Source: a virus
Strand: one strand, 5' to 3'
IMG/VR virus record: IMGVR_UViG_3300005253_001119
Span: 1 to 50,421 of that record
Length of the DNA stretch: 50,421 nt
The position numbers and the translations under genes are program-made. The notes below the pieces were generated by a model. It had not been told where the DNA came from. It made no database searches and worked only from the letters and a program-made list of their open reading frames with translations. Below are positions 1 through 50,421 of the stretch, in pieces. The stretch's first letter is position 1; the number at the start of each line of letters is the position of its first letter.

Positions 1-1
1 G

Positions 2-1015
2 CTAGACCAAGTGTACAACATTGGTAATATTCATAATGATTTTCGTATTAAGCATCCTACAGAAGATTATTTAGTTGGAATAACTAATGATGTTGTTAAG
101 ATAGCTATTCAAGATTTAGATGATGAGATTCATTATGTGTTGAGGAATGGGCTACTGGAAAATCAAGCAGATGATAATTGGTTAAGCCAAAAAAAGTTGA
201 CTCAGCCCACTGCATGGCTCAAGGTTGTTAGTTCAAATAAGCCTATTTGGTCAGTACCACCAACTGAAATAGGTGCTACTATTGAAACAGCAGGTAGATA
301 TATCTTTATGGCTTCAGGTCATGGTTACTTCGGCGTGGCTAAGAGTGATTTTTCGGAATTCTGGTTATCCTTTGACCAGAATAAATATAAGCATTTAAAT
401 GGAAGATTTGATTTTAAACTTATACCTTCTTCAGCTAAGACTACTAAGGTTTCAGAAGAACCTTTTTGGTTGGTGAATCGACCTCCAAAGTCTCAAGTTC
501 CTTATATTACTACACATGATAAAGAAGAAGAAGAGGCTAAAGCGAAGAAAGATAAGATTGAAATGATATGGAATGAAGCGCTACTAGAAACTTCTGAGAT
601 TAGCGCTATGCTTAATAAGAAGCGCTTACTTAAAGGCTCTGATAATGTAGCGCTTATTGGTAGCATTCTAAAGGTTAAGAAGTATAAGCAAGTTATTATT
701 ACTCCTGTGCTCATTCCTAATGAACCTGATTATGCTGGTGATGGGATTAGCATTGAGGAAGTAGAGAAAACTGCTTATGATTATATGGAAAAAGGTAGAA
801 AGATAGGCTTAATGCATAAAGGGAAGCCTATTAACGCTACTATAGTTGAAAGTCGCATTCTTAGAAGAGATGAAATTGAGAATGGAATTAGAACTCCTAA
901 AGGTACCTGGGAAGCTGGAATTAAGATTAACAATGATAAAGTTTGGAAGATGATCTTGGATGGAACATTGAAAGGTGTTTCTATTCAAGGGTATGGATAC
1001 AGAAGGAAGGTGTAA
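2..1015 (+). CDS. XkdF-like prohead protease (5' end cut by window edge)
   Basis: The reading frame is already open at the left edge, so the true start lies upstream; GTG at 11 is only the first possible start codon inside the window. The C-terminal ~110 residues look like the XkdF family of putative phage capsid-maturation proteases: a short beta-rich stretch around 'ATIVESRILRRDEIENG', then 'KGTWEAGIKINNDKVWKMI' and the closing 'LKGVSIQGYGYR'. The N-terminal half (about residues 30-165) is a different domain with a 'GRYIFMASGHGYFGVAKS', 'LNGRFDFKLIPS', 'FWLVNRP' pattern that recalls the LigD-type 3'-phosphoesterase fold; this second assignment is tentative. A Glu/Lys-rich linker joins the two. 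The position just before scaffold and capsid genes supports the protease call. Confidence 0.7.
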   Translation, partial: LDQVYNIGNIHNDFRIKHPTEDYLVGITNDVVKIAIQDLDDEIHYVLRNGLLENQADDNWLSQKKLTQPTAWLKVVSSNKPIWSVPPTEIGATIETAGRYIFMASGHGYFGVAKSDFSEFWLSFDQNKYKHLNGRFDFKLIPSSAKTTKVSEEPFWLVNRPPKSQVPYITTHDKEEEEAKAKKDKIEMIWNEALLETSEISAMLNKKRLLKGSDNVALIGSILKVKKYKQVIITPVLIPNEPDYAGDGISIEEVEKTAYDYMEKGRKIGLMHKGKPINATIVESRILRRDEIENGIRTPKGTWEAGIKINNDKVWKMILDGTLKGVSIQGYGYRRKV

Positions 1016-1016
1016 C

Positions 1017-1865
1017 ATGAGAACTAATCCTAAAATTATTTCAGATGGTGAGCTTGACAAGGAATATAATCTGAGTGCTATTACTGTGGAAAGGATTGAT
1101 TTGGTTGATGAACCATGTGTGCCAAAGGCTGTTATTAGGATTATTAAAAATAAGGAGGATATTACTGTGGCTGAAGAAAAAGATAAACTTGAATTGACTG
1201 AAGAGGAACAGGAACAGCTAGAGAAGTCACTAGCTGATGCTGCTAAGTTGATTCAAACAGAGATGGGTAAAGTTAAAGACGAAAAGAAGAAGAAGAGGCT
1301 TAATCTGATTCTTGCTAGCCTAAAAGGGCTTACAAAACAAGAAGATGATGATGATGAAGAAGAGGAAGAGGATAAAGAGAAGAAGAATAAGGTTAAGAAA
1401 AGCGATGGTGATGGCGAAGAAGAGACTGAAGATTTAGAAACAGTCCTCAAAAACGAGTTCCTTGCTGAAATCAAAGAAGACCTAACTAAGGAATTAAAAG
1501 AGGAAGTGGAGAAAGCAGGTCGTAGCATTTCAAGGAAAACTGCTAGTGAATTAGAGAAGATTGTTGCTACTATTAAAAATGCTCTGAGTTCACTTGAGAG
1601 CATTACTAAACCAGGTCGGCCTGATGGGCCTAAGAAAGATGAGTATGAAGATAAGTATCCTAAGCCTAAGAAGAAGGCTACCAAAAAGTCTAGAGAGGAA
1701 CTTGACTTAACTGACCTTCAGAAGCAGGCAAAGAAGACTTATGAACTTTACAAAAATGACCAGATAGATGATGCGGGAAGAGATGAATTCGTAGATGGTC
1801 TTTTTGATATTATGAAGAGTTTGCAAGAAGAATATATAAATGAAAATGAAGAAGGGGGGGAATAA
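1017..1865 (+). CDS. Scaffold-like acidic protein with protease-type N-terminus
   Basis: A 282-residue, highly charged protein directly between protease and major capsid genes. I chose ATG 1017, two bases after the upstream stop and preceded by AAGGAAGG. Residues 1-50 are compact ('ITVERIDLVDEPCVPKAV'), of the kind seen at the end of XkdF-type proteases; from about residue 51 the protein is Glu/Lys/Asp-rich with runs of acidic residues, long predicted helices and a C-terminal helical segment, as expected of an internal scaffold. There is a second likely start in the same frame at GTG 1167, preceded by AAGGAGG about nine bases upstream, which would make a 233-residue scaffold alone. Function is inferred from composition and position. 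Confidence 0.65.
   Translation: MRTNPKIISDGELDKEYNLSAITVERIDLVDEPCVPKAVIRIIKNKEDITVAEEKDKLELTEEEQEQLEKSLADAAKLIQTEMGKVKDEKKKKRLNLILASLKGLTKQEDDDDEEEEEDKEKKNKVKKSDGDGEEETEDLETVLKNEFLAEIKEDLTKELKEEVEKAGRSISRKTASELEKIVATIKNALSSLESITKPGRPDGPKKDEYEDKYPKPKKKATKKSREELDLTDLQKQAKKTYELYKNDQIDDAGRDEFVDGLFDIMKSLQEEYINENEEGGE
1167..1169 (+). promoter_or_regulatory. Probable internal translation start for scaffold
   Basis: GTG codon in frame with the 1017 gene. AAGGAGG (1152-1158) precedes it by about eight bases, a stronger ribosome site than most true starts in this window. It begins exactly where the protein changes from the folded N-terminal piece to the charged helical scaffold-like part. In-frame internal starts of scaffold genes are known from phage lambda (Nu3 within C). 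Confidence 0.45.
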
Positions 1866-1867
1866 TA

Positions 1868-3232
1868 ATGGCTGAACTCACACAAAAACAAATCGACACA
1901 TTGGTAGCATTAACTAAACCAGCCCTTGAGAAAGAAGCACAAGATAAATTGGCTAGTGATGTGCTAGAAAAGGTTAGTAAGCAGATGAAAGACTTATTCA
2001 AGAAATATGGAGATGAAACTAATTCTAGTACTACTAGCTCTTCATATGAATATGATTTGGATGATGATGAACCAGCAGGTGCTGAAAAACGGGCTATTCA
2101 TAAGATGCTTTACACACCTGCTCAAGATGAAGAAACTAAAAGATACCAAATGGAAAATGATAAAATGCTAATTGTTTCTTCATTGCTTAAAGTTCATCCC
2201 GCGCGCCTTAACATATATCGTAGGTTTAGAGAAGGCAAAACAGAGTTAAGTAAGGCAATGGCTAAAGTCACAGGTGTGGGCCTTGACTGGGTGCCCGAGC
2301 AGTTCAGTTCTGATTTCATCGAACGAATGGAAGGTGAATACAAAGTAGCAGGTCTTATTGATACTATACCTATCTCCAACAAAGTGGGAACTTTAAAGGT
2401 TCCTGCTGCTGATACTGCTGCTTCCTTGTATCGCATTTCTGGTGCTTCGTCCAATGACGATATCGATAAGATTCCAGCCACTACGCCTGGGACTAGGGTG
2501 ATAACAATTGACCCTGATAAACTAGGTGCTAGAGTTGTCCTTGATGCAGATTTGCAAGAGGACGCAGTTGTGGATATGGCAGAATATATCCGCAAAGAAC
2601 TGTTCCTTGCTGCTGCTAGAGGCATTGATGATATTTGTATCAATGGAGACACAGCTACTACTCATCAAGATTCTGATGTTACCGAAAGCACTGACCATAG
2701 AAAAACATGGAAAGGTTTCCGTATATTAGCACCTTCTGGCTCCAAAGTTGATGCTAGTGATGTTATTAATATTGCTACTTTCCGTAAGTTGTGGAGTAAG
2801 ATGTCAACTAGTACTGCTGAGTATGGCATGCCTGAAGATTTAGTTATTCTTGTCAACCAGTTGGGTTATCTAAGGATGATGACTATCGCTGAAGTCTTAA
2901 CACGCGATAAATATGGTGACAAAGCAACTATTTTAACAGGTGAGATGGGTAGTTTGTTTAACATCCCTATCATTCCAACTAGTATGATTCGAAGGAATCT
3001 AAATGCTAGTGGTGTATATGATGGAGCAACTACAAATTATACAGAGTTGTTACTAGTAAATAGACGAGCTTTCTTAATGGGTATGAAGAGGGAAGCTAAA
3101 ATAGATAGCGAAAAAGATATAGATTATGACCGCACAAAATTCGTTATCACTATTCGACAGACAATGGTTCCTAAATATGAAAGCACTGAACCCATTACAG
3201 CAGTCCTTTATGGACTTAATGTTAACACATAA
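1868..3232 (+). CDS. HK97-fold major capsid protein
   Basis: A 454-residue protein that forms the icosahedral shell. An N-terminal charged and helical region (about residues 1-110, with an acidic Ser/Thr-rich linker near 50-70) looks like a delta domain that the upstream protease would remove. The body has the HK97-fold order: 'GLDWVPEQFSSDFIERM' (N-arm to E-loop), 'ISNKVGTLKVPA', the spine-helix region 'DMAEYIRKELFLAAARGIDDICINGD', and the A-domain stretch 'DLVILVNQLGYLRMM'. The C-terminus 'RQTMVPKYESTEPITAVLYGL' is typical of capsid proteins. The start is ATG 1868 after a G-rich ribosome site, two bases after the scaffold stop. It is followed by a terminator-like hairpin, as is common for highly expressed capsid genes. 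Confidence 0.9.
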   Translation: MAELTQKQIDTLVALTKPALEKEAQDKLASDVLEKVSKQMKDLFKKYGDETNSSTTSSSYEYDLDDDEPAGAEKRAIHKMLYTPAQDEETKRYQMENDKMLIVSSLLKVHPARLNIYRRFREGKTELSKAMAKVTGVGLDWVPEQFSSDFIERMEGEYKVAGLIDTIPISNKVGTLKVPAADTAASLYRISGASSNDDIDKIPATTPGTRVITIDPDKLGARVVLDADLQEDAVVDMAEYIRKELFLAAARGIDDICINGDTATTHQDSDVTESTDHRKTWKGFRILAPSGSKVDASDVINIATFRKLWSKMSTSTAEYGMPEDLVILVNQLGYLRMMTIAEVLTRDKYGDKATILTGEMGSLFNIPIIPTSMIRRNLNASGVYDGATTNYTELLLVNRRAFLMGMKREAKIDSEKDIDYDRTKFVITIRQTMVPKYESTEPITAVLYGLNVNT

Positions 3233-3247
3233 GCAGATTAAGCATAG

Positions 3248-3291
3248 TAATAAGCAGATTGATTGATATGATTTGCTTATTACATTTTTTT
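3248..3291 (+). terminator. Terminator-like hairpin after the capsid gene
   Basis: TAATAAGCA (3248-3256) pairs with TGCTTATTA (3274-3282), a 9-bp stem with a 17-base loop, followed by a run of seven T residues (3285-3291). It lies 15 bases after the capsid stop codon. An intrinsic or attenuating terminator would set the ratio of capsid to downstream transcripts. Confidence 0.6.
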
Positions 3292-3306
3292 GACAGGAGA
3301 AAAAGA

Positions 3307-3894
3307 ATGCCACAATTGTTGATGAGGGAGAATTCACCTATGCCTGAATATCATGGTGAATTTGATTGTTTAATAGGTGAGAAATCTCCTGAACTGAATA
3401 TTGATATTGCTCTAAAACTAGCTAGAAGGTTCCCTGAAGTATTCGAACCGATTGGTTTTGCAGTGGAAGATTTCAAGGAAGATACACTAGCGGTTACCAA
3501 AGAAAATTTGATGAATATCAGATTTATTTTTAACCCTTTATTTGAAGAGTATCACTCAGCTTCAGGAATAGATTTTGACGAAGTTGGTGAAGAGAAAGCA
3601 TTAACGTTTAGTGATGCAAAGCAATTACTAGAGCGCTTTCCTTCTGCATTTGAGCTAGTTGATAGCACATTTCAAAACAAGAATGCTGAAGCTGAAGTTG
3701 AAGTTGAAGCAGATAATTCTATACTTGCAGAAGATATTCTGACATTGCTAAAAACTAAGCATGTTGCATTTGAAGAGTTAAAAGAGCATTTTAATGAACA
3801 TGCTGATTATAAGCAGTTACGGTCATTAATAATGATATTATCAAAGAAGGATAGCATTAAGAAAGATGAGGATGGAAAATGGATGCTAACATAA
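3307..3894 (+). CDS. Head-region protein of unknown function, winged-helix-like C-terminus
   Basis: Not recognised by family. The start is ATG 3307, with AGGAG spaced eight bases upstream; an earlier ATG in frame would overlap the terminator. The 195-residue product carries two similar ~24-residue segments ('ALKLARRFPEVFEPIGFAV' and 'DAKQLLERFPSAFELVDSTF'), i.e. an internal duplication. After an acidic Glu/Ala linker, about residues 130-195 form helices followed by 'IKKDEDGKWML', which looks like a small winged-helix fold ('DILTLLKTKHVAFEELKEHF'). Such domains occur in head completion and connector proteins, so a head role is plausible from position only. It overlaps the next gene by 16 bases, suggesting coupled translation. 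Confidence 0.6.
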   Translation: MPQLLMRENSPMPEYHGEFDCLIGEKSPELNIDIALKLARRFPEVFEPIGFAVEDFKEDTLAVTKENLMNIRFIFNPLFEEYHSASGIDFDEVGEEKALTFSDAKQLLERFPSAFELVDSTFQNKNAEAEVEVEADNSILAEDILTLLKTKHVAFEELKEHFNEHADYKQLRSLIMILSKKDSIKKDEDGKWMLT

Positions 3895-4208
3895 ACCCAA
3901 TCCAAAGAGGGATAAACCATTCTAGAGTGAATCAACGTTTCCTTCAGGAGATAAGCGAAGAATCGATTCAATCAGCAGCTAAAATTGTACAGAATGTAGC
4001 TGATAATCTTCAGATACCAGAAGATGTTATCATTCGAAAAATCAAAGCGCTTAATGCAAATATATTTTCCAATATGGATGATTTAACAAGAGTAATCTTG
4101 AATTCAATATTAAAAGATGAAAACACTTTGAATTATGTAGAGGATTTTGATAAAGGTAAAAAGAAGATAGTCAAGAAGGAAAAACAAAACCAGATATTCC
4201 TTTCTTAG
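3879..4208 (+). CDS. Small helical head-region protein, unknown function
   Basis: A 109-residue, mostly helical protein ending in a Lys-rich tail ('DKGKKKIVKKEKQNQ'). The ATG at 3879 lies inside the 3' end of the preceding gene, with GAGG upstream, which points to translational coupling. No family is recognised. Position between capsid and decoration proteins suggests a minor virion or head-assembly protein, but nothing in the sequence proves it. Confidence 0.5.
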   Translation: MDANINPIQRGINHSRVNQRFLQEISEESIQSAAKIVQNVADNLQIPEDVIIRKIKALNANIFSNMDDLTRVILNSILKDENTLNYVEDFDKGKKKIVKKEKQNQIFLS

Positions 4209-4265
4209 CGTCTCAAATGAGCCTCGGATAGTTCCTATAACTATCATCGCCAAGAAGGAGCTAAC

Positions 4266-4346
4266 ATGTGCTTAATACATATAGCATATGTTTTAGCGGA
4301 AGGCGTACAACTTTTGTTGTATCGCACCGCGAGGGAGGATAATTAA
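4266..4346 (+). CDS. Possible 26-codon small ORF or leader peptide
   Basis: ATG 4266 is preceded by AAGGAG with a five-base spacer. The ORF (MCLIHIAYVLAEGVQLLLYR...) ends at TAA 4344-4346, one base before the next gene's ATG. That arrangement would couple ribosome arrival to the downstream decoration gene. Just upstream there is a 7-bp perfect hairpin (GATAGTT 4227-4233 with AACTATC 4239-4245), and inside the ORF a short ACAAC/GTTGT stem. It is too short to judge by composition. Confidence 0.35.
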   Translation: MCLIHIAYVLAEGVQLLLYRTAREDN

Positions 4347-4347
4347 A

Positions 4348-5421
4348 ATGAGTCAAAACATAGCAAACGCTATCAAAGACTTTATTGGCTTAGGTAGCCA
4401 ATTTGGTTACTATGATAGACAGACAGGTAGAAATAATGGACTTAGAGATGTGTTGGATGAGTTGAGGTTGTCTGCAGGAATAGGCGATGAAGTATTGATT
4501 AATGATTGTGAAACAGTCGCAGATTGGACTGAGAACGACGACGGTGATTTGGATGTAGCAATTGATTCCTCTGATTATAAAGTTGGGTCCAATGCAATTC
4601 AACTCACATCTACTATCGCTGCAACTGGTAATATAAGCACTGATGTTATAAATGCTGGAAATGCGGTTATTGTAGACCCATTCACACAAAAAAGTCAACA
4701 GGACTGGAACAACAGTGACTTTGTAATCCTATGGGGATCTGCTGTTGATTCAAGTGGTGATTTTGCAACTGCTGGTGATTTGAAACTTAACCTACAAAAT
4801 TATGCAGCGGGCAGTTCTTCATGGGGAACTGCTGTTAATATACCTGGTGTGACTTATCATGCTACTGCTATATGGAGAAGTCTTGCTATTGAGATTACCT
4901 CATTTACTAGGGATAAGATAGAGCAGATTAGATTTGAGAATAATGAACCTACAGGTAGTCAAACTATAAACATTGACCAGATAATGAGATGCAAGTTCTC
5001 AGATGGGAAAGGTCCACTTAGGGGACCTTGTATACCATTACCAATTCTCTCAGGAACCGCCATCTTGCAAGGAAATATCGTTAGTTATGATTTGACCACT
5101 CGAAGAGCCACCAATGCAGCAGGCAGTACTGGACGAGCTATTGGCCCTTGCGTCATTCCTGGAACTGGTAACGCTGCTGGAACAGTAATGGCATGGATGG
5201 TCCATTCTGGAATAGCTAGAATGCGAACTGCTGCTAGTTCTAGCATTGCCCAAGATGATAGCATTAACTATGCTTCAGTGAACACAATAGGCGACGTTAC
5301 TAATGCTGCTGATGAGAAATATGGTTTTGGCTTTGCATTAGAGGCGCCTGCCGAGGATTCAACAGGTGGACATGACATCGACGTTAGAATATTCAAAGTC
5401 GGTGCAGGTCATAGTTCCTAA
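4348..5421 (+). CDS. Capsid decoration or head-fibre protein with jelly-roll-like domain
   Basis: A 357-residue protein with a strong GGGAGGAT ribosome site. Residues ~45-215 ('NDCETVADWTENDDGDLDVA' through 'RDKIEQIRFENNEPTGSQTI') have the look of a carbohydrate-binding jelly roll: 'DCE..ADW' opening, a 'GSNAIQLT' strand and a final 'NIDQIM' strand. Residues ~225-357 resemble DUF2190-type phage decoration domains: 'GNIVSYDLTTRRATNAAG', 'RAIGPCVIPGTGNAAGTVM', 'MVHSGIARMRT'. It is probably exposed on the capsid and may bind surface polysaccharide. Rich in Ser/Thr, it is a candidate target for the glycosylation genes downstream. Confidence 0.6.
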   Translation: MSQNIANAIKDFIGLGSQFGYYDRQTGRNNGLRDVLDELRLSAGIGDEVLINDCETVADWTENDDGDLDVAIDSSDYKVGSNAIQLTSTIAATGNISTDVINAGNAVIVDPFTQKSQQDWNNSDFVILWGSAVDSSGDFATAGDLKLNLQNYAAGSSSWGTAVNIPGVTYHATAIWRSLAIEITSFTRDKIEQIRFENNEPTGSQTINIDQIMRCKFSDGKGPLRGPCIPLPILSGTAILQGNIVSYDLTTRRATNAAGSTGRAIGPCVIPGTGNAAGTVMAWMVHSGIARMRTAASSSIAQDDSINYASVNTIGDVTNAADEKYGFGFALEAPAEDSTGGHDIDVRIFKVGAGHSS

Positions 5422-5433
5422 TAACTGTTGTTG

Positions 5434-5463
5434 ATGAAGAAGGGTTTAATAGCTCTTCTTCAT
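5434..5463 (+). terminator. Hairpin between decoration and fibre genes
   Basis: ATGAAGAAG (5434-5442) pairs with CTTCTTCAT (5455-5463), a perfect 9-bp stem that can be lengthened inward by G-U and G-C pairs. No clear T-run follows, so it may act as an attenuator, an mRNA-stabilising structure or a weak terminator. Confidence 0.4.
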
Positions 5464-5487
5464 TCTCTTAATAAGGAGGAAATTAAA

Positions 5488-6636
5488 ATGGCAAGAGGAA
5501 TTAGTATTACTCCTTTAACTGATATATTTCCGAGAGATATACAACAGTTAGAAGGGGAAATAGGTACGACATTTCATGGTTTTATCAACCAATTTAAGAC
5601 AGGTAGTGCCATAAATACTGGCGCTATTATTTCAACTGTGATTGGTACTGCTGCTGTGACTACTGAGAAGATTAAAGATGATGCAGTTACCGCTGGCAAA
5701 GTTGGTGCTAACACTTTAACTGCTGGCAATATAGCGGCTAGTGCTATAGGGACTTCTGAAATAGCTGATGATGCTGTAACTTCAGCAAAGATTCTAGCTG
5801 ATGCTATTATTGAAACCCATATTGCAGCAGATGCTGTATCTGGTGTTCATATTGCTGCAGGAACAGTGAGAAGTTCTAGCATAGAATCAGGCGGCGTTGA
5901 TACCAGTCATTTAGCTGCTGATTCAGTTACAGGCGCTAAGATCGGAGCTGGTACAGTAAGAAGCTCTTCAATCGAATCTGCTGGTGTCGATCACTCACAC
6001 ATAGCTGCTGATGCAGTTTCTGGAGCTCAAGTGATAGCAGGTACTGTTAGAAGCTCTACTCTAGAAACTGGCGGTGTAGACCAGTCACATATTGCTGCTG
6101 ATGCAGTGTCAGGCGCTCAGATAATTGCAGGAACTGTCAGAAGTTCTAGTATTGAATCTGGCGGAATTGATACTAGTCATTTGGCTAATGATTCTGTTAC
6201 TGCTGGTAAACTTGCTCCATTAGTGATAACCACGGGTGACATTGCAGCAGGTGCTGTGACAACAGCTAAAATAGCGGATGCTGCTATACATAATGCTGCT
6301 TATTATGTGATTGAAGGTTGTAGAGTTGCTATCAATGGTGGAGGCAATGGTAGTACAGTGACTGTAGGTGTTGGTTATATAAATGCAGGTGGAACATTTG
6401 TCACCGTAGCCGGAGGTTCAGTAGCATCTGCTGGCATTACTGCTGCTGGTTCTTATAAAGACCTTATTGTTGCTGTTGCTAGTGGCGCACTTAAGATTGT
6501 GCGAGGAACAACTGCTGTTGGAAGTGTTGATGCTACAATGGTTGTATTAGCTTCAATTATAAATACAACTGCTGATGCGGATATTACTGCCGCTGATATT
6601 GGAAATAGTGCTAGAAATGCTATGGCTAGATATTAA
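5488..6636 (+). CDS. Repetitive beta-helix-like head fibre or decoration protein
   Basis: A 382-residue structural protein. I chose ATG 5488 because AAGGAGG lies seven bases upstream; the in-frame ATG at 5428 overlaps the hairpin region. Residues ~65-255 are built of short imperfect repeats of the type 'IAAGTVRSSSIESGG' / 'VDTSHLAADSVTGAKIGAG', with the ~35-residue pair recurring about four times. Such short-period Ala/Gly/Ser/Thr repeats usually form a beta-solenoid or fibre shaft. The C-terminal ~110 residues ('VIEGCRVAINGGGNGSTVT') look like a globular head domain. It is Ser/Thr-rich and sits immediately before the Maf-like gene, so it is a candidate acceptor for O-glycosylation. Exact virion location is not determined. 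Confidence 0.6.
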   Translation: MARGISITPLTDIFPRDIQQLEGEIGTTFHGFINQFKTGSAINTGAIISTVIGTAAVTTEKIKDDAVTAGKVGANTLTAGNIAASAIGTSEIADDAVTSAKILADAIIETHIAADAVSGVHIAAGTVRSSSIESGGVDTSHLAADSVTGAKIGAGTVRSSSIESAGVDHSHIAADAVSGAQVIAGTVRSSTLETGGVDQSHIAADAVSGAQIIAGTVRSSSIESGGIDTSHLANDSVTAGKLAPLVITTGDIAAGAVTTAKIADAAIHNAAYYVIEGCRVAINGGGNGSTVTVGVGYINAGGTFVTVAGGSVASAGITAAGSYKDLIVAVASGALKIVRGTTAVGSVDATMVVLASIINTTADADITAADIGNSARNAMARY

Positions 6637-6644
6637 TATATGAA

Positions 6645-6699
6645 TTGATGTAGCATTAACATTGATGTATATCGATACAATTTGAAAATGCTACATCAA
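6645..6699 (+). terminator. 13-bp perfect inverted repeat before the glycosylation block
   Basis: TTGATGTAGCATT (6645-6657) pairs perfectly with AATGCTACATCAA (6687-6699); the 29-base loop contains a further ATTG/CAAT pair. It lies just after the fibre gene stop and covers the early TTG (6682) and ATG (6688) codons of the next frame. This makes the downstream TTG at 6733 the better start. It probably acts as a terminator or attenuator separating structural and sugar genes; no T-run is present. Confidence 0.45.
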
Positions 6700-6732
6700 C
6701 ATCATATTTCACATTTAATTAAAGAGGATAAT

Positions 6733-8373
6733 TTGCCAAGAAATCTTAGTAGAGAGGAACGCCAGAATCAAATAGGTCCCATCTCCCAGACTACGATATT
6801 GCATAGGATTGGAGAGTGGACTAGGAATGTAATTGCGAATGAATTTAAGATAAGAAATAGCAAGGGTGTTAATTGGTTATTTGAAAAGATGAAAGGTATA
6901 CCAACGATACTAGTGGGGGCTGGACCCTCACTAGATAAGAACATTGATTTATTGAAAGAATGTAAAAACAAAGCAGTAATTATTGCTTGCTCATCTGCTT
7001 TGAAACCAATGCTAGAAAAGGATATTATACCAGATATTGTATTCGTTACTGATTCAAAGCCCAAAGAAATGAGATTGATGTTAGAAGAATCTGGCTTTTA
7101 TTCAAAAGACTACGCTGAACAAATGATATTAATTTGCGATAGTTTTGTACATCCAAGTGTATATGAGGATTGGAACGGTGAAATATTTTTCTATAATATA
7201 AGAACTCTTGAGTCTTGTCCTTTCACGCATTCTTTGATAGAATTTACAGGTCAAATTGGTCAACTAGGTGCCGGAGGCTCAGTAACAACTATCATGCTAT
7301 GTTTTGCTTATGGCGGACTTAAATGTGAACCAGTTATTTTCGTTGGTCAAGATTGTGGATATTATGAACCCCCAAAACATCATGTGTCTAATCATAGTTC
7401 AGGTGTAGCAGACCTTACCAAGGCTTACGCACCAATTGAAACAACTGATTATCAGGAAAGAAAGTGTTTTACAAATAAAGCATTATTATCATTCTGCTAC
7501 TGGTTTGAAGACTTCTGCTTAGGCAATCCTGGCACCTACATTAATGCTACTGAAGGCGGCATTCTAACCGTTGGTGTTACGCATCAGCCATTGCAATCAG
7601 TGCTAGATAATCATCTCAAGCAGGAATATAATATTAGGGATTTGTTACTGAACCCTGACACAGTGATTGATGGTGCTAAACCAGAAAATAGATGGATTTA
7701 TAAATCTACTGACCCAGCGGGGAAATCTGCTCCGATACTGAAGCGTGAAACATATTTCACTGGAGAATTATTGGACCACATTGTTTCTACTATCCCACCA
7801 CCGGATTTAATTACCAACATATGTAAGCATACTTCTCTCGTGTCTAATCTGATTAATCCTGAATCTAAAGATAGCCAACTGAAAGCTTTTATAAAAGATA
7901 TTGTTAATGAAAGTTCCATCGAAATGTTAATTGATTTAGATACTACCGAATGGGCAGACTTAATTCCTGATTCTGCTGATATGATTTATTCTATTAACAA
8001 AACAGAGAATGCGAGTGAGGACCAAATGATTTACATTGCTTCGCAAGCAGAAAGAACACTGAAAGATAATGGGATGTTCATTTGCTTTGCTACTGATAAG
8101 AAGGCTATCCCAAAAATCAAGCTATTTTTTGATGATGTTTCGGTTGTTGGAGTTGGCTTTTTTACTGATGCTTCTTATGAAATAATAGATGCTAATATAA
8201 CAGGAAGTAAGAAAGCAGAATCTTTTGGAGATTATGATTCTTTTAGCAAGGAACTGATAATTTCTGGGGATAGCTACGCTAAGATAGTTAAAGAGGAAGA
8301 AGCAGAAATATTTGCTTGTGTAGCCAAAAAAAAGAGTAATAGTAATGAAGAAAACATCCCAGATATTGAGTGA
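6733..8373 (+). CDS. Maf/DUF115-type glycosyltransferase-like protein (nonulosonate transfer)
   Basis: Member of the MAF_flag10/DUF115 family, whose characterised members transfer nonulosonic acids to flagellin or act as MptE-type pyrophosphokinases. Visible family motifs are 'ILVGAGPSLDKNI' near residue 60, 'IIPDIVFVTDSKP' near 100, 'GGSVTTIMLCFAYGGLKCEP' followed by 'IFVGQDCGY', and 'TYINATEGGI'. The last ~150 residues resemble a degenerate methyltransferase-like domain ('ADMIYSINKTEN', 'AERTLKDNGMFICFATDK'). I chose TTG 6733, which has AAAGAGG six bases upstream; TTG 6682 and ATG 6688 lie inside the right arm of a hairpin. The neighbouring neuA, neuB and nanE genes favour the sugar-transfer role over a pterin role. 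Confidence 0.75.
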   Translation: MPRNLSREERQNQIGPISQTTILHRIGEWTRNVIANEFKIRNSKGVNWLFEKMKGIPTILVGAGPSLDKNIDLLKECKNKAVIIACSSALKPMLEKDIIPDIVFVTDSKPKEMRLMLEESGFYSKDYAEQMILICDSFVHPSVYEDWNGEIFFYNIRTLESCPFTHSLIEFTGQIGQLGAGGSVTTIMLCFAYGGLKCEPVIFVGQDCGYYEPPKHHVSNHSSGVADLTKAYAPIETTDYQERKCFTNKALLSFCYWFEDFCLGNPGTYINATEGGILTVGVTHQPLQSVLDNHLKQEYNIRDLLLNPDTVIDGAKPENRWIYKSTDPAGKSAPILKRETYFTGELLDHIVSTIPPPDLITNICKHTSLVSNLINPESKDSQLKAFIKDIVNESSIEMLIDLDTTEWADLIPDSADMIYSINKTENASEDQMIYIASQAERTLKDNGMFICFATDKKAIPKIKLFFDDVSVVGVGFFTDASYEIIDANITGSKKAESFGDYDSFSKELIISGDSYAKIVKEEEAEIFACVAKKKSNSNEENIPDIE

Positions 8374-9037
8374 AGTAAATAGTTTTTGGCATAGCGAGAA
8401 TAATCCTAGTGATTATATCAGAAGTTTCTCTCATTTCCAGGATTACGGTAAATGGAAAAACAAAGAGTTATGGGATAAATTAGGATTAGATAACTTGGAA
8501 AGATTGGAAACTCTCAAGATGCTATCTGGCAAATCCGAAGTGGTAAATATGATAGAGTGGGGTGTAGGTGGAGGATCCAATGCTGTTAAATTTAGCAAGG
8601 AGATTGATTTTTATGGAGTTGATATTTCAAGAGATAGTATTTCTGAATGCAAGAGGCAACTGAAATTAGTACATAATCGCAATTTTGATTCCCAGTTGAT
8701 ACACATTCAGATTGAGAACCCAGAATTGGTTCCTGAACTGATACCTAAGGTTGATTTCTTTCTCTGCACTTCAGTATTCCAGCATTTTCCTTCTCCAGAA
8801 TATGGTGCAAACGTAGCAGAAATTGCTTATGATATATTAAAAGATGATGGAATAGCATTGATACAAATTAAATATGGTGAGCATCAAAACTATTTTAATT
8901 ATAATGAGAATTTTGCTAGGTTTACTCTTTACCCTATACCACTTTTCTGGGCTTTAATGACGCAGATAGGCTTTAAGGTACTCGCAATCACGTTAGAAAC
9001 TAAAACATTTTATGCTTATTATTACCTTAAGAAATGA
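8345..9037 (+). CDS. SAM-dependent methyltransferase (class I fold)
   Basis: A 230-residue Rossmann-type methyltransferase. Motif I is 'MIEWGVGGGSNAVKF' (about residues 69-83), followed by 'DFYGVDIS' (acidic end of strand 2), 'FLCTSVFQHFPSPEYG' (motif IV region) and 'YDILKDDGIALIQI' (post-IV strand). The gene begins inside the last 29 bases of the Maf-like gene and ends in a TGA that overlaps the next ATG (ATGA), so the three are translationally coupled. The substrate is unknown; O-methylation of the nonulosonic acid or of another glycan sugar is a reasonable inference. Confidence 0.75.
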   Translation: MKKTSQILSEVNSFWHSENNPSDYIRSFSHFQDYGKWKNKELWDKLGLDNLERLETLKMLSGKSEVVNMIEWGVGGGSNAVKFSKEIDFYGVDISRDSISECKRQLKLVHNRNFDSQLIHIQIENPELVPELIPKVDFFLCTSVFQHFPSPEYGANVAEIAYDILKDDGIALIQIKYGEHQNYFNYNENFARFTLYPIPLFWALMTQIGFKVLAITLETKTFYAYYYLKK

Positions 9038-9804
9038 AAACAATAGCAATAATACCCGCTAGAGCGAACAGCAAGAGAATTAAGGATAAGAATATTAAGG
9101 ACTTTGCAGGAAAACCTTTGCTGTTTTGGTCAATAGATATTGCAATAGCATCAAATAAAATTGATGAGATTTATGTTTCAACTGAAAACATACAGATTAA
9201 AGAACTGGTTAAAACAAATTATCGTTTGAGCGAAGATATTTATGGTAAACCAATTAGTATTATTGATAGACCTGATACATTATCACAAGATAATTCTTCT
9301 GTTATAGATGTTCTCAGACATGCTATCAATTATCTAGATTATGAAGAGTGCTTAATAGTACTTCTCTATCCTACTTATCCTCTAAGAACAGATAAATTAC
9401 TCAATGACGTGATTGACTTTGCTATAATGCAAGGTTATGGCAATACAATTACTGTTGTGAAAGGTGATAAGAAAGTTTATTGGTATGTTGATTTTACCTG
9501 TGGAAATAAGATACAGAAGATACTTCCTAATGAGATTTATAGAGAACAGGATATGCAGCAACCATACAAGTTAGCTGGTGCTGTTCATTGTATATTCTCT
9601 GATGACTTGACAGATATGGATCAGAATGGGATGAGTAAGCATAACTTTGGATACGTTATAGAAGAAGAAGCACTATGTTTAGAAGTCGATGATGAAGAAG
9701 CATTCATTAGGGCTGAACAAATAAAACAGTATAGAATATTATCAACTATTTGTTATTATTCCAATAATTCTCATTATGCAAAATGTCATTTTAATTACAA
9801 TTGA
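9034..9804 (+). CDS. neuA: CMP-nonulosonic acid (sialic-type) synthetase, NeuA/PseF family
   Basis: Activates a nonulosonic acid with CTP to give the CMP-sugar donor. The N-terminal nucleotide-binding signature is intact: 'IIPARANSKRIKDKNIKDF' then 'AGKPLLFWSI'. Other family marks are 'IDEIYVSTEN', 'IDRPDTLSQDNSSVIDVL', 'LIVLLYPTYPLR' (equivalent of the LLQPTSPLR motif) and the closing 'LEVDDEEAFIRAE'. It starts with an ATGA overlap on the methyltransferase stop. The last ~20 residues ('CYYSNNSHYAKCHFNYN') extend past the usual family end and overlap the next gene by 29 bases. The sequence cannot tell whether the sugar is Neu5Ac, legionaminic, pseudaminic or KDN-like. Confidence 0.85.
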   Translation: MKTIAIIPARANSKRIKDKNIKDFAGKPLLFWSIDIAIASNKIDEIYVSTENIQIKELVKTNYRLSEDIYGKPISIIDRPDTLSQDNSSVIDVLRHAINYLDYEECLIVLLYPTYPLRTDKLLNDVIDFAIMQGYGNTITVVKGDKKVYWYVDFTCGNKIQKILPNEIYREQDMQQPYKLAGAVHCIFSDDLTDMDQNGMSKHNFGYVIEEEALCLEVDDEEAFIRAEQIKQYRILSTICYYSNNSHYAKCHFNYN

Positions 9805-11020
9805 TACTTTAAGATATGATGCTATAAATAAGCACATTACTCCCAATATATGGAAGTGGAGTAAAGATAAATTAGTATTCTCAAATTGTTATGCTCAATC
9901 ATCTTGGACTAGAACTAGTTATGCTTCGTTATTAACAGGACTTTATCCTTATCAGCATAAAGGATTGAGGAATGCTAGAACATTGACAGAATTGAAAGAT
10001 AAGCAGATAGTTTATAATACTAGCATCGATGAAAGCATCAAAACTCTTCCTGAAATACTACAAGAAAATGAGTATTATACTATTTGTATTCAAGGTAATC
10101 CTTTCATATCATGTCTAGTATCTGATAATGCTTATGGTTTTAAGCGAGGATTTAATGAGTATATTTATCCTGAACAAACTTCAGCTCGTAAATTCTACCC
10201 AGAGGCTGTAGGCGTTACTAAACATGCTATTAATAGCTTAAGCAGATTAAAAGACCAACCCTTATTTATATGGATAAATTTCATGGATCCTCATTGCCCT
10301 TACTTTCCACCGCCTGAGTTTTTGCCTAGCATAATCAAGAGTGAAGCATATACAAATCTTAAAGTTGACTTTGATTATAAATTAACATATAACGATAAGA
10401 AGTTGATTTATGCTAACTATCTCAAAGAGATAAAATATGTTGATCATGAACTTAAAAAAATACTTGAATATATTGCCAAAGATGATATAGTTATTATAAC
10501 TAGTGACCACGGAGAAGAATTCTGGGATCATGGAAATAATAGAAGTGATAATAACTTCTACACCAGAGGTGTGGATCACGGTCACACGCTATATAATGAG
10601 TTAATTCATGTTCCAATGATAATTTCTCATCCTGAACTAAGCGAGCTTGAAACAGATAGTTTGATTCAGCAGAAATCTTTTTTCAACATGATACTAGAGC
10701 GCTTTCTTGAGATTGACATTGGAGATAAGTATATTGAATCTGATTTTATATTCTCGGAAGCATTATTGTATGGTAAGGAAAGGAAAGCATTTATTTTCCA
10801 AGATGGCTATAAAGCAATAATATCTCAGAGCGAAGAAGAAATATATGATATTAATAAGAATGAGCATGTTCAGATAAGCAATGAGAAAGTAAGAAACAGA
10901 GTTTTGGATAGAATTGAAGAAGCTGATATTGAGATTGATTGGCTTGAAGATACTGATAACATTGTTGAACCACAGTCAGAACAAGTCATTGAAAGGTTAA
11001 AGGGATTAGGTTACTTGTAA
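9776..11020 (+). CDS. Alkaline-phosphatase/sulfatase-superfamily enzyme with Thr nucleophile
   Basis: A 414-residue soluble metalloenzyme. Metal-site motifs are 'ILITIDTLRYDA' (residues 5-16), 'FIWINFMDPHCPY', 'IVIITSDHGEEFWDHG' and 'DHGHTLYNELIHVPM'. At the nucleophile position the motif is 'SSWTRTSYASLLTGLYP': the Cys/Ser that becomes formylglycine in true sulfatases is Thr45, and the Arg of the C-x-P-x-R signature is replaced by Tyr49. Thr nucleophiles are found in phosphotransferase and phosphodiesterase members, so phosphoryl or phospho-alcohol transfer onto a glycan is likelier than sulfate hydrolysis. The C-terminus 'VIERLKGLGYL' is typical of this superfamily. No signal peptide or membrane helix is seen. 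Confidence 0.75.
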   Translation: MQNVILITIDTLRYDAINKHITPNIWKWSKDKLVFSNCYAQSSWTRTSYASLLTGLYPYQHKGLRNARTLTELKDKQIVYNTSIDESIKTLPEILQENEYYTICIQGNPFISCLVSDNAYGFKRGFNEYIYPEQTSARKFYPEAVGVTKHAINSLSRLKDQPLFIWINFMDPHCPYFPPPEFLPSIIKSEAYTNLKVDFDYKLTYNDKKLIYANYLKEIKYVDHELKKILEYIAKDDIVIITSDHGEEFWDHGNNRSDNNFYTRGVDHGHTLYNELIHVPMIISHPELSELETDSLIQQKSFFNMILERFLEIDIGDKYIESDFIFSEALLYGKERKAFIFQDGYKAIISQSEEEIYDINKNEHVQISNEKVRNRVLDRIEEADIEIDWLEDTDNIVEPQSEQVIERLKGLGYL

Positions 11021-11023
11021 ACT

Positions 11024-12466
11024 ATGTCTAAAATATTATTCATAAATCCACCAATTAGAGAATGGGCACAGCCTAATAATCCACCGTTAGGCTTATTATA
11101 TATGGCTTCTTATCTAGAAGCACATGGACATAAAGTTGATATTTGTGATTTGAATGCTTTAAGAGTACAATCTCCTGATACTGTATCATGGATTGATGCT
11201 CACTTGGTCAAAGGTTATGATTATGTTGGGCTATCAGGATTGATTTCCACTGCTAGTAAGCAGAAAGAAATACTAGCTCATGTAGCACAACGAAAAATGT
11301 TATGGAAGCATGACTTCAAGGTTGTGCTTGGTGGTGGACTAGCAACTGCTACTTATGATTTTGCTATTAGAAACTATGGAGAACATTTAGATTATATTAT
11401 TGTAGATGAAGGCGAAACTCCAATGCTTCAATTAGCAAATGGGGATAATCCTGATGTTATTAGCAATTTAATCTATAAAGATGAACAGATTTGGAAAAAG
11501 CATAGAAATAGAACATTGATTGATAATTTAGATGATTTACCATATCCTGATTATGATAAAGTTCCTGTCGATACTTACCTAGCCAATCCAATTTGGGGTA
11601 GAGATACTGGCAATTCTTCTTCAATCAATTTTGATATGAAGCGTTCATTGAACATGGTCATATCAAGAGGATGTCCCTATAAATGCAATTTTTGCTTGGG
11701 GCAATTCAAGACGGATAAATGTTCCTACAGAATAAGGTCTGTTGATAATGTAATAAATGAAATTCAGGAATTGTATGATAGATATAACCTAGATTTTATT
11801 GGTTTCATCGATGACAACACTTCGTTTAAAAGAGCATGGATAATGGAATTTTGCGAACAGATGATGAGTACAGGCTTGAGAAAGAAGGTACATTGGGGTG
11901 GAAGTGCTAGAGTTGATAGATTAGACTTAGAAATGCTTCAAGCCATAAGATTAGCTGGTTGTGAATTCCTAGGAATTGGTTTAGAATCGGCATCTCCTTA
12001 CATTCTTAAGATGATGAATAAAGCAAAAGATCCTGAAGGTTACATAGATAAAGCAAAAGATGTGATTGCATGGGTTAAGCAATCCAATATTGTTTGTAAC
12101 TGCACAGCTATGGTTGGATATTATGGTGAGACTTGGTCTACACTGAGGGAAACGGCTCAGTTTATGAAAGACCAAGATATTTTAAATAATCTTTTTTTCT
12201 CCGCACCATATCCAAGCACTGATTTATTTGAAAAAGTTAAGCATAAAATAATTGATAAGTATGGAACTATTGATAACTATATCTTTGATCTAGCAGATGC
12301 AACTGAATTTAGAGTTAATTGTACAGAAGAATTTACAGATGAAGAGTTGATTTATGCTAGAAAATGTGCTATTGGCGGAAGACCAGATCTGATAAACAGA
12401 GAATCATTCAAGAAATTAAATGGAGAGTTTAAGGGTGCTACTTTAGACCCACTTTTAAGCAAGTGA
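11024..12466 (+). CDS. B12-binding-type radical SAM enzyme
   Basis: A 480-residue protein with an N-terminal cobalamin-binding-like domain ('ILFINPPIREWAQPNNPPLG', 'LLYMASYLEAHGHKVDICDL', 'VVLGGGLAT') and a radical SAM domain with an intact CxxxCxxC cluster motif 'ISRGCPYKCNFCLG' (about residues 215-228). Further family marks are 'FIGFIDDNTSFKRAW', 'WGGSARVDRLDLEMLQ' and 'GCEFLGIGLESAS'. Members of this class methylate, cyclise or rearrange unactivated carbons, often in cofactor, lipid and sugar pathways. It starts three bases after the phosphatase-fold gene. Its reaction here is unknown; carbon-methylation or deoxygenation of a virion sugar is inference from context only. Rare in phage structural operons to my knowledge. 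Confidence 0.8.
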   Translation: MSKILFINPPIREWAQPNNPPLGLLYMASYLEAHGHKVDICDLNALRVQSPDTVSWIDAHLVKGYDYVGLSGLISTASKQKEILAHVAQRKMLWKHDFKVVLGGGLATATYDFAIRNYGEHLDYIIVDEGETPMLQLANGDNPDVISNLIYKDEQIWKKHRNRTLIDNLDDLPYPDYDKVPVDTYLANPIWGRDTGNSSSINFDMKRSLNMVISRGCPYKCNFCLGQFKTDKCSYRIRSVDNVINEIQELYDRYNLDFIGFIDDNTSFKRAWIMEFCEQMMSTGLRKKVHWGGSARVDRLDLEMLQAIRLAGCEFLGIGLESASPYILKMMNKAKDPEGYIDKAKDVIAWVKQSNIVCNCTAMVGYYGETWSTLRETAQFMKDQDILNNLFFSAPYPSTDLFEKVKHKIIDKYGTIDNYIFDLADATEFRVNCTEEFTDEELIYARKCAIGGRPDLINRESFKKLNGEFKGATLDPLLSK

Positions 12467-12885
12467 AATTTAAACAACTTTGTAAATATGCTAGACTTTA
12501 TTTTTACTTCTCGAAGAATTATTTCTTGAATGCAATTAGAAGCACAGAAAATAATGGCAAATCAATTGCTATAGATTTTGATGGTGTGTTAGCACATTAT
12601 AAACCAGGTATGGCGTCTAGAGATGAACATGGGTTGCCACTTACTCATGCTAGAGTAGCGCTAGAACAACTCAAGCATGTTCATGGATATAGTATTATCA
12701 TTTGGACTTCTAGACCAATAACAAGGAACTTGAAGAGATGGCTTAGTAAATTTAGTATCCCTTTTGATAAGATTATTCAAAAACCAGATTGTCATATGTT
12801 TATAGATGATAGGGCGATAAAATTTAATGGAGATTGGAATGAAACAATCCAAGAAATCAAACAGTTTAAAGAATGGTGGAGATAA
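12463..12885 (+). CDS. HAD-superfamily phosphatase (capless, small)
   Basis: A 140-residue HAD hydrolase. The motifs are complete: 'IAIDFDGVLAHY' (nucleophile and acid/base Asp, about residues 36-47), 'IIIWTSRP' (motif II), a Lys in 'IIQKPDCHMF', and 'FIDDRAIKF' (motif IV). Its GTG start overlaps the radical SAM stop (GTGA), so it is coupled. The first 30 residues are extra, aromatic and basic. The short length and lack of a cap match phosphatases of large substrates. In this neighbourhood it could remove the 9-phosphate from a nonulosonate 9-phosphate or the 6-phosphate from ManNAc-6-P, linking NanE to NeuB/NeuA; this is inference. Confidence 0.7.
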   Translation: MKFKQLCKYARLYFYFSKNYFLNAIRSTENNGKSIAIDFDGVLAHYKPGMASRDEHGLPLTHARVALEQLKHVHGYSIIIWTSRPITRNLKRWLSKFSIPFDKIIQKPDCHMFIDDRAIKFNGDWNETIQEIKQFKEWWR

Positions 12886-13000
12886 CTGTTTTTTATGTGA
12901 AGATAAAGGTGTTATTTTAAGTTATAAATATTATACAGATACAGATGGTATTGGTACACAATTTATTATTAAGACGGATTGCGTATTATGCAAACAATAA
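12839..13000 (+). CDS. Small zinc-ribbon-like protein (53 aa)
   Basis: The ORF starts at ATG 12839 inside the HAD gene, has GGAGA upstream, fills the gap between the HAD and NeuB genes, and ends 13 bases inside NeuB. The product carries two CxxC knuckles: 'NCFLCEDKG' at about residues 17-25 and 'KTDCVLCKQ' at the C-terminus, separated by a beta-like stretch. This spacing is typical of small phage zinc ribbons. No function can be assigned. It could instead be chance, but paired CxxC motifs with gap-filling coordinates are unlikely in a non-coding frame. Confidence 0.5.
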   Translation: MKQSKKSNSLKNGGDNCFLCEDKGVILSYKYYTDTDGIGTQFIIKTDCVLCKQ

Positions 13001-13845
13001 TAACAGCAGATTGCTGTATAAATCACAATGGGCAATTTTCACAACTGATAGATTTACTTAATATGATTGTGAAGGTGAACGAATTTACCGGCGAGACTGT
13101 ATTGTTTAAGCTACAGAAACGCAATCCGGAAGTTTATTCTGATAAACCTTATCAATCATGGTTACTTAATAGAGAAGTACCATATAAGGTACATAAAGCA
13201 TCGCTAGAGTTCACACTCCAGCAATATAAAGACTTTGATAGCATCGCTAAACAAAAGAATGTTGAGTGGTATGTTTCAGTTTTTGATAGCGATTCGTTTG
13301 AGTTAATGGCTGATAATTTCGATTTCAAATATTGGAAGATAGCGTCTCCTGTAACTGCTGAATTGCCAGAATTAGCGGTTGATATTACTAGACAACCAGG
13401 ACTGAAATTTGTATCAACTGGTATGTGTTCAGTAGAAGAACTAGATTATGTTGTTAATAGAATATTGATGGCAAGCCCTCAAGATGATATCATGTTAATG
13501 CATTGTGTTTCAATGTATCCAACCCCTGCTAATAAAGTCAATCTCAAATCAATTGATTGGTTGAAGAATAGATATGGATTAAAGGTTGGTTTATCTTCTC
13601 ATGACACAGGAGTAGCATTAAGTGTTTGTGCTGTTGCTATGGGAGCAGAAGCTATTGAAAAACATATTACTCTAGATCGAGGATTACCAGGTCCAGACCA
13701 TGGATTATCATTGGAACTAAAAGGACTAGAGACGCTTGTTAGACATATATCTGATTTAGAACTAGCACTTGGAGAAGAAAAGAAAGTATTTTATGAGGAA
13801 GAGCGGTTCGTGAGAGATAAGGTTAGAGTCACCAATAGGAGGTGA
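12988..13845 (+). CDS. neuB: NeuB-type nonulosonic acid synthase lacking the SAF domain
   Basis: TIM-barrel enzyme that condenses phosphoenolpyruvate with an N-acyl hexosamine (ManNAc type) or its 6-phosphate. The family pattern is clear: 'TADCCINHNGQFSQLIDLL' at the N-terminus, 'FKLQKRNPEVYSDKPYQS' (usual QKR), 'EWYVSVFDSDSF', 'FDFKYWKIAS', 'FVSTGMCSVEEL', 'MLMHCVSMYPTP', 'VGLSSHDTG', 'MGAEAIEKHITLDRGLPGPD'. I chose ATG 12988 over TTG 12979. At 285 residues it is about 50-60 residues shorter than cellular NeuB; it ends at the linker where the C-terminal antifreeze-like SAF domain would begin, so that domain is absent. The next gene starts five bases later. Confidence 0.88.
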   Translation: MQTIITADCCINHNGQFSQLIDLLNMIVKVNEFTGETVLFKLQKRNPEVYSDKPYQSWLLNREVPYKVHKASLEFTLQQYKDFDSIAKQKNVEWYVSVFDSDSFELMADNFDFKYWKIASPVTAELPELAVDITRQPGLKFVSTGMCSVEELDYVVNRILMASPQDDIMLMHCVSMYPTPANKVNLKSIDWLKNRYGLKVGLSSHDTGVALSVCAVAMGAEAIEKHITLDRGLPGPDHGLSLELKGLETLVRHISDLELALGEEKKVFYEEERFVRDKVRVTNRR

Positions 13846-13849
13846 TTGC

Positions 13850-14602
13850 ATGGCTTTTGAAGCTGATACTACTCAAGATATCCTTAAACGGTGCTTTAAT
13901 ACTTCATTAAGTACGCTGCAGGTTACGTTGAAAGGTGGAGCTGCTATTTCTTTAGGTGCTGTTAGAATTCTGGGCACCGCTAGTGCTGTAATACAAGGAA
14001 CTACGACCTATGGGTTAGAAGTAGATGTGCAAAGACTGCCTAATAATGTGAGCCCTAACATCAGCTTAATGCAGAATGACATATCTACTATTCAGCCTGA
14101 TGTTAGTTTAGCTAGAGCGTATCTTAGCGTAGCACAACCTGATATAAGCATTATTCAAGTTGACGCGTCACAAATCCAGCAGAATATGTCTACTGTTCAA
14201 CAAGATATTTCTGTTATACAAAATCATACTTCTCTTATTAGGGTATACACTTCAACTATTGCTAGCGCGATAGTAAATGAGAATGTAAGCAGAGTTAGAA
14301 TAGCAGATACATGGACTTCAGGAGTGCATGGAGTTAGGTCTGCTGTTAGCACCGCTGCTATTAGGATAGCGCATGGCGCTAGCAGTACCGCGCTTAAAAG
14401 AGGCTTGCTTTGTAGAGCACACAAGGATAATACAACTACTGTTTATGTGGGATTCACTGGGGTTACTGGTGAAACAACTGCTTCAACTTGTGGTCAACCT
14501 TTGCAAGCGAATCAATCATTCCTAATTGAAGCTAACAATGCTTTTACTCCCTATGCAATAGCTAATGCGACAGCTCAGAAGATGCACTATTTTGGAATAT
14601 AA
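13850..14602 (+). CDS. Coiled-coil virion protein (fibre-like)
   Basis: A 250-residue protein with an excellent ribosome site (AGGAGGTGAT, seven bases from ATG). Residues ~55-150 form an imperfect heptad-type series of short repeats ('MQNDISTIQPDVSLARAYLS', 'QPDISIIQVDASQIQQNMST', 'VQQDISVIQNHTSLIRVYTS'), as in trimeric coiled coils of fibres. The C-terminal ~80 residues ('RGLLCRAHKDNTTTVYVGF', 'TASTCGQPLQANQSFLIEAN') are of a domain common in phage structural proteins placed near head-tail genes. No family name is certain. It is Ser/Thr-rich and directly follows the NeuB gene, so it is another candidate glycan acceptor. Confidence 0.55.
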   Translation: MAFEADTTQDILKRCFNTSLSTLQVTLKGGAAISLGAVRILGTASAVIQGTTTYGLEVDVQRLPNNVSPNISLMQNDISTIQPDVSLARAYLSVAQPDISIIQVDASQIQQNMSTVQQDISVIQNHTSLIRVYTSTIASAIVNENVSRVRIADTWTSGVHGVRSAVSTAAIRIAHGASSTALKRGLLCRAHKDNTTTVYVGFTGVTGETTASTCGQPLQANQSFLIEANNAFTPYAIANATAQKMHYFGI

Positions 14603-14619
14603 AAGGAGGGTGAAGTTAA

Positions 14620-16425
14620 ATGCCTAAGTTTTTTGAAAGCATAAGAACAGAAGTGCAGACAATAGATAATGAGGTTTCAACAATAGCACAGGATATTAAC
14701 TCACTTTCCAGTGCTGTTGCAGCAGTTAGTACACCAATTTCTGATATTACCAAAGGTGCTTCTTTAGCCATTGCTACTGCTGGAGTCATTCAAACCATCG
14801 ATAATGAAATATCTTCTTTGTCTGAAGATATGAATTCATTGTCTTCAGCTATAGCTACAGTAGATAATGAAATTTCTACTATAACTGAAGTAATCAAAAA
14901 AGGAACCGGAACTGAAATAGCTAGTAATAAATCATTGGTTGATGCTTTTGGTGTAAATGGCACATCAATACTAACACATGACCATACTGATGGGTCATTG
15001 ATGGGAAGATTGAACTCCGCACATATTGAGATTGTAATCTTGTTTGTGATACCTGAAGCAGTAGGTAGTATAAATGCACATAACACAGCTATTAGAACTA
15101 TTCTTGAAACTCAAGGTGAAGTAATAACAATAACACAAGCTGATGCCTTGACTTATCCTGATTTTGGTAGTGCTACCATCTGTGTTCTTGGCACTAACAA
15201 TGGTACTGCTTGGACAACTGCTAATTTGGCACATCTGAAGACTGTTCCTTCATTATCAATACTTTGTTGCGATGCTACATCTGCTGCATACATGCAGATT
15301 GGAACTGATGGTGGAAATGCAGCAAGTAAAACTGTATTAAATGCTATAGGAAATATTGAAGGTAGCATATTGGGTGCAGGATTGCATGATGTAACAGGCT
15401 TGGCTGTTGGAGCTAATACTATAGCAGCAGCCGGCACAACGTTCAGCACTCTTGATATGTCTGATGCTGATATTACCGAAATTTGGTATGGATACGAAAG
15501 TGTCAATGCTAATACTGATGTCCTAGTAGGTTGTATTACAAAAGCACAACCAGATGGCAGTATAGGAATAGATGCAGACGGACTTGAGGTATCGAAGACC
15601 ATCTGTTTCTATGGTCCCGCATACAGTTGTAATGATTTGAATACACTAGGGCAAGCAGTTTTGAAGTTGATGATAATAAAAATAATTCATGCAACTACTG
15701 TTGGATTGGCAGTGGAGCTATCTGGTAGTATTGGTGATGTAGAAACAAAACTATTTGGTAATATGTCCAACAGACATAGCAATGCAGTTCCACTAGCAGC
15801 ATTTATTAGTGGTAATTCAGGAGGAACGGGAACTGAATTGCCCAATAGCAAATCATTATATGATGTTCAAAAAGATTTATCTACAGCAATAGTAACAATT
15901 GATAATGAAGTTTCAGCACTTGATGATAAGGTAGAAGGATTATCTACTGCTATCCAAAGAAAACCAGTTGCTAAAGATTGGTGGTCAGCAATAACTCCTG
16001 TGCTTACTATTACAGGAACTTCGACTGCCAAAGCATTTCCAGAAGTAACTATTCCAAGTTCAGGTGGAAATAGGCTTCCAGCAGGAGTTGTGATCCAAGG
16101 CGCTATAGCAATGGTTAAGTTCAGAAAGATTAAGAATACTCATGCTACGAAAGATAATGCTTTGTCTCATGTACAACATTTGCAAGTGAGAGATGACGGT
16201 GGGGGTAGTTGGCATAATGCTTTAACTCTGCCTGATGGATTATTAGACATTGCAACTGCCACTGTCGAAGGTGGAGATTTATGGATTGGCAATATAGACC
16301 TAAGTTCAAGTGGCTATGTTGACGGAGCAGATACTTATGAATTCCAAATAGATGAAGCACATGCTGAACAGACCAATTTGGAATTAAGGGGTATTCAATC
16401 TGGAATAAGGGTGTACTATTATTAA
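14620..16425 (+). CDS. Large coiled-coil virion protein, unknown function
   Basis: A 601-residue protein with AAGGAGGGTG upstream. The first ~95 residues repeat 'IDNEVSTIAQDINSLSSAVA' / 'IDNEISSLSEDMNSLSSAI' units, a coiled coil like that of the preceding gene. The same motif returns at about residue 425-450 ('IVTIDNEVSALDDKVEGL'). Between them is a globular region (about 140-380) with Rossmann-like or flavodoxin-like alternation ('AHIEIVILFVIPEAVGS', 'LSILCCDATSAAYMQIG'), and a twice-used 'GTGTEIASNKSLVDAFG' / 'GTGTELPNSKSLYDVQ' linker. The C-terminal ~150 residues are beta-rich. It is probably a fibre, tether or decoration protein; no catalytic motif is seen. Confidence 0.5.
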   Translation: MPKFFESIRTEVQTIDNEVSTIAQDINSLSSAVAAVSTPISDITKGASLAIATAGVIQTIDNEISSLSEDMNSLSSAIATVDNEISTITEVIKKGTGTEIASNKSLVDAFGVNGTSILTHDHTDGSLMGRLNSAHIEIVILFVIPEAVGSINAHNTAIRTILETQGEVITITQADALTYPDFGSATICVLGTNNGTAWTTANLAHLKTVPSLSILCCDATSAAYMQIGTDGGNAASKTVLNAIGNIEGSILGAGLHDVTGLAVGANTIAAAGTTFSTLDMSDADITEIWYGYESVNANTDVLVGCITKAQPDGSIGIDADGLEVSKTICFYGPAYSCNDLNTLGQAVLKLMIIKIIHATTVGLAVELSGSIGDVETKLFGNMSNRHSNAVPLAAFISGNSGGTGTELPNSKSLYDVQKDLSTAIVTIDNEVSALDDKVEGLSTAIQRKPVAKDWWSAITPVLTITGTSTAKAFPEVTIPSSGGNRLPAGVVIQGAIAMVKFRKIKNTHATKDNALSHVQHLQVRDDGGGSWHNALTLPDGLLDIATATVEGGDLWIGNIDLSSSGYVDGADTYEFQIDEAHAEQTNLELRGIQSGIRVYYY

Positions 16426-16434
16426 GGAAGATGT

Positions 16435-17367
16435 GTGAACTTCATGGCCACAATAAATCCAGAATGCCTCACTAATGTTATAAGACTACAAGAAATGTTG
16501 GAAATATCTAGCACTTTTCCAACAGGAGACTCAAACACTTACATAAATCTAATTAACTCTTCTTCAAGAGCAATTAGAAGATTATGTAAAAGGTCTTATT
16601 TCAAATATAAGACTTTAACTGAGTATTATGATGGTAAAGGCATAGAGAAGTTACTGCTCAAGCATTGGCCAGTAATATCAGTAACATCTCTCTATGATGA
16701 TGCTAATAGGTCTTATGGAAGCAATTCGTTGATTGCTGCTGCTGATTATGAAATCATAAATTCTGATGGAAATTCTGGAATCATCAGGATTTTCGATGGC
16801 ACTTTTGGGAACAATCAATCAAATGTTAAAATTACTTATGTAGCTGGTTGGTCTGAATTTATCATTGAGCCATCTCTAAACACAATTGAGTTTAATGAAG
16901 GTGCTTCTGATTTAACTGCTACTTTAAGTACAGCTATATATAATGCTTCTTCATTAGCAACTGAGATGAAAACTCAGCTAGATAGCGCAGGAACTCTAAC
17001 CTACACTGTAACCTATTCAGAAGTATCTCATAAATTTACTATCGCTGGAACAGGAGCATTTAGCATATTATGGAATACTGGTGCTAGCACAACATCTGAG
17101 TTTGGTAAACTGATAGGTTTTGATGATGCCGCTGATGATTCTTCTAGCACAAGTCACACTTCAGATGAACCTGTGCTAGGTATTCCTGATGATTTAATAT
17201 CAGGTTGTGAAGAATGGGTTCGATGGCTTTATGCTAGTGTTAAAGAAAATAGAGCAGGTAAATTTACTGAATCAAGAGGTGAGCAGAGCTTCTCTTTTGA
17301 TTACACTAATTTACCTGAACATATTAAACGAATGGTTTATCCCTACCGGGCTTGGAGGATGTACTAA
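16435..17367 (+). CDS. Head-tail connector protein (gp6-like) with inserted domain
   Basis: The N-terminal ~140 residues and C-terminal ~70 residues together look like a gp6/DUF3199-type connector: 'LQEMLEISSTFPTGDSNTYI', 'INSSSRAIRRLCKRSYF', 'LLLKHWPVISVTSLYDD', 'VKITYVAGW' and at the end 'GCEEWVRWLYASVKENRAGK'. Between them, residues ~145-240 ('NTIEFNEGASDLTATLSTA', 'LTYTVTYSEVSHKFTIAGTG') form a domain otherwise seen as a repeat in phage tail proteins, apparently inserted. The start may be GTG 16435 (AAGGAAG four to five bases upstream) or ATG 16444. It ends with TAATG shared with the next start. Confidence 0.65.
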   Translation: MNFMATINPECLTNVIRLQEMLEISSTFPTGDSNTYINLINSSSRAIRRLCKRSYFKYKTLTEYYDGKGIEKLLLKHWPVISVTSLYDDANRSYGSNSLIAAADYEIINSDGNSGIIRIFDGTFGNNQSNVKITYVAGWSEFIIEPSLNTIEFNEGASDLTATLSTAIYNASSLATEMKTQLDSAGTLTYTVTYSEVSHKFTIAGTGAFSILWNTGASTTSEFGKLIGFDDAADDSSSTSHTSDEPVLGIPDDLISGCEEWVRWLYASVKENRAGKFTESRGEQSFSFDYTNLPEHIKRMVYPYRAWRMY

Positions 17368-18044
17368 TGTTGCATTGGCGTCTCGCGGTTAAACCAAGAT
17401 GGACTGAAGAAGGAGAATTTAATAAGCGGGTTGGCATATTTAAAAGATATGTTGGAGATGCTCTATTTGACACTAAAATTAAGTTCTCAGAAGAATTCTA
17501 TAAAAGAGTCAATCCTTCTACTGGTACGCATATGAAAAGTAAGCGGGTTTTAGCACTTTTGAATATCAGGCGTGAAAATGTTGTAACTGATAAAGATAGC
17601 GGAGCTGAAATAACTTTAGAAGGTGATAGCACTGCTTTAGCTATAGCTTATATAAATGAATTTGGCGGAACTATTCGTCCCAAAAGTGGCAAATTACTTA
17701 CAATTCCTAAGCATCTTAATCCAGCTTTGTCTGGGAAAGCGCGTACTATAACTAATGCTAAGTGGGTACAATTAAGTGGTAATGGTAATCCTGCTTTAGT
17801 TAAAGTTTCTGGTAGTAGGAAACCAAGGAAATCCAGAAGTGCTGTTGCACCAAGAAAACCACGAGCTGCAAGGCTTTCTAAATCAAACAGGCAGGAGTTC
17901 AATGTGCTTTATTGGGGAAAAACATCTGTTAGAATTAAGCCTAAACATTTCTTTAGGGATACTTCTATAGCAGTTAAATCATTTATTAAAGATAAATATC
18001 CTAGAGCATTGCAAAGGGCTTGGGATGCTATGTGGACATCTTAA
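17367..18044 (+). CDS. Tail completion / neck protein (HK97 gp10 or gpZ-like)
   Basis: A 225-residue basic protein. The start is ATG 17367, overlapping the connector stop (TAATG) with GGAGGAT six bases upstream; a TTG 15 bases earlier is less likely. The diagnostic segment is 'AYINEFGGTIRPKSGKLLTI', very like the 'FGGTIRPKKGKYLTIP' signature of minor tail/neck proteins that prepare the tail end for joining to the head. A Lys/Arg-rich segment ('SGSRKPRKSRSAVAPRKPR') and 'RIKPKHFFRDT' follow, also usual for this group. Position after the connector fits. Confidence 0.7.
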   Translation: MLHWRLAVKPRWTEEGEFNKRVGIFKRYVGDALFDTKIKFSEEFYKRVNPSTGTHMKSKRVLALLNIRRENVVTDKDSGAEITLEGDSTALAIAYINEFGGTIRPKSGKLLTIPKHLNPALSGKARTITNAKWVQLSGNGNPALVKVSGSRKPRKSRSAVAPRKPRAARLSKSNRQEFNVLYWGKTSVRIKPKHFFRDTSIAVKSFIKDKYPRALQRAWDAMWTS

Positions 18045-18073
18045 AACAAGCATTGTACTTACGGGGAATTCAC

Positions 18074-18319
18074 ATGAATACTGCTGATGAATCGAATGAT
18101 AAAGTTTGGAAAGGGTATGTAAGGGCGAAACTAGAAGAAATTCATGCTGATTTATCATTCTTAAGAGATGGCAATAAAGATCAGACTACAGCCATTTCAA
18201 ATAATTCAAAGGATATATCTAGCTTGAAAGCAAAAGTCACATTATTAATCACTTTAACGATACTAATCTTAGGTGGTTTGCTGGGCATAGCATATAAAGT
18301 AATTGGTGTTGGAGGCTAA
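18074..18319 (+). CDS. Small membrane protein with coiled coil (XhlA-like)
   Basis: An 81-residue protein. I chose ATG 18074, preceded by GGGGAA; an upstream ATG at 18020 would lie inside the preceding gene. Residues ~10-50 are a charged amphipathic helix ('VRAKLEEIHADLSFLRDGN', 'ISNNSKDISSLKAKV') and residues ~52-75 are one strong transmembrane helix ('LLITLTILILGGLLGIAYKV'). This layout matches XhlA-type proteins, which act with holins in some phages. Its place inside the connector/terminator module is odd for a lysis gene, so it may instead be a virion membrane-interacting protein. Confidence 0.5.
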   Translation: MNTADESNDKVWKGYVRAKLEEIHADLSFLRDGNKDQTTAISNNSKDISSLKAKVTLLITLTILILGGLLGIAYKVIGVGG

Positions 18320-18320
18320 T

Positions 18321-18818
18321 TTGGGAATCAAAAGTGATATTTTAGATAATATCATAACAACTTTAGAAAGCATTAGTATTGCTACTGGATATACATTAGA
18401 CATTAAATCTGTGAAGAAGATAGCATTGCCGACTGAAAAGTTGAATGCTCAAGAAAGAATATCTTCATGTTTAGTCTCTTTTGCAAGAGAAACTAAACTT
18501 AAAGATAATCAATTCGCAAATGATCTGATGTTCAATGCTATTGCTCTTTTTGCAATAAGAACTAGTATGGATAATGTGGCACAGAATGTCTTTCTGGATT
18601 TCATGGAAGATATTGAAGCAGTCTTGTCTAAAGATGGAAGTCGTGGTGGTTTAACCGGTGATTCATACATTGTAAAAGAAACATGGATTTCAGATATTGA
18701 TATGGTAGTGACTGAAGAATTCAGCCAAGAAGCAATACAAGAATGTATATTGATGGTAAATGTTAGTTATAGCTATATACCGCTGAAATTAAGTGGTACT
18801 TCAGATAGATTAGGATAA
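18321..18818 (+). CDS. Probable tail terminator protein
   Basis: A 165-residue protein starting at TTG 18321, with GGAGG five bases upstream; an in-frame TTG at 18303 lies before that ribosome site and overlaps the previous gene. Predicted alternation of helices and strands ('ISSCLVSFARETKLKDNQF', 'NVFLDFMEDIEAVLS', 'KETWISDIDMVVTEEFS', 'ECILMVNVSYSYIPL') agrees with tail terminator folds, and the position between neck protein and tail tube is the canonical one. Sequence alone gives no family-specific motif. Confidence 0.55.
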   Translation: MGIKSDILDNIITTLESISIATGYTLDIKSVKKIALPTEKLNAQERISSCLVSFARETKLKDNQFANDLMFNAIALFAIRTSMDNVAQNVFLDFMEDIEAVLSKDGSRGGLTGDSYIVKETWISDIDMVVTEEFSQEAIQECILMVNVSYSYIPLKLSGTSDRLG

Positions 18819-18840
18819 TTTAGATAAGGAGGAACGCAAA

Positions 18841-19440
18841 ATGTTACAGATAAGCACAGTTTCCGCAAAGGGTTATAGGACACTTCAAACCCCTAGTGCT
18901 GTGAAGTTTGGAGAGACTCAAACTAATGCTAATAATTATCACCCAACGGCGATGGGATCTTCTGTTGTTAGTGTTGGGTTGATAGAGGGACCGGTTTCCA
19001 TTAACCAGAACCCTGAAATTCAAGAACATCGAAGTGACCAATTGTATAATCCATATGAGGCTAAGATGGCTGGATTGGGTTATCAGGTTGAGTTTAGCCT
19101 TGATCAGTACGATGTATATAACTTAGCGCTATATTTGTCCATTAACGATAGTGAAGTGGACGGAGAATCTATACTATCGTTGAGAGGACGAGAATATTTT
19201 AGTGACCTCAGATGTATGGAAATAGAAACTGATGCGCCAAGAGTGGATACTACGGTAGGTCTTGGTAGCCAAAATTGGCAATTCTGGAAAGTCAGGGCAT
19301 TTAGCAATGGTGCTGTAGAGTTTGGAAGAGGTACTCAAACTCGCCAGCCAATGATTGTATATTGTTTGGCTAATGACCTTGACCAAGTAGGAGAAGTAGT
19401 ATTTAGCGCTGAGTATGGCATTGCACCTGCTTATGGTTAA
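18841..19440 (+). CDS. Probable major tail (tube) protein
   Basis: A 199-residue, beta-rich protein with a near-ideal ribosome site (TAAGGAGGAA then seven bases to ATG). Highly expressed tube genes usually have such sites. The pattern 'VSVGLIEGPVSINQNPEIQE' , 'GYQVEFSLDQYDVYNLALYL', 'DLRCMEIETDAP' and 'GQVVFSAEYG'-like ending ('GEVVFSAEYGIAPAYG') fits a siphophage tail-tube fold. The order terminator, tube, chaperone, tape measure is the standard one, although here a 3.7-kb sugar block separates tube and chaperone. Confidence 0.65.
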   Translation: MLQISTVSAKGYRTLQTPSAVKFGETQTNANNYHPTAMGSSVVSVGLIEGPVSINQNPEIQEHRSDQLYNPYEAKMAGLGYQVEFSLDQYDVYNLALYLSINDSEVDGESILSLRGREYFSDLRCMEIETDAPRVDTTVGLGSQNWQFWKVRAFSNGAVEFGRGTQTRQPMIVYCLANDLDQVGEVVFSAEYGIAPAYG

Positions 19441-19493
19441 AAGATAGATAAGCAAATATATATTGTTCAGAATTTTATCTTATAAAATTTCAT

Positions 19494-20621
19494 ATGAATA
19501 TATATTATTCAGTTTATGATGCTTTATTCAATATAAAGAAGTATAGATTTGGTGATAAACCTAACCAATCCACGGGTTGGGGTAAGTTCATTGAAAACAC
19601 ATTTCAGTATTTACAAGAGTATGGTTATGAAATGGTTGAAAATATAGAGGAAGCTGATGTTGAATTATTTCTGGGTCAGCCTCCTCTTAAACTTCATCCA
19701 TCAATGACACCCAATGCTATATTTACTATGTATGAATCATCTAAATTACCTCAATCATGGGTTAATTCATTGAATAATTGGGATTTAATAATAAACCCTA
19801 GTGAGTGGGGATGTAAGTGCTTTAAAGATAGTGGTGTTAGTACTAGAATAGATAAGATTCCTTTATGGGTAGACCCTTATTTTGAATACAAAGAGAAAGA
19901 TATAAGTAATCAATGGACTTATTTATCAATGGGAGTCCAGCTAACTGATAGAAAGAATCAATTGATGATTGTTAATCTCTTTAGGAACGGGAAAATGCCA
20001 AATGATGCAAAGCTGATAGCTAAAACTACTCCAGTAGACCATAATAATATGGATTGGCATTTTGTCGATAGTGATAATAATGTTCATTTGGTTCAGAAAG
20101 ATATGACTGTGGAAGAGCTTAGAGACTTAATATATGATGCTCATGTTTCCGTTAATCCATCTGGTGGTGAAGGATTTGGATGGATACCATCTGAATCAAT
20201 GCTATCTGGTTGTTGCACAATTCTAAGTGATTTCTCAGCATTAACTCAATTATGTAGCACTAAATGTAATCTTCCGTTAAGATGCAAGGAGATTCAATCT
20301 CCATACAATAAGCTATATGGTACGATTGGTGAACCAGATGAAGAGCATTTATTAAAATTGATGCTATGGACTTATGAGCATAGAGAAGAAGCACTAGCAC
20401 TAGGGAAAGCATCTTCAGAATGGATTAATCATGACTTTTCAATTGATAAGTTTTGTAGCAGATTAAATGCTACATTGACATTATTGGTTAATGAGAAACA
20501 AAAAAGAATATTGAATGTGGATGAAACAAATTATATGAAAGACAGCTTCGCCCCTAGCGGGAAAGACAGTTTCCAGTTGCCTACAGAAAAAATAGAACAT
20601 AGAATGGAGAAATCTAGGTGA
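19494..20621 (+). CDS. GT4-family glycosyltransferase (GT-B fold)
   Basis: A 375-residue retaining-type glycosyltransferase. The C-terminal nucleotide-sugar-binding signature is clear: 'VSVNPSGGEGFGWIPSESML' then 'SGCCTILSDFSAL' (E-x7-E region), with 'WTYLSMGVQLTDRKNQLMIV' opening the C-terminal Rossmann half and 'IINPSEWGCKCFKDSGV' in the N-terminal half. The donor and acceptor are unknown. The last ~30 residues contain 'DSFAPSGKDSF', encoded by an inserted copy of a small repeat (20545-20563) and beyond the normal family end. No strong ribosome site precedes ATG 19494. It begins the second sugar block, which interrupts the tail-gene order. Confidence 0.8.
   Translation: MNIYYSVYDALFNIKKYRFGDKPNQSTGWGKFIENTFQYLQEYGYEMVENIEEADVELFLGQPPLKLHPSMTPNAIFTMYESSKLPQSWVNSLNNWDLIINPSEWGCKCFKDSGVSTRIDKIPLWVDPYFEYKEKDISNQWTYLSMGVQLTDRKNQLMIVNLFRNGKMPNDAKLIAKTTPVDHNNMDWHFVDSDNNVHLVQKDMTVEELRDLIYDAHVSVNPSGGEGFGWIPSESMLSGCCTILSDFSALTQLCSTKCNLPLRCKEIQSPYNKLYGTIGEPDEEHLLKLMLWTYEHREEALALGKASSEWINHDFSIDKFCSRLNATLTLLVNEKQKRILNVDETNYMKDSFAPSGKDSFQLPTEKIEHRMEKSR
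20545..20563 (+). repeat. Copy 1 of the 24-nt GC-rich element (inside a gene)
   Basis: GCTTCGCCCCTAGCGGGAA matches the core of the elements at 23149-23172 and 24054-24077. Here it lies in frame near the 3' end of the GT4 gene and is flanked by GACA(G) on both sides (20541-20545 and 20564-20568), which could be a target-site duplication. It is much richer in GC than its surroundings. Confidence 0.55.
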
Positions 20622-21487
20622 AGGCATTAGTTAGCTTACATAAAACAGAAGAACCGCATGTTTGCTTAGTGTTAGTTGATATTGAGAAGAAAGAAATAGA
20701 AAGAACATTTACTTTTAATGATTTTATAGACTCAAAGCATTTCGAAAGAGAAGATGGTTTAAAAGGGATTAGAGGTATTACTTGGGACAATGATGATAAT
20801 TTCTATTTTGCCACTTATGATAAAGTAATAAAGACTAATTTTGATTTAAGAAATCAAGAAATAATATTCAATGGAATAGATATACATCAAATTGATTGGA
20901 TTAAAACAACATCTGGGGTAGAAGGATTAGGAATTTGCAATACCAATCAAAACTCTGTTATATTTCATATGCTAGATGATGTAGCAATGCTTCATATAGG
21001 TTTAGATGGATTAGTAGAAGATGCTAATCATATCTGTTCTCTGTTTTACAACAATGGTCATTGCTATTTTGTTTATCATAATCATCTTCGAGGTGGATGG
21101 ATTGTACGAAGTGATGACCAGAAAATATATACAGGCAATTTGTTTCAACCTCATAACATTTATGTATCCAATAATGAAGAGATTATGCTTATTTGCAATA
21201 GCAGATATAATTCAGTGGTGAAAGTTAGTGATAAAAATGACAAAGAAGAGCTTATGCTTAGTGCTTATACAAGAGGTTTAGCGTTATCTCCAGAAGGCAA
21301 TATGCTAGTTGGCGAGTCAAATAGAAGTAGTATACCTTCAATATCTATTATTGATTATCATTCATTTAGAAGGATAGACCAGATTGTTTTAACTGAGATC
21401 GATGATAGAATTCAAGGTGAAATCTTTGATATTAGATTATTAGAAAATGATTTATGTATGAGTAAAACAATGATTAAACTAAACTAA
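20618..21487 (+). CDS. Beta-propeller-like protein in glycosylation cluster (DUF4915-like)
   Basis: A 289-residue protein whose GTG start overlaps the GT4 stop by four bases (GTGA). It shows repeated strand-turn-strand units: 'GIRGITWDNDDNFYFATYD', 'GVEGLGICNTNQNSVIFHML', 'LFYNNGHCYFVYHNH', 'PHNIYVSNNEEIMLICNSR', 'TRGLALSPEGNMLVGESN', a pattern typical of beta-propellers, particularly the DUF4915/TIGR03032 group found near glycosyltransferases. No catalytic residues can be pointed out. It may bind or modify a glycan or sense a sugar intermediate. Confidence in the fold is moderate; the role is not known. Confidence 0.6.
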   Translation: MKALVSLHKTEEPHVCLVLVDIEKKEIERTFTFNDFIDSKHFEREDGLKGIRGITWDNDDNFYFATYDKVIKTNFDLRNQEIIFNGIDIHQIDWIKTTSGVEGLGICNTNQNSVIFHMLDDVAMLHIGLDGLVEDANHICSLFYNNGHCYFVYHNHLRGGWIVRSDDQKIYTGNLFQPHNIYVSNNEEIMLICNSRYNSVVKVSDKNDKEELMLSAYTRGLALSPEGNMLVGESNRSSIPSISIIDYHSFRRIDQIVLTEIDDRIQGEIFDIRLLENDLCMSKTMIKLN

Positions 21488-21606
21488 TTAAACCACAGAA
21501 CACACTGAATACACTGAACTGACAAAAAACAAAACAATAAAAAATAATTCTTAATTCTTCGTAATTCTTTGTATTTTCAGTGTATTCAGTGTGTTCTGTG
21601 GTTTAA
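21488..21606. repeat. Perfect 31-bp inverted repeat between sugar genes
   Basis: The left arm 21488-21518 (beginning TTAAACCACAGAACACACTG) and right arm 21576-21606 (ending GTTCTGTGGTTTAA) are exact reverse complements over 31 bases, with a 57-base AT-rich spacer containing three AATTCTT units. The arms fill the gap between the propeller gene and the GT2 gene. The 'ACACTGAATACACTGAA' style repeats an 11-base period and resembles dispersed intergenic repeats seen in many environmental bacterial genomes (recollection, not searched). It could act as a bidirectional terminator or be a small mobile repeat. Confidence 0.8.
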
Positions 21607-21638
21607 TAGTAATATATGAAAGGAATTTATTAATTCTC

Positions 21639-22529
21639 ATGGCGCGAGAAATTTTGTACACGTTGGTAATACCAACGTTTAATAGTGAAAAGATGTTAAA
21701 GAATCTTCTTGAAGATATATTTCGAGAAAGAGATTTATACCCACCTGCATCAATTATCATAGTTGATGATTGTAGCACTGATGATACAAAATACCTACCG
21801 AAGTTCTTTGACTCCGAAGTAATCTCTGTAAACTATATGAAACTGGATAAACAAGTTGGTCCCTTATTGGCTGAAAAGGCTGGTATAGAGCAAGTTGATA
21901 CAGAAATATTCATATCAATTCATGCAGATACTAGATTGAGCATGCAGAACATAAAGATAAGTGAGCATCCGTTAGATGCGCTTGCTTGTTATCTTTGGAA
22001 ATCTAGGCATGAAAGAGATGAAAAGACTTCTGTTGTAGCACCTTGGACTTTACAATTATCAGCACAATACCTTGTTCAAGGTGGACCTAGAGCTTTAAAC
22101 AATGATACATGTCCTTTTAGTATGCAACGCAATTTTGGATTTCGACCATTATTAAAAGTGCCTCGTTCAAAATGGGAATCAGTATTATCAACTGATGCGT
22201 ACTGTTACAGTATGTTTACGGAAGATTATCATGAAGCAGGTGGATTTGATGAAGAATTCTCACCATATTTCTTCTATCATGATGATTTGTTTGCTAGAGT
22301 TAGAGAAAAAGGACATAAGATTATAACAACTACTCAAAAGGTTGTATATCACCCTAGCACTAGCAATCATAAAACAGATTTATTCTTATCAAAGTCTGAC
22401 CCTGATTTATTTGAAAAGAACTTAGAATACTTCATATCTAAATGGAAAGATAATGACTTATGGAAATGGAATGCTCAATTGGATATTGTCCAAGTCCAAC
22501 AAGTCACAGGAGGGTGGGCAGAAAGATAA
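21639..22529 (+). CDS. GT2-family glycosyltransferase (GT-A fold)
   Basis: A 296-residue inverting-type glycosyltransferase. The N-terminal GT-A elements are 'TLVIPTFNSEKMLKNLLEDI', 'ASIIIVDDCSTDDTKYL' (nucleotide-binding DD), 'EIFISIHADTRLS' (the DxD region appears as HAD) and a late 'TEDYHEAGGFDEEFSPYFFYHDDLFARVREKGHKI' acceptor/catalytic segment with an ED-type motif. ATG 21639 was chosen; an AAAGGAA box lies about 17 bases upstream, so initiation may be weak. It directly precedes the NanE gene. The substrate is unknown. Confidence 0.8.
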   Translation: MAREILYTLVIPTFNSEKMLKNLLEDIFRERDLYPPASIIIVDDCSTDDTKYLPKFFDSEVISVNYMKLDKQVGPLLAEKAGIEQVDTEIFISIHADTRLSMQNIKISEHPLDALACYLWKSRHERDEKTSVVAPWTLQLSAQYLVQGGPRALNNDTCPFSMQRNFGFRPLLKVPRSKWESVLSTDAYCYSMFTEDYHEAGGFDEEFSPYFFYHDDLFARVREKGHKIITTTQKVVYHPSTSNHKTDLFLSKSDPDLFEKNLEYFISKWKDNDLWKWNAQLDIVQVQQVTGGWAER

Positions 22530-23141
22530 ATGCTACCTGAAAAAGGACTTATAGTTTCATGCTATATGCATTCAATGACACAATGTACAAAAGTTCTCAT
22601 AGATACAATATGGGAAATTGATGAAGTTAAGACTTTAAGGATAGAAGGTATAGATAATATCAATCATGCAAAGAGATTAAAAGATATTAAGCATAAATAT
22701 ATTATTGGTCTCATTAAAGATAAAGAAAGAGAACTAGCAGGTCTGCCTTATATTAGTGCTTCCATTGATGATATAAAGCGCTTATGTGATTACTCTGGTG
22801 CTGATATGATAGCTATTGATAGCAGAATTTCTGGGCATGATGAAGAAGAAAACATTTATGACTTATACGAAAGTTCTGCGTTACCAATAATGGCTGATAT
22901 TAAAGAAGAAATAGAAGCAGAAATAGCATTTAATTATGGTGCTAGTATTATTGCTACAACCTTTCTTAATAAAGGGTTTGATTTAGCGAAGATCCTAGTT
23001 AAAGAAGGCTTTCCTGTCAACATAGAAGGTGGGCTGACTAGTTATAGGGATATTAGACGCGCAAAGAATATTGGTGCTACCTGGTGGACTGTAGGACGTG
23101 CTATTCATGATGTGAAGACAATAGTAACACAATTTGTGTAA
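22530..23141 (+). CDS. nanE: N-acylglucosamine-6-phosphate 2-epimerase (NanE)
   Basis: TIM-barrel epimerase interconverting GlcNAc-6-P and ManNAc-6-P. The family is recognisable throughout: 'GLIVSCYMHSMTQC', 'TLRIEGIDNI', 'IIGLIKDKE' (catalytic Lys position), 'GADMIAIDSRI', 'LPIMADIKEEIEAEIAFNYG', 'GFPVNIEGGLTS' (catalytic Glu position) and 'GATWWTVGRAIHD'. Known NanE enzymes use a Lys-Glu pair, and both are present. At 203 residues it is slightly shorter than cellular forms. Its ATG follows the GT2 stop with no gap. It would feed ManNAc-6-P to the NeuB-type synthase encoded 9.5 kb upstream. Confidence 0.85.
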   Translation: MLPEKGLIVSCYMHSMTQCTKVLIDTIWEIDEVKTLRIEGIDNINHAKRLKDIKHKYIIGLIKDKERELAGLPYISASIDDIKRLCDYSGADMIAIDSRISGHDEEENIYDLYESSALPIMADIKEEIEAEIAFNYGASIIATTFLNKGFDLAKILVKEGFPVNIEGGLTSYRDIRRAKNIGATWWTVGRAIHDVKTIVTQFV

Positions 23142-23148
23142 TAAATTT

Positions 23149-23172
23149 GCTAGTTCCCGATAGGGGCGAAGC
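23149..23172 (+). repeat. Copy 2 of the 24-nt GC-rich element
   Basis: GCTAGTTCCCGATAGGGGCG followed by AAGC. It is the reverse complement of the copy at 24054-24077 except for two central bases. The two copies face each other and bracket the tail-chaperone gene. An imperfect small hairpin (CCC/GGG with TTC/GAA) can form. Flanking DNA is AT-rich. Confidence 0.65.
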
Positions 23173-23213
23173 AGTAGTTCACAATTTCTATAAAGGAGTT
23201 TCTTGGTAAGACA

Positions 23214-23759
23214 ATGGCTGAACAAATTGATAGTATAAACGAGAGCGCTGGGCTTGACAATGCGATTGCAGATGAAGCTGATGCTAGTATAGATGCTATG
23301 AAAGACTTAGCTAATAGAAAACAAGCTATAAATGAAGTTATGGCTAACATTCCTATTGAATTTGAAGTTCATGATAAAACATTGCAAATCCATTCTAAAT
23401 CAGCAAATAGAATGGTGATAATAGATAAAATCATTGGTGAATTACAATTACTTGGCGAAGAAGAAATTGAATTCCCTGAATTTGAAGAGGATTTATCAGA
23501 AGAGAAACTTAGAGAACAACGTAATGAATTTATGATTAAAGTTGAAGAGAAGAATGCAAAAATTCGGGAGAAGACATTTAAAGTTATTTTCAATATAGTT
23601 AATCCTATACTTGATAAACCTGAAGTATCTATTGATTGGTTAATGGAACATTTAGATATAACTGAAGGTGGAACTGCTAATCAGATAATGGATGCTTATA
23701 ATGAGAAATGTAATCCTGGCTCCTTAATAAAAAAAATCCTGATGAGCAGGAAATTCTAG
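23214..23759 (+). CDS. Tail assembly chaperone (gpG-like, zero-frame product)
   Basis: A 181-residue acidic helical protein immediately before the tape measure gene. Positions 23729-23736 are eight A residues that in the zero frame read A-AAA-AAA, a classic -1 slippery heptamer, 23 bases before the TAG stop. This is the arrangement of lambda gpG/gpGT: most ribosomes stop and give this form, some slip and give the longer fusion. The central region ('FPEFEEDLSEEKLREQRNEF') is charged and the C-terminal part ('VNPILDKPEVSIDWLMEHLD') is compact. ATG 23214 is the start; AAGGAG lies about 15 bases upstream. Confidence 0.75.
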   Translation: MAEQIDSINESAGLDNAIADEADASIDAMKDLANRKQAINEVMANIPIEFEVHDKTLQIHSKSANRMVIIDKIIGELQLLGEEEIEFPEFEEDLSEEKLREQRNEFMIKVEEKNAKIREKTFKVIFNIVNPILDKPEVSIDWLMEHLDITEGGTANQIMDAYNEKCNPGSLIKKILMSRKF

Positions 23760-24034
23760 AAGCAGACGCAGAGTTTGGATTCCTTGATTATCAAGGGAAT
23801 AAAGAGGAAGAAGATTTATATGCCCTTCCTAAATTAGTAGCATCTATCTGGGAAGCTACTCATTGGACACCTGAAGTTATTATGAATCAACCTCTAGCGC
23901 CCCTACTGATGGTATTTGATCAACTCAAAGATCATTCTGATGAGGTTCAAACAGGAAGTAGTGGCGAAGTTCCAATAGAGCAATCTCTAGCAGGCGTTTT
24001 AGCACAAGGACCACCTGACACTTGGGAAGAATAA
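23214..24034 (+). CDS. Tail assembly chaperone fusion (gpGT-like, -1 frameshift product)
   Basis: A -1 slip on AAAAAAA continues translation in the frame that reads NPDEQEILEADAEFGFLDYQ from 23735 and runs open for 99 codons to TAA at 24032-24034. The extension has no start codon or ribosome site of its own that would explain it, and it is protein-like: 'LPKLVASIWEATHWTPEVIM' and an acidic, Gly/Pro-rich end. The fused ~273-residue protein would bind the tape measure and recruit tube subunits during tail assembly. Confidence 0.75.
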
Positions 24035-24053
24035 AGAGCAATTATCAACTTCC

Positions 24054-24077
24054 GCTTCGCCCCTTACGGGAACTAGC
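24054..24077 (+). repeat. Copy 3 of the 24-nt GC-rich element
   Basis: GCTTCGCCCCTTACGGGAAC followed by TAGC. It differs from the reverse complement of copy 2 at two bases. It lies in the 61-base gap before the tape measure gene and occupies the place where a ribosome-binding site would be expected; no clear Shine-Dalgarno remains before ATG 24096. Confidence 0.65.
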
Positions 24078-24095
24078 AAAGTTATTCCATAACTT

Positions 24096-27000
24096 ATGAT
24101 AACTCTAATATTAAGCAATGCTTTCTTAATAACATCTCAATTTTTATATAGTGAACGTGAAACCAGATTTACTGTAAGCCTAGATCATTCAGAATTTATA
24201 ACTGGTTCTGAAGAAATGATGAGAAGTATGGATAGGTTTCATGTTAGCACTGAAGAAGTTTTTGAATCATTATCAAATAGCTCTGTTAAATTAGATGCTA
24301 CTTTATCGGGTTCTCTAGAATCTCAGACCAGGCAATTAGAGAATTACAAAGGAATAGTTCGTTCTGTTGAAGCTGCTATAAGTGGTTCTGGTGAGCAGAT
24401 AGAAGAAGCATATATGGATATAGCTAGAACCGCTCAGGAAGCTGCTAGAACAGGTGCTACAAGGCTAGTTTTTGATGTTGAAGGTGCTAGAGTACAGGTT
24501 GATTTATATAAGAGAATAATTGATGATTTTCTTGCTACTATTTCTACTTTATCCGCAGGTGTGAAATCTGGTTCTGTTACAACGAAAGAAGCCGCTACAT
24601 CGATAGCTAAATTTGGGGCAGCATTTGTGGACATTCTACCATCTGAGTTTCTTGATCAATTAAATAGAACTAGAATGTCTTTACGCGAGACTACAATGAC
24701 TACCGACCAAGCAGCTAAAAGGATTGGTGAATTAGGTTCAGCAATGAAGGAAGTTGCAGCTAAAGATGTAACATTTAGATTTAAAGTTGATCCTGAGAAT
24801 ATCAAGCAGGTTAGAGATGTACAAACAGCGATTGGTCAATTAGCAGATGAATCTAAAACTTCCATATCAAGTCTCTCAACTTTCCTTCAATCCTTACCTC
24901 AAGATTTCCCTCCTGTAGCTAATGCTTTTAAATCTATAGCTACAGAAGCTGGCAATATTGAAGCTACTTCAGGTGCTTTTGCTGTAGTAAACACATCATT
25001 AAATAAATTGAGACAGACTAGCGATGAAATAACATTTAGTTCAATTCAAGCTGAATTAGAAAGATTATCTCAAACTCAAGCTGGTCAAGCTGTTGCTAAA
25101 GATTTGAATCGAATCATTGAAGTTGTGAGAGAAAAAACAGTTATTGAAACATTTGCTGAATCTATTAGAGATATATCTGTTGATGTAACATCAATAGAGG
25201 ACTTACGTAGTGCAGTTAGCACTTTATCAAATCAATTTGCACAAGTTCCTGGAACTCAAAAATATATTAGCTCATTAGAACAATTCATTGACACCGCTGA
25301 AGAAAGTAAAGTACCGATAGATACAGTAAGAAAGAATATATTTGATTTGTCTAGGACTGTTTCAGCAGGGCTTAAACCTGAAAAAGCATTAAGTGATATA
25401 GAATCATTAACTAGCACATTAGGAGAACAATCTCCTGCTATTTCTAAAGTAAGAGATGAACTCCGTCAACTTTCCACATTAAAGTTAGAGACACCTGAAG
25501 ATATTAACAGATTTACAGCATCAATTGAGAATATTAAAAGAAAACTTGATTTTACTGATACTACAAAGCAAGCATCAGCCTCTGTTGGCAAATTCACTGA
25601 TTCACTTGCTATTGTTGATACAGATCCAGTAATATCCGAATTGGATAAATTAACTGATAAGTATCAATTTGTAAGAACTACTTTCCAAAAGGAACTTAAT
25701 GTCGAAGGTTTTGCTCAAACTCAAGAAGCAATAAAGGGAGTTATCAAGGAAGCTGAAGAAGTCAATAATATAAGACCAGTCTTATCAGGTCTTAGAGATC
25801 AAATAGATAATCTTCCGCCTGCTTTATCGGGTGTTGCTCAAGGTTTCACTCAAGTTGTAGCTACTGGGCACAAATTAGCTGATATCGGAAGTACCGGACG
25901 CCAGTTATTAGCTTTAATGGAATCGTTAAAGACTAGTGGCGTTACTTCATTTGAAGGAATTAATAATGCTTTAAATCAGCTAATACGCTCAGAACATCTA
26001 TTTGCCGATGGTTTGCAACCATTGAAGCAATCTTTAAAAGGTGTTCAAGAAGAGCTTCTAAGAGAAGCTGACATTAGACAATTTGGAGAAGCATTAGTTT
26101 TAGCTGCTAAACAACCTTCAGCTAGCATGACAGATTTAGAAGGTAATGTTAAAGGAGTGCTAGATGCTTTTGCTGGCTGGACAAGAATTGAAGGTGTAAC
26201 TGATGATGTAGCATCATTATTAAATGAATTAGGTAAAACTGAAAGTGTTCAGAAAGCTAGGCAAGACTTACTAGGGTTCGGAAGAACATTAACTGAAGGT
26301 GTTGGTACTGAAGAGTATATTGAGAAATTAAGTGATATAGGAGAATCTCTAGCGGGAACAGGAGAAGATACATCTAAGTTTACTTCAATCTTAAACAAAT
26401 TTGCTAGTGCTAATATTAAAACAGCCGGAGATGCAGATAAATTAAACTCTGAAATCAAGAGAACTGCTAATAATCTTGAGAGTATGGGCGAAGAGACTAA
26501 AGCTGCTCAGAACATAAATAAACTTTCTGAATCAATTACTAAATCTAAGGTTGATAGATTTGGAAAAGATATAACCAAATTAACTGATAACCTAAGTTTA
26601 ACCTCCAATTCTTTAGTAAGTTTCAAAGATAACTTATTGAAAGTTGGCAATCGTTATGAAGGAATGGCTCCATCTATTGGTAATATAAATAACCTCATTG
26701 GAGACTTTGATGATATAATCAAGGATTTAATTAGTGCTGGCTTGCCTCAGCTAGCAGGAAGATTTCAAGGCATTAGAGAAGAAGCACAAAAGAGATTAGG
26801 TCTAGCATTTGTATCTGAAGAATTAGAGAAAGTCAATAGCCTTCTATCAACAGGAGATATAGAAGATGCTGAACTGTCTATTAGAGACTTATCTTCCTCT
26901 ACTCAATTATCTGCAAATCAATTCAAAGACCTTAGAAGCAATCTTGATATGCTTAGTGCTTCATTAGGGAAACAGAATGTTTTGGTTGAAGCTTCTTCTA

Positions 27001-30000
27001 AGATTAAGCAGATAATATCGAATAAGTCTATCTCTTCTGTTGAAGAATTAAGGGAAGAATTAAAAAAGGCTAGAACCGAGTTTGAGAATACAAAGGGCTT
27101 AGAAGAGTTTAATGAATCTTTAGGTGATGTGATTGAAACTTCAGAAGAGTTTAAAAAGATAGACCATTTTAGGAAAGCATTGCATGGTTTAACTACGATA
27201 AAAACAGATGATATTGATGTAATTCAATCGTCATTAAAAGGTTTAGGTGATGAAGCTAAGAAGGATGCTAGATCTATTGAGGATTTAGTTGAAGATTTAA
27301 GGAAATTAGGTGTATCTCCTTCTGGTTTAAAATCAATAGAGAAAGCAGAAGAATCATTAAGGGGAATTCATGGAACTGCTAGAAAGAAACGAGTTGTAGA
27401 TCAATATGCTAAATCAGTTGAGAAAACAGCAGACAAGTTAGATAAGGCTTCAACAGGTGCTAAGAAGTTTACTAAATCTCTTGGTGACATTAACAAGAAT
27501 GCAGGTGGTATGAGGAAGTTGTTCTCTGGTCTTGATGCTCAAATGTCAAAGCTACTTATTAGATTTGGTGTCTTTGGCATTGTAAAGAATGTATTCAGAG
27601 AAGTATCACAAGCTATAGCAGGAGCTACAAGGGAAATATATACGCTTACTAAAGAGTCAGCTAAACTTCAAGATACTTCAACAGCATTTAGAGTACTAGC
27701 ATCTCAAACCACTAGCGCAGAACTAGCATTAGCACAAGTACGCTCTGCTGCGGGTGGGGTTATAGATGAATTTGAATTGATGGCTAGTGCTACTAGAGCA
27801 GCAATAGCAGGTTTGCCAGTTGAAAGAATAGATGATTTTATGAGAGGTGCTAGAGCACTAGGTCCTTTAGTTGGAAGAGATATACCAGAAGCCTTTGATA
27901 GATTGACTAGCGCAGCAATTAAGCAAGAAAGGAGATTACTAGATGAATTAGGTATTGTAATAAGAGCCAATGATGCTTACAAAGAATATGCTAGAACCCA
28001 TAAGACAACAGTAGCAGCTTTATCTGCAACTGAGAAGCAGATGGCATTTACAGAAGCAATCATAGCATCAGTGAATGAGAAGATTCTAAGATTAGGTGGT
28101 AATTTAGATCAAGCTCAAAGACCATTCCTTAGATTTGAAAGTGCGTGGAAAGACTTGAGAATATCAATGGGAGATTGGTTAAGCGAAGCACTAGCTGTCC
28201 CTGATGTCTTGAGTTCACTTACTAGGTTAATGAAAGACTTTTCTTTCTCATTAGCCGATGCTTCAAAGCAATCAGCCATTCTTGCGGCTAGCACATTAGA
28301 GGCATATGAGAGTTTTAAGAGATATAGCGATGAATTTGCTGGTTCAGTTCCAAGATTAGTTAAAGAAGCACAAAGACGAATAGAGATTACCGAAGACCAA
28401 ACATCTTCTATAGCTGCTCAATATGATGCTGAAACTAGGTTAGCAGAGATTGTTAAAACACTTAGTACAGCATTTCCCAGTCTTGCTCAAGCATTAAAAG
28501 TTGATGTAGCAGGTGGTTTAAGAGCGGTAGCTGAAGAATCAGCGAAACTAAGACAGACTTTTCAATCCCTTTCTGTAACAAGAATGGCTGAGGCATTTCA
28601 AGTATCTATCAAAGCATATAAAGAGGCAAGTGCATCATTATCCGTAGTCAGAGAAGAACTTGATTTATTAACTGCTGCTAGAAATAAAACGATAGAAAAA
28701 GCTACTCCCGAAGAAATAGCATCAGTTGATGAAGCTATTAAAAAGTATAAAGAACAAGCTAAGGCTATTAGAATGGTCTCATTAGTAATGTCAGCAATTC
28801 CAGCACAACAAGCAATCAATTTATCTTCAACTGAAGCAAATATCAAGGCATCAACAAGGCTAACTTCTGCTTTTATGGAAGAGCAAGTAGCAATGCGAAG
28901 CCAAACTGAGATTATGGAAGCGCTCATAAAATCTAATATTGAGTTGGAAAACATTACGGCAGAAAACTTCTCGAATGTTTTTGATACAATAGATGCTTAT
29001 GAAGATTATAAGGTAACAACAGCAGATGTAACATTGGATCAATTCTTGATGAATAAAGAGTTAGAAACTACAGTTTCATCGTTTGTAACTTTTGCTGAAA
29101 CTTTAGGAAGTGCAACAGATAGTTCTGAAGATTTTAAGAAAGGAATAGTTGATTTAAGCAAAGAATTTGATAAGATTAGAGCTATAACAGGACTTACTAA
29201 TGAAGAGCTTGAAGAACATCATGAATTATTAAGAACAATTATAACTGATTTAGCAGATGTTCCTCCGGCAACGAAAGAATGGGAATCAATATTTAAGCAA
29301 TTTGAAACATTGACTAAAACATATAATAAGTTCCGTACTCAATTTGAACCTACTGAATTCCTTATTGATATTAAGCCTTCTGAAAAATCGAAGATTGAAT
29401 TGAAGAGAACGAAAGCTGAATATAAAGCATTGTTTAATTTGCTTGCAACGGGAATAGAATTTACAGGTGTTCCTGCAGATGAGACAAATAAGACTGTTGC
29501 TGCTCAACAAATGCTGAATGAATTATTGGAAGACCAACAACGTTATATTCAACAAATAGCAACTGGTGAAACTAATCTAGCTAAGAAAACATTAGAAAGT
29601 ATAGATGAAAGACTTGAAGTCTATAAACTAGATAAAACTCAAGTTGATGAATTAAATATCTTATCTAATAAACAATTAGAAATTAGGAAGCAAGAATTAT
29701 CCATCAATAAACAAATAGCTTCTGAAAAGGTAGCGCTAACTGAAGAATCTATTGCTAATATTAAAAGGGAAACAAAGAATCAGATTGATGCTTATAAACA
29801 AATCATTACTAAAAGAGAAGCATTAGTATCATCATTAGACTCATTAGACATTTTATCTTATGAATTAGAATCGAGATTAAACAAACAAATAGCACAAGAC
29901 AGAATTATGCTGCAGAAAGCCGAATGGTCAGATGAACAAAAGAGATTGAAGGATAAGATTAAAAGTCAAATAGCATTTGCTAGTACGATGTCTAATATAA

Positions 30001-33000
30001 TGAATAATCTAGTTGGTGCTAATAAAGAAGCAGTTATTGATATGCTAGCTGATGTATCTGAAATGGGCACTGAAGCATTTAAACTAGATATTAAGCCTGG
30101 TGATGAACTATCACCTGAGAAGATTACTGAAGCGTTTGCTAAAATTAAAGATATAGACATTGATATACCGGGGTTTAAAGGACTTGGTGAGCAAACAACA
30201 GCAATGGTCGATATGGTTCTGACCACTTTATCAAGTATGCTTACTCAAGTTGGTGATGAAACAACTAAAGTTACTGAGAAAACAATGTCACAAATGGAAG
30301 ATATTATGAAGGAATATCTTGTGGCACTTGATGCTGGTGTGTCAGAAATAGCAGCAGTCAACAATGCATTCCTGAGTGAAGAACAATCTATCGAAAAGGA
30401 ACGTACCAAGAATGCTATTGCTAGCCTGAAAAGACAACTTTCCTATGAAAAATCAAGAGTTAGTTTTATTAAGAAGGCGAATAAGGATATTTTAAGCATT
30501 GAGAAATCATCTAATAAAGCAACTATCGCATCAAGAGTTAAAGCATTGAAGATTGAGTTTGATGCACTTGATGAAGAAGTTAAGAAGAATAATGAAGTTC
30601 AGCAAGTTGTTCAAGACCATGCTATTGCTGCTCATGGACAAACATCTGATATTAATCTTGAGAATACAAGAGAATATCTATTGAAGATTAGACGTGCTAC
30701 TAAAACTTCTCAATTATTAAAAATAAGAGATGAATATGATATTGAAGAATTAGGTGAAATTAATAAGGATAGATTAAGAGGTGAGTATGCTAATCAATTT
30801 AAAAGCTTATTAGATAAAGAGATTGATGTAATTGAAAACAATATCAAGAAGAGACAAGGTCTAGAAGAAGCTGGTGCTATCAATCGTATCAATGTAGCAC
30901 GAAAAGAAACAAGACAGAAAATAGAGGAGCTCATTAAAGTAGCACAAGCTGAAGGTAAACCTGATGAAGTTAAGCGTTTACAAGAGTTATCAATTGCTAG
31001 TCAAGAGATTGCTAGTAATAAGATTACTGCTATTATTGCAAATGCTAGTCGTAAGAGAAGAATGGAATCTCTTAAATTACAAAAAGATGTTGCTGGTAAT
31101 GAAGAGAAACTAGCACGTCTAACTATTGATGCTCAAATGGATGCTTATGCAGAAACCAATCAGAGATTGAATGATTTAGCTCAAGTTCAGAAACAGAAGC
31201 ATCTAGAAGATATATCTAGGCTTCTTGAAGCAACTGATGTTAATAAGGAAGAATTAGATAAGAGAAGTGCTAGTCTGAAAGAAGTGCTTACATTAGAATC
31301 AGTTACTAAAGATAATCTAGCCAATGCTGATGTGCTTAGAGAACAATTACTCGCAGAAGCAATTAGGAAGATTAGAGAGAAAGAATTTAATGAATATCAA
31401 TCGATAATGAGTGCAACTTCTGATGTCCTTGGTGAGACTTCTAAAATAGCATTTGAGATAAATAAGAATCTCATTGTATCTAATGCTGCTGAAAGAGAGA
31501 AAGATTTAGAACATGCTAAGAATATCGCAGTTAGGAAGATGCGCCGTGAAACTGATGTGCTAGAAGAACAACTTAAGAAAGAATTAGAGATTGAAGCTGA
31601 CTTTGAAAGAAAAAGGCGAGCGCTTAGGACAGCAACAGATGAAGAACTATTAGCAAATGTCAAATCTCACAATTCAGCAGTTGCAGAAAGTTACCTTGAA
31701 ACATTCAACATCATTATTGAATCCTTTAAGGCTTTCACAGAGTTGATGATTACTGATGATGCTGAAATGGTTGAAGCTAGAAAGAATACTCAAGTGACAT
31801 TCTGGAGAGATCAACAAACTTTAATTAGAAAGAATTCTGATAAAGTCATTAAATCAAATCAAGATTTGGCAGATAAATTATTAGAAATTGATATGAAGTC
31901 TAGTGAAAGAAGAAAGTTAGTGATAAACTCTCTTCTCGATGTAGCGCAGAATGCTGGCAAAGCTGTAGCTTCAGCTTATTCAGGTGATATAGCTGGTACT
32001 ATAACTAGTACGATTGGAATGATACAATCTATCAATAGGATATTTGATGATGCTAGCAATCGAAGAAAAGAAGCTCTAGAACATGCTAAAGAAGAGTTTA
32101 AAGCACTTAAGAGTGAATGGAGAGCAGCAGGAGCTGAACTAGGTAATGCTGTAGGTCAAGCAATAACTGACAATTTAGATGTTGATTGGGATGAATTAGT
32201 CAGGGGATTTATGCGAGCAGCGGTTGCTAGTCAATTAGGTTCAGCATTTGCTGAGATGTTTGGTCCTTCAATGGATATGATTAAAGATTCATTAGCAGGT
32301 GCAGTTGGAAGAGGTGAAAGATGGGATAAATTAGTTGAAGATGAAGTTACTGGTGCGCAAAGGTTTATTAATCAATATGAAAAGGTGCTATTAACTCAAG
32401 GTAAAGTAACTGATGAATTCTTAAGAGATAGATTTGGTACTGATGTGCTAGAAAAGATAATAGAACCTTATAGAAGAGGAGTGCCTATTGAAAAAATAGC
32501 TAGTGATGTAGCTAAATCTAAACATGGTTTCCAATCATTAGGTAAAGGATTAGATGATTTAAACACAACTTGGACTGAGATGGAACCTGAAGCTAGAGAA
32601 ATAGCACAAAGATTTAATTCAATGTTAGGTATCTTTGAAGAAGCAGAAGAGAATGCTGGATTAAGAACATTACGTGCTATTACTGAACCACAAGCTAATC
32701 AAATCATAGTGCTACTAGGAAGACAAGTTGACCATTTAGCTATGATTTCATCTAATACGACAACATTAGTAAAGAACTTAGGAAAGAAAGAAGAAGCACT
32801 TCCTCAGCCTATTGAATTACTAGCACCTCAGATAAACAGTGATATTATACCTAATAAGATTCAGACCATAAATCTTGCACCTCAAATAATAAATGAAGTG
32901 TTATTTGAACCCAAGATTGAACCTGTAGTGTCTTTTAATCCTAATATCATTAATGAGATAGATGTTCCTGAAATTAACATATCTCCTCATATAATAAATG

Positions 33001-34163
33001 AAGTTAATATACCAGACATAAATGTTATTGTGCGCGCTGGGCTTGACAGAGAAATAGATTTATCACAAGGAACTTTAGCACGACTAACACCAGCAATTAA
33101 CTATAATCTCATTCCTGATAAAATTGAAGTAACACCTATTATTGATATAGAACCACAAATCCTTCTAACTCCTAATATTATCAATAAGGTAGAAGTAGAA
33201 GAATCAATGGAAACACATGAAATAAGTTTTGCACCCAAAATAACTAGTGAAGTATTATTTGATCCTCAAATTGAACCTATTATATCATTTAATCCTAATA
33301 TTATTAATAAGGTCGATGTTCCTGAAATTAGCATATCTCCCAAAATAATAACAGATATATCCCAAATTAGTGTGGTTTCGCCAATAGATTTATCATCAAG
33401 AACTATAACTCAGCTAGCACAGCTAACTCAAATAACTCCAATAGCGCCAGCAATTAACAATAATCTTATACTTGACAAGATTCAGGTAGAACCTATCTTT
33501 AATTTCGAACCTCAGCCACAACCATTACCAATTCTTATTGATAAAGGAGAAACGCCTGATATATTTTTGACACCTAATATTATAAATGATGTAGATATAC
33601 CTGAAATTAATGTAGCGCCACCACAAATGCCGTTCATAAACCTTGCACCTGAAATAATAAATAAAGTATTGTTTAAGCCCAATATTATAAATGACGTTGA
33701 TATACCTGAAATAACAAATGAGGTTGATTTATCACAAGTTAGGTTAGTTACACCAAATATTATCAATAGAAATGAGATTAACATTCCAGATATAGATGTA
33801 AGTTATATCATAGATATTCCAGAAGTTTTAATACCTGAAAGTGTTGATATATCGTCTGAATCTATAGCTCAATTAGCACCCGCGATAACAACTCCCCAAA
33901 TACAATTTGTTGAAAGAATAACTCAACCTATTATACAAAAACAACCTGAATATTATCCTAGAGAAGAAGAGTCTAGATCAGTACTTAGTGAACATAAAGA
34001 AGAGATTAACATATCAATTAACATCAATGATAGAACTGTTGTTAGTCAAGATGGAATGTTAGTTGATGCAGTGTTACCTTTATTGATGGAAGAAGAGAGT
34101 AAAATGAAGATGCGAAGAGAAAAAGCTACTGGCAGAAGAGTGTTTAGTCGAGCTAGAGTTTAA
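24096..34163 (+). CDS. Tape measure protein (3355 aa)
   Basis: Sets tail length and is ejected ahead of DNA. At 3355 residues it is one of the largest ORFs expected in a phage and would fit a tail near 500 nm. Residues 1-1140 are long helical/coiled-coil segments. Residues ~1150-1420 hold the recognisable tape-measure core: 'LLIRFGVFGIVKNVFREVSQ', 'LQDTSTAFRVLASQTTS', 'LPVERIDDFMRGARALGP' and 'FESAWKDLRISMGDWLSEAL'. More coiled coil follows to ~2600, then short hydrophobic stretches (~2610-2720). Residues ~2920-3270 are an Asn/Pro/Ile repeat region. No peptidase or lysozyme motif was noticed. ATG 24096 has no visible ribosome site. Confidence 0.93.
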   Translation: MITLILSNAFLITSQFLYSERETRFTVSLDHSEFITGSEEMMRSMDRFHVSTEEVFESLSNSSVKLDATLSGSLESQTRQLENYKGIVRSVEAAISGSGEQIEEAYMDIARTAQEAARTGATRLVFDVEGARVQVDLYKRIIDDFLATISTLSAGVKSGSVTTKEAATSIAKFGAAFVDILPSEFLDQLNRTRMSLRETTMTTDQAAKRIGELGSAMKEVAAKDVTFRFKVDPENIKQVRDVQTAIGQLADESKTSISSLSTFLQSLPQDFPPVANAFKSIATEAGNIEATSGAFAVVNTSLNKLRQTSDEITFSSIQAELERLSQTQAGQAVAKDLNRIIEVVREKTVIETFAESIRDISVDVTSIEDLRSAVSTLSNQFAQVPGTQKYISSLEQFIDTAEESKVPIDTVRKNIFDLSRTVSAGLKPEKALSDIESLTSTLGEQSPAISKVRDELRQLSTLKLETPEDINRFTASIENIKRKLDFTDTTKQASASVGKFTDSLAIVDTDPVISELDKLTDKYQFVRTTFQKELNVEGFAQTQEAIKGVIKEAEEVNNIRPVLSGLRDQIDNLPPALSGVAQGFTQVVATGHKLADIGSTGRQLLALMESLKTSGVTSFEGINNALNQLIRSEHLFADGLQPLKQSLKGVQEELLREADIRQFGEALVLAAKQPSASMTDLEGNVKGVLDAFAGWTRIEGVTDDVASLLNELGKTESVQKARQDLLGFGRTLTEGVGTEEYIEKLSDIGESLAGTGEDTSKFTSILNKFASANIKTAGDADKLNSEIKRTANNLESMGEETKAAQNINKLSESITKSKVDRFGKDITKLTDNLSLTSNSLVSFKDNLLKVGNRYEGMAPSIGNINNLIGDFDDIIKDLISAGLPQLAGRFQGIREEAQKRLGLAFVSEELEKVNSLLSTGDIEDAELSIRDLSSSTQLSANQFKDLRSNLDMLSASLGKQNVLVEASSKIKQIISNKSISSVEELREELKKARTEFENTKGLEEFNESLGDVIETSEEFKKIDHFRKALHGLTTIKTDDIDVIQSSLKGLGDEAKKDARSIEDLVEDLRKLGVSPSGLKSIEKAEESLRGIHGTARKKRVVDQYAKSVEKTADKLDKASTGAKKFTKSLGDINKNAGGMRKLFSGLDAQMSKLLIRFGVFGIVKNVFREVSQAIAGATREIYTLTKESAKLQDTSTAFRVLASQTTSAELALAQVRSAAGGVIDEFELMASATRAAIAGLPVERIDDFMRGARALGPLVGRDIPEAFDRLTSAAIKQERRLLDELGIVIRANDAYKEYARTHKTTVAALSATEKQMAFTEAIIASVNEKILRLGGNLDQAQRPFLRFESAWKDLRISMGDWLSEALAVPDVLSSLTRLMKDFSFSLADASKQSAILAASTLEAYESFKRYSDEFAGSVPRLVKEAQRRIEITEDQTSSIAAQYDAETRLAEIVKTLSTAFPSLAQALKVDVAGGLRAVAEESAKLRQTFQSLSVTRMAEAFQVSIKAYKEASASLSVVREELDLLTAARNKTIEKATPEEIASVDEAIKKYKEQAKAIRMVSLVMSAIPAQQAINLSSTEANIKASTRLTSAFMEEQVAMRSQTEIMEALIKSNIELENITAENFSNVFDTIDAYEDYKVTTADVTLDQFLMNKELETTVSSFVTFAETLGSATDSSEDFKKGIVDLSKEFDKIRAITGLTNEELEEHHELLRTIITDLADVPPATKEWESIFKQFETLTKTYNKFRTQFEPTEFLIDIKPSEKSKIELKRTKAEYKALFNLLATGIEFTGVPADETNKTVAAQQMLNELLEDQQRYIQQIATGETNLAKKTLESIDERLEVYKLDKTQVDELNILSNKQLEIRKQELSINKQIASEKVALTEESIANIKRETKNQIDAYKQIITKREALVSSLDSLDILSYELESRLNKQIAQDRIMLQKAEWSDEQKRLKDKIKSQIAFASTMSNIMNNLVGANKEAVIDMLADVSEMGTEAFKLDIKPGDELSPEKITEAFAKIKDIDIDIPGFKGLGEQTTAMVDMVLTTLSSMLTQVGDETTKVTEKTMSQMEDIMKEYLVALDAGVSEIAAVNNAFLSEEQSIEKERTKNAIASLKRQLSYEKSRVSFIKKANKDILSIEKSSNKATIASRVKALKIEFDALDEEVKKNNEVQQVVQDHAIAAHGQTSDINLENTREYLLKIRRATKTSQLLKIRDEYDIEELGEINKDRLRGEYANQFKSLLDKEIDVIENNIKKRQGLEEAGAINRINVARKETRQKIEELIKVAQAEGKPDEVKRLQELSIASQEIASNKITAIIANASRKRRMESLKLQKDVAGNEEKLARLTIDAQMDAYAETNQRLNDLAQVQKQKHLEDISRLLEATDVNKEELDKRSASLKEVLTLESVTKDNLANADVLREQLLAEAIRKIREKEFNEYQSIMSATSDVLGETSKIAFEINKNLIVSNAAEREKDLEHAKNIAVRKMRRETDVLEEQLKKELEIEADFERKRRALRTATDEELLANVKSHNSAVAESYLETFNIIIESFKAFTELMITDDAEMVEARKNTQVTFWRDQQTLIRKNSDKVIKSNQDLADKLLEIDMKSSERRKLVINSLLDVAQNAGKAVASAYSGDIAGTITSTIGMIQSINRIFDDASNRRKEALEHAKEEFKALKSEWRAAGAELGNAVGQAITDNLDVDWDELVRGFMRAAVASQLGSAFAEMFGPSMDMIKDSLAGAVGRGERWDKLVEDEVTGAQRFINQYEKVLLTQGKVTDEFLRDRFGTDVLEKIIEPYRRGVPIEKIASDVAKSKHGFQSLGKGLDDLNTTWTEMEPEAREIAQRFNSMLGIFEEAEENAGLRTLRAITEPQANQIIVLLGRQVDHLAMISSNTTTLVKNLGKKEEALPQPIELLAPQINSDIIPNKIQTINLAPQIINEVLFEPKIEPVVSFNPNIINEIDVPEINISPHIINEVNIPDINVIVRAGLDREIDLSQGTLARLTPAINYNLIPDKIEVTPIIDIEPQILLTPNIINKVEVEESMETHEISFAPKITSEVLFDPQIEPIISFNPNIINKVDVPEISISPKIITDISQISVVSPIDLSSRTITQLAQLTQITPIAPAINNNLILDKIQVEPIFNFEPQPQPLPILIDKGETPDIFLTPNIINDVDIPEINVAPPQMPFINLAPEIINKVLFKPNIINDVDIPEITNEVDLSQVRLVTPNIINRNEINIPDIDVSYIIDIPEVLIPESVDISSESIAQLAPAITTPQIQFVERITQPIIQKQPEYYPREEESRSVLSEHKEEINISININDRTVVSQDGMLVDAVLPLLMEEESKMKMRREKATGRRVFSRARV
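32850..33900 (+). repeat. Asn/Pro/Ile repeat array in the tape measure C-terminus
   Basis: About eleven copies of a short motif of the type 'PNIINEIDVPEINISP' (variants 'PHIINEVNIPDINV', 'PNIINKVDVPEISISP', 'PNIINDVDIPEINVAP') are grouped in two to three longer super-repeats, each containing 'VLFEPKIEPVVSFNPNIIN'-like segments. The protein region is about residues 2920-3270. Regular beta-forming repeats are unusual in tape measures, which are mostly helical. Confidence 0.75.
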
Positions 34164-34296
34164 TCAATACTAGCATGATTGTTTGGATTACCTTTAAACA
34201 AAGGATATTGCTTGTTGATAATCTGATAGTCCTTCGTCATAAGCATCTATTTTGATTAATCTAATGGTTGATAATTAACAATAATAATAATTAAAT
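34164..34296 (-). repeat. Long repeat, copy 1 (inverted)
   Basis: Read on the - strand this stretch aligns with 34558-34690 over ~133 bases at roughly 80% identity by eye. Shared blocks include TTTAATTATTATTAT, ATTAGATTAATCAA, GACGAAG and CAATATCCTTT, and both end in TAGTATTGA. It begins at the base after the tape measure stop. Confidence 0.65.
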
Positions 34297-34401
34297 AAAA
34301 AGAACATTGGATATGCACACATCAATATATGTTTGTTTTAAAGATGACTCTAGCAAACGTTTATAATTCCTATTGTATGTGAATATCACATATCTTTCTT
34401 T

Positions 34402-34532
34402 TTTTAATTGTCAATCATTAACCATTAGTTGAATTAAGATATATAAGGTAGGACGTCGATGATAAGCATTATTTACCAGTAATCTTTGTATTGTTTGTTT
34501 AAGGTAATTCAAGTTAATTATTATAATATTGA
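34402..34532 (+). repeat. Long repeat, copy 2
   Basis: Same orientation as copy 3 and a more diverged version (about two thirds identical by eye). Conserved blocks are CAATCATTAAC-ATTAG, GTAGGACG, TTGTTTAAGGT, and the closing TATTGATATGTGAATA that is also found after copy 3 as TATTGATATATGAATA. Confidence 0.55.
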
Positions 34533-34557
34533 TATGTGAATACAAAGGTTTTATTGT

Positions 34558-34690
34558 TTAATTATTATTATAGTTAATCATCAACTATTAGATTAATCAA
34601 GATAGATACGTAGGACGAAGCGCTAACAGGTTATTAACAAACAATATCCTTTTTGTTTAAGGTCAATCAAACAAATCGTTGTAGTATTGA
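34558..34690 (+). repeat. Long repeat, copy 3
   Basis: Best preserved + strand copy. It carries CGTAGGACGAAGCGC in the middle and CAATATCCTTTTTGTTTAAG further on, which can form a small CCTT/AAGG hairpin. Copies 2 and 3 are spaced by ~155 bases. The unit has no open reading frame, and conservation across copies looks like that of a DNA or RNA signal. Confidence 0.65.
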
Positions 34691-35060
34691 TATATGAATA
34701 TTAAATGTTTTTGTTGTTGTTTAATTAAATTAGTTCGCTAGTTTATTGTTAGTTTGTTTTTATATTCTTTGTAATGACAATCACTTATTACAGTTATTAT
34801 TGTATCAGTGGACTGAGTTTAATGATTAGGTTTTTTTGTTATGCTCAAAAACAATGTTTTGTGTTGGTTGGTTATTTTGTTTGCCAAACTAAACCAAGAA
34901 CCGAAATGGTGGGTGTAGATTGTAACGTAATACTATTATAAACCATAGAGTTTTTTGCGCTGAACTCGCTGTAGCGCTGACTATCATTAAAGTTACCCCT
35001 GTTTTGAAAGTTGAGCGTTTCGATACTTCATTTGTTGTTGCGCGTATGCGCAAATAAGCC

Positions 35061-35089
35061 TTGTTTTTTGCTGATTTATATGGTATACT
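35061..35089 (+). promoter_or_regulatory. Sigma-70-type promoter for the 35118 gene
   Basis: TTGTTT (35061-35066), 17-base spacer, TATACT (35084-35089) preceded by an extended TGG. Transcription should begin near 35096, before AAGGAG and ATG 35118. The GCGC hairpin at 35038-35053 lies just upstream and could be an operator or terminator. Confidence 0.65.
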
Positions 35090-35117
35090 TGTTTATATTG
35101 GAAAGGAGTTGCTTATA

Positions 35118-35756
35118 ATGGCAAAAACGGGCAATATACAGCAGATTAATCCAGAGACAGGTGAACTGAGTGATGTGCTATTACGTTTGGCTGATTACTA
35201 TCCGCAAAATGGTATGGTGGTAATGGCTAATGTTCATGATGGAATAATAGAAACTGGAGATATTAAGATTTTTCCTCAGAAGAAAGATAGCATTCATAGT
35301 AAAAACGAGAACTTAAGTTATATTCCAGAAGAACTATTAGAGCATGGTATGCGGAATTTGAGCATTTATAAAGTTTATTCAAAGGTATTTCATTTTGAAG
35401 ATCCAAAATTCTCAAAAGATAGCTATTATAAATACTGGTATAACATTTGTAGACACCTGCAAAAAAACACTAATATAATTATCAGTAGGAAACCAACAAT
35501 CCATTTTATAAATGAAATCCAAGAATTTGAGAATATCTGTGATAGTAGCAAATATACGAATTACCGCTTCATCAAAGAATGTAAAAACAGGGGATTTATA
35601 GCTGAATTTCGTGTAGCAAACAAACGCGTATTTGTGGCGCATCCAAAATATGCTTTAAGTGGCAATCAGATTCCAGAAGTCCTTGCCCAACTTTTTGATA
35701 ATGTCATTGGTAATATCACTGATGATGGTATAGTCGAGGACAATAATGATGAATAA
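35118..35756 (+). CDS. Winged-helix-like protein, paralogue 1 of 3
   Basis: A 212-residue protein starting at ATG 35118 (AAGGAG nine bases upstream); the start agrees with paralogues at 39841 and 48919, which all begin 'MA-x-x-G'. The three share 'DPKFSKDSYYKYWYNICRHL' plus 'NTN' (central), a helix-turn-helix-like stretch 'INEIQEFENICDSSKYTNYR', 'FIKECKNRGFIAEFRVANKR' and a beta wing ending 'PKYALSGNQIPEVL'. This layout recalls RepL/MarR-type DNA-binding proteins but no family can be named. The N-terminal ~70 residues vary. It has its own promoter within the tail region, so it is probably a regulatory or accessory gene. Confidence 0.65.
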   Translation: MAKTGNIQQINPETGELSDVLLRLADYYPQNGMVVMANVHDGIIETGDIKIFPQKKDSIHSKNENLSYIPEELLEHGMRNLSIYKVYSKVFHFEDPKFSKDSYYKYWYNICRHLQKNTNIIISRKPTIHFINEIQEFENICDSSKYTNYRFIKECKNRGFIAEFRVANKRVFVAHPKYALSGNQIPEVLAQLFDNVIGNITDDGIVEDNNDE

Positions 35757-35820
35757 ATCATATAAGCAATATTTGCAATCTGATAAATGGGCTACAATTA
35801 GAAATGCTATTTATGATTAA
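35746..35820 (+). pseudogene. Possible remnant of an HNH endonuclease N-terminus
   Basis: A 24-codon ORF (MMNKSYKQYLQSDKWATIRN...) overlaps the 3' end of the preceding gene. 'YKQYLQSDKWATIRNAIYD' resembles the opening 'Y-x-x-YL-x-S-x-x-W-x-x-x-R' of many HNH nucleases, but translation stops before any Cys or His. An intact HNH gene follows 73 bases later. This may be a decayed gene or a fragment split from the downstream one. Confidence 0.35.
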
Positions 35821-35845
35821 GTGATGTATGTTATCAATAAATCCA

Positions 35846-35874
35846 TTGTGATTCTAATAAATCTGTGCTATAAT
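35846..35874 (+). promoter_or_regulatory. Sigma-70-type promoter for the HNH gene
   Basis: TTGTGA (35846-35851), 17-base spacer, consensus TATAAT (35869-35874). It lies about 20 bases before the HNH start, with AGGAGG between. Confidence 0.6.
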
Positions 35875-35893
35875 ATCATCAGGAGGTATTATC

Positions 35894-36178
35894 TTGAAGA
35901 AATGGAAGCGATCCCGTTGCGAAATATGTGAACAATATTTTAGTTGCGATAAACATCATATTATTTCTAGAGCAGATAAGGGAAGTAATCAATCTTATAA
36001 TATTGCGACATTATGCCCTTGTTGCCATAGGCTTTGTGCGACAGGTGAAATAGAGATAGTAAGGCGATATTTGACATCGCAAGGATTCATGCTAGAAACT
36101 GTACAAGAGAATCAAAGATATATTGGTAATAAAGCATTTAATCATCAACCTGAAGTTCAACAACTAACATTGTTTTAA
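35894..36178 (+). CDS. Small HNH endonuclease
   Basis: A 94-residue protein starting at TTG 35894 with AGGAGG eight bases upstream. The HNH module is visible: 'RCEICEQYFSCDKHHIISRA' (first Cys pair and the catalytic His region), 'NQSYNIATLCPCCHRLCATG' (the N and second Cys pair, then the last His). The remaining C-terminus is short and helical. Small HNH genes in phage structural regions are commonly free-standing homing endonucleases. It sits next to a tRNA gene and a GIY-YIG nuclease gene, forming a nuclease island. Confidence 0.8.
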   Translation: MKKWKRSRCEICEQYFSCDKHHIISRADKGSNQSYNIATLCPCCHRLCATGEIEIVRRYLTSQGFMLETVQENQRYIGNKAFNHQPEVQQLTLF

Positions 36179-36192
36179 TCAATGATGGACAT

Positions 36193-36310
36193 GGGGAGGT
36201 TTCCTAGTTGGCAAAGGATGTAGATTGTAGATCTGAACTACTGCTTCGCCCGACGACTTTGTCTTACGGCTGCGTGTTACGCTTCGAAGGTTCGATTCCT
36301 TCTCTCCCCA
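36193..36310 (+). tRNA. tRNA-Tyr (GTA) with a 38-nt insertion in the variable arm
   Basis: The acceptor stem is GGGGAGG (36193-36199) with TCTCCCC (36303-36309) and discriminator A. The D arm is TCCT/AGGA with loop AGTTGGCAA; the T arm is GAAGG-TTCGATT-CCTTC (36286-36302), perfect. The anticodon loop TTGTAGA has GTA at 36227-36229, so Tyr. The anticodon stem is weak (GTAGA/TCTGA has one G-A mismatch and one U-G). The variable region is 49 nt (36237-36285) instead of ~13; GCTTCG occurs at both ends of an insertion (36243-36248, 36281-36286), and removing 38 nt would restore a near-normal Tyr arm. No CCA is encoded. Confidence 0.7.
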
Positions 36311-36395
36311 CTTTAAACAGATATAATGTGCCTAATATCAATACTAAGCAATAGTTAATGCTATCTAAAGGTAATATCACTCAGATTTGATTCAA

Positions 36396-36421
36396 GCTGC
36401 TTACAATCTCACGTAGGCAGC
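36396..36421 (+). terminator. Hairpin after the tRNA gene
   Basis: GCTGCTTAC (36396-36404) pairs with GTAGGCAGC (36413-36421) with one G-U pair and an eight-base loop, followed by ATTT. It lies between the tRNA and the GIY-YIG gene and is the likely end of the tRNA transcript. Confidence 0.45.
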
Positions 36422-36507
36422 ATTTAACCTACAGGAATGATATATTATGTCTTATAGTGTACCAATTAAGAAAGGATTTAACTTATGGAGGTTATATAAT
36501 AGATTAT

Positions 36508-37446
36508 ATGGATTTGGATACTTCTGGGATTTATGCCATCAGAAACAATATTAATGGGAAAGCTTATATTGGGTCTTCCGTTAATATGCATAGAAGAAGA
36601 CGAGAACATTTCAGTAGACTGAGAAGCAATCATCATTATAATAATCATCTTCAGAATGCTTGGAATAAACACGGTGAGGGAAATTTCACTTTTGAAGTAC
36701 TAGAACTTGTATCCGAAGGAAATCAATTAATTGACAAGGAAAAAAATTGGATTGATGAATTTTCTGAGTCAAGTTATAATCTCATAGAAGTAGATGGAAT
36801 TCATTTTCGGCATTCCAAGGAAACAAAACAGCAGATAGGTGAGTCACAGCAGGGCAAAATAGTGTCCGAAGAAACAAAGCAGAAAATAAGAGCAGCACTT
36901 AAAGGCAAGACACCATCTGAAGAAACGAAGCGAAAGATAAGTGATGCTCAAAAAGGCAAAGTGCTCTCTGAAGAAACGAAACGGAAGATGAGCAAGAGTT
37001 TTAAAGGCAGAAAACATTCAGAAGAGACAAAGCAGAAGATGAGTAAGGCACGTAAAGGACTTAAAGGATTTAAGCATTCTAATGAAACTAAAGAAAAAAT
37101 AAGGAAGGCTAACATTGGTAGAAAGCTTTCTGAAGAAACAAAGATAAAAATTAGTCAAAAGTTAAAAGGCAGAATAGTATCCGAAGAAACAAGAAAAAAG
37201 CTGAGCAAATCGCATAAAGGTAAAACGTTAGCTGAAGAAACAAAAAGACGAATGGGATTAGCTCAAAAACGAAGATTTGCAAGAGATGGACATCCTTGTT
37301 TAGGTAGACCTCGTACAGAAGAAACAAAGATAAAAATTGGACAGAAGTCAAAAGGGCGCAGACATACTGAAGCAAGTAAGAGGAAAATAGCAGAAGCAGC
37401 CAGAAATAGAATGTATCAAAATGATTTACAATTATTCTTGTTCTAA
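36508..37446 (+). CDS. GIY-YIG homing endonuclease with NUMOD3-type repeats
   Basis: The catalytic domain is 'SGIYAIRNNINGKAYIGSSV' with 'NMHRRRREHFSRLRSN' (GIY, YIG and the following Arg), 'HLQNAWNKHGEGNFTFEVLE' and a Glu-containing 'LIDKEKNWIDEF'. From about residue 105 it carries nine or more short basic DNA-binding repeats of the type 'SEETKRKISDAQKGKVL', i.e. NUMOD3. I use ATG 36508; GGAGG stands 16 bases upstream, so initiation is uncertain, and the frame is open back to a GTG at 36457. It probably is a free-standing mobile endonuclease inserted between the tape measure and the distal tail gene. Confidence 0.85.
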   Translation: MDLDTSGIYAIRNNINGKAYIGSSVNMHRRRREHFSRLRSNHHYNNHLQNAWNKHGEGNFTFEVLELVSEGNQLIDKEKNWIDEFSESSYNLIEVDGIHFRHSKETKQQIGESQQGKIVSEETKQKIRAALKGKTPSEETKRKISDAQKGKVLSEETKRKMSKSFKGRKHSEETKQKMSKARKGLKGFKHSNETKEKIRKANIGRKLSEETKIKISQKLKGRIVSEETRKKLSKSHKGKTLAEETKRRMGLAQKRRFARDGHPCLGRPRTEETKIKIGQKSKGRRHTEASKRKIAEAARNRMYQNDLQLFLF

Positions 37447-37463
37447 TATAAGGAAGTGATATA

Positions 37464-39755
37464 ATGCCCTATGCAGTGCCTATCAATGCTCCTGTTTCTG
37501 TGCGAATAGAACAGAAGGATATTAGGGAATTTGCGATGGAGTTAACGTCGTATCCATCAGAATTGTTATTTCCCCCAGTCAGAACTAGGCATGTCTCGAT
37601 TGCAGGTAGACATGGTCAGTACTCATTGGGCGATATTTTCGATGACTGGAATTTTTCCCTAAACTTTGCAATTCATGGTACTTCCCATATCGATACGCTG
37701 GCGAAACTTGATGAATTTAAGCGGTGGATTGATATTGCTCAACATTATTCTGCTGAATGGCTAGTTGGACAACGAAGTGTAAAAGCACTTAAGTTTGAAA
37801 TGGCTGGGCATAGATATTGGTACACTGAAGGTACTATAAGTGTTACTAATGGAAGCGCTACTATTACAGGAACTAGCACATATTGGTTGAGCTATGCTAA
37901 ACCAGGAGTTGAATTCACAGTACAAGATGATCCTTCTACTGGGACTAGATATATTGTTAAATCAGTTGAATCTAACACATCTTTAACATTAACAACTACT
38001 ATTGCGCGCGCTAATGCTTCAGGTTTAACATATGAGCTAGAAAGAAGAAGATATTTATTGGTTAATTATAATGGAACTAGCTCTATATCTCAAATGACTG
38101 GAGGTCACTTTAAAGATTATCAATATAATATATCAGTCTCTTTCAAATCTAACTATCCTTTTTGGATAGGAGATGAATTCGAGATTACTCAATCTTCAGT
38201 AAGTGCTGGTACATTTCTTAAATTAAGAGGTGTTGGTACTAGTGCTCATAATCCTATGTATCAAATTGTTGGAGCTGCTAGTTCTCCTAAGATAATTGCT
38301 AGTGATTTCTCTTTTAATGCTAGATTCTGGGGTAATGCTAAGTATCGTGATATAGAGAATCTTAATGATAAAGATGAAGCTACATTCTCTTATGACCAAC
38401 AATTCATTAATGCTAAATATAATCAAGGTGTATCATTTAGAAGACTAGCTGGTGCTAGTAATTACCTTAGATTTCATGCTAGTATTGATGAAACTACTCC
38501 TTCAGCAGTTATCACTGACAGATTTAATGCTAATCAAGGAATGATAAGTCTCATATTCAAACCTTATTTCAATTATAACAGCATTATTGATGATGAACAT
38601 TATCTCTTTTACATAAGTGCTAATTATTTCTTGAAATATGATAGAAGTGCTAGCAGATTCAAATGTCGATTTGGACATTCAAGTGATATAGTACTATTGT
38701 GTCCTGATTTTGATGCTGGTGACTTTTTAAACATCACAATTGGTTGGAATGATGGTGATAATGCCTTATTCGCTAGGTTAAGAAACTTAACAGGTACGAC
38801 TAGTTCTAATACTTTTTCAATTGCGATAACAGGAGCTAATCCTAGTCAATATATCTATATTGGTAATGATAGCTCTTTAAAGAAACCTTGTAATGGTATA
38901 CTTGATGATGTATCAATTTATGGCATTTATGATGCTGACTTTACTGATAACTTCAGTGCTTTTGAACGACATAATGATAGAGCTATGGATTATCTAAATG
39001 ACTATTTGCTAGCACATTTCTTATTAGATGGTTCTGGTAACTTAGTTCAATCTGATAATCATGGATGTTGTAGACAATTAACATTAGTTGCTAGTTCTTA
39101 TACATCAGGTACCAAGACATTTGCCTTTACAAAGAATGCTAATGAAGTCTTTCAATCAAGTGATAGAATATGTATATGGAGTTCAGGCAGCACTAATGTT
39201 TATTATGATACAGTCAGCACAATAACTAGCACTTCTATGGTTGTATCGACTGGTGGAGTGCTTACTTTAACAGGCACTATTTATGTATCAAGAAACTTAT
39301 TAGCTGACTTCAATATGGAACTAGCTAACACTAGTTATTGGACTGCTAGTGGTTCATCCTTAGCCAAAGAAGTTACAACAATTAAGCAAGATGTAAGAAG
39401 CATTAAAGTAACGAATTCAGGTGCTGCAAATGGATTAGCTAGACAAACAGTTACAACTGTCTCAGGTCAATGCTACAAGGTTTCTGGTCTCTTTTACCCA
39501 CCAAGTACCTTAAACAATGCTTCTTACGTCATATCATGTGATTTAGATGCTGATAAGAGCATTACAGTAACTCAATCTAATTTAACAGCTAGTGTATGGA
39601 ATTATGTTGAATTGGTGTTCCAAGCAGATGATTCTAGTGTTACAATTGATTTCAGTGTAGGTTCAGTAACAAGCACTGAATATGGATATTGGGATTGTGT
39701 TAGGATGATACAGATGGATGGTGGGATTAGCAATGCTGGTATGGAAGATTTGTAG
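37464..39755 (+). CDS. Distal tail (Dit-like) protein with LamG-type and carbohydrate-binding modules
   Basis: A 763-residue protein in the Dit position. Residues 1-115 are a Dit-like N-terminal domain ('RHVSIAGRHGQYSLGDIFDD', 'HIDTLAKLDEFKRWI'), with an inserted Ig-like/beta module at ~120-190 ('GTISVTNGSATITGTSTYW'). The second half of the Dit core follows ('YQYNISVSFKSNYPFWIGDE'). Residues ~300-500 resemble a concanavalin/LamG lectin fold ('NQGMISLIFKPYFNY', 'LNITIGWNDGDNALFARLRN', 'CNGILDDVSIYGIYD'). Residues ~615-750 look like a CBM ('NLLADFNMELANTSYWTASG'). AAGGAAGTGAT precedes ATG 37464. It shares residues 1-260 with the 46965 protein. Confidence 0.7.
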   Translation: MPYAVPINAPVSVRIEQKDIREFAMELTSYPSELLFPPVRTRHVSIAGRHGQYSLGDIFDDWNFSLNFAIHGTSHIDTLAKLDEFKRWIDIAQHYSAEWLVGQRSVKALKFEMAGHRYWYTEGTISVTNGSATITGTSTYWLSYAKPGVEFTVQDDPSTGTRYIVKSVESNTSLTLTTTIARANASGLTYELERRRYLLVNYNGTSSISQMTGGHFKDYQYNISVSFKSNYPFWIGDEFEITQSSVSAGTFLKLRGVGTSAHNPMYQIVGAASSPKIIASDFSFNARFWGNAKYRDIENLNDKDEATFSYDQQFINAKYNQGVSFRRLAGASNYLRFHASIDETTPSAVITDRFNANQGMISLIFKPYFNYNSIIDDEHYLFYISANYFLKYDRSASRFKCRFGHSSDIVLLCPDFDAGDFLNITIGWNDGDNALFARLRNLTGTTSSNTFSIAITGANPSQYIYIGNDSSLKKPCNGILDDVSIYGIYDADFTDNFSAFERHNDRAMDYLNDYLLAHFLLDGSGNLVQSDNHGCCRQLTLVASSYTSGTKTFAFTKNANEVFQSSDRICIWSSGSTNVYYDTVSTITSTSMVVSTGGVLTLTGTIYVSRNLLADFNMELANTSYWTASGSSLAKEVTTIKQDVRSIKVTNSGAANGLARQTVTTVSGQCYKVSGLFYPPSTLNNASYVISCDLDADKSITVTQSNLTASVWNYVELVFQADDSSVTIDFSVGSVTSTEYGYWDCVRMIQMDGGISNAGMEDL

Positions 39756-39804
39756 CTATCATCATTATTCATGTGCTATGAATTCATAAATTCTATGATT
39801 TGCC

Positions 39805-39834
39805 TTGACATTAGCCATTAAAATATGTTATTAT
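39805..39834 (+). promoter_or_regulatory. Promoter abutting the 39841 ATG (leaderless mRNA predicted)
   Basis: Consensus TTGACA (39805-39810), 18-base spacer, TATTAT (39829-39834). The usual start point seven bases after the -10 box falls on the A of ATG 39841, and there is no Shine-Dalgarno between them. Confidence 0.6.
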
Positions 39835-39840
39835 TATATT

Positions 39841-40422
39841 ATGGCTAAACATGGATTAGAAATAATTGATGAAGATACAGGTTATATTATAGAGAACCCC
39901 ATAATAAAATTGAATGGTTCAATTTACAATGGTGATATAGAAAATCTTAGAATTAGTGCAAAAGTCAAAGAAGATAATACAGTAAGAAAACAGAACATTC
40001 AGATTTATAGCATTAAAGAAGAAGAAGTTATTGCAAGAGAACATGAAGAGTTTGGTAAATTTATGTTTGATTTAAACAATGGAAAGATATTCACAAAGAC
40101 ATATCAGACTGAAGATCCTGGATTTAGTAAGAAGAGTTATTATCAATTCTGGCATAGGCTTTGTTGTAATTTAGATAGAGATACGAACATAGTATATTGC
40201 AGAAAACCAGTTCGTCATCGTGTAACTCAAATAAGTGAGATTGCAAAGATTTGTGGTGGAAGTAATGTTACTATAACTAAGTTTATAAAGGAATGTTCTA
40301 TAAAAGGGTTAATCGCTCGTTTTGAATATAAGAAAGAAAAGTTATTTGTTCTCAGCCCCAGGTATGCTCTCAATGGAAACAAGATGCCAATTCTGTTATA
40401 TAATCTATTCGACGTGGATTAG
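39841..40422 (+). CDS. Winged-helix-like protein, paralogue 2 of 3
   Basis: A 193-residue paralogue of the 35118 and 48919 proteins. ATG 39841 is fixed by the shared 'MA-x-x-G' start and by the promoter that ends six bases before it. Shared features are 'DPGFSKKSYYQFWHRLCCNL' followed by 'DTN', 'TKFIKECSIKGLIARFEYK' and 'SPRYALNGNKMPILLYNLF'. It is closest to the 48919 copy, also in the N-terminal 'IIDEDTGYIIENPIIKLNG' segment. No ribosome site exists, so translation is probably leaderless. Function unknown; a DNA-binding regulatory role is inferred from the fold pattern. Confidence 0.65.
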   Translation: MAKHGLEIIDEDTGYIIENPIIKLNGSIYNGDIENLRISAKVKEDNTVRKQNIQIYSIKEEEVIAREHEEFGKFMFDLNNGKIFTKTYQTEDPGFSKKSYYQFWHRLCCNLDRDTNIVYCRKPVRHRVTQISEIAKICGGSNVTITKFIKECSIKGLIARFEYKKEKLFVLSPRYALNGNKMPILLYNLFDVD

Positions 40423-40618
40423 GTGAGCAGCGTGTTAATACAAAGAGGGTTTTCCGATGCTCAATCCATCAAAGTCGTATGGTGATTGACTTTGAGGTGC
40501 TCTTGCAATTCATACCCTTTATGATTGAAATAATTCATTTAATTTAACACATTTACTATCTTTTGTCAAGTCACTAAATAATAATCACTGATTTATCAAT
40601 TCATACGTAAGGATTTAT
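40423..40618 (+). other. Structured intergenic region downstream of paralogue 2
   Basis: TCAAAGTC (40469-40476) and GACTTTGA (40488-40495) form an 8-bp hairpin; CAATC/GATTG overlapping it could form a competing stem; AAGAG (40443-40447) and CTCTT (40500-40504) could close it from outside. TTAATACAAAGA (40435-40446) recurs after paralogue 3. It may be a terminator or structured 3' end. Confidence 0.4.
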
Positions 40619-41083
40619 ATGTTTAAGTCTAAGAATGCTGCCTCTTTAAGATTGATTGATTTAGATATCAATGAACTTAATTATTCCATATTTCCTAAGA
40701 AGGAATGGTCAGAATTAGAATATACTAGTACTTTATTTAATCATATCAAAGAGCATGGAATACTTGAACCATTATTAGTAATCAATAATAGCACTGGATT
40801 AACAGTAACAATTGGTAATCATAGATTATGGGTTGCGAAGAAGTTAGGTATTGATGAAGTAACATGCTTAGTTGTTACACTCAAAAGGGATTTAGAAAGA
40901 ACAGATAATCATCGAGTTAAGTTGTTTATGAAAGGTAAGCTGATTATAGATCCTTATTCAGTATTCTCAACTCCTATAGATTGGAGAGAATATCCTAGTG
41001 GTTCAGTTAGATATTATGGTACTAATTTTCAACATGGAGATATAGATGTATGGACAAAGACATCAGATTATGTTGGATTCTAA
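40619..41083 (+). CDS. ParB-like nuclease-fold protein A
   Basis: A 154-residue protein with the ParB/Srx N-terminal fold pattern: 'LRLIDLDINELNYSIF', 'TLFNHIKEHGILEPLLVINN', 'TVTIGNHRLWVAKKLGIDEV' and 'TCLVVTLKRD'. The GNHRL box corresponds to the G-E/N-R/H-R-L motif that binds nucleotide in ParB domains. No helix-turn-helix domain follows, so it is not a full partition protein. A weak AAGGA site precedes the ATG. The next gene is a diverged tandem duplicate. Its place among tail genes is unusual; its role is unknown. Confidence 0.6.
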   Translation: MFKSKNAASLRLIDLDINELNYSIFPKKEWSELEYTSTLFNHIKEHGILEPLLVINNSTGLTVTIGNHRLWVAKKLGIDEVTCLVVTLKRDLERTDNHRVKLFMKGKLIIDPYSVFSTPIDWREYPSGSVRYYGTNFQHGDIDVWTKTSDYVGF

Positions 41084-41445
41084 CTAAAGATTTGTCTTAT
41101 GGCGCTAAACCATCTGATACCAATACAGAATTTTATGATAAATTATTATCTAGTATTAAAAAGTATGGAATTATAGAACCAATTTTGGTAATAAATTTAC
41201 CAGATAAATTATTAGTTAAGGTAGGCAATTCAAGATTATGGTGTGCGAAACAATTAGGGATTGATAAGATACAATGTGTTGTTGTTACATTAGAAAGAGA
41301 TATTGATATAGTGGAAATACCTGAAGGTGAAATGATTACTAATATTCAATCTTTATTTAATTATCCTATAATGTGGATTGAAAGAGAAAATTACGTAGCT
41401 CTAAAATGTACACATTTTCATTTATCTGAATATGATGTGAGGTAA
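41050..41445 (+). CDS. ParB-like nuclease-fold protein B (tandem paralogue)
   Basis: A 131-residue paralogue of the preceding protein. The shared core is 'LLSSIKKYGIIEPILVINL', 'LLVKVGNSRLWCAKQLGIDK', 'IQCVVVTLERD' and the later 'SLFNYPIMWIERENYVALK' matching 'SVFSTPIDWREYPSGSV'. In the nucleotide-binding box the His of copy A is Ser (GNSRL). The ATG lies 34 bases inside copy A with GGAG upstream, so the pair is coupled. About one third identical by eye, so the duplication is old. Confidence 0.6.
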   Translation: MDKDIRLCWILTKDLSYGAKPSDTNTEFYDKLLSSIKKYGIIEPILVINLPDKLLVKVGNSRLWCAKQLGIDKIQCVVVTLERDIDIVEIPEGEMITNIQSLFNYPIMWIERENYVALKCTHFHLSEYDVR

Positions 41446-41451
41446 TAAGAA

Positions 41452-42324
41452 ATGGCTAATACATGGTCAACTGGTGGAAGTCTCAACACGGTTCAAGGAA
41501 ATATTGCTGGTTGTGGCACTCAATCTGCTGGACTTTCGTTTGGGGGGGATTCCCTAATAGTTGTAACTGAAGAATATAATGGAACCGCGTGGTCAACTGG
41601 TGGTAATTTGGGAACTGGAAGACACGGTTTGGCTGGTTGCGGAACTCAGGCCGCGGGGCTGTCGTTTGGGGGAATAGATAGTGGTGGTCTGTCAACTAGA
41701 ACTGAAGAATATAACGGAACAGCGTGGTCAACTGGTGGGAATCTTAATACTGCTGTGAAAACTCTTGCTGGTGCTGGTATTCAAACTGCCGGACTTTCCA
41801 TTGGGGGTAATGATGGAGCTAATACCGCCAGGACAGAAGAATATAATGGCACAGTATGGTCAACTGGTGGAAATCTTAATACTGCTCAAGCAAATCTTGC
41901 TGGTTGTGGCACTCAATCTGCTGGACTTTCGTTTGGGGGTGGAGCGCCCACAACTAGGACCGAAGAATATAATGGAACCGCGTGGTCAACTGGTGGGAAT
42001 CTGGGAACTGGAAGATTTTATTTAGCCGGTGCTGGTACTCAAGTTGCTGGACTTTCTTTTGGAGGACATGATGGTGTAAACCCATCGGTAGTTACAGAAG
42101 AATATAATGGAACTATATGGGGAGCAGGAGGAAATCTTGGCACAGCTAGATATCTTTTAGGTGATGCAGGAATTCAATCTGCAGGATTGTCTTTTGGAGG
42201 AAAAGACCCATCGGATTTAGTTATAACGGAGGAATATAGCGAGCCTCCATCTCCACCTCTAGCAGCAGGAGCTTATCTTTTTGGCAACTTAGCAGAGAAA
42301 TATCTATCAGGAAATTTAATGTAA
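41452..42324 (+). CDS. Kelch-like beta-propeller tail adhesin
   Basis: A 290-residue protein made of six ~47-residue blades, each with 'TEEYNGTAWSTGGNL', a short variable loop, and 'LAGCGTQSAGLSFGG'. This is the Kelch-type repeat often seen in phage tail-tip proteins. The last ~25 residues ('GAYLFGNLAEKYLSGNLM') are separate. At DNA level several blades are almost identical (41568-41620 against 41960-42012 differ at only a few bases) and richer in GC than neighbours, which points to recent blade exchange. The variable loops between blades are candidate receptor-contact sites. GAGGTAA precedes ATG. Confidence 0.7.
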   Translation: MANTWSTGGSLNTVQGNIAGCGTQSAGLSFGGDSLIVVTEEYNGTAWSTGGNLGTGRHGLAGCGTQAAGLSFGGIDSGGLSTRTEEYNGTAWSTGGNLNTAVKTLAGAGIQTAGLSIGGNDGANTARTEEYNGTVWSTGGNLNTAQANLAGCGTQSAGLSFGGGAPTTRTEEYNGTAWSTGGNLGTGRFYLAGAGTQVAGLSFGGHDGVNPSVVTEEYNGTIWGAGGNLGTARYLLGDAGIQSAGLSFGGKDPSDLVITEEYSEPPSPPLAAGAYLFGNLAEKYLSGNLM

Positions 42325-42333
42325 GGAGAAATA

Positions 42334-43089
42334 ATGAATTATTTGCAGTCTCTCAATGAAATAGAAAATTCTAGCATCTTATCTCAAGATGAAGTATCAA
42401 CACTTTCTGAATTATCAAGCAATTTAGAACAAAGATTTAATGTTGGTCAACGATTTAGAAGTAAATACGAAATGGAACATTCTGTTCTAATGGATGTTAA
42501 ATATCCAACTCCTGATAGTAAATATTGGCAATCAGTAAGAGAACAGATGGTCTTCTTTGAGAATTTAGTTATACTAAGTTATGAATATAAGAAGAATTTA
42601 GCTAATCTTGAGATATTGAAATGTGAGAAAGAAGAGATAGAGATTGAAATTAAACTGAAACAAGGCTTAATCAAAAAGCCTAATCAACCTAAAAGTGCTT
42701 TAGATTTAACTATAAGAAAACTAAGTGCTCATTTGTCAATTAAAGAAGCAGAAATTGGTCAAGCAGAATTTACATTATTATGCCAGAAGAAAGTAGCACA
42801 AGATAGATTAAGAGAAGTGTTATCTTGGGAAGATATAATGGAGAAGTTAAAGCCTAGCATGAAACATGGAATTGATTCTTATGAAGAACATCAACCTGAA
42901 AGTAGCTATCAAAGATTCTATCAAGAAGCTAATATGATTGAATTTGCTCAAGGTGCTGGTCCTGCTGATGTTAGAAACATATTAGGACAGTTAGGAATGG
43001 CGGATAAAAGATTAAAAGAACAAGGAATTATACCAAGCATGGAAGATATAGATAATAAATCAATAACTTCTCAATCAAATGAGAAGTGA
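42334..43089 (+). CDS. Coiled-coil protein of unknown function in the tail region
   Basis: A 251-residue charged, mostly helical protein with AAGGAGA seven bases before ATG 42334. The central region (~75-125) is a heptad-rich coiled coil ('ANLEILKCEKEEIEIEIKLK') followed by a helical hairpin ('LTIRKLSAHLSIKEAEIGQ'). 'LSWEDIMEKLKPSMKHGIDS' lies near residue 165-185. No enzymatic motif is seen. It may be a chaperone or structural partner of neighbouring adhesins; unproven. Confidence 0.5.
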   Translation: MNYLQSLNEIENSSILSQDEVSTLSELSSNLEQRFNVGQRFRSKYEMEHSVLMDVKYPTPDSKYWQSVREQMVFFENLVILSYEYKKNLANLEILKCEKEEIEIEIKLKQGLIKKPNQPKSALDLTIRKLSAHLSIKEAEIGQAEFTLLCQKKVAQDRLREVLSWEDIMEKLKPSMKHGIDSYEEHQPESSYQRFYQEANMIEFAQGAGPADVRNILGQLGMADKRLKEQGIIPSMEDIDNKSITSQSNEK

Positions 43090-43099
43090 GGTGAAATAA

Positions 43100-44695
43100 A
43101 TGTTTGAAGTGAAGAAAGGCGATGCATTTAAAGCATACTTCAAGTTGGTAGATAGCACTGATTTTGCAACACCTGAAAATGGTGTAGCTAATACAGGTGT
43201 GACCGGTGCTTATACCAAAAATGGCGCTGGTGCTGTCACTTTAGATATGGCAGCAGCTAACAGATGGACTGATTTAAGTGGTGATGTCTCAGGCTTATAT
43301 GTGGTAACAGTACCAACAGGAGCCACTGATACAATAGGAGAATTGATTGTAGCAGTAATAGATGATGGTGGTGGTGTAGCAGGAGCAGCTAGAGTATTCA
43401 AAGTTGTATCTCATCCATCTGATGATATTTATAATAAGGTAAGTAACTTAGTAGCTAATTATGCTCCAGCAGATATGGCAGACGCTGTTTGGGATGAACT
43501 ATCAACAGGACATACTGGTGCTGGTAAAGCAGGTCGTAAGATGTGGCATAAGGTTAGTCAGATACAGGCATCAATAGCAAATGTTAAAACTTCAGTAGCT
43601 CAAGCTAGAACTGACATTGGCAATCTTACTGATATTAATGCTGCTGCTGTAGAAGATGCTTGTAGCGCTGCTTTGGCAACTTGCAAATTGAAACAATTAC
43701 TTGCAACCAATGCTAGTTTAACTGTTGGTTCCACTACTGTTAAAGTGTCTTCTGTAATTGGTAAGATGCTTAATAAGGCACCTGGTACAGCTTGGGCTTA
43801 TGCTTTAGCAACTGATTCACTAGAAGCTCTCAGAGACAATCAAGCTGCTGCTGGTGGTGACTGGACTGCTAATGAGAAGACCGAATTTAAAGCTATATTA
43901 GGAATCAAGAATACAGGAACTCCTGGCGATCCTACTGCTGGAATATTATTTGATGATTTGTTAGATGGGAAAGTTTGGGATGTATTATCAACAGGTCATG
44001 TTGGTGCTGGTAGAGCTGGCAAGAGATTATGGCATAGTCTAGATGCTACTTCTAATGCTATTATAAATAACATAGATCCATCTGTTAATGCTATCTCTAA
44101 TGCTGTGATCAACAATATTGATCCTAGCATAAATGGTATCTCAAATATAGTAGCTAATGATATTGACCCTAGTATAAATGGAATATCCAATGTAGTGAAG
44201 GGTATAAGCAATGTTGTTGCTAATGAAATAGAACCTAGCACTGATGTTATTTCTAATTATGTCAAGAATAACATTGATCCTAGTGTCAACGTAATATCTA
44301 ATTATGTTAAAAACAATATTGACCCTAGCGTTAATGGAATATCTAATCTTGTCAAAAATGCAATTGATCCTGGCATTGATTATTTAACAACTGCTGTAAA
44401 AGGCATCTCTAATGCAGTAAATGGAATAAGTAATCTTGTTAAGAATAATGGTGTTGCAGTCGCTGGTACAGCTATTGCTAATGCTTCTTCGCATCTTCTA
44501 CATCAAGCTCATGTGACAATTGGTGAAACTGGTGACTTCTCAACTGTTGCTGGCTCTTTAAGATTAGCTAGAGCAGGTGCTATTGGTGATTGGACTGTTG
44601 CTGCTGATGTGTTAACCATAAAAGATACCAATGGTGTGACTCAGAAAGCACTCACACTTTCTCCAGGTGGAGGTCCCTATACTGCTAGGGCATAA
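43100..44695 (+). CDS. Repetitive tail fibre-like protein
   Basis: A 531-residue virion-type protein with GAGGTGA upstream of the ATG. The N-terminal ~110 residues are a beta-rich domain ('KGDAFKAYFKLVDSTDFATP', 'SGLYVVTVPTGATDTIGELI') common in phage baseplate and fibre proteins. 'AVWDELSTGHTGAGKAG' and 'KVWDVLSTGHVGAGRAG' mark two copies of another module near residues 130 and 295. Residues ~315-455 hold about ten short repeats of the type 'NNIDPSVNGISNLVK', a probable fibre shaft. The C-terminal ~75 residues form an ending domain ('DGTVAADVLTIKDTNG'-like). Confidence 0.55.
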   Translation: MFEVKKGDAFKAYFKLVDSTDFATPENGVANTGVTGAYTKNGAGAVTLDMAAANRWTDLSGDVSGLYVVTVPTGATDTIGELIVAVIDDGGGVAGAARVFKVVSHPSDDIYNKVSNLVANYAPADMADAVWDELSTGHTGAGKAGRKMWHKVSQIQASIANVKTSVAQARTDIGNLTDINAAAVEDACSAALATCKLKQLLATNASLTVGSTTVKVSSVIGKMLNKAPGTAWAYALATDSLEALRDNQAAAGGDWTANEKTEFKAILGIKNTGTPGDPTAGILFDDLLDGKVWDVLSTGHVGAGRAGKRLWHSLDATSNAIINNIDPSVNAISNAVINNIDPSINGISNIVANDIDPSINGISNVVKGISNVVANEIEPSTDVISNYVKNNIDPSVNVISNYVKNNIDPSVNGISNLVKNAIDPGIDYLTTAVKGISNAVNGISNLVKNNGVAVAGTAIANASSHLLHQAHVTIGETGDFSTVAGSLRLARAGAIGDWTVAADVLTIKDTNGVTQKALTLSPGGGPYTARA

Positions 44696-44698
44696 ACA

Positions 44699-46033
44699 AT
44701 GGCATTATCATATCAAGAATCAATCTTATTACAAGGTTTTGCTCCTTCTGGTGATTCTAGCAGTCAGTCATGGATTGTTACTAGAGGACTAGGTGTTGAT
44801 GTACATCTATGGGTAGCAGATACTAATGCTGTTATCTCTGCCTCTGATGCTCATGCTGGTGCCTTTGGAATGCAAATTACAGCTTCGGCTGATGATGTTG
44901 GAGCATATCAGAATATAACTTTAACGTCAGGGAAATGGTATTGCCTAAGTGTATGGGTAAAGGTAACCGCCAGTGATTCTGCTGCCTTTGGAGTTAAAGT
45001 TACTGGTGGTGCTACAATTGCTCAACAAACTAGCATTACTGATACCACTTATACTAGATATTCTTTGCTATTTGAAGCTACTAGTACCAATATCACTATA
45101 TTCCTTCATGCTGAAGATAATGGTGACATTGTATTCTTTGATGATATTACAATCGATATGGTTCCTGATATTGATTCATATCTTCAATTCTATAATAAGA
45201 ATTATCTCTTTATGCCAACTAGAAGTGAACTAGGATTATTCGTTGACCAAAACACTAATGTCAAGTATGAAGAAGTTTATGGTAATGAGAATGCTTGTTC
45301 ATTTGTTGCTAGGATATATCCAAGATTTGCTGCTAATGATACTAGTGGCGTTGACAGATATATCTTTAGACACTATAGCAGTGATAATGTTAATGATTAT
45401 TTTGGTGTTTATTATGATGTCTCAGATAGTGATTGGGTATTCTACTGGAAACCTTCTGCTGGTAATTCAATAACATTGAGAACACAAGATGTACAAAGAT
45501 TCCTAAGTGATACCTTCATAGAATTATCTGGTTGGATTGACACAGATGGAAGGGTGATTAATGGAACAACGTATTACGGTAAGTTCTTTGTGAATGGAAT
45601 AGAAGTCAATTCAACTCAAACAGTACCTGCATCTATTCAAAACAATCTTGATGAATTGTACATTGGATCTCTTGGTGGAACAACTAACTTTGCAGAGTGT
45701 ATCATTGAAGAAATAGCATTATTTGCAATTGCTCTAGAAGATAAAGAACTTATAGCTATATTTGATAATGAAGAACCATTATTGAATGTTAATGCTACAT
45801 GGTCAGTCAATTATACGCTAGCTAGCAATGATATATTGACTTATGATGCAGCTACAGGTTCAAGTGAACTTTATGATGTATCAATAACTGATACAATACC
45901 TATTGGTCATTTGATACCATCTGGTGCTAGAACACCTAGTCTTCGAGGTGGAGAGAATGAAGAAGCTACATTATATTTTCCTGTAGCTATTGCTGGAGAA
46001 ATAAGAGTTATATATCGTCCACATTGGCCATAA
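44699..46033 (+). CDS. Tail adhesin with CBM- and LamG-like domains
   Basis: A 444-residue protein starting three bases after the preceding stop. Residues ~20-155 look like a carbohydrate-binding jelly roll ('SASDAHAGAFGMQITASADD', 'ITLTSGKWYCLSVWVKVTA', 'FFDDITIDMVPDI'). Residues ~175-360 look like LamG/concanavalin ('NACSFVARIYPRFAAND', 'FIELSGWIDTDGRVINGTTY', 'AECIIEEIALFAIALEDKEL'). The last ~90 residues ('TGSSELYDVSITDT', 'ARTPSLRGGENEEATLYFPV') match the end of the 46965 protein, so the two share a module. It probably binds host glycans at the tail tip. Confidence 0.6.
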   Translation: MALSYQESILLQGFAPSGDSSSQSWIVTRGLGVDVHLWVADTNAVISASDAHAGAFGMQITASADDVGAYQNITLTSGKWYCLSVWVKVTASDSAAFGVKVTGGATIAQQTSITDTTYTRYSLLFEATSTNITIFLHAEDNGDIVFFDDITIDMVPDIDSYLQFYNKNYLFMPTRSELGLFVDQNTNVKYEEVYGNENACSFVARIYPRFAANDTSGVDRYIFRHYSSDNVNDYFGVYYDVSDSDWVFYWKPSAGNSITLRTQDVQRFLSDTFIELSGWIDTDGRVINGTTYYGKFFVNGIEVNSTQTVPASIQNNLDELYIGSLGGTTNFAECIIEEIALFAIALEDKELIAIFDNEEPLLNVNATWSVNYTLASNDILTYDAATGSSELYDVSITDTIPIGHLIPSGARTPSLRGGENEEATLYFPVAIAGEIRVIYRPHWP

Positions 46034-46048
46034 TGAGACAGAAATGAC

Positions 46049-46078
46049 TTGACAAACCATAGTAACATATAGTATACT
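46049..46078 (+). promoter_or_regulatory. Promoter next to the 46086 ATG (near-leaderless)
   Basis: TTGACA (46049-46054), 18-base spacer, TATACT (46073-46078). The expected transcription start is 46085, one base before ATG 46086, leaving no room for a ribosome site. Confidence 0.6.
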
Positions 46079-46085
46079 GTATGTT

Positions 46086-46367
46086 ATGAACTCAATAAAA
46101 CCTGAATGTTTACAATCTCTGGATTCAGAATTTCGCCTGAAGTGTAGTGTTCATGGTTTGCTAGAGATTATGAAATATCCGCAGTTGGTAATTCATAATG
46201 AACATGGCGAGGATGGCAGAATGGAATTATTTGGTTTAGTAATTGATGCCAATAATAATTATCCCAAAGATGCAATTATTGTTGATAATGGCAAGTTGCA
46301 ATATCATATAATGACTGAAGACTTATGTGAATATTTAGGAAAAGATGCTAGAGAAAATAATCTATAG
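46086..46367 (+). CDS. Small acidic protein of unknown function
   Basis: A 93-residue acidic protein with its own promoter and no Shine-Dalgarno. It contains two likely strands ('MELFGLVIDANNNYPKDAII', 'GKLQYHIMTEDLCEYLG') and no known motif. It begins a short accessory set (this gene, a zinc-type ORF and a RusA-like resolvase) set between two tail-protein genes. Probably expressed independently of the late operon. Confidence 0.55.
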   Translation: MNSIKPECLQSLDSEFRLKCSVHGLLEIMKYPQLVIHNEHGEDGRMELFGLVIDANNNYPKDAIIVDNGKLQYHIMTEDLCEYLGKDARENNL

Positions 46368-46381
46368 TAAGATATCAAATA

Positions 46382-46570
46382 GTGCAACCAAGCTATCACA
46401 GTTGCCATAGAATATATTCTATGGAATATATAAGCAATCATCGAATACAATTACTACATATTGTTACTGAAGATAATTCAGAGAAATGTTTATGTGGTAG
46501 AAATCCTGATTTATGGTACGAAGCATATTGCAAACAGTGTCTATATGGAATAGAAAAATGCAGAAGTTAA
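46382..46570 (+). CDS. Small Cys-rich, zinc-binding-like protein
   Basis: A 62-residue product if GTG 46382 is used, or 49 residues from ATG 46421; neither start has a clear ribosome site. The C-terminal half 'KCLCGRNPDLWYEAYCKQCL' carries CxC and CxxC pairs, likely a zinc knuckle. The ATG at 46421 lies at the end of a 20-bp perfect palindrome. The ORF overlaps the RusA-like gene by 13 bases, suggesting the three small genes form one transcript. Confidence 0.4.
   Translation: MQPSYHSCHRIYSMEYISNHRIQLLHIVTEDNSEKCLCGRNPDLWYEAYCKQCLYGIEKCRS
46405..46424. promoter_or_regulatory. 20-bp perfect palindrome overlapping a start codon
   Basis: CCATAGAATATATTCTATGG is its own reverse complement. Its right end contains ATG 46421 and the next bases repeat GAATATA. 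It could be an operator for one of the winged-helix-like proteins or an mRNA hairpin blocking the start. Confidence 0.4.
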
Positions 46571-46920
46571 TAATACCAGGAGAACTTCCTGATTTTAATT
46601 CAATAATCGATGATTCCAAAAAACATTGGGCAGTATATTCTAAGCAAAAAAAGAAGCTTACATGGGATATTGCTTTAATCATTAAGTCTCAGAAGTTAAA
46701 GCCAGTTAGAAAATATCCAATAAAGATTAAGTTCATTTGGAATTGCAAAAATCGTATGAAAGACCCCGACAATATTTGTTCTGCTAAAAAATTCTGTATT
46801 GATGCTTTAAAAGAAGCACAAATCATCATTGATGATAGCTTTAAATATATCGCAGGTTTCACAGATGAGTTCTATATTGACAAAAATAATCCCCGAATTG
46901 AAGTTTTTATAGAAGAATAG
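46558..46920 (+). CDS. rusA: RusA-like Holliday junction resolvase
   Basis: A 120-residue protein, the usual RusA length when ATG 46558 is used. The family signature is 'RMKDPDNICSAKKFCIDALK' followed by 'EAQIIIDDSFKYIAGF' and 'NPRIEVFIEE': the DPDN Asp and the paired Asp of IIDD match the catalytic acidic residues of RusA. RusA cuts four-way DNA junctions in recombination and replication. It overlaps the zinc-type ORF. Being under an early-type promoter in the middle of late genes suggests an accessory insertion. Confidence 0.8.
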   Translation: MQKLIIPGELPDFNSIIDDSKKHWAVYSKQKKKLTWDIALIIKSQKLKPVRKYPIKIKFIWNCKNRMKDPDNICSAKKFCIDALKEAQIIIDDSFKYIAGFTDEFYIDKNNPRIEVFIEE

Positions 46921-46964
46921 TTTACCTATAAGGAATATAAATAAGTGTTAAAAGGAATAAGAAA

Positions 46965-48686
46965 ATGGCGCGTGTTCCAACAAATGCTTCAGTATCTTAC
47001 AAAATAAATGCTAGAGATTTAAGAGATATGGGAATAGAAGCTAGTGCTATTCCTGATGTGTTCATGCCGCCTGTGCTAGAAAGAAGACAATTAATTGCTG
47101 GACGTGCTGGGTCTAGAGATTTAGGTGGATATTATGATGAATGGTCATTGTCTCTAGCATGTGAGGTTCGTGGTTCGTCTCATAATGATGTTATCAATAA
47201 GATTGATTCCTTGAAGAATTGGATTGACCTTACGCAACATTATGTTGATGAATATCTAGTCAATAGACATGATGTTCCTACACTTAGATTCGAAATAGCT
47301 GGACATAAGTACCCTTACACCACGGGTACTGTGACAGTAACTAATGGGTCTAAGATAGTTACTGGTTCTAGTACTAAATGGTCTAAGTATCTCACATCTA
47401 GCGCTCAGTTTAAAGTACAAGGTGATGAAACACTGTATATCATTGATGCAGTGAATAGTGATACAGAGATAGTGCTTAGTGCTACAATATCTAGAGCTAC
47501 TTCTGGTTCTTTAACATATGAAGCTGAAACAAAAAGAGCATTACTTGTTAATTATGATGGTAATTCTAGCATATCATCACCTACACATGCTCATTTCGTA
47601 CATGAAGTATTCAATTTAAGCATTGGTTTTACTAGCACTTATCCATTCTTTGTTGGACCTAAGAAAGAATTCTCTAAACAGAATCCTAGTGCAGGTGAAT
47701 TCATAGAACTTGAAGGTGTAGGTAATGCTGCATTCTCTAACTTCTTATTACAATTAATTGGTAGTTCTGATAACCCGCGTGTGGTTGCTGCTGAACATAG
47801 TTTTGTGTGTAGCTTTAATGGAGATACTGAGTCAAGGAACATATTAAATAATGCACATAGTCCTGCTACTGAAACAATAACTGGATATAGAGCTACTAGA
47901 CAAGGTATGGGAATTATATTCTCTGGAGCAGGAGACCATTTAGAATATACATCCTTAGAGAGCAATGGTAAGGCTTTCTCTTTCTTCATTAGATTATATC
48001 CGCAGTTCGCTTACGATGGCTCTGGTGGCGATAGGACGGTCTTTGAATACAGACTTAATGCTAACAACAGTGTTAGAGTTTGGTACGACCAGAGTGAACA
48101 AAAATGGACATTTACTTGGACTGGTGCTTCAGATGTAACAACATTAGTATCTTCCGCACAGACATTTGCTACTGATGTAGAGATAGAACTCTATGGTAGC
48201 ATAAGCACATCTTTATATGATAGCAGCACTTATTATGGACTTCTGTACGTCAATGGAATTCAAGAAGACACGGAAACAGGTTCAGCTCCAACTGAAATGT
48301 CTAGTAATTTAACTAATCTTATCGTTGGGTCCAACAATGCTAATGATGAGAATTGCAATTGCATTGTTGATGAATTAGCTACATGGATAACTCCATTATC
48401 AGTTGATGAGTTAAAGAGAATGAGATTGATGGATGAATGGTTATTAAACATAAATGGAATGTGGGAATATACTAGCACATTAGATGATGGTGATGTATTA
48501 TTCTTGAATGGAAGAACAGGTATTACTGAATTATATGATGCTTCTCAGAATGCAAGAGAGCATGCTGGTGCTTCATCTAAGGGAAGGATTCCATCAATTC
48601 GTGGTGATAAAGACCAGAAGCAGTGGATATATCTTCCTTCATCAATGGCTGAATTCAGGCTGAGTTATCAGTCACATTGGAGATAA
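46965..48686 (+). CDS. Second Dit-like tail protein with LamG-type domain
   Basis: A 573-residue paralogue of the 37464 protein. Aligned features are 'RRQLIAGRAGSRDLGGYYDE', 'NDVINKIDSLKNWIDLTQHY', the inserted beta module 'GTVTVTNGSKIVTGSSTKW', 'LLVNYDGNSSISS' and 'FNLSIGFTSTYPFFVGPKKE'. Residues ~300-480 are LamG-like ('GKAFSFFIRLYPQFAYDG', 'CNCIVDELATWITPLSVDEL'). The last ~75 residues share a module with the 44699 protein ('GITELYDASQNA', 'GRIPSIRGDKDQKQWIYLPS'). AAAAGGAATAAG precedes ATG. It is probably a second ring or an alternative receptor-binding hub. Confidence 0.65.
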   Translation: MARVPTNASVSYKINARDLRDMGIEASAIPDVFMPPVLERRQLIAGRAGSRDLGGYYDEWSLSLACEVRGSSHNDVINKIDSLKNWIDLTQHYVDEYLVNRHDVPTLRFEIAGHKYPYTTGTVTVTNGSKIVTGSSTKWSKYLTSSAQFKVQGDETLYIIDAVNSDTEIVLSATISRATSGSLTYEAETKRALLVNYDGNSSISSPTHAHFVHEVFNLSIGFTSTYPFFVGPKKEFSKQNPSAGEFIELEGVGNAAFSNFLLQLIGSSDNPRVVAAEHSFVCSFNGDTESRNILNNAHSPATETITGYRATRQGMGIIFSGAGDHLEYTSLESNGKAFSFFIRLYPQFAYDGSGGDRTVFEYRLNANNSVRVWYDQSEQKWTFTWTGASDVTTLVSSAQTFATDVEIELYGSISTSLYDSSTYYGLLYVNGIQEDTETGSAPTEMSSNLTNLIVGSNNANDENCNCIVDELATWITPLSVDELKRMRLMDEWLLNINGMWEYTSTLDDGDVLFLNGRTGITELYDASQNAREHAGASSKGRIPSIRGDKDQKQWIYLPSSMAEFRLSYQSHWR

Positions 48687-48855
48687 TGATTTTATAGGTT
48701 AGATTATATAAATCTTTGATATTAATCATTAAGTATCGTACCGTTTCATAAACAAAGGGTTATTTAACTTATGTCTCATTCAGTAATTGTTTTTAGTTTA
48801 ACTGTCTCTTTTGGTCTGTTTGATGATAATAAACCAATCTTATTGCAGATTACAC
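48687..48855. other. Intergenic stretch before paralogue 3
   Basis: No coding frame and no strong hairpin that I can see. AT-rich, with TTGATATTAATCATTAAG and a T-rich tract near 48786-48797 that may serve as the end of the tail-protein transcript. Confidence 0.3.
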
Positions 48856-48884
48856 TTGACAAATCTTTCTAAATGTTGTATACT
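48856..48884 (+). promoter_or_regulatory. Sigma-70 promoter for the 48919 gene
   Basis: Consensus TTGACA (48856-48861), 17-base spacer, TATACT (48879-48884). Start expected near 48891, with AAAGAGG before ATG 48919. Confidence 0.7.
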
Positions 48885-48918
48885 TATTATATCAACTTAT
48901 GAAAGAGGTAGTTATTAA

Positions 48919-49551
48919 ATGGCAGAATCAGGTTTCAATGTAATAAATGGTCAAACAGGTGAAATAGTAGATGATCCAATATTCAGCTTAAGTGATGAAT
49001 TGTATGATCCCAATGATATTGGTTTTAAAATGACAGCTAATTTCAAGAACAACAAGACCAGAAAGCGGAATGTAAGGATATATAGAGTGAATGATGAAGA
49101 GCAAACTGATAATATTGATGTGAATACAGAATATGATTGTGAAAATATACCTGAGCTCAACAAAAGTTGCATTTTCACAAAGTTATATCGAACTAGAGAT
49201 CCTCACTTCAGTAAAGATAGTTATTATAAATATTGGCATAAATTATGTAGTTACTTAAATCAAGATACTAATGTGATTTTCAGTAATAAGCCTAATCTTC
49301 ATAAAGTGAGACACGTTAAAGAGTTGGAGAAGTTATGCGAAGGTAGTCATCCTAGCATTTATAAGTTCGTGAAGGAATGTATGTCCAAAGGTTTAATAGC
49401 AGAATTTAAGTTAAAGGGTGAGAAAGAATTTGTGGTTAATCCTAGATATGCTTTAAATGGAAAGAAGATGCCAGTGTTGCTTTATAACTTATTTAATGAA
49501 AATGATATTAGCGCTGAGTTTGGCAATGATAACTGTGATACGAACGAATAA
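48919..49551 (+). CDS. Winged-helix-like protein, paralogue 3 of 3
   Basis: A 210-residue paralogue of the proteins at 35118 and 39841. It starts at ATG 48919 ('MAESG'), with AAAGAGG upstream. The conserved blocks are 'DPHFSKDSYYKYWHKLCSYL' then 'DTN', 'RHVKELEKLCEGSHPSIYKF' (recognition-helix region), 'VKECMSKGLIAEFKLKGEK' and 'NPRYALNGKKMPVLLYNLF'. The N-terminal ~70 residues are acidic and variable. This copy has the most complete promoter of the three. All three are monocistronic or nearly so, which suggests independent expression. Confidence 0.65.
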   Translation: MAESGFNVINGQTGEIVDDPIFSLSDELYDPNDIGFKMTANFKNNKTRKRNVRIYRVNDEEQTDNIDVNTEYDCENIPELNKSCIFTKLYRTRDPHFSKDSYYKYWHKLCSYLNQDTNVIFSNKPNLHKVRHVKELEKLCEGSHPSIYKFVKECMSKGLIAEFKLKGEKEFVVNPRYALNGKKMPVLLYNLFNENDISAEFGNDNCDTNE

Positions 49552-49579
49552 GATATAGGAAGTCCCTATTAATACAAAG

Positions 49580-49638
49580 AAGCAACTTGGGCAACAAATA
49601 GGGGATAAAACCCTTTGCCCCCTTTATCTGAGTTGCTT
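49580..49638 (+). terminator. Nested hairpin after paralogue 3
   Basis: AAGCAACT (49580-49587) pairs with AGTTGCTT (49631-49638); inside it GGGCAA (49589-49594) pairs with TTGCCC (49615-49620), and GGG/CCC closes an inner loop. A T-rich stretch follows after ~20 bases. TTAATACAAAGA (49569-49580) just upstream is shared with the region after paralogue 2. A terminator or a structured small RNA. Confidence 0.5.
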
Positions 49639-49736
49639 TCAACCGACGAAAAAACTTTTACTTATTTTTATTGATTCTATGTTATTCCATTAAAGAATAT
49701 TAGATAAATTAAAAGGAGAATAATTTAACACTTAAA

Positions 49737-50312
49737 ATGAGTTTACATGACTGTTCCAAATTCACGAAAGCAAGAAAAGATGATTATTGGTCCCGCATTT
49801 CTTATGGTAAAGTAATAGAACATAACACAGAACACTTAGTAATTCGCAATGATGATGGATATGAGTGGACTATTGGTTATGATGTTGTAGAACAAGAGTT
49901 AAGTTTTCATAATCAATTTGAAGAAGAAGTAGCATTGACTTGGACTGAATTAAAGGATAAATTCAAAGAAAGTACTAGAAGAATTATGACCGTTAATTTC
50001 AATAAGAAGATAGATAAGAAAGAATACATTGAGAAAATAGTTAATCTATATCCAAATAAAAATGGCAAGTTGAAATCCAAAGTGCAATATGAATTAGATA
50101 TAAAAGATGCTACTAAATCATTATTAACAGGTACAGAAAGAACAATGATTGGAAGGCATTTTGGTACATATAAATCAGAACGTATAGTATTTATAGATAT
50201 GGAATTAGAGAATGATGATAGCAAAGATTATGACACCAGAATTAGGTTAGTGGATCCGAGAACATTGAACTGGATAGTCGTAGATGGTGTAAAATATATT
50301 CTGAAGAAATAA
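49737..50312 (+). CDS. Hypothetical protein, SH3-like N-terminus
   Basis: A 191-residue protein not recognised by family. Residues ~15-55 ('DDYWSRISYGKVIEHNTEHL', 'VIRNDDGYEWTIGYDVVEQE') look like a small SH3-type barrel, and the C-terminal part ('RTMIGRHFGTYKSERIVFID', 'VDPRTLNWIVVDGVKYILK') is beta-rich. AAGGAG stands about 18 bases before ATG 49737, much farther than normal; the frame stays open upstream but offers no standard start nearer to it. Function unknown; possible nucleic-acid or protein binding. Confidence 0.5.
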   Translation: MSLHDCSKFTKARKDDYWSRISYGKVIEHNTEHLVIRNDDGYEWTIGYDVVEQELSFHNQFEEEVALTWTELKDKFKESTRRIMTVNFNKKIDKKEYIEKIVNLYPNKNGKLKSKVQYELDIKDATKSLLTGTERTMIGRHFGTYKSERIVFIDMELENDDSKDYDTRIRLVDPRTLNWIVVDGVKYILKK

Positions 50313-50331
50313 GTGCTTTGCTTGTGAATGA

Positions 50332-50421
50332 AAAAGGGAGAATATACTAGAACATAATCTAGATAAGCCAATTCATATTAAGAAGAGCATCTCACCTATG
50401 AGATTGAAATATATTCAATGG
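50332..50421 (+). CDS. Possible start of a further gene (runs off the right edge)
   Basis: A frame is open from 50332 to the window end and reads LEHNLDKPIHIKKSISPMRL from 50347. AGGGAG (50335-50340) precedes it, but the codons at the right distance are ATA (50344) and CTA (50347), not standard starts; the first ATG is at 50398. The sequence looks protein-like, but its start and product cannot be settled here. Confidence 0.35.

Follow-up and report, generated by a model that had tools for sequence, protein, structure and literature searches.

A phage tRNA-Tyr gene with a 49-nt variable region that may have captured a short GC-rich repeat from elsewhere in the genome

The window, i.e., the whole stretch of DNA that was analysed, is a linear virus record of IMG/VR, 50,421 bases long, and carries tailed-phage genes, among them those for a head maturation protease, an HK97-type capsid, and a tape measure protein. 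When the whole window was scanned with Rfam, a tRNA at 36193–36310 was the sole RNA family match. The gene lies between two endonuclease genes, and the features of the locus are as follows.

35894–36178 (+), gene of an HNH endonuclease, just before the tRNA (PF01844 and PHROG HNH matches)
36193–36310 (+), tRNA-Tyr(GUA) gene; variable region of 49 nt, no encoded CCA (Rfam RF00005; ARAGORN with joined flanks only)
36220–36236 (+), anticodon arm GUAGA-UUGUAGA-UCUGA, with three Watson-Crick pairs, one U.G, and one G.A mismatch (sequence, fold energy)
36227–36229 (+), anticodon GTA (sequence; read as gta by ARAGORN on the joined flanks)
36234–36251 (+), TGAACTACTGCTTCGCCC, an exact 18-nt copy of 23164–23181 on the other strand (exact-repeat search)
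36237–36285 (+), variable region, 49 nt (sequence comparison)
36248–36270 (+), extra hairpin GCC(c)GACG...UGUC...GGC with GAC/GUC inside (cloverleaf-constrained fold)
36272–36285 (+), probable native Tyr variable arm, GCGU-GUU-ACGC (hairpin 36272–36282) and then UUC (constrained fold; parallels in phage contigs L052 and L105)
36457–37446 (+), gene of a GIY-YIG/NUMOD3 homing endonuclease, following the tRNA (PF01541, PF07460)

The results showed that the gene is a genuine tRNA-Tyr(GUA), as the original prediction had proposed. The intact gene scored 39.3 bits against RF00005, whose gathering score is 29, the alignment containing a long variable-region insert, and its tRNA fold is directly supported. 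The acceptor stem GGGGAGG/UCUCCCC is paired at 7 of 7 positions with one G.U and is followed by the discriminator A; the D arm is canonical, with the stem UCCU/AGGA and GG in its loop; and the T arm GAAGG-UUCGAUU-CCUUC has a fully paired 5-bp stem and the conserved T-loop TTCGA. None of these three stems contains a mismatch. The anticodon loop UUGUAGA (36225–36231) is 7 nt long and has GUA directly after U33. The determinants of tyrosine identity, G1-C72, A73, and U35 (PMC9976931), are all present. Judged from its sequence, the tRNA is intact in its identity and tertiary residues.

All arms had been described as recognisable, which holds for the acceptor, D, and T stems but only in part for the anticodon stem, where a regular five-pair helix is not present: GUAGA/UCUGA gives three Watson-Crick pairs, one U.G, and one G.A. 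Folded alone, the anticodon arm had an energy of +0.1 kcal/mol. The unconstrained fold of the tRNA (−34.3 kcal/mol), which pairs the D loop with the insert, was slightly better than the cloverleaf (−32.7 kcal/mol). The weak anticodon arm and the alternative fold speak for impairment, and it is quite conceivable, though not the reading that we favour, that the extra sequence wrecked the anticodon stem and that the gene is decaying and no longer used. The two mobile endonuclease genes at its sides are consistent with such a fate. Against it stand the mismatch-free acceptor, D, and T stems, the conservation of the D-loop GG, T-loop TTCGA, U33, G1-C72, and A73, and a score that exceeds the Rfam gathering cut-off. 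Retention of the insert in a tRNA that tolerates it is slightly ahead of decay, the two being nearly equally likely, and the odds that the tRNA is charged are close to even.

The length of the variable region, 49 nt, agrees with the original prediction and is directly supported, as against 12–18 nt in eleven ordinary phage tRNA-Tyr; the arm thus has roughly three times its normal size. Instead of the single hairpin of usual length it contains two hairpins in a row, and both of the small hairpins that had been foreseen appeared in the cloverleaf-constrained fold. In E. coli tRNA-Tyr, UUC stands between the variable hairpin and the T stem. The same order is found in some other phage tRNA-Tyr, with GGCAUUAUGCC-UUC in L052 and ...AAGC-UUC in L105. 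The native arm is thus most likely GCGU-GUU-ACGC-UUC, which occupies the position of the L052 and L105 arms.

The extra sequence had been described as a 38-nt insertion flanked by GCTTCG repeats. These repeats do exist, at 36243 and 36281 and thus 38 nt apart, but they are probably not the boundaries of an insertion, as the right-hand GCTTCG, together with the GCGU-GUU-ACGC hairpin, is probably part of the native tRNA-Tyr arm. Removal of the sequence between the repeats, which was expected to restore a near-normal arm, would instead take out this probable native arm and leave approximately 11 nt without a hairpin. ARAGORN did not call the intact gene, but called tRNA-Tyr(gta) after the flanks had been joined either at the 38-nt GCTTCG repeat or at a 29-nt CTGC repeat. 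The 38-nt-deleted version was thus recognised as a tRNA-Tyr, but because both joins were accepted, this does not favour the GCTTCG boundaries. We infer that the extra sequence probably lies 5′ of the native hairpin and has its start in the 3′ half of the anticodon stem: the 18-nt repeat match begins, at 36234, exactly where the pairing of this stem degrades to U.G and G.A. Its right end, placed by the CTGC repeat, would be at about 36269–36271.

The flanking GCTTCG repeats and the hairpins had also raised the idea of an insert that is self-removing or is spliced out at the RNA level. Like the introns of bacterial tRNA genes, it is extra sequence within a tRNA gene; unlike them, it is much shorter, lies in the variable region, and matches no intron family in the Rfam scan of the window. 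Neither a group I nor a group II intron could be as short as 29–38 nt, and one of the two repeats appears to belong to the native arm. We know of no bacterial mechanism for excising 29–38 nt from a variable arm. Introns in bacterial tRNA sit at position 37/38 (PMC4033280). A self-removing sequence is thus unsupported, and it is very unlikely that the insert is lost in this way.

The window tRNA shares with class II bacterial tRNA-Tyr the GUA anticodon, G1-C72, A73, the D-loop GG, a long variable arm, and the stem-loop with UUC before the T stem, and differs from them in its two-hairpin variable region of 49 nt and its weakened anticodon stem. A close parallel is the tRNA-Tyr(GUA) of phage contig L105 (13515–13621, −), which has a 39-nt variable region and normal D and T arms. 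Both genes have an oversized arm, similar Rfam scores (38.1 bits for L105), and the same anticodon, and both are missed by ARAGORN. The L105 arm, however, is one long hairpin (GCUU..UUGAC/GUCAA..AAGC) beside an intact and strong 5-bp anticodon stem, and it shares no repeat with the window tRNA. L105 shows that oversized tRNA-Tyr arms occur.

An exact-repeat search of the window was informative on the origin of the extra sequence. Among the exact repeats of at least 18 nt, the pair 36234–36251/23164–23181 stood out, the others listed being protein-coding or local inverted repeats. Some 18-nt repeat was also contained in 6 of 20 Markov controls; the match in the window has 10 G+C of 18 in a sequence of 35% G+C. 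When the 15-nt core CTTCGCCCCTTACGG was searched with up to two mismatches, three matches were found, at 20546 (+), 23157 (−), and 24055 (+), compared with 0.00 in 100 shuffles. Including the one in the tRNA, the 50-kb phage contig thus holds four copies of the repeat, and the other three are as follows.

20537–20569 (+), copy c1: CTTCGCCCCTAGCGG as the core, with an exact GAAAGACAG on either side, within a glycosyltransferase ORF
23154–23181 (−), copy c2: upstream of a tail-chaperone-like gene, source-like for the tRNA insert
24045–24078 (+), copy c3: precedes the tape-measure gene

The exact 18-nt identity is directly supported, and both the GC-rich repeat family and its likeness to the tRNA insert are more than chance, in line with the resemblance that had been noticed originally. 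The left half of the repeat is exact in the tRNA copy, and the right half is a weak match (TTACGG after 12 extra nt). Because c1 is flanked by two exact GAAAGACAG, its 24-nt unit preserves the reading frame. This 9-nt flanking direct repeat was found at c1 only, and, unlike at c1, no target-site duplication was seen at the tRNA copy. Copies c2 and c3 lie in a 65-nt inverted repeat that is 80% complementary.

The small dispersed repeats of cyanobacteria and the Rickettsia palindromic elements are approximately 24 nt long and GC-rich, form a short hairpin, and are found in both coding and RNA genes. The repeat of the window shares these features with them, but it has only four copies and no exact match of its consensus elsewhere: none was found in 84,980 genomes or in IMG/VR. 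Loose consensus matches in genome and viral contigs came only from unrelated contigs of higher G+C, and the search of plasmids and phages gave chance matches only.

We also considered that the variable arm had grown naturally without any captured repeat, and that the likeness to the repeat reflects chance or shared composition. The 39-nt arm of L105, which reached its length as a single hairpin and without such a repeat, lends this some weight. What makes it improbable is that 18 nt are identical between the tRNA and c2 and that 0.00 matches to the c2 core are expected from shuffling.

The reading that we prefer, with a probability of approximately 0.55, is that the class II arm of this tRNA-Tyr was enlarged by capture of a GC-rich repeat of the same phage. 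A repeat copy would have been inserted 5′ of the normal variable hairpin, beginning in the 3′ half of the anticodon stem, and would contribute one small hairpin beside the native one. The inserted copy probably derives from that at 23154–23181 or from a near relative of it, which sets the presumed direction of copying. Capture may have occurred by template switching or by repair at short homology, and the repair of a double-strand break near the flanking endonuclease genes would be a plausible occasion. Insertion is what we infer here, since no relative with an empty site was among the data. The transcript would most likely pass through ordinary tRNA end-processing with the insert kept, as the variable arm points away from the body of the tRNA.

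A different role for the insert would be that of an antisense RNA, as its 18 nt are perfectly complementary to the + strand leader at 23164–23181, some 32 nt ahead of the tail-chaperone-like gene at 23214, and both regions lie on the + strand. In a ranking of 833 windows, the raw duplex came within the top few. Such complementarity is, however, automatic whenever a repeat is present in both orientations, and the pairing leaves the ribosome site uncovered. Antisense action is therefore highly improbable, and the same low likelihood applies to a working tRNA-Tyr whose retained insert doubles as a regulatory RNA against this leader.

The gene at 23214 has a feature of its own. It precedes the tape-measure gene and ends at 23759, and the −1 frame is open to 24034 after eight A at 23729–23736, so that 23214–24034 (+) looks like a tail assembly chaperone with a programmed frameshift. 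After the tape-measure gene there is a 0.95-kb non-coding gap with imperfect inverted repeats at 34163–34691 (113 nt, 83%; 40 nt, 78%) and a third related stretch. Another inverted repeat, at 21487–21607 (43 nt, 91% complementary, 35 nt apart), lies between two ORFs, one of them a glycosyltransferase. Three related ORFs among the tail genes (35061–35756, 39805–40422, and 48919–49551) have a 47-nt stretch in common and gave no Pfam or PHROG match. Within the structural module, 6682–8373, 11024–12466, and 19494–23141 hold genes of sugar and cofactor type, which encode MptE-like and B12-binding radical SAM proteins, two glycosyltransferases, and a NanE-like epimerase.

Searches for relatives gave little. 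The tRNA region had no match in annotated phages, and its 3′ half had none in IMG/VR; neither the tail protein adjoining the tRNA nor the HNH protein upstream of it found a match in these searches. The capsid recovered nothing more than a 5.7-kb piece of this same virus and, as the nearest capsid in annotated phages, that of a Microcystis phage with 26% identity, which is too distant for a host call.

Phage loci were also scanned for tRNA-Tyr with long variable regions; the matches listed from the broadest scan were mostly coding DNA. Among the matches listed, we observed two families of phage tRNA-Tyr(GUA) candidates that lack a D hairpin and in which the segment following the acceptor forms pairs with part of the long variable region. 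Family 1 consists of candidates in L013 (3933–4053, −), L042, L060, L061, L087, L088, and L102, and family 2 of those in L123 (about 9006–9094, +), L124, L125, L128 (about 6885–6973, +), L131, L132, L134, L135, and L146, plus duplicates. In family 2, the six nucleotides between the acceptor and the anticodon arm pair with six nucleotides of the variable region, with 53 of 54 cells paired; the second strand of L132 and L135 was taken from a fixed place before UGG. Covariation is strong: each of positions 2–5 has between two and four types of pair, and the changes affect both strands. When the partner strands were re-dealt 100,000 times, this degree of pairing was reached twice, with strands read by eye and related sequences uncorrected for. 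The corresponding pairing of family 1 is of the ACGGCA/UGUCGU type and varies little.

By reading, a second helix is formed by UUGCC/GGCGG in family 2 and by CUGC/GCAG in family 1, and the variable stem of L146 is GCCC/GGGC. As this second helix interleaves with the D-strand helix, the arrangement would be an H-type pseudoknot. Neither ARAGORN nor Rfam reported a tRNA at these positions in the loci tested, and no other tRNA-Tyr was found in the stretches examined of several of the large tRNA arrays in which the candidates sit, i.e., those of L102 (18 tRNAs), L128 (26), and L132 (19). Two of the pseudoknot candidates had no match in annotated phages, and the literature searched does not describe a pseudoknotted tRNA-Tyr. 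These families make a stronger and cleaner case than the window tRNA, which is ruled out as a member of the class by its canonical D arm UCCU/AGGA with GG.

If our preferred reading of the window tRNA, capture of the repeat, is true, the variable arm of a phage tRNA-Tyr is able to take up a short repeat that looks mobile. The gene also exposes a blind spot, as ARAGORN misses such long-armed tRNA-Tyr genes, and the candidates with a pseudoknotted D strand are missed by both ARAGORN and the Rfam tRNA model.
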